From Nymphaea colorata (taxonomy: Eukaryota > Streptophyta > Magnoliopsida > Nymphaeales > Nymphaeaceae), in NCBI RefSeq assembly GCF_008831285.2, contig NC_045142.1:24813876-24877875 (forward strand): a stretch of 64,000 bases of DNA, given 5' to 3'. The stretch's first letter is position 1. Every line of letters begins with the position of its first letter. Both the position numbers and the translations under genes were made by a program. Shown in pieces: positions 1 through 64,000 of this stretch. The notes under the pieces were generated by a model, which made no database searches, had not been told where the DNA came from, and saw nothing but the letters and a program-made list of their open reading frames with translations.

Positions 1-1714
1 ATTTTAAAATTATTTATGTTATTATTATCTTAATTGGTGCCAGTCAAAAAAGGTTAATTGTGTTATTCACAAAATAGCTGGAAATTTTAATGGGTTATAA
101 TTAAGTTTTCTATGAACATAGAATATTCACAAAATAGCTGGAAATTTGAATATTTATTTTTATTGAGATGTTAAATGCATGCGGCCGGCTGTCTTTTTTT
201 TAAAATTCAAAAATAGATGTGACAGGAACGCACGCTCCTTTTCTTTTTCTTGAATGGCTGCGCTAGTCTTGTATTTTGACAAAATTGCCAAAAACTGTTA
301 ATTGAAGTTTTTAAAAAAAAAAAATCAGAAAACACACTGCGCTTAGTTTTTTTATTTTGTAGAAATATTCATGTGATTTAAATTTGTACTCCTTGAAACC
401 ACAAATTTTCCAAAAATAACCTCATCGTGTTTCGAACAACAAGAAAAAAGGTGAGGTCTGTTTTATTGATTCATTTTTAAGTAGTTTTTAAATTTTTGAA
501 CTACCACCGTTTTCAATTAAAATTCTAGAATTGCCCTTTCTAAAAGGTGTTTATTTTCAAGAAAAATTAACTAAAAAAGAAAGAAAAACGCTTGTCAAGT
601 AATAAATTATTATTAAAAAAGTTATAGTTTTATCAATAAAAATAAGTCATCAAATTCGAGTACTGCAACTTTCTCAATTGCAAAAAAGTTTATGAAAGTT
701 CAGTCGGTAAGGCCAAATTAGATTTCTTATTCTAATTTTTTCTAGCCAGCATAAAAGACTCTATATTAAAAAAAAAAATTAACGGTTTATTAAAGGCTAC
801 ACATGCAATTCATTGTGGAGATTCATGGATTTTGATGGTATTTACAAACGAAAATATTCAATCTAATTATCAATCAAGAATAATATTCAAATCATTTTCT
901 TATTTTTTTAAAATAAAAGAATGGTGCCTTTCGTGTGTTTTGAAATGACTAAAATGCCCTTGGTATAAATGAAAACGCCTTTAAATGTTTTGGCCCTACA
1001 CTCAAAGCGCCCTACATTTTTTAGAGGATCCTCCAATTATCATAATTCAATATAATAAGATTATTTAGTTATTATAACCGACCCCATATGGTCGGAATAA
1101 AGCTCTTTAAAATCGAAGCTTTTTTCTTCTCTTTTTCTCGATTGAGCGAGTGATTTTGCTAATATTGAAATGTTACGCGCGGAACATTGTAAATATTTAA
1201 GAACAAGGAGGTTCGTTTTGGAAAACGGTGTGGGGCTTGTATGTCATTTTGACAAATCAAGGTGCCCTTTTGGTCTATGGTTGAGAAGTTCCAAGCCCTC
1301 GTGTGGCGATGACTGAACGAGGACGTCGCGCTTTCGTGGGAGTGGAAAACTTTAAATGACCGAATCACCCCTGCGGTTAGGTTACATTTTTTTTTTAATT
1401 GGTATTCTTTTAAAAAAAAAAAATTGGCCAATGTTTCGTACTCGAGGCCTCTTTGGGTGATGTAACAAACAACCTGAGCCCGGCTTGGGCACAATTAAAA
1501 TAAAAAAAATATTTTTTAAATATAAGATATTTTTTTTAATATAAAATATATTTTAGTAATAAGCGCTCCTTTTATGCTGCATCCAGGGCAGCTATTCTTT
1601 TTACTATTTCAAATTTGTTTGAGATGCAAAAGGATAGGGCCACAGGCTAACTTTCTAAGCAAAAAAAAAAAATACAACTTTATTGCATCTGAGAAAGTGG
1701 CTTTCAGTTCGGAA
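1..1714. other. AT-rich intergenic DNA, no gene seen
   Basis: No open frame here has a recognisable domain or plausible splice structure. The stretch is AT-rich with many A and T homopolymers. A short direct duplication lies at 65-147 and is listed separately. Confidence 0.6.
65..147. repeat. Short direct duplication, 60-bp spacing
   Basis: The 23-base segment starting attcacaaaatagctgg at 65-87 recurs at 125-147, 60 bases later. The bases between differ, so this looks like an old local duplication. Confidence 0.7.
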
Positions 1715-1990
1715 AGTAAGGGTGAACAAGAAGTCGAGCTACTCGTTAAAGTTCAGCTCGTGAACGAGTTCGAGTTGAGTCATTTGCTTAACAAGCTGAG
1801 CTCGAGTTCATGATTCGACTTGTTTAAATAATTGAGTTGAGTTTGAGCTCAACACGTAACTGTCGAGTCGAGCTCGAGCTTTAATCAAGTTTGTCGAGCC
1901 TTAATCCAGTCGAAATATTTAAACGAGTTTACGAGTTTGTTGAGTATTAATCGAGGTGAGCTCGAGCTCAACAAGTAACGATAAATATCA
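1715..1990. repeat. TCGAG-rich dispersed repeat, copy A
   Basis: This block is built from degenerate TCGAG, GAGCTCGAG and ACGAGTT motifs on both strands. It shares runs such as actcgttaaagttc and gctcgtgaacgagttc with copy B at 31425-31795, and looser similarity with copy C at 33895-34080. Copy B has inverted ends reading roughly GAGTGAACACGAGTCGAGC, and the left end here (gggtgaacaagaagtcgagc) is of the same type. It is non-coding and is probably a MITE-like element with self-similar filler. Confidence 0.55.
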
Positions 1991-2039
1991 ATTCTAATAG
2001 GAAGGGAGGGAGCTATGATCTTTTTCTTTGAAGGCCGGG

Positions 2040-2216
2040 GGGCCGGGTCGCACCTAAATTTTTTGAAGAAACTTTTCAAAAAAAAATTGTATAATTTTCA
2101 AAATGTTTACAGGAGCCAATAAAAGTTTTTAAAAATGTTTGCTAGTAAAATTTTTATTATCAACATCCTAGGGGGGCCATGGCCCCTCTCTGCCCTTAGC
2201 TCCGCCCCCTCAGGAT
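2040..2216. repeat. Fragment of a 'ggctccgccc / ggccatggcccc' repeat family
   Basis: The block contains ggccatggcccctc and cttagctccgccc. Similar wording occurs near 2585-2640, 2910-2935, 3050-3070, 30745-30900, 31985-32115 and 51602-51630. The pieces look like scattered, diverged fragments of one non-coding family. No termini could be defined. Confidence 0.35.
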
Positions 2217-2469
2217 GTGATGGATGCATTGCAAGAGGCTGACTATTTAAATGTAGACTTAATTTCAGGGCGAGTAAGAAGATTACGACATGGGATGGAA
2301 AAGAATCCGAAGGCACCCGCCAACCCACAAAAAGCTCCATGCCTCTTGGGTCCTACATTGCGTCGATATCAACAATGGGAGCAGTGTACCCTTCAACTTA
2401 GGTACAATGTTTTACCATTTACGACACAAGGGCATAGACATCAAGAGTAGGAATGGAACCAAAAAAAAA

Positions 2470-3065
2470 ATTCATGAGGCAGCTCAAATTAAAGTTCCTA
2501 AATTTTGACTATGGCCAGAATATCATTTTTCAAAATTTTTATATAAAACAAGTGAACTTTTTCCAATTTACATGTAAATTAAAAAAAGATTGAGGTGGGG
2601 TGAGAGCCCAAGCATGCCTATTTTGGCTTTGCCCTGCTCTTGAGGTTTAAAGAAAGCGGATTCCGAGTCGATTTCAATTAGTTGGATTTAATAAAGAAAT
2701 CCAAAGTAAATATAAGTTGATAGAGGCTTCCCAAACCAAGTTTGGCTATACTTTGATGGATATTCATATATGTGTGTGTCTAATGCAATTACAAATTTAA
2801 TTTGATTGGATGAGATATGTTAATAACTCGAGCCCCGACACAACCATGGACCCAGAAGACGAGGCGCAGGTGATAAGTGAGGAGCAAGTGTAGCGCCCGC
2901 ATGCCGCAAGGCCATGGCCCCACCTTAAAAAAAAATATACATATAATTTTTTTTTAAAAATTCACTTGTCCTATATAAAAATTTTGAAAAATGATATTTC
3001 GGCTCAGGACAAAATTTAAAAACTTTAATTCGGCTCCTCTCATGAAAATTTTATGGCTCTGCCCT
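2470..3065. repeat. Inverted-repeat element (arms about 125 bp, spacer about 340 bp)
   Basis: The segment at about 2470-2600 reads backwards at about 2935-3060. Both arms share ttcatgag, aattaaagtt, aaattttg and a 25-base run around tatcatttttcaaaattttt. Identity by eye is roughly 75 percent, so the arms are old. The element could be a foldback or MITE-type unit, or two copies of one repeat inserted in opposite orientation. Confidence 0.6.
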
Positions 3066-5080
3066 TAATGGGTGAGCTTCGACTTCTCATTTGACTTTGG
3101 AAGTGAATCCAAATTATTGTTTTTTATTAACTAACTAATTAATTTCAAATAATAGCAATAGCATAACTTCAACAACAACAACAATAAAAATGTTTTTTGT
3201 CCCCAAGTCATTTAATTGACATTTGTTTGATGAAATATAGAAGCTAGGTGCTTTAGTAAACATAAATTTACATAAAACACATAAAATTTGCAAATGGGCA
3301 CTCAAGTCCTCACAATATAACAAAAAACATGCTTAAGTTTGAATTTCTTTCATTTAAGGTTCGGTCAACCCGTCTCTTAAACAATACAAGCTCGAAATTA
3401 ACTTTGATTCTTCATGGGTTCTTATTTTTTTTCAAATTTGAAGTCTCAACACAGGCCGATTCCCCCACACAACCCCGTTTAATTGATCTATTCTACCCAA
3501 AAAAAAAAAAAACCTTGATCTCAGAATTGTCGTCGAGTTCCGCCGCCGTGCCGGCAGCGGTGCCGAAACCCTAAGGCGGCAAACTTGGCGGATCATTTGG
3601 CGAACCATCTTAATCGTGATTAGGACCGTAGTTTTTAAACTTGGCTTGGAATCAAGGCTTTGCTTAAGGGCTAAGAGCGTGGGATCATGCCAATCTAAAA
3701 CTCAAGAATTGACCAACGTGGGTATCCAAAGCGTCTTCACTGAACATGCTGGGTCTGATCATGACACACTGACAGTGACCTGGGTGCGGACCCACTTAGG
3801 TAGCATGGGGTTCCCTGGGCTATGATCCCATGCAATGTCTGTCCATACTAACGACAAGGTCGCCATTATGTGGTTCCTTCCGCGGTGGACCATTTCTTGC
3901 TACAAGGTCCATGAGTTATAGGGTGTTGCAAAAATGAAATTTTTATTTTATTTTTTCCTTTTTTTTTTAAATATCGCGCATTGAGAATCATTTTTCTTCC
4001 AATTAAGATTTAATATATATGAAAAAATAAATTTGACGTTCATTAGGAAGGGGTTTTTTTTTAGCATAAATAGGCCTTTCTTCAGAATTTTTGAAAAAAA
4101 AAAGTTGAAAATTTTTCATAGGGGTTCACTATATTTTAAAAAATAAATCTTATGAGGATCAAATTAAAGTTTATGATCAAAATTTTATATACACTGTTAT
4201 AGTTCAATGAATCTGCCCAAAAAATAGGGCAGTGCATTGTACGGCCGTAGTATAGTATTGAACAGATTCATAGTACAATAACAATATGTTACTGTTGTAA
4301 AACTGCCTTGTAAATATGGTGGAAAGATTGACATAGATTCATAAAATACTAACACAACTAACACAATGTTTATGTTGTCAAATGCACCGCCCTTTGGATT
4401 CTTGTTCAATTTTTGGGGCGATTTATTGAAGGGTCTGCTAAGCTGATTGAAATAATATGAACTAAATTTGTAAAAATCATTGTCACAATAAGAAAGAAAG
4501 AAAGAAAAAAAACAACCAAGTTGCGCAAGCATTAATGACATTGCAAACCAATTGTGCAGTGCTTGGTTTTTAATGCCATCAAATTTTTTTGTCTCTCAAA
4601 TTGACTCAAATCTAGTTGGGGTTTGGTGAAGAGAACTTAACCTAATTAATGGTTGGATTCAGGTGGAATTGAATCTGAAAGATAAACCTATTTTAATAGA
4701 TTCCTTAACCTGTTTATTGGGCAATTAATCAGATTCTATGATAGCTTTTCTTTATTAGAGTAATTTGATTTTGCATCTTATTGACTAGTTTTGCATCCTT
4801 AACATGCAGTAGGAATCTTGATTTATGTAGGAGGAAGTGGGCAGGCTTGCTTAAATTTTTTGCATGACTTTATATGGCTAAATTAACTAAATATGGGAGT
4901 TAATTTAATATATATTGCCTTGCTGGATATATATACAGCAAATTATTGTTGAAAAATATTTTAAACAAAATGTAAGCATGTTAACGGGCATGTAAACACT
5001 AAACTTGCATAAGACAGGATTTAATTTAAGTTTTTTATCAAGGCATCTAAGTATCCAGCAGCTACTCATCTATCTCTCTC
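3066..5080. other. Intergenic DNA, no gene recognised
   Basis: No recognisable coding exon. A GC-richer patch at 3530-3600 resembles degraded genic sequence but carries no domain. A unit around 3650-3900, with gtgggatcatgcc and an inverted atgatcccatgc, may be an unclassified repeat. Confidence 0.5.
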
Positions 5081-5084
5081 TCTC

Positions 5085-5525
5085 TCTTTTTATAGTGTTC
5101 TTGCTTCTACCTGGCTTTCGCTTGTTAGTAGTCTTTCAGACCCACTATCCATTCGTCTCATTTTCTTGTTTTGTCCTTCCCCTCACCTGTCTGCTTTCTG
5201 GGATTGTGTTTGGAGGTTGTAGCTTATTTCAGCTTGGTGGCGCATTTGGGAGGAGCGCAACAACAGAGTCTTCAGAGGCACCTTCTCTTCGCCAGATTCG
5301 GTGGCTCGTCTTGTGCAGGGAGATGTCCATTTTGTCATTCGGTTGAGACGTCGCTGTCCGTCTGTGGCTGAGTAACTATTCCGCTCCGCCTTTCCTCTCT
5401 TATTTCACTGTGCATTGTATTGTATATTTCGTCTTTTACTTCTGTTTTTGCGGTTTGTTTTTGTATCTATGACTTCTTGTTCCCAAATTTTGTTATATAT
5501 TCTCATTTTGTCGGCCTTCTCTTTG

Positions 5526-5591
<66 letters not shown>

Positions 5592-5600
5592 TGAAAATAT
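5085..5600 (+). mobile_element. 5'-truncated LINE (L1-type) 3' end, copy 1
   Basis: Translated with frame changes, 5160-5370 gives WWRIWEERNNRVF and FSSPDSVARLVQGDV, then a stop. This is the zinc-binding C-terminal tail typical of plant L1-type LINE ORF2. A 3' UTR of about 150 bases follows and ends in tctctttgtctc then (TA)n. The minus-strand copy at 16683-17240 has the same peptide, the same UTR words (gcattgtattgtatattt, ttttgcggtttgttttt, ccaaattttgttatatattc) and the same CT/TA tail. This establishes a family whose 3' tail is a microsatellite. In copy 1 the frame is broken, so it is not coding. Confidence 0.75.
5531..5588. repeat. (TA)n microsatellite
   Basis: About 58 bases of uninterrupted TA directly follow the LINE 3' UTR and are probably the expanded tail of that insertion. 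Confidence 0.9.
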
Positions 5601-5919
5601 ATAAGAGAGAGAGGGAGACCTTTTCTTTTAAGTAAATGTGGCAGCTGTTTCTTATTCATTTCTTGCAATGGCAGTTTTAATATTTCTTTACAGAGGCCTT
5701 TTAGATGCTTTAGTTCGTATATTATAAGTGATCCTTTTCTTTCCCATAATATGCTAATCTTCCACGGCAGAATCTGCAGGCGCTTCTCAGATCTGACTTG
5801 ATCGGATCTGATTTTTGCTAATCTTCAAAGCATTCTTTGAGTTTGATATGACCGCACAATTAGTAGCCACGTCAGTGAACGGATCAGAATCGATTCAGAT
5901 CTGTCACCTTCAGTTGGAT

Positions 5920-5985
5920 CGGATTCGTAGTCACAAATAATGTTTTCGAGTTCGGATTCGTAGTCACAAATAATGTTTTCGAGTT
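5920..5985. repeat. Perfect 33-bp tandem duplication
   Basis: The unit starting cggattcgtagtcacaaat occurs twice back to back, at 5920-5952 and 5953-5985, with no difference between units. This suggests a recent slippage event. It lies in a GGATC/GATCTG-rich non-coding repeat spanning about 5780-5960. Confidence 0.9.
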
Positions 5986-5989
5986 TTAA

Positions 5990-8080
5990 ACGGGGAGGGT
6001 TTTTTTTGGGTATAATACGGTGAGCTAAAAAAAAGAAGAAAAATATGGTAGTTTTTTAAACATTTAAAAAACTAAAAATAAGAGAAAAATGAAATAAGTG
6101 AGAAAACTAATAACATAAACATCAAAAGATAAATAGATTTGCAACAAATAAAAAATAGAGAATGAAAAAAAATTATTTGGCATTAAAAAAATTAAAAAAA
6201 AATGAAAAAAGTGAAAAAAAACGTGTTTTTTCGTTTTTAACTTTTTTTTTTCAAAAAATACTTTTTTTTTTAGTTTTAAACAGTCATTTAATTTATCGCA
6301 TTCGTGATTTTTTCGAAAAAAAAAATGTGCTTTTTATGAATATGATATGACTTGATTAGATGTAACCTTGTAGGTTCTTCTTCGATCTGAGTTGGTCGGT
6401 TCGGACCTATGATTCAGATCCATGGCGGAGACAGAAATTTTTTGGTTGAAGAGAACTATTATCTAGTAATCAAATTTTAGATCCTTTGAAAAAAAAAAAA
6501 ACTTAGGTCATTGAAATTATATAGCAAAATAGTTGTGAGACACTAAGACATAAATAAATAAGTATATAACTGTGGAGCACTGATATGTAAATAAACAATT
6601 TGTGTGGGCCTGTGTGGGCACATACGCTCAGATGTGAGTCAAAACTAGCATTTCGAGGTGTCAAAGAGACCCTAATATGTGTTTGATATAATTAGGCAAT
6701 TTTCCATGTAAAACGATTTTTTAATTTCTTTTTCGGTGACTACCTTTTGCAGGTAATTGAAACAATAAATTAATTTTACTGATTTTCTTGATAACGAAAA
6801 TAAACTTTTGTTAACTCTAAAAAAAAAAAAAATCATCCAAAACAATAATAAGAACCTAATTTAGTCTCAATTTCATCGGACATCTTGGACAAGAAGTAAT
6901 TTAGTCACAGAAGGTAATGTGGAAGGAAAACAAGAACTAGCTCAGGCTAGCAGACATTCATTTCAAATTTTCATTTAGGTGAAAGGTGTGGCCTTTACTG
7001 GGAAAAATCACAGAAGTTTTTTTTCTTTTTTAATTAAAGGAACAAAGTATGCCCCCATATTGTTTTTTTTTTTTCAAATTTGCTTAGATGTAGAATACAT
7101 TAAATTTTATAAAAGTTTTAAGATTGATGGCCTTATTTTTTATAAAGCACATTAGATTTATGTGGTTAGATTTAAATTTACATTCACTAGCATCAGCATC
7201 CATTTACGCGGTTACTTCCATCAGCATCCAAATCTAAGGACTACAAGATGCATAGACCAAGGTCCATGCTCAGCATCAGCTCTTCAAGGGGGAGTGACAC
7301 CTGCAGGATTCGAACCTCGACTACCTCTATCCTGGTGAAGTCCCCAATTCGCAATGCTCAATGTCTGGGAGCTTCATGTGAAATTGATCTACAAAGCTAA
7401 GTTGGTCCTTGACAAAACTATGGTTTCTGTGAAAAAATGTCACCTCAAAACTTTGAGGAGTATGAAATATGAATGAACTCATATGGCTAAACGAAGGCCT
7501 TAACCAGTAGCATAGAAGAGAACAAAGAGACTGGTCTATTTGCTTCTGCATGAAAAGGACAGACTCAGGTAGCCTTTCTGTGGCTACAGGAGCACTAGTT
7601 CAGTACTGCAAAATCAATAATGGAGATGCTTCACAAAAGAGAAATGGCGGTATCTGCATCCACAGCCCACACCAACTATAAGAAATCCGCCAATCTACAA
7701 AGGATGCATGAATGATCATAACCAATAAGTGCATATAGATAATGAAGTATCCGATCTTGGATTAACAGAGATCTATCTCGCCTCAACTCGACGTTTTCTT
7801 TCCAGAAAAGAAAAATGCTAACAAGTTCAAAAAGAACAGCCAAACCTATCAAACAGCAATTTTACAGAACTCAGGAAAAAGGACCTGTCATGCCCACTTA
7901 TTATTCTGAGAACCATGGTGGTATACTATAAAGTATAAACAGTTTTGCAACACTGGCCAAGAACAATCCAATAACCTCTATGTTAGAGCCAGAAAAGGGC
8001 AGATTGAAGCTTAAGATCCAACAGTTGAAAATTCCCTAACCCAAATATCAATTCGGTAAAAAATAAACTAGTGTTGTTAA
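5990..8080. other. AT-rich intergenic DNA
   Basis: Long A and T homopolymers at 6000-6350 create low-complexity open frames of Lys and Phe that are not genes. On the minus strand near 7310 there is a tRNA B-box-like word (GGTTCGAATCC), which may mark an old SINE. No protein-coding exon was recognised. Confidence 0.5.
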
Positions 8081-8084
8081 AACA

Positions 8085-8300
8085 GGGCTGAATCAGATGA
8101 TTCAAATGGAATAGATCGAATGCACAGGCCAATACAGGGTTGCCACGTGTTGCACATTGTTCACTGTTTTATTTCTTCCATTTATTTTATTCAATAAAAG
8201 AGTACTATAATATTTTTTTGCCAATTTACAACCAATTCAGCTGAATTGCTTACTGGGCCGATTCATTGAATTGGCAGCCTGTCAATCCAATTCAATTTCC
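8085..8300. repeat. Dispersed MITE-like repeat, copy 1
   Basis: The segment runs from gctgaatcagatgattc to ttggcagcctgtcaatcc. It shares ccaattcagctgaat and ttggcagcctg with a second copy at about 55070-55318, inside the KIX-RING gene. Both are about 230-250 bases, AT-rich and non-coding. They are probably members of one short non-autonomous DNA transposon family, although exact termini and target duplications could not be set. Confidence 0.5.
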
Positions 8301-8508
8301 TCTTTTTACTGAACAAAAGCAAAGAAATATCTGTACCCACATTCATCTGACACACAACATGCAGAAGGAACAGAAAAACAGTGGCAGATCATTATTACAA
8401 TAAATGCAATCTTCATGTTTCTACCTACAGTGGTTTTCACAGTAAAACTGCAATGGGATTATCTTCATTTAGTTCTGCTGATCGCTTGCAGATGAGACTC
8501 ACAAGTAC

Positions 8509-11500
8509 TTATATCCCCATGAATGCACGACACTGATTCTCCCAATGCTTTTTTGCTTGTTGGACTCGTTCTCTCCTTTCTGATTGCTGACGCTCACGCC
8601 AGTACTCTGGGCAGCTGCCAGAATTTGAGATAATGGATGCATAAATTAATGTACCAAAACAAGCGCCACACTTGCACAAGAAGGCCACCAAAACTCACCT
8701 TCTCTTCAGTAAAATGTTTAATTCATCCAAGTGAACAGCGCATTCATAAACACCTTCCTGAAATAACATAAACTAACTTCAGTAATGTAATTTCTTGGTG
8801 GTGTCTGTTTTTACGTCAGTAAACTAAGGAAAACATTTAGAAAAAAATGGTTTGAAATGCATCTGCTGTTATAAGTCACATGGTGAAGTTTAAGGGAAGC
8901 CTTGCATTTTAGCAAGCTTGATTTTAGTGTTTGCGTCTATTCTGGATGAAATAATTATTTCAAACACAGGACAAAAAAAGAATTCAGCTTTTATGGAAAA
9001 AACAACCTGATGAATAATCGGGCCAAAAAAATTTTATGCAGCCAGAAGTCCATAGAAATTTATTTTGCTTGACCATTCACATACAAAGGACTAATAACCA
9101 TGAAATACAGCAGCTACAGAGAAACAAATCTTCTGATCATATAAGTACCTCTGAAAGTATATAATTAGAGAATAAGAACATAGCTCAACATGCAATAGAC
9201 ATACATGGGGTGACTATAAGAAATCATTTTGAATGACAAAGTCATTTTAGTAGCACAAACTCAGTTGACAAAAAAAGTTGGGTCTGCTTTTCCTTATTTT
9301 GGCATGTGAGAAAAGGCATCAAGTTCATCATTGGATGATAAACCTGTGTGCAGATGAGCAAGTACATACTCAACCGCAAGATATTCTTTTTCTTCGGAGT
9401 TCTACTGAATTATAGTTGAAACAGGTATGATAGAAAGGTCAAAAACAAATAAATGGACAAGATACTTGCCTTCCTGCAGAGAGGACATTTTGCCTTCGGA
9501 TTAGCTGCTTTTAGGCCATCCACGATGGTTACTGATGCAGCTGAACATGCACACATATAGCACAAGATGTGACTGCATGTGAGTGAGACCGCATCAAAAA
9601 CAGTTTCCTGCAAAATGTGGCCAAGCAGCCTGTAATGTAATAATTAAGACGGATAAGATGTTAGACGGTTATCCAGATATGCCAAGTCTCCCATCAAATT
9701 CTTCCTTAATCTTGCAGTTTGGATCAAAAGTGAAGATGATTACATCATATCGGATCAAATGACTTGAAGAACTTATGTTGCAACCCCTGAAATGCATATG
9801 ATACCCCCCTCTAACTGTACCAGATATCATCAGAAGTAGATATCTTTACCAATTTAGAAGTCCAAACGGTTCTATCAGGCCAAGGCTTGCAACTTAAAAC
9901 GTCTGTGCTAGGTACAGTGATAAGAAATTATCCTATCTCCATATATTACCAGGATCATGGGGTACTTGATCTAGAATTTATGCTCTTCCACTCTTTATCA
10001 ACTGTTATGTACATATCTTACAAAATAACATCAATGCTCTACTGAATTGCCTTTTCTGCCAATCATATGATTCATTGGCAAACCCACTGACACATTTTCT
10101 GATTCTTATGTGCCCTTGTTCTCGAAGCACAAGCTTGGTTGCATGTGTCTCAAGTTCTCAGTTGCTGTATCATATTTGTGCACCCATATCATGATTTTAC
10201 AATTGACAATGAAAATTGAGAAATTGGGCACCCATGTCAAAGAATCCCATAAAAAACAAGTTTGATCCACTTACCAAGCATATTGAACATGTGAGGTCAA
10301 TCTCCAGCCGCAAGGACTCGAACAGTACACATGAAAGAGATGGTTTTCCTTGATCAAAAGTGACAGCACATTCTTCCAGCAATCCAGGGATGGTCCTCAT
10401 GCTGGATTTGGTCTCCCTCAAGTTTATATAGAAAGCAATAAGCTCATTAAGCCATGGGGATTGAAGTATCTCAATTGACATACTCCGAGCTTGTAGTCTG
10501 AAAGCTTGACCTTGCTTAGAGTGGTGAATCTACAGCAACATTCGTTTAAGCATGACACGTTGATACAGCATATTCTTTCTTCGACACATCAACACCACTC
10601 AACTATCAAACCTTACTATGCTTACCTTGTCATATTTCTTAAGAATCTTTCTGATGGCAATGGCATTAACTGTAGCATAGGTTACCAAGTCCTTTCCTTC
10701 TTCTACTAAAGATATATTATTGCCTTGACACTTATTCCTGAACCATATTAAATACTTATGAACACCTGTAGCCATATGCAACTCAAGCAGCTTTTTAGCT
10801 CGGGTATTAAAGCTGCAGGATATTGAAGACATTTCCTTGAGAAGAGTTGGGAAAAAAGTACCATCACACACTGCACAATGATCAGCAGAAAAGTTTCAAT
10901 TCATCATCACATATGATAAAGTTGATTGCATCAGCGAATAAGAAAATTTTCGCTCTCTTTTGTGAAAAACCATTCTTTTTGTGTTATTCAATCGGAGCAA
11001 GGAGAAGAGCGATATAAATTATAAACAATGGAGACTACTTGGCTGACCACCATAGACGAACATATGGAAATTCATCACAAAACAGATGTTGAAAAAGAAA
11101 ACGCTAGTGAGATCAGCCAAACGATACAGATGATTCAGAGAAAAACACAGAAACAAAATACAGCACTTTTCCTGCCCTCGATTAGAAAAAAAAAAATACT
11201 TAACATTTTCAACAATTTGCATTCCTGTATCATGGTAGATTGCAGCGTCATGCCAAAAGAAGATGGAAACAAGGATCACAAGCCCAACGAAGAGGAGTTT
11301 AATTACAACAAAGAACAAAGGGCTGGTCATAGGCAGCAAGGATATTCCAAACTACATGGCGTTGTCATTTCGTAGGTATATTCTCTGATTGTGTATTAAC
11401 CATGTACTATTTCAAATATTGGTATTTTATTCATGTGGATGTTATTATCCTGTATCAAGTCTATGAGTATCACTTGTGAACAAGATTTTGAACAGTCATA

Positions 11501-12131
11501 AAATTATACTTTTCCATCTCTCTGAAAACTTAAATTGGCGCATTTCTTACAGCTTCCTTCTACTTCCAGAATACTATTACAACTTTAGGGACACCGTGTT
11601 TCCATAAGAAACAGAAATCAAGAACAAAACTGGAACAGAATTTGGCAACAATATCCCCATCATGGATCTGTAACTTTTTCAGTAACCGATGAGTCGAGAC
11701 CCACCCTTTCTATGAGGTTTCTGTTCTTTTCAATGAGATCCCAAAAGCAGAGTTTAGCTATTCTGGTCACTCCAGATTCCCTCCTCAACCAAAACGGAGT
11801 AAAAACAACCAACATGCACACTTCCACCCCTAATATAAAGCACCAAACTTGTAACTTCAAAAAGATTCCTTTTCAACGACCAATATCATCGAAACTCAAG
11901 TACCCAAAACTATCATAAAGAAGAAATGGGATCACCTGGGCAATGAGAAGAAGTTGATGATGAAGATGAAGACGAAGTGGAGACAAGGAGACCATTATTG
12001 CTTTTTCTGTTAGACTGGTGTTCCTCCCTGCACTTCTTGAGGATCTTCTTGAATCTCTTGAACCCAACTCCAGGAAGGTGTTGGATTTCCTGCTTCTGCA
12101 TGTACTCTTGATATCTTTTACAGAACTTCAT
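8509..12131 (-). CDS. BAH1: BAH1/NLA-like SPX-RING E3 ubiquitin ligase, six exons, 332 aa
   Basis: Exons on the minus strand: 12131-11936, 10870-10626, 10529-10275, 9607-9470, 8757-8699, 8614-8509; total 999 bases, frame intact. The protein starts [12 protein letters not shown], the conserved SPX start. The SPX domain covers about residues 1-147, with lysine clusters FKKILKK and KILKKYDK. The C3HC4 RING uses C228, C231, C243, H245, C248, C251, C273 and C276. The tail ends QCRAFMGI. Length matches Arabidopsis NLA (about 335 aa). In that family SPX senses inositol pyrophosphates, and the RING directs ubiquitination of PHT1 phosphate transporters and the nitrate transporter NRT1.7. A serine-rich run (about residues 52-62) precedes VCDGTFF. 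The 9469-8758 intron appears to be of the GC-AG class. An in-frame ATG upstream near 12332 exists, but family conservation favours 12131. Confidence 0.93.
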
Positions 12132-12345
12132 CTCTCCTATAAACCACCATGCACCGCCAAAAGGCAAACAATCAAGAAATACATGGAGATGAAGACAGAG
12201 ACGATATAAATAGAGTCGAGAGAGAGAGGTTACTAACAGCTTGCTTGTAAGCTTAGGCGAAGATGGTGGCGGTCTGACCGAAGAAACTGCCATTAGCACG
12301 TTGCCTCCATCCCATGACTTTCTCTCTCTCATAAAAAAAAATTGA
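12132..12345 (-). promoter_or_regulatory. Probable 5' leader of the BAH1/NLA-like gene
   Basis: This is the sequence immediately upstream of the SPX start codon. It contains GA/CT-rich stretches and two upstream ATGs in frame with the coding sequence. In Arabidopsis the NLA leader carries a miR827 site; no convincing complement was found here by eye. Transcript limits are unknown. Confidence 0.35.
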
Positions 12346-13349
12346 GTAGAATTACTTCATCCTTACCACATTCGCTAGTTTTTTTAAAAAGAAATTTTTG
12401 TTACTGGAGGTCCAATACTTTGTCTCTGACACAAAAAAACTCATAAATCTAAGTAAACATGCAAAACTCTTAGATTATTAACGAATTGTATTGCACATTT
12501 TTGCTGTAAAGTGTTTGCCATTGTCATAAAAAGCTAAAAATCTTTACCAATGGAATTTCCAATGTTCAGTCGAGTTAAAAGGCGTTAGTAAAGGTAAAAA
12601 TCTTATTTGGCAGTTATAATAAAAACTACAGCATCATAAAAATTATTTTAAGAATGAAAAGGTTATTTCTTAAATATCTCACTCGCCTGACAATAACAAT
12701 GTCACCTTCTTTTGAATTATACAGGAAGTATAGATCCCAAAACCAAAGTCCAGACTTTTTTTCTTTGAGAAAAATGATGGTAGAAAAACAAATCATTTTT
12801 TTACGCAAAGAAAAAAGAAAATATCTAAAAGATATCGATGCTCATGACATAAGCGAGTTCCAAAAAAATAATAAGGTCAATGCATGCGAAATATAATATT
12901 TTAAGAAGCAATTAGCCAATGCTACCATAATATCTTATAAGAATCTTAAGTTAATGACGGTCATCCTCAAACATGAAAACTTTGTATTTTTCATATTTAT
13001 TTTTAAGTTAAAAACTATTTTCTCCTTTTTAGGAAAAGTATTATTATTGTCATTTCACGCAACGAGGACACCATATTTCTTGCTATTAATAACCAAGATA
13101 TGGGCTCCCCAAATGAAATATTTTCTTTAAAAAAGTAATTATGCTCTAAAAGCCTCATGGTTTAGTTGGTCAATTGTGGAAGTGCGGGGAATCAAACCGG
13201 GCTTACTCAACCAACCATGGATGGACCGAGTTGAAATCAGCTTTGTTTGGTATCACCAAAGTATAAGATGCAATTTGTATTAAAGTAATGCGCATGAGTA
13301 TTCTAGTGCCTCCTTAATATTGACTTTGACATAGTCTATATATATATAT

Positions 13350-13383
<34 letters not shown>

Positions 13384-13667
13384 AGATTTATTAGTGGTTG
13401 GACTTTTTAAAAGGCAATTGCATCAAAAGCATCCGTCCATTTGAAAAAAAAAAAGGAAAACGTGACCACTACCCATTCTTAGGAATGTCTTGCATTAAAT
13501 GAAAATAGTCAAGGAATTTCATGATGATGCTTCTTTGGTGGATGCACGATCACTGATCATTCACATAACTCCTTTGTCTGCCATGATTTGGTTTGTTGAT
13601 CCTCTCATAAATAGTGGATTTGAGATCCAAGATAAACAGGGGTAAAGACACATATGGCCATGTGTGG

Positions 13668-13823
13668 GCAATTGCCCATACAGTCCAATAAAGTTTCCAT
13701 GTTTATATACTGGTTGATACCAAATTACATATATATATATATATAGCAATTGCCCATAGAGTCCAATAAAATTTCCATGTTTATATATTGGTTGATATAA
13801 AATTATATATATATATATATAAC
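13668..13823. repeat. 78-bp tandem duplication with (AT)n ends
   Basis: The unit gcaattgcccata...ttggttgata, ending in (AT)n, occurs at 13668-13745 and again from 13746, with a few substitutions. The (AT)n at the end of each unit may have helped the duplication by slippage or unequal crossing-over. Confidence 0.8.
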
Positions 13824-15341
13824 ATAAATTTGTTTCTTCTTCTTGCATAAAATTAAACATTGCAGATGTAGTGAAAGGTCGCTGTAAGTTTCAATCCCAT
13901 TTATATGCACTTAATAAAGTGGATGCCGACTGCTTTTGTTCATGAGCTCATTGATCTTTAGATGAGTATTTGACAATAAGAATATTACGTTTTCAAAACA
14001 GTTATTTAAAAAGAAAAAACAAAATCTCCAAAGCTTTATAAAAAATGGGCATGATTATATTTAAAGTTTGGTTGTTAGATCTAGAAATAACATCCAACTT
14101 CATACATGTTCCTTTAAACAAGAATATGGTCATATTCAAGTATGTGTTTCAAGAATATTTGTTTCGAGAATATAATGTCCTTCTTGATCTATGCTCACGA
14201 ATATGATTATATCTCCAGGATATATGCAACTGGGCAAGATTTATATTCAAAGTGTGACTATTTGGCAATAATAGCACATCGTTTCTGTTTCAAAAATAAG
14301 GTAAATTCATGAAATTCAGACCAAAAATATTTTTATTTTTTAAATATTTTTTTTAATTTATAAAATGTTTTGACTTTGGGATGATAAGTATCTGGACTTG
14401 AAAGTGACAGGATATAATCGAAGGATTCAGACTCAAATTTAAATTTGAATTGTGGATATAATAAACAATTCTTTCTTAGCTCATCAAGCTCTAGGGGAAA
14501 ATGCGGAGATTTTTTCCTTTTAAATGAATGTTTTGGTAGAAAACACTGTCATTATTAGTTCAAGGCTATTACAAAAATTATTTTTAAAACATTTTTTTTA
14601 ATCATAGAGAACCAAGTGTGTAAATCAAATGGCAAGACTTGATGTATTCCAGGGTGTAGCATGGCTGGTCGTGACGTGTTGTTGACTCATCCTTAGTTTG
14701 ATTCTCATGGGTGTTATTCTTTTGAAGTGTAAACGATGGCATGTGCAACACTCGAGGTACTTGGTGCACGTATAGTCACTCGAGGAAGGTTGATTTTGGC
14801 CTCTCACTAGAGATGCAGGTGTTAAAATTAAAAAATGTATACTTTTAATCTAAATAATATATAAATATAATTAATCGTAATAAAAATATTATAGTTATAT
14901 ATATATAAATAGAAATAATAATAAAACTATCTTATCGAGCAAAACCGAGCTTAGTCGAGCCCACTCTAGCCAGCTTCATAATTTATTAGGTTGACCCAAT
15001 CCTTTTTTTGGGGCTTGAGCCCGACACCCAGTTGGGCCGTTTCCGGGCCCAATGCCGGCGCTTAGCCTTGAGGGTTTGACACATGTAGTTAGCTCAATGA
15101 GTAAAAGGCGAAATAAAAAACTTTTGTAAGGATGGTATAGGCAACTGCTTATCATTGGGAAAAGCATGCTTCAGCATCTAGTAGCTAGGTGCTTGGCCTT
15201 ATTGAGACTCACTTTTATCTACAAATTCAATATCATGAACCATACTGGGACTCAATTTTATCTACAAACTCAAAATCATGAACTTTTATTCATCACAACC
15301 TTCTCACACACAGATTTGGCCCTCAACAGCAGAAATTCATG

Positions 15342-15342
<1 letters not shown>

Positions 15343-15397
<55 letters not shown>
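15343..15397. repeat. (TA)n microsatellite
   Basis: About 54 bases of TA dinucleotides. Overlapping open frames that read Tyr-Ile repeats are artefacts of this run. Confidence 0.9.
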
Positions 15398-15403
<6 letters not shown>

Positions 15404-16682
15404 ATTTGAAAATTTATTTCAATTTTTGAAACCAATTTTACTTATCATTGAGAAAAAGAGAAAGAGAGAAAGGGAGATATCCATCCATCCATTCGACTTC
15501 TCACATACACAGGTTCTCAACAACCGGAGAAATTTATATTTCATAAAGAAAGTCAACAACTACAACAATCTTTTAAAGGTTCATCGAGATGATTTGCCTT
15601 CGGATGTGACCCAGTACTTATCCTGTGGGGTACGTCACAAGGTAAATTTTATGCCGAAAATTTACAAACGTAAAACCCATATTTATCTTGAAGGGTTTCA
15701 GGGTAGATTTTGAAGCGATTATTTACAATGCAAATTCTATTTTAAACTCGGGTAATTTTTCCAAAAAAAAGTGTATCACGTTTCTTATCAAACAAATGAT
15801 ACTTAAGTTTTACGTGAAAAGCAACCTTATAAATATACAAAAACATTGAAACCAATTTTACTGTTCATTCATTCATGGCATGAGAGAGAGAGAGAGAGAT
15901 TATGGTAGGTGGGTCATATTAAAGGCTAGGAGGGATAAGGATGCTCCAAATAATTAGCGAGTCGTACGCCCATCCAACAACTCATCATGTCCGCAACGTA
16001 TATGATATTCTCAACTACTCTGGATAACTTTCAACTTGGGTATTGAAATCTTTATTTTTTTTTTTTCCATCTAAATAATTGATGTCACACTCTTATAACA
16101 AGGTGAACAAACGACACTCTTCCCCTTATTTTTTTTTTCATAAAATATGAATAAAAACAAAACAATGGTTTTTTTTTTTTTAGTTATCCATGTGAGCAGA
16201 TAAGTGGGTGAGCATCTATCTTTGTCCCCCATATCGAGATAAAAGGAATCTTTTATCCGGATAATTCTATGGGCAGCAAGTGGGTTTGGAGAAGCCCTTG
16301 GTTTCTCTCTCCGCTTTATGAGGCCCCAAGGTGAAATGGGGTGGGCACGCTGCTGGCCCACGGCTATACCATTATTTGCATCCGATTTGAAATTTTGGAG
16401 ATCCCATCAAACAAGACGTGTTTGATGGCTTGATGTTTAAGATCTGAGGGTCGGATCTGCTAGCACAACCATAGTTTTAGCAAACCAAAGTGGGGATTTT
16501 AAATCCTCAAAATACATGAATGGGAAGGACCTATCTCTTGTGCCCATCACAAATCTACGCAGGAACCAGCTGCTGCTCCCACCTGAGAAAGAGATAGAGA
16601 GAGAGAGAGAGAGTGAGTGAAAAAGGGTAAGGAAGTGCGTATGTGTGTTCCATAATCAAGCCCTCAATAGAGGGTTTTCATA

Positions 16683-17240
16683 TATATATATATAGAAAGA
16701 GAGAGAGAGAAAGAGAGCCGATAAAATGGGAATATATAACAAAATTTGGGGACAACAGGTCCCCTAGGTACATCCGCAAAAAACAAACCGCAAAAACAGA
16801 ATCAGGAAGAGGAAATATACAATACAATGCACAGAAAAATAAGAGAGAGAGAAAAGGCGGCGCGGCATAGTCACCCAGTCGCAGACGGACAGCGGCGCTT
16901 CAACCGAATGGCAAACTAGACATCTCCTTGCACAAGACGAGCCACATAATCTGGCGAAGAGAAGGTGTCCCTAAAGACTCTGTTGTTGCGCTCCTCCCAA
17001 ATGCGCCACCAAGTTGAAATGAGCCACGGCCTCCAGACATGACCCCAGAAAGCAGTCAGGTGGGGGGAAGGACAAAAGAGGAAGAAAGAATACAAAGCAA
17101 CCATCGGCCATGGGTACTGAGAGAAAGAATCACCTACTCCTTACAACTCATGAGCCAATCAAACAACAGGGAGAAAGGCATCGAAAGGGAAAAAGAAACT
17201 GAAGCTCTGCACCTTATGGCTACTGGGGTCGAGTGTGTAA
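16683..17240 (-). mobile_element. 5'-truncated LINE (L1-type) 3' end, copy 2
   Basis: Minus strand 17104-16916 encodes LFCPSPHLTAFW, WWRIWEERNNRVF and LVQGDV, the same ORF2 C-terminus as copy 1 at 5085-5600. The 3' UTR then runs to a tail of TCTCTTTCTCTC and (TA)n at about 16683. Its 5' end at about 17240 abuts the (TA)n/(GA)n tail of copy 3. Only the last few hundred bases of the element remain, so it is a dead 5'-truncated insertion. Confidence 0.75.
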
Positions 17241-17246
17241 AGTGCA

Positions 17247-17425
17247 AAGACTATATATATATATATAAAGAGAGAGAAAACCGATAAAATGAGAATGCAT
17301 AACACAATTTGGATGTAAGAAGTTCCTTAAATACAAGAACAAACCGCAAAAGTAAAACAAATGAATGAAACATACAAGACACTAACACAATAAACCAGAG
17401 TAAAAATGGGGTGGGGGAGGGAAGA
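17247..17425 (-). mobile_element. LINE 3' UTR fragment, copy 3
   Basis: The words ccgataaaatgagaatgcataacacaatttgg and acaaaccgcaaaag (plus strand) match the 3' UTR of copies 1 and 2. The tail is atatatatata then aagagagaga. Only the UTR remains. It lies head-to-tail with copy 2 in the same orientation. Confidence 0.65.
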
Positions 17426-18320
17426 GAGAGGGATAAAGATGAGAGGCTCTGGGGGTCATGAAATGAGATTTTTGATGACGGCCGGTTCTAAGATCCAAGA
17501 TTTCATATCCCTACGAGGCCAACAAGCACACCCTGTATTTTGCTACTTAATGTGGTTTCAAATTCACAGTATTGAAATATAATATTTGTTCAAAAAGTAG
17601 TCTCACAAGGGATAAATTCTAAATCAGCTTTAGATATAGTCGAATGCTACTTAACATAGATCTAAAAATACACAATGCCCAAATCTACTAATGTAAAGAA
17701 TTATAGTAAAATCCATGGTATATTACTTTTTTGCATTGAGAACAGTTGAATTTAAGATCCGAGAGTGGGTTTAATCTTGAATCTATGGTTCTCAAATCAC
17801 AATGATCTCAAATCGTATGCAATCAAACGCCTCCTAACAATGAAAGACAAGTACTTTACCACCCATTCAAGTGAATGAATCAAAAACTTCAATCTGATGG
17901 ATGAAAAAATAAAACTTCAAAAAAAATCTTCGTCAAAAGAAAGAGGCATATCAAGAATTTGAGATCTTTATCTTTAGATAAAAGTTTTCATCTACCAAGA
18001 ACCTGACACCAGACATACGTCAGTAAAGCCGTGCAGGCTTTCGCATTAAAAAGGCCACTCGCCAATCCCCGAGCAGAGGAGATTTCGTGTCTTTCCGTGT
18101 GTGTGCTCACTCTTTGCGCCGTCCGGGGCTCTCGGGGCTCTCTGGCAGTGGCTGGCTATGCTCCACGAACCAAGATATTTTCTGCTGTGCGAGATTGATG
18201 AGCTGGCTAGTCATGTGATCACCGACCCCACTGTAATAATCTGCGATCTTCTTACATTATATATGTGGAATCGCATTTCTGCAGTGATAGCGAGAGTGAA
18301 GAAGAAGAAGGAGGAGGAGG
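17426..18320. other. Upstream region of the USP gene
   Basis: No coding exon was recognised. The last 250 bases are more mixed in composition and contain GA-rich DNA just before the USP start codon (gaagaagaaggaggagg), consistent with a plant 5' leader. The transcription start cannot be placed. Confidence 0.4.
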
Positions 18321-18323
18321 AAG

Positions 18324-21059
18324 ATGGAGAAAGAGAGATCGGTGTTCATAGTAGGGATTGATGAAAGCAAGCAGAGCTTCCATGCTCTTGAGTGGGCGTT
18401 AGATAGTTTCTTCGCTCCTTTTTCACAAGAAACTCTTCCCTACAAGCTTGTCATCCTCCATGTCAGGCCCGTTGTTTCTTCCTATGTTGGCATGGCTGGC
18501 CCTGGTACGTCAACCTTCTTCTTCTTCTTCTTCTTCCTGCGGATTTTTTGTGTTTATGCTGTCGTGCAATACTGTTTTTCGACCAAGAAGGACTTCAATG
18601 GCTTCTGATTTGTGCTAAAAGATAGGCACCTCTTTCTAGGGCTCCTGCAGATTGGTGGTTTGAACTGGAACCACCTTGGCCCCCTTTTCTTTTCTTCCGC
18701 TTCCTCATTCACTTTTAGATTGTTCTGGTGGATGTTGTTGGAAAAGATTTTGTTCAATTTCGCTCTTCCCCTGTTTCTTTATCGAGTTCAACAGTTTTAG
18801 GCTCTGTGAATGTTCATTTTTTCTTGGGGTTGGTCCTGTTATGCTTTTGTAAAACGAGAAACAAGTTGGGATTTGCCATTGTTGATCTTTTAAGTATGAT
18901 GGTAGTTCTGTTAAAGATACAATATATTTTCGATTTACGGGTTTTCAGATACCATATTTCAGATTTTTCATTTTTTGTAGAACATTCAATTGCTTTTTTT
19001 TTCTTCATCTTCACACTGTATTTGTATATCAAATATTTTTCTTTTCAAGATCAAATATCAGTGTCTCTGATCATGATAAAGCTTGATGATTATGTTCTTT
19101 TCTTCTTCAGCAAATCCGTCTGATCCAAAAAATACAAGTTAGCAAATAGGCAATGCTAAACATATCCATACAGATGCCAGCAGCAGCAAGAGATGCACAC
19201 TTGGCTAGAGTTGGAGTCAAGATCATCGAGTTGAAGAAGCTCGAGTTTAATACCCTCTATTAACATAATCTCACATGAGTTTGTAACTGCCTATCTCCAT
19301 TTTGTCTAGGACTAAGCAAATACAAGCACAGGGATGCATGCGTATGTGTGTGTGGTTTGATCTGGTGCTTTATTAGCTTATGCTATTTTCTTGAACGTTT
19401 GTTTTTTTGAATTTATAGGTGCTAGTGATATCTTGCCAATGGTAGAGCATGATCTACATGCTTCAGCTACCAAAGTTACAGAAAGAGCTAGAGAGATCTG
19501 CGTTTCAAAATCAGTAAGATTTTCTTTCACATCATTTTCATTATTGCAATGCTATTGGTTCTCAATTTCCATCACAGTTGGTTACTTGTTTAGCTCATAA
19601 AGTTTTTCATAAATGTGTTTATTAACCAACTAAAAGGAAATGTCAGTAACTCAAAAGTATGACGAAATATATAATGAAACATTAAATGCTATGACAGCAA
19701 AAAAAAAAAAGCTTATTCTTCTCTCTTTATGAGAAAGGAAGAGGTGATAGTAAACCACAAGAACATAAAAAAAGGGGCATCTTTGCCTTCTAATCAAAAA
19801 ATGGTGCAAAAACATAAATTAAGGGGCTGTCCCTTGCCACATGGCCAGAACTGGTCGTGTCCTTAAGTAGGTGTATGAGCGACCTCAAGAGTTTTACCAA
19901 TTGGAAACTTGTACATGTGCAGCAACTTGCAAATATATATATATATATAGATATATAAGAAAACCGGGTTCTGATTCTAATAATTCAGACAATTGAGTTT
20001 ATTTCTCTCTTTATAAAATGCTCAATAATGAGTATTCAATGAAGAAAGAAATAAGCTTAAAGATTAAAGTTATTAAGATTTGTACAAGTGAAGATTCTTT
20101 GTCCTTGTGTGGACACTTTTCGAAAATAAAGACTTGACAACTGTAAAGATAATTGATTGTTGTCCACCTTTTTAAAAGCTAGATTTGCCATTAGAACCTG
20201 TAAGGCATTTGGCCTTGTTCATCGGACTGCTCTTAATGGTATCTTATGGTGATCTGCTGTTAGTTGTTGAATCTCATTATAAGATGAATATGTTTAATAT
20301 TGTCTGCCAATTTGTGAAGACATCAAGTTATATATAGTGGTGGATGCATGTGTAGGTTACCGATTTTACTACTGAAGTGAAGGAAGGCGATGCCAGGAAT
20401 GTCCTTTGCGAGGCAGTTGAAAGGCATCATGCAAGCATGTTAATTGTGGGCAGCCATGGATATGGAGCAATCAAAAGGTAAGTGAAACCAAATGTAGACT
20501 TCACGCAGAACTTTTTTTAGGCCGACTATGTCATATAGTTTGATAATCACCGTTTGCTGCTAGTGTCAATTAGATGTCTACTGTTCGTGTTTCTTGATTA
20601 CCTCTCGCTAGCTCAGTGGATACTGTATTTTCCTTTTTCTTGTTTCATTAGAGTGAAACAAAAGCTTTTCAAGTTGGACAGAACAATATAGAAGAAGTAC
20701 ATGTTTTCAAAAAATTCAAGATAATAAGCTTGTTTTACAACAAAAGCTAGGCCTGTATCAGAAAAACAAAAGAAATGAAGCCTGTTTTTGAGCTTCCAAC
20801 AAGTGGGTAGAAAAATTTTTACCAAACAGAGGCTAGCTGTCGTACCATCATTAATTGAGAGGTAAAGAAGGGGTTTTTTTCTTGGGTTGTCTCCCCACCA
20901 ACCCAAAAAGGAAAAGGAGGAGGAGAAGAAGAAAAGAAAAAAAGAAAGGAGGGTAAGTGAATTTTTTTAGAATTCAGAAAATGTTGCTGAAACCATAAAC
21001 TTAACTGGGAGCTATATGTTGCTAATGCACTATCTCCCTCTTTTGAAACGTTGCATTTG

Positions 21060-21117
<58 letters not shown>

Positions 21118-21643
21118 TTTGGGTTTTAATAATGTTTTTATAATAAGCAAAAATGAATGGCTCCCACGGCATCAACATTTTGATAATAAAAAAGTTAGTA
21201 TTTTTCATAAAAACAACTTGATTCAAACCTAAAATAAGTGAAGAGGCCCATTCAGGAACAAGAAAATGGCATCGCGATTTGGATCTTGATGAAACAATAC
21301 ATCAATCAAAAAATCAAAAGAATACATCAATAAAAAGATGTTCAGTGAATTATAACAAAATAGATTTTATAAATATATTTTTTTAGCAAAAAATTGAAGG
21401 GTCAGGTTTTCATTCCTCACCTAAGTGTTTGTTTTTTATTAATTTCTCTTATATATATATACATTCTTTTTTCTTTTGCTTTGATTTACTTAAGTTAAAA
21501 TTTCAGTTACTAGGTGTCATAGCATCTTACCAGGGGTTTACTTAATGGAATTTGGGTGCAGGGCTGTGTTGGGGAGCGTAAGTGATTACTGCGCTCATCA
21601 TGCTCACTGCACCGTGATGATTGTTAAGATGCCCAAGGTTTAA
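18324..21643 (+). CDS. Universal stress protein (USP, UspA-type) family protein, four exons, 159 aa
   Basis: Exons 18324-18504, 19419-19513, 20356-20477 and 21562-21643 total 480 bases with frame intact and GT-AG junctions. One UspA domain fills the protein. It begins with FIVGIDESKQSFHALEWAL, the first beta strand and helix with the Asp that contacts nucleotide. It ends with GSHGYGAIKRAVLGS, the family ATP-binding motif G-x2-G-x9-G-S, then SDYCAHHAHCTVMIVK. Small plant USPs bind ATP/AMP and are tied to abiotic stress, hypoxia and phospho-signalling; the partner here is unknown. Length is typical (about 160 aa). Intron 3 carries a (CT)n run at 21064-21112. The start is the first ATG giving the canonical strand-1 motif. 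Confidence 0.93.
21064..21112. repeat. (CT)n microsatellite in USP intron 3
   Basis: About 48 bases of uninterrupted CT lie in the third intron of the universal stress protein gene. Confidence 0.9.
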
Positions 21644-21949
21644 GCACTAGACTGGTCGTTGCGAACCAGCTCTGTGCTTCATCTGCTGTTCATTGCAAGC
21701 TCTTTTGTAATCCATATGTATCGATTTCGCACGACTTGGACGTAATTTTTGATGATTACACGTTGATCTTCGCAGACCATTTGAGACATACTTTAAATTT
21801 TAGTAGCTTCATGAAATCTATTTGTGAATGAGTTATTTCTCTCCATACTAAAAGACCTATCAAATGAAGCAGTTTGGGATTGCAATTAGGGGCACCAGCT
21901 AGTCTATTTAAGATATTCTTAAGGGGGTTGGTGTGGTAGGGGAGGGGGC

Positions 21950-22096
21950 TGGTAGGCGGCTAGCCACTTTCAGTTTCAAATTCTTAAGGCGTCAACTCTT
22001 TGTGCTATAAAAAGGAAGCCTCCTGGTAGGCGGTTAGTTTCAGTTTCGAATTCTTAAGGTGTCAACTCTTTGTGCTATAAAAAAGAAACCCTAGGG
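21950..22096. repeat. 74-bp tandem duplication downstream of USP
   Basis: The unit starting tggtaggcgg and containing aattcttaagg and caactctttgtgctataaaaa occurs at about 21950-22023 and again from 22024, with about 10 percent differences and a small indel. It is non-coding. Confidence 0.8.
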
Positions 22097-23220
22097 TTGG
22101 GTCGGAGCTTCGACTCTTTTTTGGGTGGTATGATGAAATCTTCCTCTAGCTCACCAAGACGTAGTCGATTTAAGACAACCAAACATAATGGAATTTAGAT
22201 CAAATTTAAATTTGGTATACAAGCGCACTTGAGTTTTAAATAAGCCTTTTAATATGACATTAGAAAGCATTTTACAGTAAATCCAACCTATTTGCAACCC
22301 TAATCACGATTTTCTAATCTAACCCATTTGCAATCTTAGTCACAATTCTCTTGGTAAACTTTTAATTGGTTTGAAATTCAGAACTGTATTTTGCAAGTAA
22401 ACGTCTTCATGACCCTGACACTGAAATATGGTTAGAGACCTGGACAAAATGTTAACGTTGATTTGGGATTGGAACAATCAAGTAACCAACATAGTAAGGA
22501 ACGCTCCCTTAAAAACTCAACAAGTCTATCTTAGTTTTGGGGTTTCATGATCCTGACTCCTGAGAGAGAGGCCCTAGAAATATAGCAACTCAAGAAGCGT
22601 CCAGCTCTAGAAATATTGCAACAAGACGATGTGCCCGTAAGTTAGAACATCGAATTACATAGCATGTTCAACCTCAGACTAGCTAGTGCAGATCTTATAA
22701 ACAAACAAAGGAAAGATTTAACAAGCAAAACATTTTGAATTTCAACAGCTATAAAACATTTTGAATTTCAAGCACAAGTACCACAAGGAAAACCGATGCC
22801 ATAGGGGAAGTAATACAGTTTTATAATCACCATCGTGCATCCGTCTGTATCAGACACATTGCATTCTAGAATAGCAACAATAGATTCACCAACATTAAAA
22901 TTTAAGCAGAGCTGCAGATAATATTGTTACTGTAGCAGAAAAGAAGACAGTAGCTTATGGACATCATTAAGAAACACATGCACACGCACAGATACAAGTA
23001 GTGAAGTGAAAATGTTTGAAGTCAAGCAAGCCCAATCAAGAAGTTGTTCTTGTTCTCTTTCTTCCAATACACACTCCAAGCAGATTTTCTTGTATCAAAT
23101 CGAGGAAACCCCAGCACCTTTACCCAAGTAAAACATCTGAAAATCACATTCAGATCTTGATCTACATCAAAATTGTTTGCTTGCAACAACCAGAAGTGAA
23201 CCTGTGAGCCTGAAGGTATG
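22097..23220. other. Intergenic DNA, no gene recognised
   Basis: No exon with domain similarity was seen. On the minus strand this is downstream of the TCTP pseudogene, so part could be its former 3' UTR. Confidence 0.45.
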
Positions 23221-23437
23221 CTAATTCAATGCAACGACATCAGTATCAAAAGCGCCCATCCAGCTCAAAGCCAGACACTCACAGCTGAAGGTCTTAAGCT
23301 TAGAGAGGAGAAATTTGGTAGCTTCTTCAATGTGTTTCTTGAATAGTTCCTGCTTCTCCTCATCCAACTTGGGAGTAAATGCCTTAATGTGACGCTTCAT
23401 ATAAGTCACAAACTGCTTGATCGTCAACACCTTCGTC
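23221..23437 (-). pseudogene. TCTP pseudogene, 3' part
   Basis: Read on the minus strand just left of the copia element, the sequence continues the acidic TCTP loop (DEGVDDQA, one frame). It then jumps without the expected linker to [24 protein letters not shown] and [12 protein letters not shown] in another frame. These match the helical hairpin of plant translationally controlled tumour protein. About 20 codons between the two parts are missing, with a short GCAG/AAGCAG homology at the joint. After KLK one base is missing relative to the family and the frame runs to a stop at 23221, so the conserved C-terminal strand region is lost. TCTP is a cytosolic growth regulator, but this copy cannot make it. 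Confidence 0.85.
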
Positions 23438-23912
23438 TGTTGGGATTTCTCCCCATAACGCATATACAAAACCAAACGTATATACCCTAAACAGGATCAT
23501 GCTCATGCTAAATCATTGAAATAAACGAAACCTTAAACTGAAGCAGAAGCGTACCTGAATCCATCTGATATGGTGCACGGGAAGATCGCAGCAGGGTCTT
23601 CCAGGGTACGTGCGGCGCGCTTGAGGTCTCTCTCAGATGGGGAAGAGGAAAACCCTAGAAACCAATGTTTCAGGCAACCATTGCACGACCCCAGGGACCA
23701 CTACCATTTTTATAATAAGGACAATTACGGATTCCACCCATCAAAGAGTCTGTAATTCCGTACTGGTATCTATACATTTCAAAATTACCCCATACCATCT
23801 AAAATGACGTAATATCCCGAAATACAATCACTTAAGCGGATATTTACATTAAGACAGCCATAATGTCTGAAATTCCTCATAGACATATGCCGGCCCACCA
23901 AATGATCTTTCA
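23438..23912 (-). repeat. 3' LTR of the copia element
   Basis: 475 bases matching 28926-29400 at about 97.5 percent by eye. On the minus strand it starts TGAAAGATCATTTGG and ends AATCCCAACA. Confidence 0.95.
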
Positions 23913-23930
23913 ATCTCCCACTTGGGCCAA
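23913..23930 (-). other. Polypurine tract of the copia element
   Basis: Immediately inside the 3' LTR the minus strand reads AAGTGGGAGAT, the usual plus-strand priming site of plant copia elements. Confidence 0.8.
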
Positions 23931-24459
23931 ATATGTCTTAATACATTCAGACATTACATAAAACCTTAGGAACTCATAATTGCTATCTTATAAACGTCAT
24001 TTTCACCAATCTCGTCCATGACCATATCAACACAGAACCAAAGCGGCTTTCACTATAATAAAATTAACTAAACCTTCAATGATCACAAATGTTAACATAA
24101 TCAATGACATAGATCTGATATGGATGTATAGCATGAGAATTACATGCAATGTGATTACAACATGTCTATTCTCAACTGGTCCAACTTTAAAACATTATGG
24201 AGATCAAAACATAAACACAGAATGGAACCAAAAAACTTTAAACTTTATTCTGCAGAAAACTGAATATGTGTCCATACATTAGAGCAAACAAAATACAAAC
24301 TCCCACTAAACCAGCACATCATCCAAGGATAACATTCCCATACGAACAACATGTTCGTGAAAGACCTTATGTGTCAAACCCTTGGCATGCAGATCCGCAA
24401 ATCATAGAGTTTGTCCCAATATGCTCTAAAGATACCTGACCATTCTGTATCCTCTCTTT

Positions 24460-25713
24460 AACAACCCAAAAACTTAATGTCGATGTGCTTTGACTTTGAC
24501 AAACTGTAGCTATTATAAGAGTACATGACTGCTGAATTATTGTCACACAACAACCTTAGTGGTTTTTCTATACCATACAAAATGCACAGCCTCGTGACAA
24601 AATTCTGCAATTACAAAACCTGATTGGATGTCATTATCTTGGCACCCAGCAAAGTCAGAATCTGAATACCCAATGATCTCCCACTGGTCTGACTTCCTGT
24701 ATGTGAGCATAAAATCTTATGTTCTTTGTAAGCACCTCAAAACTCTTTTTGGCTGCTTCTCAATAATCCATACCAGGATCACTTAAGTGTCTGCCTAACA
24801 TTGCAACGATAAATGCAATATCCGGACGAGTACAAACCTGAGCATACATAAGGCTTCCCACAACAAACGAATAGAGAATTCTTTTCATTTCCTTAGATTC
24901 GATTTCACTTTTAGGGCACTGTTTGAGACTAAACTTATCTCCTTTAGCAACTAGAGTATCTCTTGGTTTACAATCTTTCATGTCAAATCACTGAAGCACC
25001 TTATCAATGTAGGCCCTTTTGTGATAATCCAAGAATACCCCGAGAATGATCTCGAAATATTTGGATCCCCAATACAAAAGATGCACAACCAAGATCCTTC
25101 ATGTCAAATTGTGTTGATAAAAATTCTTAGTTTCATGCAATATGCCCACATCATTACTATTCAGCAATATATCATTGACATATAAAATCAGAAAGATAAA
25201 TTTGCTCCTACTGAAGTTTTGGTATACACATTCATCAATCATATTAGTTTCGAAACCAAATGAAACTATAACTTGATAAAACTTGTAATACCACTGACGG
25301 AAAGCTTGCTTTAGCCCATAGATGGATTTCTTGAGTTTGCAAACCATTTTCTTTGCATTTCCTGAAACAAAGTTTTCTGGTTGCACCATATATATCGTTT
25401 CATCAATGTCTCCATTTAGAAACGCTGTCTTAACATCCATCTAATGCAGCTCTAAGTCAAAATGAGCTACAAGTGCCATTATAGTCCTGAAAGAGTCTTT
25501 CAACGAAATTGGAGAGAAAGTCTATGTATAATCAATGTCTTTCTTTTGAGTAAAGCCCTTAGCGACAAGATGTACTTTATATCTTTCGATGTTACCTAAT
25601 GAATCCCTCTTGGTTTTAAATATCCATTTACAACCAATGAGTTTCACACCTTCAGGCAAGGGAACAACTTCCCATACGTCATTATCCATCATGGACTTTA
25701 TTTCCTCATTCAC
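24460..25713 (-). pseudogene. Copia reverse transcriptase and RNase H remnants
   Basis: Minus-strand pieces at 25713-25522 (DVWEVVPLPEG, CKWIFKTKRDS), 25440-25099 (MDVKTAFLNGDIDETIYM, SIYGLKQA, LYVNDILL) and 24981-24760 (SLMYAQVCTRPDIAF) form the Ty1-copia RT palm and the start of RNase H. An RNase H motif resembling YSDSDFAGCQD follows near 24660. The catalytic YVDD appears as YVND, replacing an essential Asp. Frameshifts and stops separate the pieces, so no active enzyme is made. Confidence 0.9.
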
Positions 25714-26090
25714 TCAAGAGATTTAGAACTCTTTATTGCTTGCTGGAGGTTGATATGATCATCCTCCATTAAGCCCATATCAACATCATGTTCTTGGAGA
25801 TAGACAAAATCATTTGAAATTGTATTTCTCCTCTCTCTATTGGATCTCCTCAGTGGCACCTCTACTTGATTTTCTTGAGATTGTTGAGTTTGTTCTTCAG
25901 TATGAAGATCGACATCATTGCCTTCTTCTGAATAGAGTGGACTCAGGTCCCTCTTCAAAGGCAATGCTTCTAACCTGATCACATCCCCAAACTCAATATC
26001 CTCAAAGAAATGGGCATTTCTCTTTTCAAAGAAAGACTTACTGAATGGATTATAAAACTTATAACCCCTTAGTGTTTGTTCATTTTTCCT
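25714..26090 (-). pseudogene. Copia hinge region between integrase and RT
   Basis: The minus strand reads GYKFYNPFSKSFF, then FFEDIEFG, a Gln/Glu-rich stretch, and VPLRRSNRERRN. This is the region that normally follows the integrase core and precedes RT. The sequence before it joins straight to the GAG-pre-integrase end, which marks the deletion of the catalytic core. Confidence 0.8.
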
Positions 26091-26892
26091 TTATACATTC
26101 AATGTAAACATTAAAGTCTGCAAAATCAAGGGACTTAAGAATTCCTTTTGACATAAGCCTTTATATTCTTTTTTCAGAGATATGTCCTAAGCGCCAATGC
26201 CATAACATAGCAGAATTCTCTTTGGCCAATTTCTTTTAGTACCACTAAACGTAACATGCAAGGTTTCATTATATGAAGCAATCGTATCTATCAAATAAAG
26301 ATTATCGCTACTAGACAAAGAACCAGTGACAATCAAATTTGAGTACAGAAACAACTTAAGTTTACTTCCTCCAAATGAACAATAATAACCGAATTTGTCC
26401 AATGAGGAAATAAGAAACCAAATTCCGTCTAAGAGACGGTACCACATAAGTTTCTGTCAAATTCAAATAGCAACCAGTCTTTAACAATAACCGAAAATCT
26501 GCTATGGCTTCAACCTTCGCCTTCTTGTCATCGCCCACATAGATGAATCTTTCAGCATCAATTGGCGTTCGACAATTTAGGTTGTCTTGCATAGAGACAC
26601 TTATGTGAGTAGTAGTACCTGAATCTACCCACCAAGTGTTTTTGGGTACTGAAGTTAAATTAACCTTAGAACAAACCAAAGTGAGAAGTGTACCATTCTT
26701 TTTACGCCATACGTGATATTTAGTATAATCCCCCTTCATATGACTTTCACCCTTGCAAAAGAAGCAGCCTAATAGGCCTTCCTTATGCTTCTTCTGTTTC
26801 TTAACGGATGATTGGTCAACTGCAATTTCCTTAACAGTCTTTCTTTTCTTACTTGAAAAAATCGAATCATTTAACTCAGGAATAGTACTCAA
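26091..26892 (-). pseudogene. Copia gag end, protease and GAG-pre-integrase remnants
   Basis: A 176-codon minus-strand frame (26892-26362) holds a gag zinc knuckle CFFCKGESHMKGD, where the last Cys has become Asp. It then has WWVDSGTTTHIS, the aspartic protease active site, and TYVVPSLRRNLVS. A frame change leads to FGYYCSFGG and, past 26190, to LWHWRLGHISEKRI, the GAG-pre-integrase motif. The sequence then reaches TNTKG and jumps to the post-core hinge. Most of gag upstream is degraded. Confidence 0.88.
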
Positions 26893-27589
26893 AATTTACA
26901 AATATCATATAAGCAGAACTCACTGTACAAAGAACAAACCAAAGCATGCTCATAATCAATACATGTACAAAGATGAAATAACAAATATAAATGAATTTAA
27001 ATACAATGACCTAAATCCCATCACAAGGTACCGGTGCAACGTTAATATCCAATCTTTGGATTGAAATACTAACTGCAAGTGGTATTCTTGGTCAACAATG
27101 AATATAAATAATTAACCCTGTCAAACAACGAGCCTATCTTTGGATTGACTCGCTATTCACATGGAAACCTTAAAAATTATCATATATTCATTGCCATGTA
27201 TACTTAAACCTGACCAAACAACAATCCTCCTTTGGGCTGATCATTGTCCGTATGGATCAAGTATACTATCATCTAATGTTTAAAACAAGCAAATTCGTAC
27301 AACAGAGGTCACTTTGGTGACATAAAATATAAACTTACTCATTTAAAACAACAGACATGGCCAAAGTTCAAATTCACATTCCAAACATTCATCTAAAGTA
27401 CACTCATAAATTTAAAACATGCAAAACATGATACATGAATTAAAATTTATATACAAAATTTGTCATTCATTGAATCCAAAACCTGATGTATAAACCAAAT
27501 TACCATACACGTATGCCCTACATTAAATCCAAAACCAAAATGATTCAATGAAATGGGCCCAAAAGAGTCCAAAATTTATAAACCGGTAT

Positions 27590-28140
27590 CATAATCGTGC
27601 TTAAGAGGGTCAAGAACTACTGAATCGGCTTTAAAATGACCCGTATCGTTCTTAAACCACAATTAGAACACCCACATACCCCTACATAGGGCTTAACCAG
27701 TCTAAAAATTAGACGTACCGGTCAAAAATAGACTGTATCGGTTCTAAAACCCACTGAACCGGTTAAAATTGGCCCAAAAAACGGTTCCAAAATTCAATGA
27801 ACCAGTCTGAAAAGCCCTGAATCGGTCTAAATATCAAGTGAACCGGTCTGAAAATGAACTGAATCGGTCTGAAAACAACTGAACCGTTCTGAAAAGGATC
27901 CGAATCGGTTTTAAAACTGAATGAATCGGTCCTAAAATGGTCCGAATCGGATCTAAAAGGTCCGAACCGGTCTGAATCGGACCGAATCGGTTCTGAATCG
28001 TGTTGAACCGGTCTGAAACCGAATGAACCGGTTCTGGTCTTTTCCAAAACCGGTTTAAAAAAAAGGAACCGATTTACTTAAACCAAATGGATATGGGTCG
28101 GGTCCGATAGGACCCGACCCGGTCCGAAAAATCAAACGCA
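27590..28140 (-). repeat. Degenerate 'aaccggtctgaa' repeats in the copia leader
   Basis: Motifs of the type gaaccggtctgaaa and gaatcggtctgaaa recur roughly every 15-30 bases, with partial dyad symmetry around accggt. On the minus strand they give a quasi-repetitive frame of Ser-Asp-Arg-Phe. Their place between primer site and gag suggests an internal leader array rather than a protein. Confidence 0.65.
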
Positions 28141-28800
28141 GGGGCTCGGGCGCGAGGCGGCAAAATTTTTTTTTTTTTTTTTAAAATCACGATGGATTCG
28201 GATCGAGTCTGTCTAGACCCGACCCGGTCCGACACAGCTCGACCGCCCGAGCGTCGCGGGCGATGGTCATCCACCGGCAGGCCACCCAACTTCGTGGGTG
28301 GCCGCCGGCAGGTGCCGCCTGGACGGCCGGCCGTCGCCCGCCGCGATGGCCGGCCGTCTCCTACCGAAAACCGGCCGTTTCCGACCGGTTTTCACCTTCT
28401 GATTTCCGCCCCTTTTCCTGGATTTGGGCGGTTGCTGAAGCGGCGAGGAGGCCATCGGGGGGTCGCTGGTGACTGTGGGTGGATGGCGGCGGGTCGCACG
28501 GGCCCGTCCGGCGACAGCTTAGTCGCCGGCGGTCGCCCTCTGCCGGCCATCACCTCTCCCTGCCTTCGCCTTTTCCCTTCCTCTTGTTTTCTTCTTTCAT
28601 GGCTGCGAAGGAAACGCCGAGGGCACCGACAGGCCACCCACGGCGTGGGTGGCCGTAGGCAGCGACGCGCCCCAACGGCCGGAGGCCCGCCATCGCCCAA
28701 CGGCGACAAACGCCCCCGATTCTGTCGTCCCCTTCTACGATCCTCCTCATGGCTGCAACGGAAGCCCGACAGCTTCCGTCGCACGCCCTCAACACAATTT
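28141..28800 (-). other. GC-rich leader block of the copia element
   Basis: About 650 bases are very GC-rich in an otherwise AT-rich window and open in several frames on both strands (up to 208 codons on plus), an effect of few stop codons. Words such as ggtggccgccggcag and cggccgtc recur. It may be an untranslated leader or a captured genic fragment. No protein domain was recognised. Confidence 0.5.
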
Positions 28801-28904
28801 TTTTTTTTTTTATTTTGAAAAACTTGCAGCCGAAGAACCAAACAAGGAACATCCGAACGGGAAACGACGCACAAAATCATCCAAAAATCAACGATTTATC
28901 GAAG

Positions 28905-28925
28905 AACAAAGGGTCTGATACCAAA
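28905..28925 (-). other. Primer binding site of the copia element (tRNA-iMet type)
   Basis: Just inside the 5' LTR the minus strand reads TTTGGTATCAGACCC. This matches TGGTATCAGA, complementary to the 3' end of initiator Met tRNA, the usual primer for plant copia reverse transcription. Confidence 0.9.
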
Positions 28926-29400
28926 TGTTGGGATTTCTCCCCATAACGCATATACAAAACCAAACGTATATACCCTAAACAGGATCATGCTCATGCTAAA
29001 TCATTGAAATAAACGAAACCTTAAACTGAAGCGGAAGCGTACCTGAATCCATCTGATATGGTGCACGAGAAGATCGCAGCAGGGTCTTCCAGGGTACGTG
29101 CGGCGCGCTTGAGGTCTCTCTCAGATGGGGAAGAGGAAAACCCTAGAAACCAATGTTTCAGGCAACCATTGCACGACTTCAGGGACCACTACCATTTTTA
29201 TAATAAGGACAATTACGGATTCTACCCATCAAAGAGTCCGTAATTCCGTACTGGTATCTATACATTTCAAAATTACCCTATACCATCTAAAATGACGTAA
29301 TATCCCGAAATGCAATCACTTAAGCAGATATTTACATTAAGACAGCTATAATGTCTGAAATTCCTCATAGACATATACCGGCCCACCAAATGATCTTACA
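28926..29400 (-). repeat. 5' LTR of the copia element
   Basis: 475 bases, the same length as the other LTR with about 12 substitutions. It ends at the duplicated tcgtc target in the TCTP exon. Confidence 0.95.
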
Positions 29401-29826
29401 TCGTCTTCATCAGCACCCTCGGCAGATGGGTTCGCACCAATATCTACGTCAATTGTTCCTTGAACAACCCACTGACAAAACGTAGAAATCACGAGAAAAT
29501 TGCAAAGCTCAGGGAGAGGATTCATCAAATTCTTTGAAATATGACATAGAGAACAAGGTTATAAATCCAAAGAGTATGATCGATGAAGACCTTTTGAAAT
29601 ATAAATGATGTTTATCTAGAAAACAAATTTGAAATCCCTTCCATTACGCAATACAACAAAAGCTTCTTACGACCAAGCAACAAAGAAGTAAATCAAACAA
29701 TCCGGCCAAATCAGCTTATGTAGAATAAGAATCAAAAGGGTATGGTGCTAACCTTTCCTTCTACCTCCCATAGCATGCCATTAGCAATTTCTGTGTGTGA
29801 GGATGAATCAGAAAGGAGCTCATCTC
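29401..29826 (-). pseudogene. TCTP pseudogene, 5' part (two exons)
   Basis: Minus-strand exon 29826-29753 encodes GDELLSDSSSHTEIANGMLWEVEGK, flanked by TTGCAG and GTTAGC. Exon 29471-29401 continues WVVQGTIDVDIGANPSAEG and is cut at ADEDE by the copia insertion. Together these match the N-terminal half of plant TCTP, including the split between EGK and WVV. The first short exon carrying the start Met was not found upstream. With the insertion, deletion and frameshift in the 3' part (23221-23437), this is a disabled gene or an already defective duplicate. Confidence 0.88.
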
Positions 29827-31424
29827 CTGCAATTATATGACCAAACTCAAAAAACAACAGTAGTTTATGAACAGACGAGAAAGGCTGGGGTAAATGACGA
29901 AATTCTGTTCCATATGTCCACCACGTTATGGACATAAGCAAACATGTTAGAGCATTTTCTTCACAAAATACAGAGAAAGAAGTATCCTTGAATACGAGGA
30001 ATCACGCAACAGCAGCAGGGGTTGGTGCTCAACCGAGTCTAATGCATGAGCCAAGGCCATGGATCGCATTCAATCAAGAGACTTCGGCTGCAGGAAATCG
30101 CAAGTCAGTGTAGGAATCGTCAAATCCGTAACAATTTTGATTGAACTGTGAATCGACTGGTTTTCGAAAAGCACAAGAGGGAGATTGGCAGTGTGTAGAA
30201 TCGACCCCAAAACATCCCGTTTGTTGGATTCTCAGAGAATTGACGTGTCGAATCATGAAAGGAGAAGAACGAACGTTGCGAACCCAATGTGATTCGCATC
30301 AACACGAAGAACAGGAAGAAGACATGCAGCACATAAAATCGAACGGACTGAGAAGCATGAAAATTTGATACAGAACTCATACCGTAAGCATCCAGAAACG
30401 AGTGAATTCAGTCAGAACTATAATGCCTTCAAACCAAACACCCCATTAAAGTGACATCGCTAATTATTTTAAATCACATAAAAATATTATAAGTGTATGT
30501 AGGAACTAGGAAGTATTTTCAGGATACATTATTTTTTTTGGCAAATTATTAATCCTTATTCCGTGGGTAACTAACATACGGTTTTGAGATTATGGTTTTT
30601 TTTTTTTTTTTTTATCAAATTCGACTAGAGTTGATTCCCAATGCATCTAAATTATTCAAGGTAGAAATATTTTTTTTTCAAAATTTTTATATAAGACAAA
30701 TAAAATTTTTTAAAATTTAAATACAAACTTTTTTATTTTTTTATTTTGAGGTGGGGCCAAAGCCCATGCGACCCCCTCTTACATTTTATCATTCCTAAAA
30801 AAAAGAAAAGAAAAATAAAAAAAATTATTTAAAAAGGATCTAAAATAAAATTCAAAACAAGGTCAAATGGGATCACTCGAGCTATGGCCCCTAACAAGCA
30901 CTTGCATTTCATTTATGAAAAAATGACTAAAATGGCCAATCATTTAAATGGAATGCCTCCTATAAGGATAAAAATAGAATATGAAAAATATTACACAATA
31001 TAAAATTTTTAAAATACATCAATTGGCAAAAAGGTGAATAAAATTTACAAATTTAATGATATTTGCTTTTATTTTCAATTAGAATTTACAAATTTATGGA
31101 AATTTGCGTTTATTTTCAATAAACGCCGAGTTGAAGGTCAGGCCTAATACTCGTGCGAGTTTTCGGCCCTATCAGAAGCATCCACGTGTCCCCCACAATG
31201 ACACGTGGATACTTTCAATTGGCTGGCGCACATGGTTGATTCAAGTAGGGCTGGCTCTAGTGAGGCCCCCATCTAAACAACCCAAATGATTGTGGGTCCC
31301 ACAGTCCCCACGATGTGCAACTCGTTGATGGACCAATTGGGTTTGACCCAGAGAGCATTGGTGCATTGGCTCGAGCCTAATACAAGTCGAACTAGCCCTC
31401 GACTCTAAGACAAAGGGGAAGAGG
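29827..31424. other. Former TCTP upstream region and intergenic DNA
   Basis: No further TCTP exon was identified. From 30400 the sequence becomes very AT-rich with T and A homopolymers. Fragments of the ggctccgccc-type repeat occur around 30660-30900. A CACGTG-containing pair of words (cacgtgtc and acacgtgg) sits near 31180-31210, without a gene attached. Confidence 0.45.
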
Positions 31425-31795
31425 GGGAAGAACAACGAGTTGAGCTACTTCGACTCGTTAAAGTTCGGCTCGTGAACGAGTTCAAGGCGAGTCATTTGTT
31501 TAACGAGTCGAGCTCGAGTTTATGAGTCTACTTGTTTAAATAATCGAGTTGAGTTTCGAGCTCAAACTTTAATCGAGTTTGTCGAGTCTTAATCAAGTCG
31601 ATATATTCAAACGAGTTTACGAGTTTGTTGAGCCTTAATCCAGTTGAACTATAGCTCAACACTTAACTGTCGAGTCGAGCTCGAGTTGCTTCCGTCGATC
31701 TATTCTTGAACTAGAGCTCAGTCGAGTTCGAGGTTTCATTAGTCGAGCCGAGTTTGAGATGGCTGAACTCGGGCTCGACTCGTGTTCACTCTTAA
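31425..31795. repeat. TCGAG-rich dispersed repeat, copy B
   Basis: This is the longest copy of the family (about 370 bases). The left end reads caacgagttgagctacttcgactcg and the right end ctcgggctcgactcgtgttcactc, which are inverted with respect to each other. The interior is a run of degenerate TCGAG, GAGTTT and GAGCTC words. Confidence 0.6.
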
Positions 31796-32765
31796 GGGGG
31801 GGCCTCGGCTCATCGAGCATCACGAGCCACAAGATTTATTTTATCTATACATATAAACTTCATTAATTTTCAGTTTTTTACATTTGATGCTCCTTAAATT
31901 TTGAAATATAAACTTTGAACAAATTTTTTGGCTTTGCCACCGGGGATCACCCACTAGTTGGTCATACCGGGCTTGACTTAAAGGCTGGGGCGGAGCCAAT
32001 GAGGGTTCGCATGGGGGCATTGACTCATTTTTATAAAAAAAAATAATTTACATGTAAATTTTAGAAAATTTTACTTGTTTTATATAATTTTTTTGAAAAA
32101 TAAAACTTCTGGCTCCTTCCCTGCTTAAAGACCTTCAAGTTGAAGGAGATCAAGAGTCCGAAAGCAAAAATATGTCGTTTGGTATAAACTAGTAAGAGTA
32201 TATCTAACTCGAACTAGAGTTAGTGAAAACAATATTCATTTTATGGTGAACCTAACTCTAGTGGTTGCCTAACCTAACTTGTTCTTTCCAGCACATGCCT
32301 ACTTCATGTGACTCCATTAGGGGGCCCATAAATGGCTGGGATTCGGGTCGGGTCTGGCCTTTTTGGAGTTCAACCAGATTTGGTTTGTCGTTATCGAATC
32401 TGAATTCAGATCCAACTATCACATGATCTGATCAACATTTGCATCATGTAACCGGTCAGGTCGTTATGGGATTTCAGTTGAGTATTAGATTCCGGTTCAG
32501 TTACTAAATTGCATTAGGTTTGAATCAGATTAGTAATTAAATGCAGGGTTCACTATTAAATCCAAATAAGTAGATTCAAAACCAATTTGGTAATCAAATA
32601 TAGCAGGTTCGTTTATGTCACTACCTAACACGACATAAAATTTATTCAAAAATTTGATGAGACGATTCCTTGTATTAAAAAGTTAGTGGGGTTTATATCT
32701 GCTTTGGAATTAGCATCGATGTCATTAGAATCGGCCCTCACTAATCTAATGTATATATATATATA
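31796..32765. other. Intergenic DNA with degenerate motif repeats
   Basis: No gene was seen. About 31960-32120 is a fragment of the ggctccgccc-type family. About 32330-32640 is rich in gattcgggtcgg, gaatcagatt and ggttcag words, like other self-similar plant repeats in this window. Confidence 0.45.
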
Positions 32766-32766
32766 A

Positions 32767-33501
<735 letters not shown>

Positions 33502-33894
33502 AAAAAAAAAAAGAGCCTAACTCTATCCTTGTTTCTTTTTAAATGTATAAACACAAGCTTTTTTTAAAAGAGTAGGTGAAGCTTAGTGATGTTTAAATGT
33601 TGAATGGATGGCTAATGACCAATTCCGTATAGAGCACGGTCGATGCTCGAGTCGATCACGGTGGTTGATTCATATAAGCCCCTCATGTCATGAACACTGT
33701 GAGGGGCTTTTTCGTCATTCTCAAAAAGAAATTGAAGGCTTTTTTTTTTTTTCACTTTTCCATCTTTGTCCATACGCAGGGTTTTAGCCTTTTTAATCTC
33801 CTGAACATTTTGGACATTTTACCATCCAAGCATCGAGCACCGACCATTAAATCCGACTGGGCATGTGTAGGCCGGCCTCTGAACAATATGACTA

Positions 33895-34080
33895 GCACAC
33901 GAGCCCAGCCGAGTCGGGCCCGAGCTTTACAAAGTCGAGCTTGACTCGACTACAATTGCTCGAGCTTGAGCTTTGCTCAAACTCAAGTTGACTACACAAA
34001 GTCGAGCTTGAACTTGACTCGTTTAACTAGTTTAGCAAATTAAACTCGACTCGTTTCCATTTGAGATGAATGTCACTCTT
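33895..34080. repeat. TCGAG-rich dispersed repeat, copy C
   Basis: gagtcgggcccgagc, gtcgagcttgactcgac and cttgactcgtttaact place this with copies A and B. The right end, atgtcactctt, resembles the gttcactctt end of copy B. Confidence 0.5.
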
Positions 34081-35240
34081 GCCCGTTGAACATGGGTATT
34101 CATTCATCAATTGATCATAAACAGCCCACTCCATAGGCAAAACTACCTTGGAGTTTTCCATGTTTGATAGCATCGGATCTACGGCTATCCAAACACACCC
34201 TACTACGTCTCTTTGACTAACATTATTTTTTCAATCTAAGTCTAGAAAAATTCAATATATAAGGCAATTTTTTCGTTAAAATAAAGTAATTTTTTTTCCC
34301 GATTATATCTTGTCGTAAGTGAACACATCTAAGATAAGCTGTCGTTGAATATAAAAGTCGAAAGAAAAACAATTTTAAATTTCTCAAAATAACAAAGCTT
34401 TAAATTGATGTCATGCGTTGGAAAAAGCGCAATACACGTTTAGAATTTATTATGTTATTTTCGAAAGTTACGTTGCTACCCTTAAGTTAAGAGGAAATAT
34501 TTTACACGTGGAAATTATTTAACTTAAGAAGTTAATAATGAATATCATGAGAGTTTTTTTTTTTTCCCATGTTTCAAAATATACTTTTTAATAAAAGATA
34601 CAATAAAGGATGAACTGTCTTTTTTGGAGAATGCAATAAAAATGCTCAAAAAATTAAAATTCCCCCTAATTATAGAGAACTAACTTTACATCGTTAGAAA
34701 CTTTAGACAACAACTACCGAGATCCTGTCTTAAAGCGTAAATGTAAGAAAAAAAAAAGAATTGGGAAATGCCTATATTTGCTTATAATTTAAAAACCTGA
34801 AATGTTTTTTTACAATTTTCTTAATAAAGGCCACACTTTTTATAAATACCATCAAATACGATATTGAATTACACGAAAAATTAGCTAAAAAGATTATCGG
34901 ACTTTTTGTTCGACAGTTTCGGGACGGTTACTAAGAAAAAATAGAAAAAAATAACAACATTTTTAAAAATTAGAAAAATGAGTGAAAATGGGAAAACTCC
35001 AATTACGAGAGGGGAGAGACGAGTTTGTCAATATCCGACAAGAGGAGGACGTGTCCGGGAAAAATCCACAAGGAGCGATTCTGGACCGTCGATCGTGTGG
35101 AGATGGACGGCTGGCAGGATTCGGCGGATACTGTGTGTTCGGAAGGCGGGGAAAGCGGGTCAGGTTGCGGTCGAGATTTTTCTCCTCGAGAATTTCTTCG
35201 CTCTCCGGTAAGAAAATAAATTCAAATTAAGAAAAAAAAA
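34081..35240. other. Upstream region of the RFI2-like gene
   Basis: AT-rich to about 34970, then more GC-rich through 34980-35215. Several short overlapping frames exist in that GC-rich stretch but none has a domain. It probably contains the promoter of the gene that starts at 35605. Confidence 0.4.
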
Positions 35241-35247
35241 AGGAAAA

Positions 35248-35312
35248 TCTATCTCTCTCTCTCTCTCTCCCGTTCTCTCTCTCTCTCCCCCTCTTCCTCT
35301 CTCCGTCTCTCA
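35248..35312 (+). promoter_or_regulatory. Pyrimidine (CT) tract in the probable core promoter or 5' leader
   Basis: The stretch is almost entirely C and T (ctctctctctc, ctcccgttctc, ctccccctcttcc) about 300 bases before the RFI2-like start codon. Such Y-patches are common around plant transcription starts. No clear TATA box was assigned. Confidence 0.4.
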
Positions 35313-35604
35313 TTCGGTGGATCGATCGATGTTCAGTTGCATCCGACCCCATCCCGTCTTCCTCCCTCGAATTTCAGAGCGCAGAGGGAGGAATTTGGGG
35401 TAGGATCGGTTTTTTTTTTCCCTTTTTTGTTTTCTTTAGTTCCGGCTATTTGGTCCTGTCTTGGTTTCGTCGTCGCTGGTCTGGTGCGGATGATGCTTGG
35501 TTGGACGACGAGAAGGTTGGCTTCTGATTAGGGCTTGTCGAGATTTTTCGGGGAGATAGGGTCTCCTGCGGAGGTGAGGAGGGCAGTGGTGGGGAGCTCG
35601 GATC

Positions 35605-38600
35605 ATGGGGAGCGGGGAGGTGGAGGATCAGAAAGGGGGGACGCCGTTCAACGCCGGAGGAGCGGCGATCTCGTGTTCGATTTGCTTGGAGGTCGTGGCG
35701 GACAGCGGGGATCGGTCCACTGCAAGGCTACAATGCGGGCACCAGTTCCATTTGGGTAATTATGTTCATTTTCTCTCTTTTCTTGTTTAGGTTTCTTGGA
35801 AACTTTGTAGGGGTTTTTGGCCTTTGATGCGGCGAAAATTTTCGTCTGTGTGTGAGAATTTTTCTAAATAATCTGATGTTGTTGGTGGTGCATGTTGTGT
35901 GACTTGATGATTCTTTGTTTGGACGAGTAGGACTTAAGTCATCTGATGGATCCAAGGGACCTTTTGTCGATCTCAATTACGGGGGAATTGAACTCGCTCT
36001 CAATTCCGAGTTATTGAGCTCGTGATCGTCCATGGATGTGCCACGACGTTATTTTTGTGATCCGTGGCCGCTACTTGCGACATAACAAGTTGGTACCGGA
36101 GAAAATTCCATTCTTGCTGGCTATTCGTTTTTTGGGGACATGGGATCTGCCTAAGATGGTATTTTGAGGCGGTCTTCTTTTCTCTGAGATGTGGATGGCA
36201 TCAACTTGAGTTGCATTTCCCTTTGTGGGCATCTGTCGCTTATATTTTTTGGTAGTACACTGGGAAAGTTACAGCCCTTGCATTCCGGGAATTCAATATT
36301 TTTTATCCGTTATAATGTCTATATTTTTGCAGTTCTTGGTTAGCTTATTTATTATGCTGGAATACGCTGGAAAGCAAAACACTATTGCCCCATGATGGAA
36401 TTTTCATCTGGTTGTCTCGTCTGGAATTCCACAAACATCATAGTCGATGGATTTTGTTGTACGGAACATCGTTTGTCCACCTTGCTGATAATTTAATTCA
36501 ATAAGCTGGAATATGAGAATCATGCCAACACGTGCACCAGCACGCACACCTCTAGCCCGTCCAGCAGAGTTGTTAATGGTCTCAAATGCCTTAACATTAT
36601 TCTGGGATCATGACACGGTTCTGTAATAAGTTACCCAAACAATGAATTGGCTGTATTAGTAATGTAGGTATTCATAAATATCTTGTCAATTTCAAGTTAA
36701 GGCTGTATCTGATGCTAAGAAAATTCATTTGTGTGTTGGTTAAGCAGCACTTCCTAAGGACATTGATCAAGAATGAAAATTCTGTATATAAAGCAATCAT
36801 ATTCTCTTGCATCAGGGCCGCTAGTGTGTGGTAAACCTTCTTCCATCAGCCATGTGTCTATGTCCAACTTGAGCATTGTTTGGGTTTTTATTTTAACTAA
36901 CCTTGGCCCTTCTATCGGCTTCCTCAGTTCCTTCGAAATGCTTTTACAGTTGTAACAGTTCATTGTTGTTGGGGTTTTTCTTTGTGAAACTGAGACTATT
37001 GGCTCGAACTAACACAAACTTACCGTAGGCTGTGAGAACATATTTATAGGTTTTTCCTTGATTAAAAATTCATGGTACCTATGCTTTGACAAACACCCTG
37101 TTAGAACATGAAAAGTTTTGTGGTCTCAATCCTTCTTTTCAGCACTTCTATATTGCATGGTCATGTATAATTCCATGTTTGGCCTCTGATGTCCTGTTTT
37201 CTGTATCTCCCCCTTTCTCCCCATTGAAGATTTTGAGCTACCCCTTGTGAGTTATTGGAAATTGGCAGTAAATGATCGCTAATTAGTATGTTTTCAAACG
37301 GCTAGATTTATAGACATTTTAGGCTAATGTTAGAAAACCTGCACTTCCAAAGATCAATATAACAGCCACCTCCATTACCACCAAATAAATGAAGATATTA
37401 TAGTTCTGCTAATCTCTGCAGTCCTGCAGAAGCCTACTTCAGTATTTGACATCGTTGTTGTGTTTTTGTCTTTATTCTACTTGAAGGCTATAGGAAGTTC
37501 TTCTCATAAACTGTCTATAATCAATATTTTCTGTTCTCGCTGTTTCAGTTGGTGAGTGCTTGCTTCTATTTGTGCTTATGCTGCAAACTTCATTCTAACT
37601 TCCCCTCATGGATTTCATTTCAATATCATCTCAAAGAAAGGTGAAGAAATACAAGACAATATCTTACTCTACTATTGATGTTCTGAAATTTTTTTGGGTA
37701 AAAAAACTGGATTTGGAAGTTCTAATAAGATCTCACTCTTGAACAAAAACCGATTTTGTGATTTAGTTTTATATCATAGTTATCAGAAACTTTTACTTAA
37801 AGGGGAATCTTGCTTCTGGGAAGCACGTTTTGGAAACTATAAGCTTGATGTTTCCCTAATGAGGGTAAGCTTAGAGAAACCTACTTCTCACTTGCAGGAA
37901 GTTCGTCTCATGGAAAGGAAAAGTCACGTCTCAAGTTATTTATTTTCATCACTGATTAGTTGAATTTCTTCATCATTTTGTCGTTACTTTTTTAATGGTT
38001 GTGTGTTTTCTAAAAGGATATGTGTGACATTATATTGTTGTGAGTACACACTTAAATTTCTATTAGCTTTTAGCTTACTTTTTTTCATTTTATTATTGCT
38101 ACTATTTTGTTGTTTATTTCCTTATAAATTTTCTTAAGTGTGTCTCACTTCCCATTTTCATATTGAGGCTCGTTACCCCGCTTCTGCTCCTTGCCTTTCT
38201 GTTGGTATCCACTTGTTGTCCCTGTAGCTATGATTTATGTCCTTTCTAAGATTTGATTTTATTTTTTTCCAATATTCTGCCAATTAAAACAGAGATTTTT
38301 TTTTCTTCGATTTCCCATGGGATCTTAGCTTGTTGTTCGACATTTTTAACATCCCCTTGTGTCTCAAATATCATATATTTTCCTTTTTTTAACTTCCTAT
38401 GCTTTTCTTGATTCGCTTGAATGGCAGTCCTGCTCAGGTGCGTATTGGAATTGGTGGTTGATTTCTTTGTAATTGAGGTTTTCAATGTCTCCTTCAAAGC
38501 CACTAAAATGCCCTTATGAGTCTACTCATTCTGTGGTCCATGGAGTTCGTCATTGTAGGCTACACCCTGGTACTAAAATAAGTTTTTCTTAAGGGATGAA

Positions 38601-38737
38601 TGTTTACAGCTATAGTTTCTGTCTATTGAAGTGAACATTTTGGTTGGGTGTAAAGTAGGGATGATGTTCTTGTTCTTTAAATATTTAATTTTTGCTTTTT
38701 GTTTTTGACACCCACTGAACTTGTTTTTGTATCTGTC

Positions 38738-38778
<41 letters not shown>

Positions 38779-38891
38779 AAATCTCGTTTTTTTGTGTTCA
38801 TGATCACATTCTGTTCTTTAAATTTCTAGCTTTCAATAATTTCCGTGTGGTCACTATCATCAATGCAGTGGTCCTTTTTTTTAGGCAGGGC

Positions 38892-38951
<60 letters not shown>

Positions 38952-41900
38952 AATTCTGTTCCATTTGTATCATTATCAGGTCTGGGCATCGGACGGGCCG
39001 CTCAGCCCGGCCCGGACCGGGTCCTGCCCCTTTCCCCGCCCTCCCGTCGCGCTCTGAGAGTCCGATGGAGGAGGAGGGGGAGGAGATGGAGGAGGAAGGG
39101 GAGGGAGACGGAGGAGGAGGGAGAGGGAGAGAGAGAGGGGGAGAGGGAGAGGGAGGGGGAGAGGGAGAGGGAGAGAGGAGAGGGAGAGAGGAACAGGAGC
39201 AGAGAGGGAGAGGGGAACGAGAGCAGAGAGGGAGAGGGGGAGCGGGAGCAGAGAGGGAGAGGGAGAGGGGGAGCGGGAGCAGAGGGGGAGGGGGGGAGCA
39301 GAGAGGGAGAGGGAGAGGGAGAGGGGGGAGCAGAGAGGGAGGGGGAGCGGGAGTGGAGAGGGAGAGCGGGGAGTCGGGAGTGGAGTGGAGAGAGAGGGGG
39401 AGCGAGAGTCGAGCCGGGCCGGGCCGCCGCCGGGCCGGCCTATCGGGCCCGGGTCCGGCCCGTTGCCCAGGCTTAATCGTTATGCATATGTAGATAAATC
39501 AATCTTTAACTTGTCAGTGGACATAGCGGAAGATGAAGTATCTTAAGGGTGAAAGCATATATGATATAGGTTTGAGGATAATAGATAGGGCAATAAGATT
39601 GGTTCAGGAGTTGATAGACTCCTGTATTCTGTTTCTGTTCGTGTCTTTTGGGTAAAACCCTGTAATCACCCTATGAATAGTTGGGTGTGGTGATCCCCAG
39701 TTTTCATTGATGGTTAATGAAGTGAATCCCTTTCTGTTGTAAGGATAAGTTCTAACAGAGAGAAATAAGGGTGTTTGATTGTTTTTCTCATTCATACCTT
39801 TTGTATATTGTGTATGCATATTGCATATAGTTACAGCCATCCCAATGTACAGCATACATGTTAGTCACATGTATTTGTACTTTTTTATATAACCATTATG
39901 TCGATGCTGGATATGTCAAAAATAAAGTTAATGCACAGAGTACATCGTTAAGAATATATATTAATTGCAAGGATGCTAGCTATGCACTCTACAATGAAGT
40001 TTGACTAGGACCATTTTATTGAAAGCTACCTTCGCTAAGGTTTAGTGGTTTGTTTTCGAAAGAGTCATGTGCATGTTCATGGGTATGAAAGTAACAACTG
40101 GAATATCCTTGGAGGTTCACTTATGCACAGTATAAAAAGATTGCCCTCTGTTGGAGGCTGCTGTTTGAATAAATCAGTAGTTGTGTTTCTTTTGGCTGCT
40201 GTTGTATTCTTAGGTTTTGTTTGTCAACAGCAAACCTATTCTGCAAAGTCAAGGACTGAATCATCTCTCCACAATATTTGAAGGAATATTTATGGTTCCA
40301 TCTAATGAGCTAGAAACTTATGGAGTTCAATGGATGTAGTTGCAGTAAGAAGCTTGAAGATCATGGAGGTGTTTCTTACCTTGTATTTTGGCCTAAAATG
40401 AGAGCAATCTTTCATAAAAACATCTGGATATTTGTCTATCTTGAGTTATTGGGATGCTGTCAAGCTTTTCTGCAGTGAGTTTTCCTGTGGTACCTGAATA
40501 CATTTGCCCTGCTGCTAGATATTGGGTAGATTTAAATTTCTTGCTTGACCTTGTTATGCTATCATTTAAACGGATAAAGATTGCTTGCTTGGAAGCACAT
40601 GTAAGAAAGGCAATAAAAAAAAATGTTCATTGCTACCTCTATAGGCAGCTACTTAGAACATGTTTGGAAGAATTTGTGTAATCATCTGGCCTGTTTATAA
40701 GGTATTTACTCTTCCTCATGGTGAGGGGTTCCATGTCCATGGGGCATCCTGTGCACATGTGGGCATGTATGTCTAAATGTCTAGTGCATATTAATATGGT
40801 CTGTTTTCTTCTTCTGTTGGTTCTTATTTTTCATAAAGATTTCCTGCTCCACTGAGTCCTCAGGAATGAACTTAAGGGTTGTTCATCACGTTTAGGTTGC
40901 TATTTTTCCTTTAAATTTCTCCAAGTTAGTTCAGCCTTGAACTGTTTTCTTTTGGTTGCATACTGGTGATGTGTTGTTTTTATCCTCCTTTTTTACACAT
41001 GTTTTCACCATTATGCAGATTGTATTGGTTCAGCCTTTAATGCAAAAGGAGCAATGCAATGCCCAAATTGTAGGAAAGTGGAGAAGGGTCAATGGCTTTT
41101 TGCAAATGGATATCGTGCATTTGCGGATTTTGGTATGGATGACTGGACACATGATGAGGATCTCTATGACCTTAGTTACTCTGAAATTGTAAGTTCGTCT
41201 AACTGAGACAGTCACTGTACTTATTTATATATATCCTGAATCTTCCTTCTTTTGCATTGGATAATTCCATTTCTTGAGTATCTCTCTCTTTTTTCTTCTC
41301 GTCAGAGAAAATCTGATGAATATCTATTCTTTGACACTTTTTCTAGTCATTAATGATTAAATGCGGACACGTTGAAGTCAGTTAAAAATAGTTTACAAAA
41401 TGACTAACAAGTGGAAGAAGAGTTTGAATAGAAACTAGAATCTATTATCGCCATTAAATGGAATGTGAACTCAAAACCTGACATGATTCAAACCTCCATC
41501 CGCTGAGGGAGCTAGAAGAAAAGGAGGAAGAAGAGAAGAGGTGAAGGAGGGGGAGGAAGATGAAAACGAAGCGAAAATGAAGAAGAGACAAAAAAAGAAA
41601 AAAGATAGTAGGAGGAAGATGAGAGGGTGATGACTGACGAGGGATGATAATAACCTAGATCAAATGTTTGATTGAATTTAGTTATGGAAAATCTGATGCT
41701 GGACTCTTTGTTGACCATGCTCAACACACAATCCGAGATGCCTCATGGCTCACTTGCTGGGAACTGCACCTGCACTGGTTTCATGTTGTTGTAGTTGCTT
41801 CTGCACTGCAGACGCATCATCTCCATAGGGTGTTTGAACCAAGGTGGATCCAGATCTTTTCTTTTCCTGAAATTTCATGCAAGTTTTTGTGTGGGGTAGG

Positions 41901-44900
41901 GTTTTTTTTTTTTTTATTACGTAGTATATCAGATTGTCATATATAACTTATTATATATGTTAAAAAGTGTGGAAAACAACTATTATATATATTAAGCTAT
42001 TGATTATTAAGTTATATGATATGACTAATAATCTAATAGTGATATAGTCATCATATAACAATGCTCCATTAGCAGTCAATGTTATATGACTTATTATATT
42101 TGTATATTGATGACAAAATATAAAGTCTATAGCATTGACTTTGAAGATTCAAGAAACTGAAAATCAGTACAATAAGCGCACAACACACCTTGCATTGCCT
42201 AAGTGGGTGATGCAGGTGGTATAGCACCTAGGCGCACTTGTAGGCGACACATCAACAACATAGCTCATAATTATTTCTGGATTGGTACAACTGGATCATG
42301 TGTTGACAATTGTTCTCTGTGGGCAACTCACATGCTTGAGCAATGGAGTAAGCCGTGGTACTCTATCAAGACTTCTCCATTTGTAAATGCTTCAGTTAGA
42401 GTTGGTAGCTTGACAAGGGAAAAAAATAGTTACTGTACTTTGGACCCAAACAGACCTGATGCACTTTTCCTGTTCCATGGGTCATGTGACTCCACTAATA
42501 TTTTCCACCATGCTAGTGTTTCTTAGTCTGCAATGTATTCTTTGGCTAAGGAAGAGGTCCTTTTGTTTCTTATAAAATTATAGGTGAGGGATTGCTTAGT
42601 ATTTTCATGCTTTTAAATGCCTTTTTGTGTTATGGCATAATAATAATAACAGTAATAATAATGATAATAATAAGAATAAATGTCTAAGAACATTTATAAT
42701 TACTTTCTTTATCTAGTTTAAGCTACTATATGCAGTATCTCATTCACAACTGATATGATTTTTGTTTCCCTATTTGCAGCCATTTGGTGTTCATTGGTGT
42801 CCATTTCGTGGATTTACTCAACTGTCATCCTCCTTTGAGTAAGCTCATTTGAGTCAGTTATTTAGGTTTACATGTTATTAACTTATTATGTCATTTCTTG
42901 GATTTACTCAACTTTGTTGACTGCAGCAATATAGTTTGTTATCTACCGTAAATTGTTGCTGCATTGTCAATTAGACATGTTTGAACTGTTTTAGGTTGCT
43001 AATGGCTTGGATCAATAAGATACATGTTTCAACATTTGGATGAAATTTAAGAACTGAATTATGTAAACTGTTGGCATGAGAGCTTATGCAGTCATGTAGT
43101 CATGTGATTCTTGTCTTATGCAAAACTTAAAATATTGCTAAGTTTTATCTTTTAATGTGGTTGGGCAACAGCATGTTTTTCATTTCTTAATCTTGTAATT
43201 AGCAGTTGAAAGCTATGTCACTAGGTTTCTCCATTTCACTCATTGCTCCATCCCCTTTGTGCAAATCATATATTCAAAAAAATGTTGGATCCTTGAATCA
43301 ATTGCTGTATCCATGTCAGAACTCATCGTGCTTTCTTTTCTAATCAAATAAAACATGAAAAAGAAGGAATTTCAGCAATGCAATAATAAATTGTTGGGAG
43401 ATGGAACACTATCCGTCTCATTGACTAGAATCCTGACCAGTGAAGAATGACTATTACTCATCTTATTTTGTTCGTGTTTTTGGCTGTAGCTTTCAAATAT
43501 GTGATGCATAGTTTTGATTATAACTTTTATTAGATGCGCTGTCCAATCCTTTTAGTTGGTAATAAATGAAAATATCGTGTGTTGCTTTCCTGGGATCTTA
43601 TTTCGTCAAGCAAAGAAGGAAATTACGTACATGAACTAAAAGAGGATGATATCAGCTCTAACATTTCACAATGCCTTATTTGGAAGATTCTGTGTGGCAT
43701 TTGCTTTATGTCAAATATAAAAGAAGTGAATATCTTAACTCTTGATGCTCAGATTGTTGATTGTCATGATGCCGGATGATATTCTGGAGCATTGGATAAA
43801 ACCAAGCAATTTCTCTTTCCTCTCCTATGATCTCATTCAATGTCTTGGTTATGCATGGGGTGCCCTTCTGCCAAGCTTCACAGAGTAATTATGGCTGGTC
43901 TTCTTTTCCTTAGAACCCCAGTGAGAAAGCTAGGATATTCAGGTGTCTGGATTGGTCTAGCTCAAGTATTGCAATTGGGGTTGTCTCGCTAGACCTTGGC
44001 CTTGCTTTATTTTGTTTGAAATTTTGACCGACTCCCTCTTGTGGCCACCAAGCCTCTCTCTTTCTCTCTTTTCCTCTGTAGGCCTGTTTGTGATTTGTGA
44101 ACAATGAATCTACAATTTGTTATCCATTTTTTCTAGTCAAGCCGATGACAGATCTTGTCAATGGATAGATTGATTGGATTTTCTGGTGTTACATGTTTTT
44201 CACACCGATGTGCACCAAGCTGTCTTTTCCTTTTGGAATGCTTTCTATTGAAATGCATAAGTTCTATCATGTATAAAAATCACAATTCAGCTTATCTTGT
44301 CCTGATATATGAGGAAAAATTCTAAGTTTCTAATCCTAAATAGTCTTCAGCTGACTTAGGCCTCACTTGAACTTAAAATCTTGCTGCCTTAGCAGCTCTT
44401 ATCAATCTTAAGGTGGTTAGGCAAACAATTTCCCTCGTAAATCCAATGTAGCTTTGTAGATAGATCATACTGTATATTTGTGGCAGATACTAGTGGTGAC
44501 ACTGAAAATCTGAGTGCATCCCGCTATAGTACCTGGACAGATGCTATAACCATGATCTCGACTCTCAGCGAGAGCATCTTTGATCCCTCCTATCAATGAT
44601 AATTTCCTATGTGTATCATTTGGTGTTTCTTAGTTTTTACCTTGTTGCTATAACCTCAATTCAGGTTCTTTATTTGTTGCTTCCACTTGTTGTTCCTGGT
44701 GGGGTGGTCATCCTGGTGGGGTGGTCACATTGATTTATTGGGATGCAGTGTACTTATTGTAAGAATATAAGAGTTACTAAATAGATGATGACCGTTGCTG
44801 AATATGCTCTTCTGTATTGCAAAAGACATCTTAGTTGAATTGGTAAATCTACTTTTCTGGTTGGGCATTTTGGCCAGTCTCATCATCATGCTTCATCTGT

Positions 44901-47900
44901 GTCAAATCTGAAGTATTTTCACGTACGGGTTCTCCACTCAGCAGTACCAGATGAGGGAATTTGATCCTTAACCACACAGAATGCTTTGTCCAAGTATTCA
45001 TTGGTTTCAATACCCTATATCTTTTCAATGTGATTCTCCTGAAGTTGTCTTTACATACTTCAAGGTGAGATAGGGCAAAAGGACCATATTTTCATGTGAT
45101 ATGGAGTATGGACATTGGCATGCAAACACTGAACCAACAGAACCATTTACTTTGATGAAATTCTCTCTATATAAATTAATGGCCATGCATTCCTGATGGT
45201 GTGTTAATCACACTAACTTGCATATAGCATTTATGAGCAAGAAATGTACTTGTTTACTTCCTAGTCCTAACCATATGATAGTAACTTAAACAGTAAAATT
45301 TAAATGCAGTGATCCTGAATTTCATTATTAATTATCCATTTTGTTCTTTAGAAACTTGTGCATTTATATGTTATTTTTTTGTGATATTGCAGGGATGCTG
45401 ATCCTTCTTCAAGTGCATGTGAGTTTCTAACTTTAGGGTATTCCCTTTTTCCATAGACCTGATTCAGGCAAACTAAAGGTTTTCTTATGCAGATCAAGAT
45501 CTGTTTGGTCGTCATGCCATCTTTGCTGATCATGCAAGTGCTTCATCAACCACGCACGCATGCCCCTATCTAGCTCTTCATGCTTTTGTTCAGCCAGTTC
45601 ATCAACCTTCTTCATCCAGTAATTCTGACACTGTAGCTGATGTCACTGCTTTCCATCATCACTGGGCTGGACTTTCTGGCCCTGCCGATATTGCTACTTC
45701 TCATGGCTTTCCTGGTACGGAGCTCCATCATAATTGGGAGCCACATTCTCCACCATTCTCTCCAACAAGTGGGCTTATGCAGGGTTCTGACCAGGCTTCT
45801 GCACCTACTGCAGCAACACAACGATCTAGCAGAAGCAGTTTTGATTCAGATGGACTGCCTAGAGTTGGAGCTTTCCTGCCCCCTTTTCTTTTCGGCCACG
45901 GGTAAGTTTGTTGTCGTACTCTTTGCTCCATTCATAAACGTTTTAGCACAAATTTTAGGTCTGAGTGCTGAGGTGTTGGTCGTGTAACTTGATCAGCTGC
46001 CTGGATATGCCAATATCTTGACATAAGTTGTCTTTAGGACATTAACACATGCTTGTTCACTTTCCTGCAACATTGCATTCAACCATCCTGCTTGACTTAT
46101 GGCTTGTTATGGGATATGCTACCTAAGACCATGTGGTGGACCTGTTAATGCTTGTTGAGAATTTTGCTTAAGACTATACGAACTTTTATGTGCATCAGTT
46201 CCATTAGATAAGTGAATGTACAGTTAGTTACCTGATTTTCTAGATGTTCATTATCTATTTGGAAGGACTTTGAACAATTTTTTGTCCACTATTAGCAGAA
46301 ACTGGCATTTGGGGGAAAAAGAAAGTTCCAAACCTGAGCTTGAAGAAAGTAGTCGTGGCAATCAGCAATGCTTTACCTGAAAAAACTATACAATATTCTT
46401 ATTTCAACTCCAATTATATCAGCAAAATTAGACAACAGCCAAGTTAAGCTGTGAATATGAGACACTGGAGGTGTCTTTTGGTCTAGGTCATGTTACTTAT
46501 ATGCACGATGCCCGTTCTACCTATCACTTTGTTGAGAAGCTGGATCTAGGGAGATTGTGCAAGTTACGACTAGATAAAATCTATTATTTGGCATACCAGA
46601 GGTAGATCTACCTTATTACATTCCTAACATGTATAAATTCAAATGTGAGATATTTATAACAAATGTTGGTAATGGCTATCCTATGTATTCTGTGGCGTTT
46701 AAAAGTTTATCTGTTGCATCCTTACTTTAACATGATGTAAGCAGTAGTTGGATACGTTGAGTCATATAACTGATACCTAAAAACATTAATTAGTGAGATC
46801 TATCATAGATATGAGTCCCCAAACTAAGATCTGAAGCATCAACTGAACCGATTGTTGAGATTATATTATCTATCCAATTAAAAATTGCATGGCGTATCTC
46901 ACAAAGAGGTCTAGCTGTGAAAACGTTGGCTTCGGTGATGTGGTCAGAAGGATTTTCAATGTAGAAAATGAAATTTAAAAAGTAATCAACAGAATTAAAG
47001 TAGCTAAAGTACTCCGTAACTTGGTGGGAAACAACATAAGACTAGGTTAATGTACAAATCATTAAAAGTTCATCTTTTTCTTGATAAAATCCTATATATA
47101 ATGTTAGTAATGGCACTAAGAACATCTCGATGCACATGTACAGACCAGTCAGCCACGAGTAGGAATCAGGTTGCTGCCTGTTTCGCCTTCCTATGTCGCC
47201 CAGCTGTAAACCGTTCATCTCGTTTGTCACTGGCTTTCATCAGCACACTGACAATTTGACAGGACCAGATATGTGGGGCAAGTCACTGGGTGGCATACAA
47301 GTCATGGCCTGATCTTAGTTCATCAGCCAACTTGGTCGACCAAGAAGAAAAGTCATGCCAATTAACTTGGACAAGTCACTGGGTCTGCCAGCCAAGTTTA
47401 AGAACTGAATTAATCTTCAGTTTCCTGTGATGATGAAACATGATCTTGTCCTTAAAGTTTCCTTTCATTTTCATGTGTTTTAAACTGACTTTTGCAATGA
47501 AGTTCTTTTAGTCTTCTGTTTTCCTTGATTGTGCTTTGCCAATGCTCCTTGAGATATCTTCATCTTCATGCATATTAGTTATTGGAATGAAGTTTCTGAT
47601 TTTAAAACTCTTGCTATGTTGTAGATCTTCCAGAGCAGCCAGCTCTGTCATTTCTTCAGGGGTGCCACCTTATGTTGTTAATTCCCGTGGTCATGCTCGT
47701 GTTCATGCATACCAACAAACTTCTCCCGCTATTCGTGGTGCGTTTCCAATGCCAAGTAGACGGTCTGCCCCTCGATCATTAGCCCCAGTGCCCACATCCC
47801 ATCTAGGTACAGCTGCTGCTGCTGCTGCACCACTTGATCACGGTGGCTTCTATTCCACTGTATCTGCTTCTAGTAGGAATCGCCAAGATGGCGAGAGTTC

Positions 47901-48348
47901 TGGCAGCCGCCAGAACCATGGTCATGGATGGGAAAGAGAACGTTTTGCTCCATTTCCTTGGGTTCCGGTTGATGGAGAATCACACTGGTGGGGACCATTT
48001 CACCATGGCCAAGCTCCTGCTGGTAGTAGTGCTGGCGGTCCCGATTCTGTCCATAGAGGTGTTCATTGGCTTTATGCTGGTGTGGACCGATCTGGACAGA
48101 CACAAGCTGCTGCAAGTGGTGCTGCTGGTGGCTCAGATTCTGTCAGCCGAAGCACTTGGTGGCCATCATATTCTACCATGGATCGTGCTGGGCAGGGGCA
48201 ACCTCCTCCTGGTGGTGTAGGTACCTCAGATCCTGTCAACAGAACCAGTTTGTGGCAGTTATATGTCGATAGAGGAGGACAAGGGCGCAATGAAAGTCCA
48301 TATCAGCACCATGTTCGTCTTCCTAGAATGCCGCCTCCATTTATGTGA
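35605..48348 (+). CDS. RFI2: RFI2-like RING-H2 E3 ubiquitin ligase, six exons, 512 aa
   Basis: Exons 35605-35755, 41019-41188, 42780-42838, 45393-45418, 45493-45901 and 47625-48348 total 1539 bases in frame with GT-AG junctions. An N-terminal RING-H2 uses C24, C27, C44, H46, H49, C52, C65 and C68. It is followed by KVEKGQWLFANG, then DFGMDDWTHDEDLYDLSY and PFGVHWCPFRG, blocks typical of Arabidopsis RFI2 (RED AND FAR-RED INSENSITIVE 2). The rest is low-complexity: a His/Ser/Pro-rich part (exon 5) and a Gly/Ser-rich C-terminus with repeated WW and GGxDxV-type units (exon 6). RFI2 acts in phytochrome signalling and flowering control; that role here is by family only. Exon 4 has just 26 bases. 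Intron 1 (5.26 kb) carries a polypurine element. The RING exon pair is duplicated in the gene at 52565-57322. Confidence 0.9.
38743..38771. repeat. (AT)n microsatellite in RFI2-like intron 1
   Basis: About 28 bases of AT dinucleotides, followed about 125 bases later by a second compound run. Confidence 0.85.
38896..38952. repeat. Compound (AT)n(AG)n microsatellite in RFI2-like intron 1
   Basis: A run of AT passes directly into a run of AG, then aaattctgttcc. The compound AT/GA form is the same as that at the tails of the LINE copies, but no LINE UTR was recognised beside it. Confidence 0.85.
38979..39475. mobile_element. GC-rich inverted-terminus element with a polypurine core, in RFI2-like intron 1
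   Basis: The left end ggtctgggcatcggacgggcc and the right end ggcccgttgcccaggctt are imperfect inverted repeats. Inside each end lies GGGCCGGGCC-type sequence. The core, about 39063-39410, is nearly all G and A on the plus strand (gggagagggagag units), with very few pyrimidines. The open frames over it (Glu/Gly/Arg-rich, up to 251 codons) are composition artefacts. It appears to be a non-autonomous element inserted in the intron. No target duplication could be fixed. Confidence 0.6.
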
Positions 48349-50140
48349 AGCATCCTCTATAAATTATAATTAAAAAGAAAAAAAAATCTAATGTTGTAAT
48401 TCCAGCATCGCTTGTAAACTGGTGGCTGGGAACTGCAAACCATCTTCTCTTGGCACTCTGAAGTTTGACGTTGCCATGTTCAGGATAAACAGGTTCTTTG
48501 AGATGTGGCATAAACAGCTGAAATTATGGGTGGTGGGCGCAGGTTTTGCCATTCTCTGTTTGTTGTTGTTTCTTTTCCTGTTCTTTTTGGCAATGGGCAT
48601 GAGTGGATATTTTCTTGGCTCGCCAGCAAGAGCTACTGTCAAATAATTCCTTCCTCTGGCTGGAGCGCTATCCAAACAAATGCCATCTTGATATTATCAA
48701 TCTGCCTTGTGTTGCCTTGCAGAGTTAGTCTTCTTGGTGGTGCACCTGTGTTTGTCTGTGTGAACATAAGCCTGTGTGCGTTAAACAGGGTCTTCGCCTC
48801 TTCGGTACAGGAAAACGTTGCTGTATATGACCGTTCTCATGTCTCCAGCATCTAGTGGGAAGTGAAATCTTGGGGGCAACTTCAGTTGAACCTGTGACAT
48901 GAATTGGCCTCCGAACTGCATCTATTTGGTAAGTCACTCCTCGAGAATCAGTTTGGTTGCTGAGGATGCTGATGTTAGGTGGCGTTCGTATCCTTTTGTA
49001 TCTAATGAGATCAAAGATTCTTTGCGAACATGGTTAGTGAGGAGAAGATCAGCTGCAATCTCTTCCGCGGCAAAATTTTAGTCCAAAATTTTGCCAAGAT
49101 GAATTCTTCCGTCTTACATTTCACCTGGGATTTTTGTCGTAGCTGGGGGGGTGATCGTAGCTATTGCAAATTAAGTCGCTATGGTCAGGCCTCTTGCCTG
49201 AGAATGTTTCATCTGTTCTTGGTTTCTGAAAGAATTCTTTTCTTTTTCTTCTGTTTTGGCCTGATATGTGGTTGTCCTTGTTTGATGACAAAAATGTGGG
49301 AGTTCATTACTTTTCATAAAGGAATTACTACGAAAGTGAGATTTCTAGAAAATTTTAGGAATTCTCCTGACGAATCCAATGACTTATACCAGATTTTGCT
49401 AAGGGAATCCACCAAGGAACGCATGTGAGATGTCAAAGTCTTTTATGTTATTTGATTGTACACCTCTGTTCACTTGAAGGTCTTCATCACATTTTTTTGT
49501 TGGCTGCAAACGGTTTTTTGCTGTGCTGCCATTTCGTCATCTCGTCTCTGCAAAACGTTTGATGCTTAAATCCTTAAATGGCCATTTTAATAAATATAGT
49601 AAATCAACCACCAGAGTTTATAAGGGGGGTTGTCAACTTGAAGATCTTGGATTGAAGTTTCAATACTGTCATTCTGGTGCCTCAGTTTTTTCTTGATGTT
49701 ATTCTCATGAGGCCTGCTCGCCTATGCTTGCTTTTGTCATGAAAAGCTAATGATTGCAAACATGTAAAAAGAGTTGCTTCTTGCAAGTACTGCAGTGTAA
49801 GGGGCAAGGCGAGGAAGAAAACTTCTTTAAGTTTCATGATATTTTTCAAGATGCTCAGTCATTGTGATATGCTATTGTTTCAAACCTGCTGCCTCAGTTT
49901 CTGGTGAATTTTGTTGTAAAATTAAAGAAAAACCTTATTGGAGATAGGCATTCAGAACTCACAAAGGCTCGGCTGGTTCATAAAATTATGCAACTTAGGG
50001 GCCAGATAATCTGCACGGTACTTAGTTGATTCAATTTACATGGATTTAGAACTTACGGGACGGACAATCTATGCAGCACTATAGGAGGATTCAAATATGC
50101 TGGATGCCCAACGTTATCTGATGATTAAAAATTAAAAATA
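48349..50140. other. 3' region of the RFI2-like gene and downstream spacer
   Basis: The first few hundred bases are probably 3' UTR. A 74-codon frame at 48422-48646 has one hydrophobic segment but no family match and lies in the likely UTR, so it is not called. The rest shows no exon. Confidence 0.45.
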
Positions 50141-50159
50141 ATTGTTAAACGCACCAAGT

Positions 50160-50345
50160 GCTATTGCTAAAAACATTATAAGCTGTTATTGCATCGTAAA
50201 CCGCACCTAATGCTCTTATAAGAATTGTTCTTTAATGGTTTTCAATTTTTAGCAATCCAACATCTTCTATTCAATAAAATCAGAAAAACATTATACACTG
50301 TTATGACACCATAAACTGCCACTAATACTCTTGTAGAAAAGGTTT
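50160..50345. repeat. Diverged tandem duplication, about 125-bp period
   Basis: The words aaaacattataagctgttat...gcaccta(a)tgctcttataag near 50168-50222 recur as aaaacattatacactgttat...ccactaatactcttgtag near 50285-50338. Each is followed by a poly-T and a ggttttcaatttt- or ggcttttagtttt-type word. It is non-coding. Confidence 0.6.
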
Positions 50346-50663
50346 TTTAAGTGAATGGCTTTTAGTTTTAGTGTGTCTGGTTTTTGTCTCTTGGCCACAT
50401 GGTACCAATCACTCATATAGATATATATAGTAAGTGAACGATGACTATGACTATTCAAAGTCACTTAGCTATTTAATGAGTGTTGTTCATCTAAAGCAGA
50501 TGAATGATTTAGAGGAGACAAAGAGAAAAATGTGTGAATTAATGATAAATGATGAAAATGTCTAACACATTTTTCTCTTTGTTTTGCTCTTAATCACCTG
50601 TTATGTTGAATCGGATAGTCCTGGTTAGATGGCTCTCAAAAATCATAGTCACCATTCAATTTT

Positions 50664-50702
<39 letters not shown>
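50664..50702. repeat. (AT)n microsatellite with (GT)n end
   Basis: About 37 bases of AT followed by gtgtgtgtgtg. Confidence 0.85.
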
Positions 50703-50704
<2 letters not shown>

Positions 50705-50791
50705 TGTGTGTGTGAGTTGATTTTTTTTTAGTTTATCTTTTTTACTTGTGTCTAATCTCAGGTTTTGATAGGCCTAGCTGGACCGAGTTCG

Positions 50792-51202
50792 TAGGGATGT
50801 CAATGGATGAGATTTGGATCATATATGCTCTGAATCATATCCGCTTTTTCAGGTATTCACATATTTGGATTTGATTCTGATTCGTATATGAATAAAGAAA
50901 AGTCACATCCAAATCTAAATCCAAAATCCGATTTTACGACCCGAAACCGATTTTTATATTCATATCTGAATTAACCAGATTTTGTCATTTTTCAAAATGT
51001 AATAGCATTAGATACAAGATATTTGTATAAAGTGAATATGATCCGAATCTATATCCGAATCCAATAGGATGCCATTTATTAAATCCGATCCGATCCGATT
51101 TCTTAATCAAATATTATTTTTTTTTCTATATCTAATTTTTCTAGATTGATTTGGTCGAATATCCAATTCAAATCGGATATACTTAACATCCTTAACCCTA
51201 AC
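50792..51202. mobile_element. MITE-like element filled with degenerate GATCCGAAT motifs
   Basis: The left end gtagggatgtcaatgg and the right end cttaacatccttaacc form imperfect inverted ends of the AGGGATGTCAA type common in plant non-autonomous elements. The interior is dense in ccgaatc, gatccgat and ggatttg words on both strands. No open frame belongs to it. Confidence 0.5.
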
Positions 51203-52564
51203 TCAGTGCCTAGTCTTAATTCAAAACCGTTACGGAAGTAGTGGTAAAACCTCTCTCTTGGCATAAGAGATACACGAAGCATACAGATCTTCATTATGAA
51301 AGTCAAATGGTGACTCATGTCCACCTAAATGCATTCAGACTTCTTTTTGAACAAGGCAGGGTGGGCACCAAATGTTCCAAAATTCCTAAAAAAATAATGA
51401 TAATTATTAGAAATAAAAAGAAATTAAGTTTACCAAATTAACGAAAAATATTCTTATGTTCTCTCTCTATCTATCTCTCTCTCTCTCTCTCTCTAGTCGT
51501 GGACTCCTATGTCAATATCCGCACCATGTCTTCGTACGATATTTTATTTAATACTAAGTCAAATTAAGAAGTTTATATATATAAATAAAGTAAATTTTGT
51601 AGGCTGGCAACATAGCTCCGCCTCTTAAAAGAATTGAACTCAGTGTGATTAGTAAATTTTAAGCAATGTTATGAATATATGAATATCAGTATCGGCTTTG
51701 CATTTTGTATCTAGGTTATACGGATGTTGGTATGGATAGTGAGCGGTATATATATATATATGCACGAAAATTCCAGCAAAACTAATACAAAAAACGAGAA
51801 AAATAAGTTTTGGATACGCAAAAATGGTATTTAAAACTTTAAAATTAATATGCAAAAATATTTTTTAAAAAATATGTGTCCTTTGTTGCTGCACTAGGGG
51901 TCTGTATGTCAGTGTTATTTTATCGTAACCATGTCGCTTAGGTTACATTCATATTTTCATACTTTTAATGAAAATAATAAATATTTTTGATAATTACGAC
52001 ACTTGAATTGAAAGGTATATTTCAAATCAACACAAAACTTTGAACGTATAAGAATATGAGTTAAAGGTCTTACGCGGAAGATGATACTGAAAAAACAAAA
52101 CAAAACGTTTTTTTAATTTGTAAGTGGGTACGGCAGTTGAATGTAAAAGCGGAGACTTGGTGCCCTCTTTTACGAAATAGAAGAGGATGAGACGTTACTG
52201 ATGCCGTCTCCGATAGCGGCTCGGGTGCACTCCTCCTGTAGTCATGAGCCCATTTTTTCTGCCGTCATCATCAACGTCGCCATCGTCATTACAATCACCA
52301 AATTGTGCGGGACCAAGGTTTTGCATTTGCCCTTTTCCGCTCTTTCTGTGAAAAGGAGAGAAAGTGGCTGCGGAGGGAGGAAGGAGAGAATTGTGGGGGG
52401 TTCCCATACTTGTTCTTTTTCTTTTTCCTTGTGTTCTCGTTGGATTCTGGGGAGTTCCGTAGGAGGATGTAGGAGTTGTTTCTGTTGTTTGTTTCTGGCT
52501 TTTTTGATTAGGTTGTGTCTTGATTGGTCGCTAGTTTTTTTTTTTTTTTTTGGTGGTGGTATAT
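51203..52564. other. Spacer and probable promoter/leader of the KIX-RING gene
   Basis: AT-rich DNA with a CT run near 51460-51496, then genic-looking sequence from about 52140. A 204-codon frame from 52201 overlaps exon 1 of the KIX-RING gene in another frame and has no domain, so it was not called. Confidence 0.4.
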
Positions 52565-53002
52565 ATGGAGGGAAACGGTGCGTCGACGGCGCAAGGAGAT
52601 TTGGGGATGACGTCGACGGATTGGAGGTCGGAGCTCTCTGCAGCTTCGCGGCAGATAATCGTCGATCGAATGTACAAAAAAAAAAGAATATTTTTCTATC
52701 TAACTGTTTGTTTTGCGTAGATATTATTATCGGTATCAGTTCTTTTTTTGCTCCTTTCGAAAATAATGAGTTCTTGTTTTCTGAAAAAATTATAGTGGAT
52801 TTAGCACAATTGTGACTGTTAGAATTCTTTATTTGCTTTTTGATTGATAAATAGCTTTCTTTAAGGGAGGTTCTATCAATTTCTGACTATGCAATTGTCT
52901 TGTCTTTAGAATCTTGTTTGAGGTCTTGATTGTGTCATTGAGAAGAGTTATAAGACAAGATGCTTACATTATTAGAGTTTTATTTTTTGTGAAATTGGGA
53001 TT

Positions 53003-53051
<49 letters not shown>

Positions 53052-56000
53052 CATCCCACTTATCAAAACTCGTATTTTTTAATAGCCTAGTTGGAAAGTT
53101 AGAAATCGGTTCTATGACATTCGCCCGAGGAAACTGTGTTTTCAATTCGCTTGAAAAAAAAAAAATTGTCGGCTGATACTAGGTTTCGGAGTGGATATAA
53201 GAAATGACTTGTTGATAATCTTTTAGGTTTAGTTTGTCTCTCTTTCATTTATTGAACCGCGGATAGTTGGATTTCTCTTTTAAAGTTGTTGGCTGTCTGG
53301 AATTTTGCAAAATTGCAATGAAATGAGGCGGCATTTTGGTTTAGTGCGTGGTGTTTACTTCTGTTGCTGTATGACAATAGATAAGATGGTTGTGTTTTTC
53401 TGTGCAGAATTGCGACGCTGATGAAACACTTACCAATCTCTGGTCCTTTTGGAGTCTTGGAGCTTAAGAAAATTGCCGAAAGATTTGAGGAAAGAATGCA
53501 TGCTACTTCAATGAGTCAGGTTCATAATCGATTTTCTTTTTCATCTGCTAACGACATGCATTTTCTGTTCAATATGTTTTCTTTTTATCCGCTTCAAATT
53601 TTCTCCACTCTCCGATTCATGTACTAGAAGGAAACTAGCCCTTCTTGCAACGAGCATTGCTCCTTTTTTTTTTTAAATCTTAAAATATTAATGTTCTTCA
53701 TAGTTACAATTATCTGGTATTTCTGTTTCTGTTGTTTTTCTGGATAAATATGTAACTTGGAGCACCTGATAGAGGAAATACTGAGTTTTCTTTCAAATGA
53801 TGGAAGCAACGCTGTATCTACCAATGTACATTTCGTGAAACTTGTCATCTGTTACGGCATAACTTTGCATTCATTGCATTGCTGAGTCATTAGGTGTGAC
53901 TCGTCAAATGATTTGGTGATTGAGAAAGACCATACTTGTTATTGCAGAAGAAAATGGGCCCCTTCTGATGAAGGTGGTTTTCTTTGAGCTATTTTGAGTG
54001 TAGATTGCTTAAAACATCAATTATTAGATCCTTGAATTTATTTGGACTCTATTAACATATTAGCTATGATGTTTTTCTCCTCAGCCGGATTATTTGCGGA
54101 GAATATCCATTAAAATGCTTCAGATGGAACCGATATCTGCATGCAACTTTGTCACTGGAGGCGAATTTTTACAAGTTCCAGGTACCTGATTGTGAAAGTA
54201 ACGACATCCTTTGAGAAAGTTTTATGCATTAGAAATCCATAATGGCTCTTAGCCTAGCTGTTTACTGCATCAGGTTTTCACATAAAGTCACGTATATTGT
54301 TTGTGGTTGGCTAGCTTGACACCACGTGCAACTACAGAACCAATGACAACATTTGCCCTTTTTTTTACGACCGTTTTCAAGCATGGAGATGGAACTGATA
54401 AATGAATCTACAAAATTCTTTCTTGTCTGATAGTACTACATTTAAAATTCACACCACATTTTCTTCCATTATGGGAAAAAACCAGGCCAGCTTTGTCCAA
54501 TATCGTCAACCAGAACTTTACGTTGCAGAACAAGTCCCAGATTTCAGCTGACTCCGCATATAATTTCACAGGACAAGGTAATCCACAAAATACATCTTCA
54601 GTTTCTCAGACACAAAACCAGGCAAGGTTATATGGAGATACAGCTTCCCTTCAACAGCATCAGCAACAGCCAAAAAAACAAAAACGGTCCTGTTCTCACG
54701 TCATGGGGAAGCAGAAAAAGTGCCGCATGTCATCTGCTGTCGAAGAGGAGATCTTGTGCTCAATTTGTTTGGATCCAGTTATGGATAATGGAGAGAGATC
54801 AACAGCTAAACTGCGATGCAGTCACCAATTCCATCTTGGTAACTAGACTTCTTTTTCTTTCTGTTGTGTTTCAACCTTCTATATTGTTCCTTCCTGTGGT
54901 AGTGCAAAGCAGTATAAAAATAGGACTTGAAGTTCCATTTTTGTTAGGATGGTGGATTTCTAGATGAATTTTGTTTGATATGTTTAAAAAGGATGTTCTA
55001 TGTTATATTTTATGGCTTTATTCTAATAGAATTATGGACTAGCTTTCTGATTATTGCATGCTGTCAGAATCAGCCAATTCAAATTGAGTTGGTGGCAAAA
55101 TTATTTGATTCGGTAGCCAATTTAATGATGTCACATGTCAGCATTATCTAATTATAAAATATTGTAAGATTTTAAATTTTTAATTATTTTTTATATATTT
55201 TTTGAAAAAATGATTTTTTTAGTTTTTGGCCAATTCAGCTGAATCAGTGAATCAGCTGATTCTCCAAATTGGCAGCCTGCCCAATTCGGTTCGGGGACCA
55301 ATTTTGGCAACCACCGGCTTATAGTGATTGTTGACTACTATATGTTAATTTTTTGTTTCTTAATACCCATAAATTATGCCTTAATGGCGTGTTAGGTTTG
55401 TAACTGTGTTTCATGTTTACATGGATGCCATTTTTCTTGGGGAACTGGATAAGAAGCTTGAAGATTTCATATTGCATCTTGAAACCAAGTTGTTTCATCC
55501 ACAAATGATGCAGAGCTGAATCCTATGATTGGGGGGCAGATACTAAGTTCTGTGTATCTGATTTATGAATGGAAGCAAAATAGCATATCACGTTTTGGCA
55601 GTTGTGGAGCCACAAATTTATGGCTAAGGCGCACCTGGGACAAGCGAGGGCAGCTCAGATGGCTGGACCCAGGACCCAAGTCCATTTAAGATTTAGAGCC
55701 TGCAGGCCCATGTGGGCCACACCACTGCGTTTTGGTGATCTGCCATGTTGTCATCAATGGACCATTGTTTGAATCATGTCACGTGTGTGCAAGTGCAGAT
55801 ATTGGCGCAGATCTATTAATATTACAAGCGAAACAAAATTTAAATATTGTACATACCAAAGGGGTTCCTGAGACTAAACTAATGAATTTATGAATTTGTG
55901 ACTCATTTAATTTAACAATGCCAAACTTAAGCAAAATGAAGTCTAATGTTTGTACCAAAGCAATTACGAGTCTAAACTAATGAACTTGTGAATTTGTTGC

Positions 56001-57322
56001 TCATTTAACAAACCAAAGTCAATGTGCACTTATGTAGTTAACTGTATTAATCATAGGTGACACATGAATTTGGTAAGTTGGGAAAAAGTGCAGCACCAGC
56101 ACCTGATAAAGGTCCTACATTCGAATGATACCCAGTGTAAACATGAGTGGTCTATATCGATAATGCTGGTACTATCTTGAATTTCAGTGCTAATTGTTTC
56201 CAACTGAATTTGCTTTTTATATTTGGCATCGCTATTGTTTAACTAGTGGAAATCATTAAATGTATGGATAAAATCATCAAAAATCCAAGATTTTCTAGGG
56301 ACAAAAATTTGAGGGCGTCCAACTCATTCAATCTTTATCTTTGACGAAATATTTCTAGTTTGGGCCGTGCCATCGAAGGTTCAGTTAGAGAGCCTTAGCA
56401 AAAAACGTAAATCCTTCGTATTTTGTTTTATGCAATTATGATTGTTTTATTGATGTATACCTTCTGATCGTTGATATATCATGCAGATTTGAAGGTTACC
56501 TAATTTTACATATGAGATGGAGTGCATATTTGACAGATCATTGACTTACTGACTGACTATTTTCTGGATAAGTTGGGGGAATGAATTAGCAATTTTTATT
56601 TCTTTACACGGCATACATAATTGTTTGGATAGTTTACTTAATTTCAGCAATACATATTACCATGATTTCTTCCCTCTGAAGGTCTGTATCTATTTGGGTC
56701 ATAAGGAATCATATTTATGACAAAGATAAACAAGTTGTAGATACTTCACCTCCAAATGATGCTTTATATAGGATTATTGATTGGTAACTGATAACTTCAG
56801 CCTGCTTGGTGGTTGACACGTGTTTGCCCTTACTTGGTGAGAATCAAGCTTGACCGTACTTCATATCAATGTATTTTCTTTCTTTTAGATATGTGTTTCT
56901 TTCAGCTTTGACAAATGTCTACGTGTGTCTGCTATGGAACTTGCATCTGTGTGTCTGCTATAGAACTGTTCTTTGACTTTGGCTCTGTTGCATATTTTAT
57001 CTTTTATTGTTTCTCTTGTTTCCTTTCCCTATGCTATTTCTTCTGGATATCATGTACCATAGCCAGAAAAGCCTTTGTAATTTGGCCTGCATTTGTGCGC
57101 CATTATTAGATTGACGCTAGTGATCTTTTGCAAAAGAGTCTCCAGTCTTTTATGACCTACAAATGTTATTTGAGGATAGGCATCTTTCTCTTTTTTTTTT
57201 TTTTCTGATCCAAGGTTTATTATTTTTCAGATTGTATTGGTTCAGCATTCAATGCAAAAGCTTCAATGCAGTGCCCAACTTGTAGGAGAGTTGAGAATGG
57301 CCAATGGCGTTTTGGCAGATAA
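52565..57322 (+). CDS. KIX-RING fusion protein: MED15-type KIX domain joined to RFI2-type RING-H2, five exons, 251 aa
   Basis: Exons 52565-52671, 53408-53519, 54085-54181, 54491-54838 and 57231-57322 total 756 bases; all phases agree. Residues 19-92 match the KIX domain at the N-terminus of plant MED15: DWRSELSAASRQIIVDRI, MKHLPISGP, LELKKIAERFEE, then DYLRRISIKMLQME. A polar Gln/Ser/Asn-rich linker (about 106-190) with a basic KKQKR patch follows. The RING-H2 has C195, C198, C215, H217, H220, C223, C236 and C239. KIX domains bind transcription activators and RING-H2 recruits E2 enzymes, so the product might ubiquitinate KIX-bound factors; this is inference. The intron after HQFHL matches the RFI2-like gene in position and phase. 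The frame stops 12 residues after the last Cys because of one extra base relative to that paralogue. Exon 4 uses the acceptor ending at 54490, not 54485, to keep frame. Confidence 0.82.
53007..53048. repeat. (AT)n microsatellite in KIX-RING intron 1
   Basis: About 42 bases of AT dinucleotides between exons 1 and 2. Confidence 0.9.
55070..55318. repeat. Dispersed MITE-like repeat, copy 2, in KIX-RING intron 4
   Basis: It shares ccaattcagctgaat and ttggcagcctg with the copy at 8085-8300, and has gaatcagc words near both ends. It lies in the 2.4-kb last intron of the KIX-RING gene. Confidence 0.5.
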
Positions 57323-57740
57323 ATATCGTTCTTTCTCAGATTTTGGTGAGGATGACTGGACAGAGCGGTTGTGATCCTTATGATGATTGCCTACTGCATG
57401 GTTGTGGAGGCTCCTTTGGTTCGAATAGGCAGTATAAGGATAGATTGCTCCATTGGTTAGGTTTTACGTGTACAGTTTGTTATCCTTTAGCTTGTTCTGG
57501 ATCTTTTCATTCCTGCTTGAAGTAAGGGGATAATTGTACTGTACTCATTATCCATGAAAAAGTGTGCATGGAGTCCTACAAAAGACTCCACAATATTTTT
57601 CCCATTCACATATCTAGATAGTGCTGTATCCAAGGGAAAGTGGTGGAGAAACATGACTCTTCTGTTTCACTTGTAGAAAAATAATTTGCCATCTGTCATG
57701 AGTAATGTATATATGTATGTAAATTATCATAACATTTTGA
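57323..57740 (+). pseudogene. Decayed remainder of the RFI2-like exon after the KIX-RING stop
   Basis: Directly after the stop, tatcgttctttctcagattttggtg and gatgactggaca still align, one frame over, with the RFI2-like exon encoding YRAFADFG and DDWT (41019-41188). Similarity then fades and no later RFI2 exon is seen. This marks the part lost from the duplicate by the frame shift. It probably serves as 3' UTR now. Confidence 0.65.
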
Positions 57741-57974
57741 TGTACAACGTCCTGTAAAACGATTCCGTAGTTTTTCTCTAGGTTTGGAGTGATCTATTGC
57801 TGCACTTAGATCTTTGTAAGAAAGTGGGCATCTAAGAGCATCCTCTGTTGTATGAAGTCTCATAAGAAGATACAAGGTGGTATTTGTCACTGGGTCATAT
57901 GTTGGTCCTTATCCAAAGGCAAAGTGCTGCAGAATCATGACTATTTTGCTTCTTGTGTTGGCTAAGTAGCCTTC

Positions 57975-60900
57975 TTGTCCATTGTCAATTCCCGGTGTAA
58001 ACGAGAAAGAAAGGCTCGTAGGTCGGACAAGTTGAGGAAGAAACCCTCATTCTCCTCTACTTCTCGGAATCAAAGTAGAGAATTCCGTCCCCAAGGAAAG
58101 GAATTGGTTCCCTACAACCGTGGGAACGATTATAGGCCCAACCCAAGACCGGGCCGTGACCTCCCAACACGTTACCTGACCCCAAAACAAATAGAGGAGT
58201 ATAGAAAGAAGGGCCTATGCTTTAGATGTGAGGGTAAGTGGGAGAAGAACCACCAGTGCAAGGCACTATTCAACATCGTGGTGGTCGATGAACCGGAGAC
58301 AAGCTCCAGTTCAGAAAGCGATTCCTCCTCTAGCTCTAGTTCCAGTTCCTCGTCTGATGAGGAAGTCCAAGTGAAGAGAAAAGGAAAGAAAATTGAATCT
58401 GAGGAACCACAGAAGGGAGAAACCTCGAACAGAGAAGACAAATCTGAAGAGGTTGAATCCTTACATTCTATCCAGGATCCCCATAAGGCTAACGCCATGA
58501 GAGTTTTTGGCCGCATCAATGGCCAGAAAGTTTTGATTCTGCTCGATAGCGGTGCAACAAACAACTTCTTAACCGAAGAAGCCGCTGAGAAGTGCAAGGT
58601 CACTCTCAATGAGAGCAGCCCACAGACTATAATCGTGGGAGGGGGTCATCGACTCAAGTGCATCCATGAAGGAAATGGCATTGATGTCAACATCAAGAAG
58701 AAGAACTTCAAAGTGGATTGCCTAGTCATTCCATTAGACGGAGTCGACTTGATTTTAGGAATGCCTTGGTTCCTAACTTGGAAGGATATTCGTTGGGATG
58801 TGAAGAACTTTGCCATGACGTTCATCCCAGACGGAGAAGGGGAATCGATCACTCTTCAGGGACTCGCCAGCTCCACGCGTCCCAAGGCAGCATTGCGGTC
58901 CATCCAGCATGAGCAACCCGCTTGTTGGGTACTTACACTGGCTACGGATGTACCAGTAGCTGAAGATAAGGTGGAAGAACCAATTCCACCAAGCATTCAA
59001 TTGGTCCTAGACCAATTTCCAGCCATTTTTGATGAGCCCAAAGGCTTACCGCCAAAACGGGCATATGATCATCGTATCGTCCTCGCACAAGGTGCGGAGC
59101 CTGTCAACGTCAGGCCATATAGGTATGGGCACAGCCAGAAGGCGGAGATCGAGCGCCTTGTGAAAGAAATGTTGGAAAGCGGAATCATTAGGCCTAGTTG
59201 CAGCCCTTTTTCTTCACCAGTTCTCTTAGTGAAGAAGAAGGACAACACTTGGCGATTCTGTATTGATTACAGGGCGCTGAATGAGGTGACTGTTAAGGAT
59301 CGGCACCCCATACCAGTTATTGATGAGTTGTTAGACGAATTGGCCGGCGCCACAGTATTTTCCAAGATTGATCTCAGAGCCGGCTATCATCAGATCAGAA
59401 TGTTCGATGAAGACGTCTTGAAGACAGCGTTCAGAACGCATGACGGGCATTATGAATTTCTCGTAATGCCTTTTGGACTGACAAATGCACCGGCTACATT
59501 CCAGCGGTGTATGAATGATGTGTTTAGAGCCCATCTCAGAGACTTCATCCTCGTATTTTTTGATGACATACTCATCTATAGTAAGGACGAGGAGCAACAC
59601 AAGAGGCACCTGGAAATAACTCTAGGTATTCTTCAGGAGCACCAGCTCTTTGCGAAGATGTCCAAATGCAGTTTTGGACAATCTTCCATTGGATATCTCG
59701 GACACATCGTGTCCCGAGAAGGGGTTCGGGCAGACCCCGAAAAGTTGCACGCCATGGAGAAATGGCCTCTGCCCAAGGACCTCAAAGGTCTAAGAGGATT
59801 CCTCAGATTAACTGGGTACTACAGGAGATTCATCCAGGGATATGGCATTATTGCCCAGCCCCTCACCCAGATGCTGAAGAAAGGAGCCTTCTCTTGGACT
59901 GAGAAGTCGAGAGTTGCCTTTGACAATCTGAAAGCAGCTCTAATGACCGCCCCAGTACTAACTCTCCCCGATTTCTCAAAGACTTTCACTATTGAAACAG
60001 ATGCGTGTGAAGTCGGCGTCGGAGCAGTACTAGGACAAGATGGTCATCCCATCGCGTATATGTCCAAGGCCTTGACTAGCCGGGCCAAGCCCCTCTCTAC
60101 ATATGAGAAGGAGTTGCTTGCAATCGTAATCGCGGTGGAAAAGTGGCGTCCATACTTGATTGGACGCAAGTTTATCGTCAGGACCGATCAAAACAGCCTG
60201 AAGTACATGTTGAAACAACGTGTGTCTACCCCCACTCAACAGAGATGGCTAGCGAAGCTCTTGGGGTATGACTTTGAAATCGAGTACAAGAAGGGTCCTG
60301 AGAACAAGGCGGCGGATTCTCTTTCCCGCCTCACTGAACAGTTGATGACTTTGTTTGTGGTGGAGACGGACATTTGGACGAGATTAGCCCAGGATCAACA
60401 TGATGACCAGTCATTAAGGCTAATCAAGACTTCGGTTCAACAGAACCCCGGATCCATTCCTTTGTATTCAGTCAAAGGAAATCTTCTGTATAGGAAGGAC
60501 AAGGCTGTAGTCCCTCCTAACTCTGGGCTAAGGCAGGAACTCCTGCAGCATTTTCATGACACCCCTGCAGCGGGTCATGAAGGGGTCGCTAAGACCCTTG
60601 CGCGAATAAAGGCCCAATTTTGGTGGCGAGGAATAAAGGCAGAAGTACAAAACTACGTCAAGAAGTGTATAGTCTGCCAGAGGGAGAAGTACGAGGCCAT
60701 CAAGCCTCCTGGTCATTTGAACCCTCTGCCTATACCAACCAAGCCGTGGACTGATGTCACGATGGACTTCATCGACGCCATGCCTCGATCAGAAGGGAAA
60801 GAGGCAGTCTTAGTTGTCGTGGATCGGCTCACTAAGTATAGTCACTTCGCCCCCTTGCCGAGGTTGTATCAAGGGCCACTTGTGGCCAACGTCTACCAAG

Positions 60901-62066
60901 AGTATATCGGGAAACTGCATGGAATGCCACAGTCCGTCGTCTGTGACAGAGACTCCATCTTTCTGAGTGCATTCTGGCAGGAGTACATGAAGAATATGGG
61001 TACGACGTTAAACTTTAGTACTGCCCACCACCCACAAATAGATGGGCAAAGTGAAATCGTCAACCGGTCTTTGGAGACTTATCTCCGTTGCTTCGCAGGC
61101 GAACGACCATCAACATGGGTTAAGTATCTGCCTTGGGCAGAATGGTCGTACAACACGAGCCTTCACTCGTCTACTGGCATTACCCCTTACGAGGGTGTGT
61201 ATGGATTTCCACCTCCACCAATACCAAAGTATGAAGGAGGTACTGCGGAAGATGATGCAGTAGATTGTGAGTTGCGCACCAGAGAAGAGGTCTTAGAATC
61301 TCTCAAGGAAAACATCGTCAAAGCACAAAATCGTATGAAGCAAGTATACGATAAGGGAAGAAAGGACCGGGAGTTTCAGGTGGGAGACTATGTGTGGCTT
61401 AAGAGGTTGCCTCTTAAGCAAAAGTCCTTGATGGGTCAGCCCTATTCGAAGCTGCTACCTCGATATTATGGACCCTATCCGGTGATTCAGAAGATAGGGA
61501 AGGCTGCGTACAGACTTGGCCTTCCAAGAACAGCGTTGGTACATCCAGTCTTTCACGTCACCAGGCTTAAGCCTCATCAGGGTGATGTACCTACTTTGAT
61601 CGAGCAAGTCCCGGATAGTTTGCCAACTCCCTACCGTATTCTCAAACACAGGTATGTACAGCGGCAAGGGAGAACCAGGCACGAGGTGCTCGTAGAATGG
61701 GAGGGACCCGACAGGGGTACTTCTTGGGAGGAATTCGGGACGATCATTCACCGTTTCCCCTCTTCTAGCGCTCGAGGACAAGCGCAAGGTAGGGAGGGGG
61801 AATCTGTTACAGACCAATTTCCAGGTCCCGTGCAGATAGAGGCAGAGCAGGCCGAACCCAGTCGGCGTAAGAGGAAGGCGTCAGAGATTTGGGCGCGTTC
61901 TCTTCAGCTCGCGCAGGTAAGTCCCAAGGAGAAGGATTCTGCACCAGCGTCAGTTGCAGTGGGAGGAGCGGGAGGAGCAGCTGAAGCCAAGACGGTGCTT
62001 GAACTGGGTACGTCTCAGGGTGATTGTGATTCTAGAGTGGGTCTCACTAAGCTAGTCGAGTCTTAA
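57975..62066 (+). CDS. Ty3-gypsy chromovirus gag(partial)-pol polyprotein, 5'-truncated, 1363 codons
   Basis: One uninterrupted frame of a plant LTR retrotransposon, with no ATG at its opening because most of gag is missing. Approximate domains: gag zinc knuckle 82-95 (CFRC...HQC); a Ser/Asp/Glu-rich tract 109-130; protease DSGATNNF at 191-198; reverse transcriptase about 390-560 with FFDDILIYS; RNase H from about 673 (ETDACEVGVGAVL); integrase zinc finger about 860-900 (H..H, CIVC); integrase core with Asp in MDFID, Asp in VVCDRDS and Glu in GQSEIV; a C-terminal chromodomain-like segment about 1225-1265 (VLVEWEG, TSWEE). The order PR-RT-RH-IN-chromodomain defines a chromovirus. The last 87 or so codons lie inside the LTR. 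The intact pol frame suggests recent activity, but without a 5' LTR and gag start this copy cannot transpose alone. Confidence 0.92.
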   Translation: MSIVNSRCKRERKARRSDKLRKKPSFSSTSRNQSREFRPQGKELVPYNRGNDYRPNPRPGRDLPTRYLTPKQIEEYRKKGLCFRCEGKWEKNHQCKALFNIVVVDEPETSSSSESDSSSSSSSSSSSDEEVQVKRKGKKIESEEPQKGETSNREDKSEEVESLHSIQDPHKANAMRVFGRINGQKVLILLDSGATNNFLTEEAAEKCKVTLNESSPQTIIVGGGHRLKCIHEGNGIDVNIKKKNFKVDCLVIPLDGVDLILGMPWFLTWKDIRWDVKNFAMTFIPDGEGESITLQGLASSTRPKAALRSIQHEQPACWVLTLATDVPVAEDKVEEPIPPSIQLVLDQFPAIFDEPKGLPPKRAYDHRIVLAQGAEPVNVRPYRYGHSQKAEIERLVKEMLESGIIRPSCSPFSSPVLLVKKKDNTWRFCIDYRALNEVTVKDRHPIPVIDELLDELAGATVFSKIDLRAGYHQIRMFDEDVLKTAFRTHDGHYEFLVMPFGLTNAPATFQRCMNDVFRAHLRDFILVFFDDILIYSKDEEQHKRHLEITLGILQEHQLFAKMSKCSFGQSSIGYLGHIVSREGVRADPEKLHAMEKWPLPKDLKGLRGFLRLTGYYRRFIQGYGIIAQPLTQMLKKGAFSWTEKSRVAFDNLKAALMTAPVLTLPDFSKTFTIETDACEVGVGAVLGQDGHPIAYMSKALTSRAKPLSTYEKELLAIVIAVEKWRPYLIGRKFIVRTDQNSLKYMLKQRVSTPTQQRWLAKLLGYDFEIEYKKGPENKAADSLSRLTEQLMTLFVVETDIWTRLAQDQHDDQSLRLIKTSVQQNPGSIPLYSVKGNLLYRKDKAVVPPNSGLRQELLQHFHDTPAAGHEGVAKTLARIKAQFWWRGIKAEVQNYVKKCIVCQREKYEAIKPPGHLNPLPIPTKPWTDVTMDFIDAMPRSEGKEAVLVVVDRLTKYSHFAPLPRLYQGPLVANVYQEYIGKLHGMPQSVVCDRDSIFLSAFWQEYMKNMGTTLNFSTAHHPQIDGQSEIVNRSLETYLRCFAGERPSTWVKYLPWAEWSYNTSLHSSTGITPYEGVYGFPPPPIPKYEGGTAEDDAVDCELRTREEVLESLKENIVKAQNRMKQVYDKGRKDREFQVGDYVWLKRLPLKQKSLMGQPYSKLLPRYYGPYPVIQKIGKAAYRLGLPRTALVHPVFHVTRLKPHQGDVPTLIEQVPDSLPTPYRILKHRYVQRQGRTRHEVLVEWEGPDRGTSWEEFGTIIHRFPSSSARGQAQGREGESVTDQFPGPVQIEAEQAEPSRRKRKASEIWARSLQLAQVSPKEKDSAPASVAVGGAGGAAEAKTVLELGTSQGDCDSRVGLTKLVES
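61787..61804 (+). other. Polypurine tract of the gypsy element
   Basis: The purine-rich aggtagggagggggaat lies directly before the TGTTACAG start of the LTR, where plus-strand DNA synthesis is primed. It lies inside the open reading frame. Confidence 0.75.
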
Positions 62067-62611
62067 CCAAGTGAGTCCGGTCTTATGTCCCTTGAGGCTA
62101 GCCAAAGACCAAGGTCTTAGGCAAATGGCTCGGTCAAACTAGACCGAGCTCTTGATCTAACCAACCGAAGTGAGGGCGGGTCCCCTCACGAGGTCCCCAC
62201 CCTGGGCTCACAAGGCTCAGGGGTTTAACCTTTTTGTTTACGAGTTGGGCATTGGGCCCGAGTCTAGTTTAAATGTTTTTTGTTAAGTAAATAGGTTTAC
62301 TTCCATTGGGTTTTGAAATAAGGACCTAGCCAAGCGGGTTGTGCTTGGCAATGTGGATTTGGATTGTGGATAGAGAACGAGATCTGGATTGTAGACTCGT
62401 TCAATTAGGACATGTATATATTGTGTTGGATCTTAGAGTTTGTATGGAATTTTGGACTAAGGAAAGCATTTTGCTAAGTTGTATTCTCTCTCCTTCTCGT
62501 GAGGCTGTCTCTCTCTCCCTCGGTCTAGAGGCGAGTTCTTCATCTTCTTCGTCAGCCATCGAGTTTCACATGGTGAAATCTGCGGTGCCTCTCATCCCCT
62601 CGCGTCCCCTT
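61805..62611 (+). repeat. 3' LTR of the gypsy element (right end truncated)
   Basis: The segment starts TGTTACAG after the polypurine tract. It is partly coding for the first 260 bases. A TATA-like word (atgtatatatt) lies near 62412, and CT-rich sequence of R/U5 type (ctctctccttctcg, gctgtctctctctccctcgg) follows. It has no CA end; at 62612 it switches to a gag sequence. With only one copy in the window the LTR extent is inferred from motifs. Confidence 0.65.
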
Positions 62612-62853
62612 TAGGCCCAACCCAAGACCGGGCCGTGACCTCCCAACACGTTACCTGACCCCAAAACAAATAGAGGAGTATAGAAAGAAGGGCCTATGCT
62701 TTAGATGTGAGGGTAAGTGGGAGAAGAACCACCAGTGCAAGGCACTATTCAACATCGTGGTGGTCGATGAACCGGAGACAAGCTCCAGTTCAGAAAGCGA
62801 TTCCTCCTCTAGCTCTAGTTCCAGTTCCTCGTCTGATGAGGAAGTCCAAGTGA
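62612..62853 (+). repeat. 242-bp exact copy of the gypsy gag segment (58133-58374)
   Basis: Read base by base, 62612-62853 is identical to 58133-58374, including the zinc knuckle and the serine tract, at a constant offset of 4479. It stops at caagtga and is followed by unrelated sequence. It follows the truncated LTR without the leader or the gag start, so it is not a normal second element. Confidence 0.97.
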
Positions 62854-63365
62854 TACTTGCATGTAATTGTATTAGAAATGTGCTTCTAGCTGACAGCTGC
62901 ACTGGAAAGTGACGACGGAACATTATATCAGATATGCCTTTAAAAAAATTTCATCATAAATGGTGATGACGAGACCTAATATCACAACCGCACGGCGTGA
63001 TGATGGGTGCACCTTGTGTTTACCTTGCAAGGGGACTGGACCACTAAGGGGATAAGTTCTTAAAGGAGGACCCCTTTTATCAGATCGAAGAGGAACTATG
63101 GGGAATTTCTCATGGCTATTCTTCTTGAGTAGTTCTGTAGTTTAACTTTTTTTAATTTAACATATGAATCATGTTGTGCTGTACAGATGGAATAAATTTC
63201 GTATTTCTTGCATTGAGCATTTCCTGTGCATGAGAAAGACGGGTGTACCTCTTGGGATTTGGAGGACTGTGATGTTTCGTCACTGATGCCATGGGAGTTC
63301 TTGACGGGCTTTTCCCCTTTGTCCGTTGTTGGAAAAATAGACAAAGCCACCAATAGCAGTATCAG

Positions 63366-63464
<99 letters not shown>

Positions 63465-64000
63465 GTTGAATCAACTGCTTATGACCTCATAATTTGGCTA
63501 GATTCAGTGTTACTGCCATTATAATCTTCGGAAAGATCACAATTTTTTAACAAATAACGGCTCAACTTTTTAAGGTCAACGAATAGGTTTGTAATAAATT
63601 TTCAAAAAAATGCTTCTTGATGAAAAATAAAGCTAGATACTAATTTCCTTATCCTTTTTTTTCCCTTAATTTCGAGGGAAGTGCTGACTTATTTATTTAT
63701 TGTTTTCCATAAGCGCCACATCATTTATGCTATTTAATTTGTCTGCTGTGTGTTGGTGTGTGGTCGTTATGAAAATACGTCGGGATGGAAAATGCTGCGC
63801 GTAATAAAAGGTTGGCTCATAATGAACTCGGTCCCGAATCATGAAGCAACAATAATGATAGTGTTATTATTATCACCATTGTTATTGTTTTTGTTGTATA
63901 AATGTTTAAAAGCTAGAGCTCAAGGACACCCATAGTCCGCTCTTAATATCTAATGTTTAATTACTTCATGTTTAGTGAAAGTATCAATGACATCGTCAAC
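62854..64000. other. Intergenic DNA, no gene recognised
   Basis: No exon with a domain was seen. It contains a compound microsatellite at 63371-63459 and an ATT/ATA-rich patch near 63850-63900. Confidence 0.5.
63371..63459. repeat. Compound (CT)n(TA)n microsatellite
   Basis: About 36 bases of CT pass directly into about 50 bases of TA. This has the same order (CT then TA on one strand) as the tails of the LINE copies, but no LINE UTR was recognised to its left. Confidence 0.9.

Follow-up and report, generated by a model that had tools for sequence, protein, structure and literature searches.

On the evidence of its sequence, the locus LOC116254951 of the water lily Nymphaea colorata is a genuine chimera belonging to the water-lily family: a KIX domain of the Mediator subunit MED15 has been fused to a RING domain of the RFI2/IPI1 type. 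The KIX-RING gene, termed KR1, lies at 52565-57322 of the window, which is the whole stretch of 64,000 nucleotides that was analysed, and KR2 and KR3 are further tandem copies. The explanation that best accounts for the whole, at a probability of about 0.55, combines this chimeric origin with a small nuclear RING-H2 E3 ligase that would act on MED15 clients.

Gene model and domains of KR1

As the original prediction had proposed, the product of five exons combines a KIX domain of MED15 type with a complete RING-H2 domain. The features of the locus are as follows.

52244-52317, + strand: alternative first exon of NCBI isoform X2 (exact match of the X2 model to the window)
52565-52671, + strand: exon 1, with start codon, N-terminus and beginning of KIX helix 1; donor AT/GTACAA
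53408-53519, + strand: exon 2, KIX helices 1-2
54085-54181, + strand: exon 3, KIX helix 3 (PDYLRRISIKMLQME)
54491-54571, + strand: extra 27 codons of exon 4 with the 54491 acceptor, absent from X2 and from the Victoria protein
54572-54838, + strand: exon 4, supported form, with the acceptor as in NCBI X2 and in agreement with the Victoria protein
54572-54684, + strand: MED15-derived part of exon 4, by local alignment with MED15 exon 4 (108687-108799)
54685-54750, + strand: block RSCSHVMGKQKKCRMSSAVEEE, conserved in the KIX-RING copies, with invariant residues in a five-sequence alignment (A3)
57231-57322, + strand: exon 5, RING second half, then TAA

With exon 4 taken as 54491-54838 all five exons are bordered by GT/AG, and their lengths give the predicted phases (2, 0, 1, 1) and a product of 251 aa. 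The start at 52565 is supported by an N-terminus that aligns with the Victoria cruziana protein (P0002) and with MED15 exon 1 (MEG...AQGDPGM...DWRSEL), and the profile search placed its PF16987 match (G000:C5:24867284-24867394) at 53409-53519 of the window. The window DNA yields NCBI isoform X2 of LOC116254951 (P0001, 213 aa) without a mismatch. This isoform lacks the beginning of the KIX, because it joins a first exon of its own to 53408-53519, 54085-54181, 54572-54838 and 57231-57322; exons 2-5 are thus common to X2 and KR1. Both of the gene models that support KR1, X2 and the Victoria protein, are annotations.

The exon set and the domains of the predicted 251-aa product hold, whereas the acceptor of exon 4 is probably 54572, which would give 224 aa. 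This shorter product is the better supported because X2 and Victoria both start the exon there, the Victoria equivalent being read from the protein alone (QVPGQG...), and because 54491-54571 has no demonstrable homology to MED15 (169 of 500 shuffles score as well). An exon 4 beginning at 54491 was set aside on the same grounds, and the 251-aa form is a possible, unsupported variant. In its supported form, exon 4 encodes a MED15-derived Q-rich linker, the basic block KKQKRSCSHVMGKQKKCR and the first half of the RING.

Pfam assigns residues 18-88 of the 251-aa product to KIX_2 (82.1 bits, cut-off 25.6) and residues 194-240 to zf-RING_2 (34.2 bits, cut-off 27.3). All eight zinc ligands of the C3H2C3 arrangement are in place, as predicted (C195, C198, C215, H217, H220, C223, C236 and C239). 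In RING-H2 E3 ligases an Ile contacts the E2 and an Arg acts as the linchpin; both are found in the KR1 RING, within CSIC and CPTCRR, respectively. The KIX of KR1 retains 29 of the 34 positions that are conserved to at least 90% among 74 distinct KIX sequences taken from the matches. The solved structures closest in sequence are 9zjn_C (Mediator subunit 15a) and 8i3x_A, a RING-type domain-containing protein that probably belongs to the RFI2/IPI1 family. Moreover, RSCSHVMGKQKKCRMSSAVEEE and the KKQK that precedes it look like a bipartite nuclear localisation signal.

The fusion point

The stretch 54572-54684 aligns with MED15 exon 4 at a score of 239, against 154 for the best shuffle (0 of 500 shuffles as good), and extension of the alignment to 54760 gains just 5 points. 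These scores place the fusion point at, or shortly after, 54684, some 113 bases into exon 4. Within this exon the MED15-derived bases and the RING sequence form one uninterrupted frame. Two separate genes were rejected on account of this frame, and the claim that the locus is not a pair of unrelated fragments is thus borne out, the same architecture being found in Victoria. An origin of the basic block in the 5' region of the RFI2-type neighbour was not supported (273 of 500 shuffles as good); its match to MED15 is weak (25 of 500) and falls elsewhere in MED15.

Distribution among plants

The 258-aa protein of Victoria cruziana has both domains and matches the query along its full length (100%) at 61% identity. 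Of 113 matches to the full-length query, KIX was present in 2, which supports the statement in the original prediction that RFI2-type proteins lack it. In a profile search both domains were present in 2 of the 120 proteins listed (of 814), each from the Nymphaeaceae. The pairing of KIX and RING was not found among the other plants searched. LOC116254951 is not mentioned in the open-licence literature searched, and no description of a KIX-RING protein was found in titles, abstract openings and portions of PMC3936767 and PMC5668377.

Origin of the chimera and its copies

By homology, MED15 is the source of exons 1-3 and of some 113 bases at the start of exon 4, and the RING of exons 4 and 5 belongs to the RFI2/IPI1-type E3 family. 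A gene of this family lies upstream of KR1.

35605-48105, + strand: RFI2/IPI1-type RING E3 gene, candidate RING donor (tblastn with four RFI2/IPI1-type proteins); coding pieces near 35605-35755, 41019-41188, 42780-42839, 45483-45902 and 47626-48105, with approximate borders

Pfam confirmed a RING on the first two exons of this neighbour, and the region around its second exon (41010-41149) is 82% identical in DNA to that around KR1 exon 5 (57222-57362). The gene order is RFI2-type gene (35.6-48.1 kb), KR1, KR2, KR3 and MED15, the last lying beyond the window. Most likely the chimera arose by a junction-spanning tandem duplication that had its breakpoints within MED15 exon 4 and close to the beginning of the RFI2-type gene next to it. 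Such an event would leave the order RFI2, chimera, MED15, in agreement with the order observed.

The RING tree was unrooted and comprised 34 sequences of at most ~90 residues each, namely 31 of the 113 matches and three Nymphaea sequences; P0003, with a RING that is cut short, was left out. In this tree a branch with support 99 divides the three KIX-RING sequences from the 31 others, and they do not sit beside the RFI2-type neighbour; the RING dS to this neighbour is ~2, which is saturated. The neighbour is hence a candidate donor by position. On C10, which has a collinear MED15, the 48 kb examined contain no match of RFI2 type, so that an ancestral adjacency of RFI2 and MED15 is not supported through C10.

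KR3 is an intact KIX-RING copy with an open frame and all of the ligands, and it is a mosaic, its KIX having a dS of 0.05 to MED15 and 0.99 to KR1 and its RING a dS of 0.06 to KR1. Unequal exchange between MED15 and the chimera may later have produced the two additional copies, in which the old RING carries a more recent KIX from MED15.

Proposed function and alternatives

The KR1 product is most likely a nuclear E3 that acts on, or competes for, MED15 clients; the nuclear location, the E3 activity and the substrates are all predicted. The KIX would dock the activation domains of transcription factors that use MED15, and the RING would bring in an E2; ubiquitination, or exclusion from Mediator, would follow for the bound factor or for nearby MED15-bound assemblies. 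Proteins of the RFI2 family are described as nuclear-enriched E3s that undergo auto-ubiquitination (PMC8224859). Taken further, the copies may form a family of Mediator-client E3s onto which the MED15 KIX has been re-grafted at least once, so that their targets would track those of MED15 as in a renewed degradation adaptor, a suggestion that is made tentatively.

The reading as ubiquitination of, or competition for, MED15 clients is tempered by a RING whose conservation far exceeds that of the KIX and by a dN/dS on the KIX branch of 0.47 that is indistinguishable from 1 (169 of 1000 bootstraps gave values of at least 1 or negative), constraint on the KIX being weak. It is conceivable, if rather doubtful, that the KIX is turning vestigial and that selection keeps the RING and the basic block, with substrates found via other parts of the protein. 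Between KR1 and Victoria 52 of 54 RING residues are identical, against 43 of 71 in the KIX; most invariant columns of the five-sequence alignment, one row of which (P0003) is without KIX, fall in the basic block and the first half of the RING; and X2, lacking the KIX start, scores 57.6 bits for KIX_2 against 82.1 for full KR1. However, KR1, Victoria and KR3 score 82-101 bits for KIX_2, far above the cut-off, they retain 29-31 of the 34 conserved positions, and the KIX of KR3 is almost unchanged from MED15 (84 of 91 residues identical). The strong conservation of the RING also argues against an unlikely alternative in which a free KIX simply titrates activators from MED15 and the RING mainly sets the turnover of its own protein, since simple titration would not need it, although RFI2 RINGs do auto-ubiquitinate (PMC8224859) and the matches listed commonly include short MED15-type KIX proteins that have no RING.

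Repeated tandem duplication could also have left a non-functional by-product, whether transcribed or not. KR2 is indeed decayed, with no ATG and a TGA within its RING, the copy on C8 is broken up, KR1, KR2 and KR3 all end directly after the RING, unlike the Victoria protein, which continues, and the KIX of KR3 differs from that of MED15 by 7 nonsynonymous and 3 synonymous changes. This is nevertheless very improbable for a gene whose open frame and ligands are kept in both KR1 and KR3 and whose architecture persists in Victoria, where the RING is near-identical. Finally, the joining of a KIX fragment to a separate RING gene by gene prediction is close to refuted; although the NCBI model and its Victoria counterpart are annotations, they agree across two genera, the single frame of exon 4 spans both parts and KR3 is built to the same plan.

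A KIX and a ubiquitin ligase within one protein would couple the capture of an activator to its destruction. If so, KR1 would be a naturally evolved analogue of engineered degraders and a test case for the switching off of Mediator-activator contacts. The genome still has the two probable parents on either side of the chimeric gene, whose join is readable almost to the base, and the tandem copies appear to record a second round of domain renewal. In KIXBASE (PMC5668377), KIX is listed beside domains of acetyltransferase type (HAT, TAZ, bromodomain, ZZ), MED15, kinase and RecQ helicase domains.

Comparison with known systems

KR1 resembles plant MED15 (PF16987; 9zjn_C) in its KIX, 60 of 91 residues of which are identical to the MED15 on C5, in matching exon borders and in the exon-4 linker. 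It differs in that its KIX has diverged and the remainder of MED15 is missing; the sequence beyond the KIX and exon-4 linker that would mark a MED15 subunit is absent, as homology stops near 54684 and a terminal RING follows. In other plants, short proteins with a MED15-type KIX are likewise small and carry KIX_2, but there is no RING among those listed.

MBR1 and MBR2 are RING-H2 ligases that act on MED25 and are thereby tied to Mediator, as is proposed for KR1. They are separate proteins and, unlike KR1, are not known to carry a KIX.

With the RFI2/IPI1 RING-H2 ligases KR1 shares its RING sequence and an intron that interrupts the RING after FHL, as in the neighbouring gene. The long C-terminal region of these ligases is absent from KR1, where tblastn with the four RFI2/IPI1-type proteins matches the two RING exons only and the stop lies at 57322, and in KR1 a KIX, a MED15 linker and a basic block precede the RING.

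Gene structure and domain content

The KIX-RING fusion gene (KR1) occupies 52565-57322 of the window, which is C5:24813876-24877875 in a genome of 408 Mb, and is held by NCBI as an uncharacterised protein.

Exons of KR1
52565-52671, + strand, exon 1, GT/AG borders
53408-53519, + strand, exon 2, GT/AG borders
54085-54181, + strand, exon 3, GT/AG borders
54491 or 54572 to 54838, + strand, exon 4, GT/AG borders
57231-57322, + strand, exon 5, GT/AG borders

The product has 251 aa when exon 4 is read from 54491, or 224 aa when it is read from 54572. A Pfam search bears out the original prediction of KIX and RING domains in a five-exon product, with scores above cut-off for KIX_2 (82.1 bits) as well as zf-RING_2 (34.2 bits), and the eight zinc ligands claimed for the RING are all in place (8/8). 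The NCBI protein model LOC116254951 isoform X2 (P0001, 213 aa) matches the translation from the window letter for letter.

From 54572 exon 4 is stop-free, with MED15-derived sequence (QGNPQNTSS...QQHQQQPKKQK) first, a basic block, RSCSHVMGKQKKCRMS, next and the RING last, so the fusion join falls within the exon and not at a splice site; extending the MED15 alignment to 54760 gains only 5 points. This stop-free run rules out two separate genes. The view that these are not two unrelated fragments is upheld by the one open frame and by the same plan in two further copies lying between KR1 and MED15, namely KR3 (intact, 201 aa) and KR2 (decayed).

In X2 and in the 258-aa KIX-RING relative from Victoria cruziana (P0002) the acceptor of exon 4 lies just before 54572, since both read ...QVPGQG... 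directly after exon 3, the Victoria position being deduced from the protein alone, not from DNA. The predicted acceptor at 54491 is probably not the main one. Aligned to MED15 exon 4, 54572-54684 scores 239, against 154 for the best of 500 shuffles with a longer MED15 stretch, the best shuffle being 125 when 54572-54690 is the query against a shorter one. Alignment of 54491-54571 to MED15 scores 62, reached by 169 of 500 shuffles and hence no excess over chance. We take the 224-aa form to be the main product of KR1. X2 has an alternative first exon (52244-52317 in place of 52565-52671) that cuts into the KIX domain, with a KIX_2 score of 57.6 bits; the 52565 start agrees with the Victoria protein and with MED15.

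Neighbourhood and origin

Positions in kb are window coordinates, and those above 64000 come from loci retrieved outside the window.

Features around KR1 and PF16987 matches on other chromosomes
35.6-48.1 kb (35605-48105), + strand, RFI2/IPI1-type RING gene, complete-looking, with a long first intron of about 5.3 kb
52.6-57.3 kb, + strand, KR1
58.0-62.1 kb, + strand, retrotransposon-like reading frame
65.7-79.5 kb, + strand, KR2, ATG lost, TGA in RING
84.6-92.7 kb, + strand, KR3
From 99.0 kb onward, + strand, MED15 gene
C10, MED15 gene collinear with C5 MED15
C4:10862072-10862185, isolated MED15 exon 2 copy including flanking sequence, 97.6% identity to C5 MED15 over 207 bp
C8:5409000-5418999, KR1-like 5' half (exons 1 and 2 plus flanking sequence), 87-89% identity, split into two oppositely oriented pieces, with 2 TGA

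Judged by its sequence, the C8 locus is a broken dispersed copy of a KR1-like 5' half. The unbroken 1366-codon frame at 57966-62066, 0.6 kb past KR1, has a Ty3/gypsy-type look by motif reading; downstream of it, 62612-62853 repeats 58133-58374 at 100% identity, an unusual, incomplete duplicate of gag-region sequence. Beyond MED15 (about C5:24935000-24947300), two blocks, near 121-126 kb and near 132-133 kb, both align to the same C10 sites, twice there, and are evidently another tandem duplication beside MED15.

The origin of the fusion is largely readable from sequence. KR3 matches MED15 DNA at 89-91%, introns included, up to its position 88561, and from 88564 it matches KR1 instead, with 91% identity in the first 197 bases. 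On either side of this switch KR2 matches KR3. KR3 is therefore a mosaic of a new MED15 KIX and an old RING, as its coding dS is low to MED15 in the KIX (0.05, compared with 0.99 to KR1) and low to KR1 in the RING (0.06). One tandem duplication, with its ends inside two adjacent co-oriented genes, would give the order RFI2-type gene, chimera, MED15, and KR2 and KR3 would have arisen later, by unequal exchange of the chimera with MED15. Against this, an unrooted RING tree splits the three KIX-RING sequences from 31 others with support of 99 and does not set them beside the neighbouring RFI2-type gene, the dS between their RING and that of this gene, at about 2, is saturated, and the C10 MED15 has no RFI2-type match in the 48 kb examined. 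The duplication model best accounts for the gene order, short of demonstration.

Distribution and conservation

The KIX-RING fusion is real, and has so far been seen only in the water-lily family. A full-query protein search gave 113 proteins, two of which, from N. colorata and Victoria cruziana, have both domains. A KIX-only search gave a RING in one of 33, the Victoria protein, its reach being limited as it missed the N. colorata X2. The same two proteins were the only ones with both domains in the best 120 of 814 from a profile search, whose top ranks are where any such protein is expected, and again when all 236 collected proteins were screened for simple motifs. The searches covered candidates of 0.55-1.75 times the query length from genomes with protein predictions. 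A predicted Nymphaea thermarum protein (P0003, 16-kb contig) combines a MED15 middle region with the basic block and one half of a RING; it may be another, possibly independent recombinant that took in a larger part of MED15, or the model may be mis-joined.

The RING and the block preceding it are the best-kept parts of the alignment. Victoria and KR1 share 52/54 RING residues and 43/71 in the KIX; the Victoria KIX is nearer to C5 MED15 (54/71), so that it is the RING and the shared linker that tie the Victoria protein to KR1 in particular. Of 34 positions with conservation of 90% or more across 74 distinct KIX sequences (88 usable rows from 236 proteins), KR1 keeps 29, KR3 30, Victoria 31 and both MED15 genes all 34. 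The KR1 KIX matches C5 MED15 at 60/91 residues with a dN/dS of 0.24, and branch values are 0.47 for KR1 (169 of 1000 bootstraps at least 1 or negative) and 0.03-0.05 for MED15, by Nei-Gojobori with dS near saturation. The 7 nonsynonymous and 3 synonymous changes between the KR3 and MED15 KIX are too few for judgement. With conservation so uneven, the KIX may matter less than the RING.

A stop directly follows the RING in KR1, KR2 and KR3, and the Victoria protein runs on (ADKHHAFSDFDEDDW...). In the stretch 57290-57375 the bases past the stop still spell a similar tail in another frame, which makes a truncation of ~35 residues shared by the Nymphaea copies likely.

Function and relation to known proteins

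No description of a KIX-RING protein was found in the open-licence literature, judged mostly from titles and abstract openings. The partner domains of KIX named in KIXBASE are HAT, TAZ, bromodomain, ZZ, MED15, kinase and RecQ-type, and its main text has no word starting with ring or ubiquitin (PMC5668377). The predicted Victoria structure (26 aligned sequences) has a mean pLDDT of 59.7, with three helices at about 70-87 in the KIX region and a poor RING. By eye, the KKQKRSCSHVMGKQKKCR block looks like a bipartite nuclear localisation signal. RFI2-family proteins are described as E3 ligases that are enriched in the nucleus, ubiquitinate themselves in vitro and contribute to the oxidative burst triggered by PAMPs (PMC8224859), and KIX domains as docking the activation domains of transcription factors (PMC3936767). 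The function we infer from these parts is attractive, and the plainest mechanism would be that of a nuclear E3 capturing the clients of MED15.
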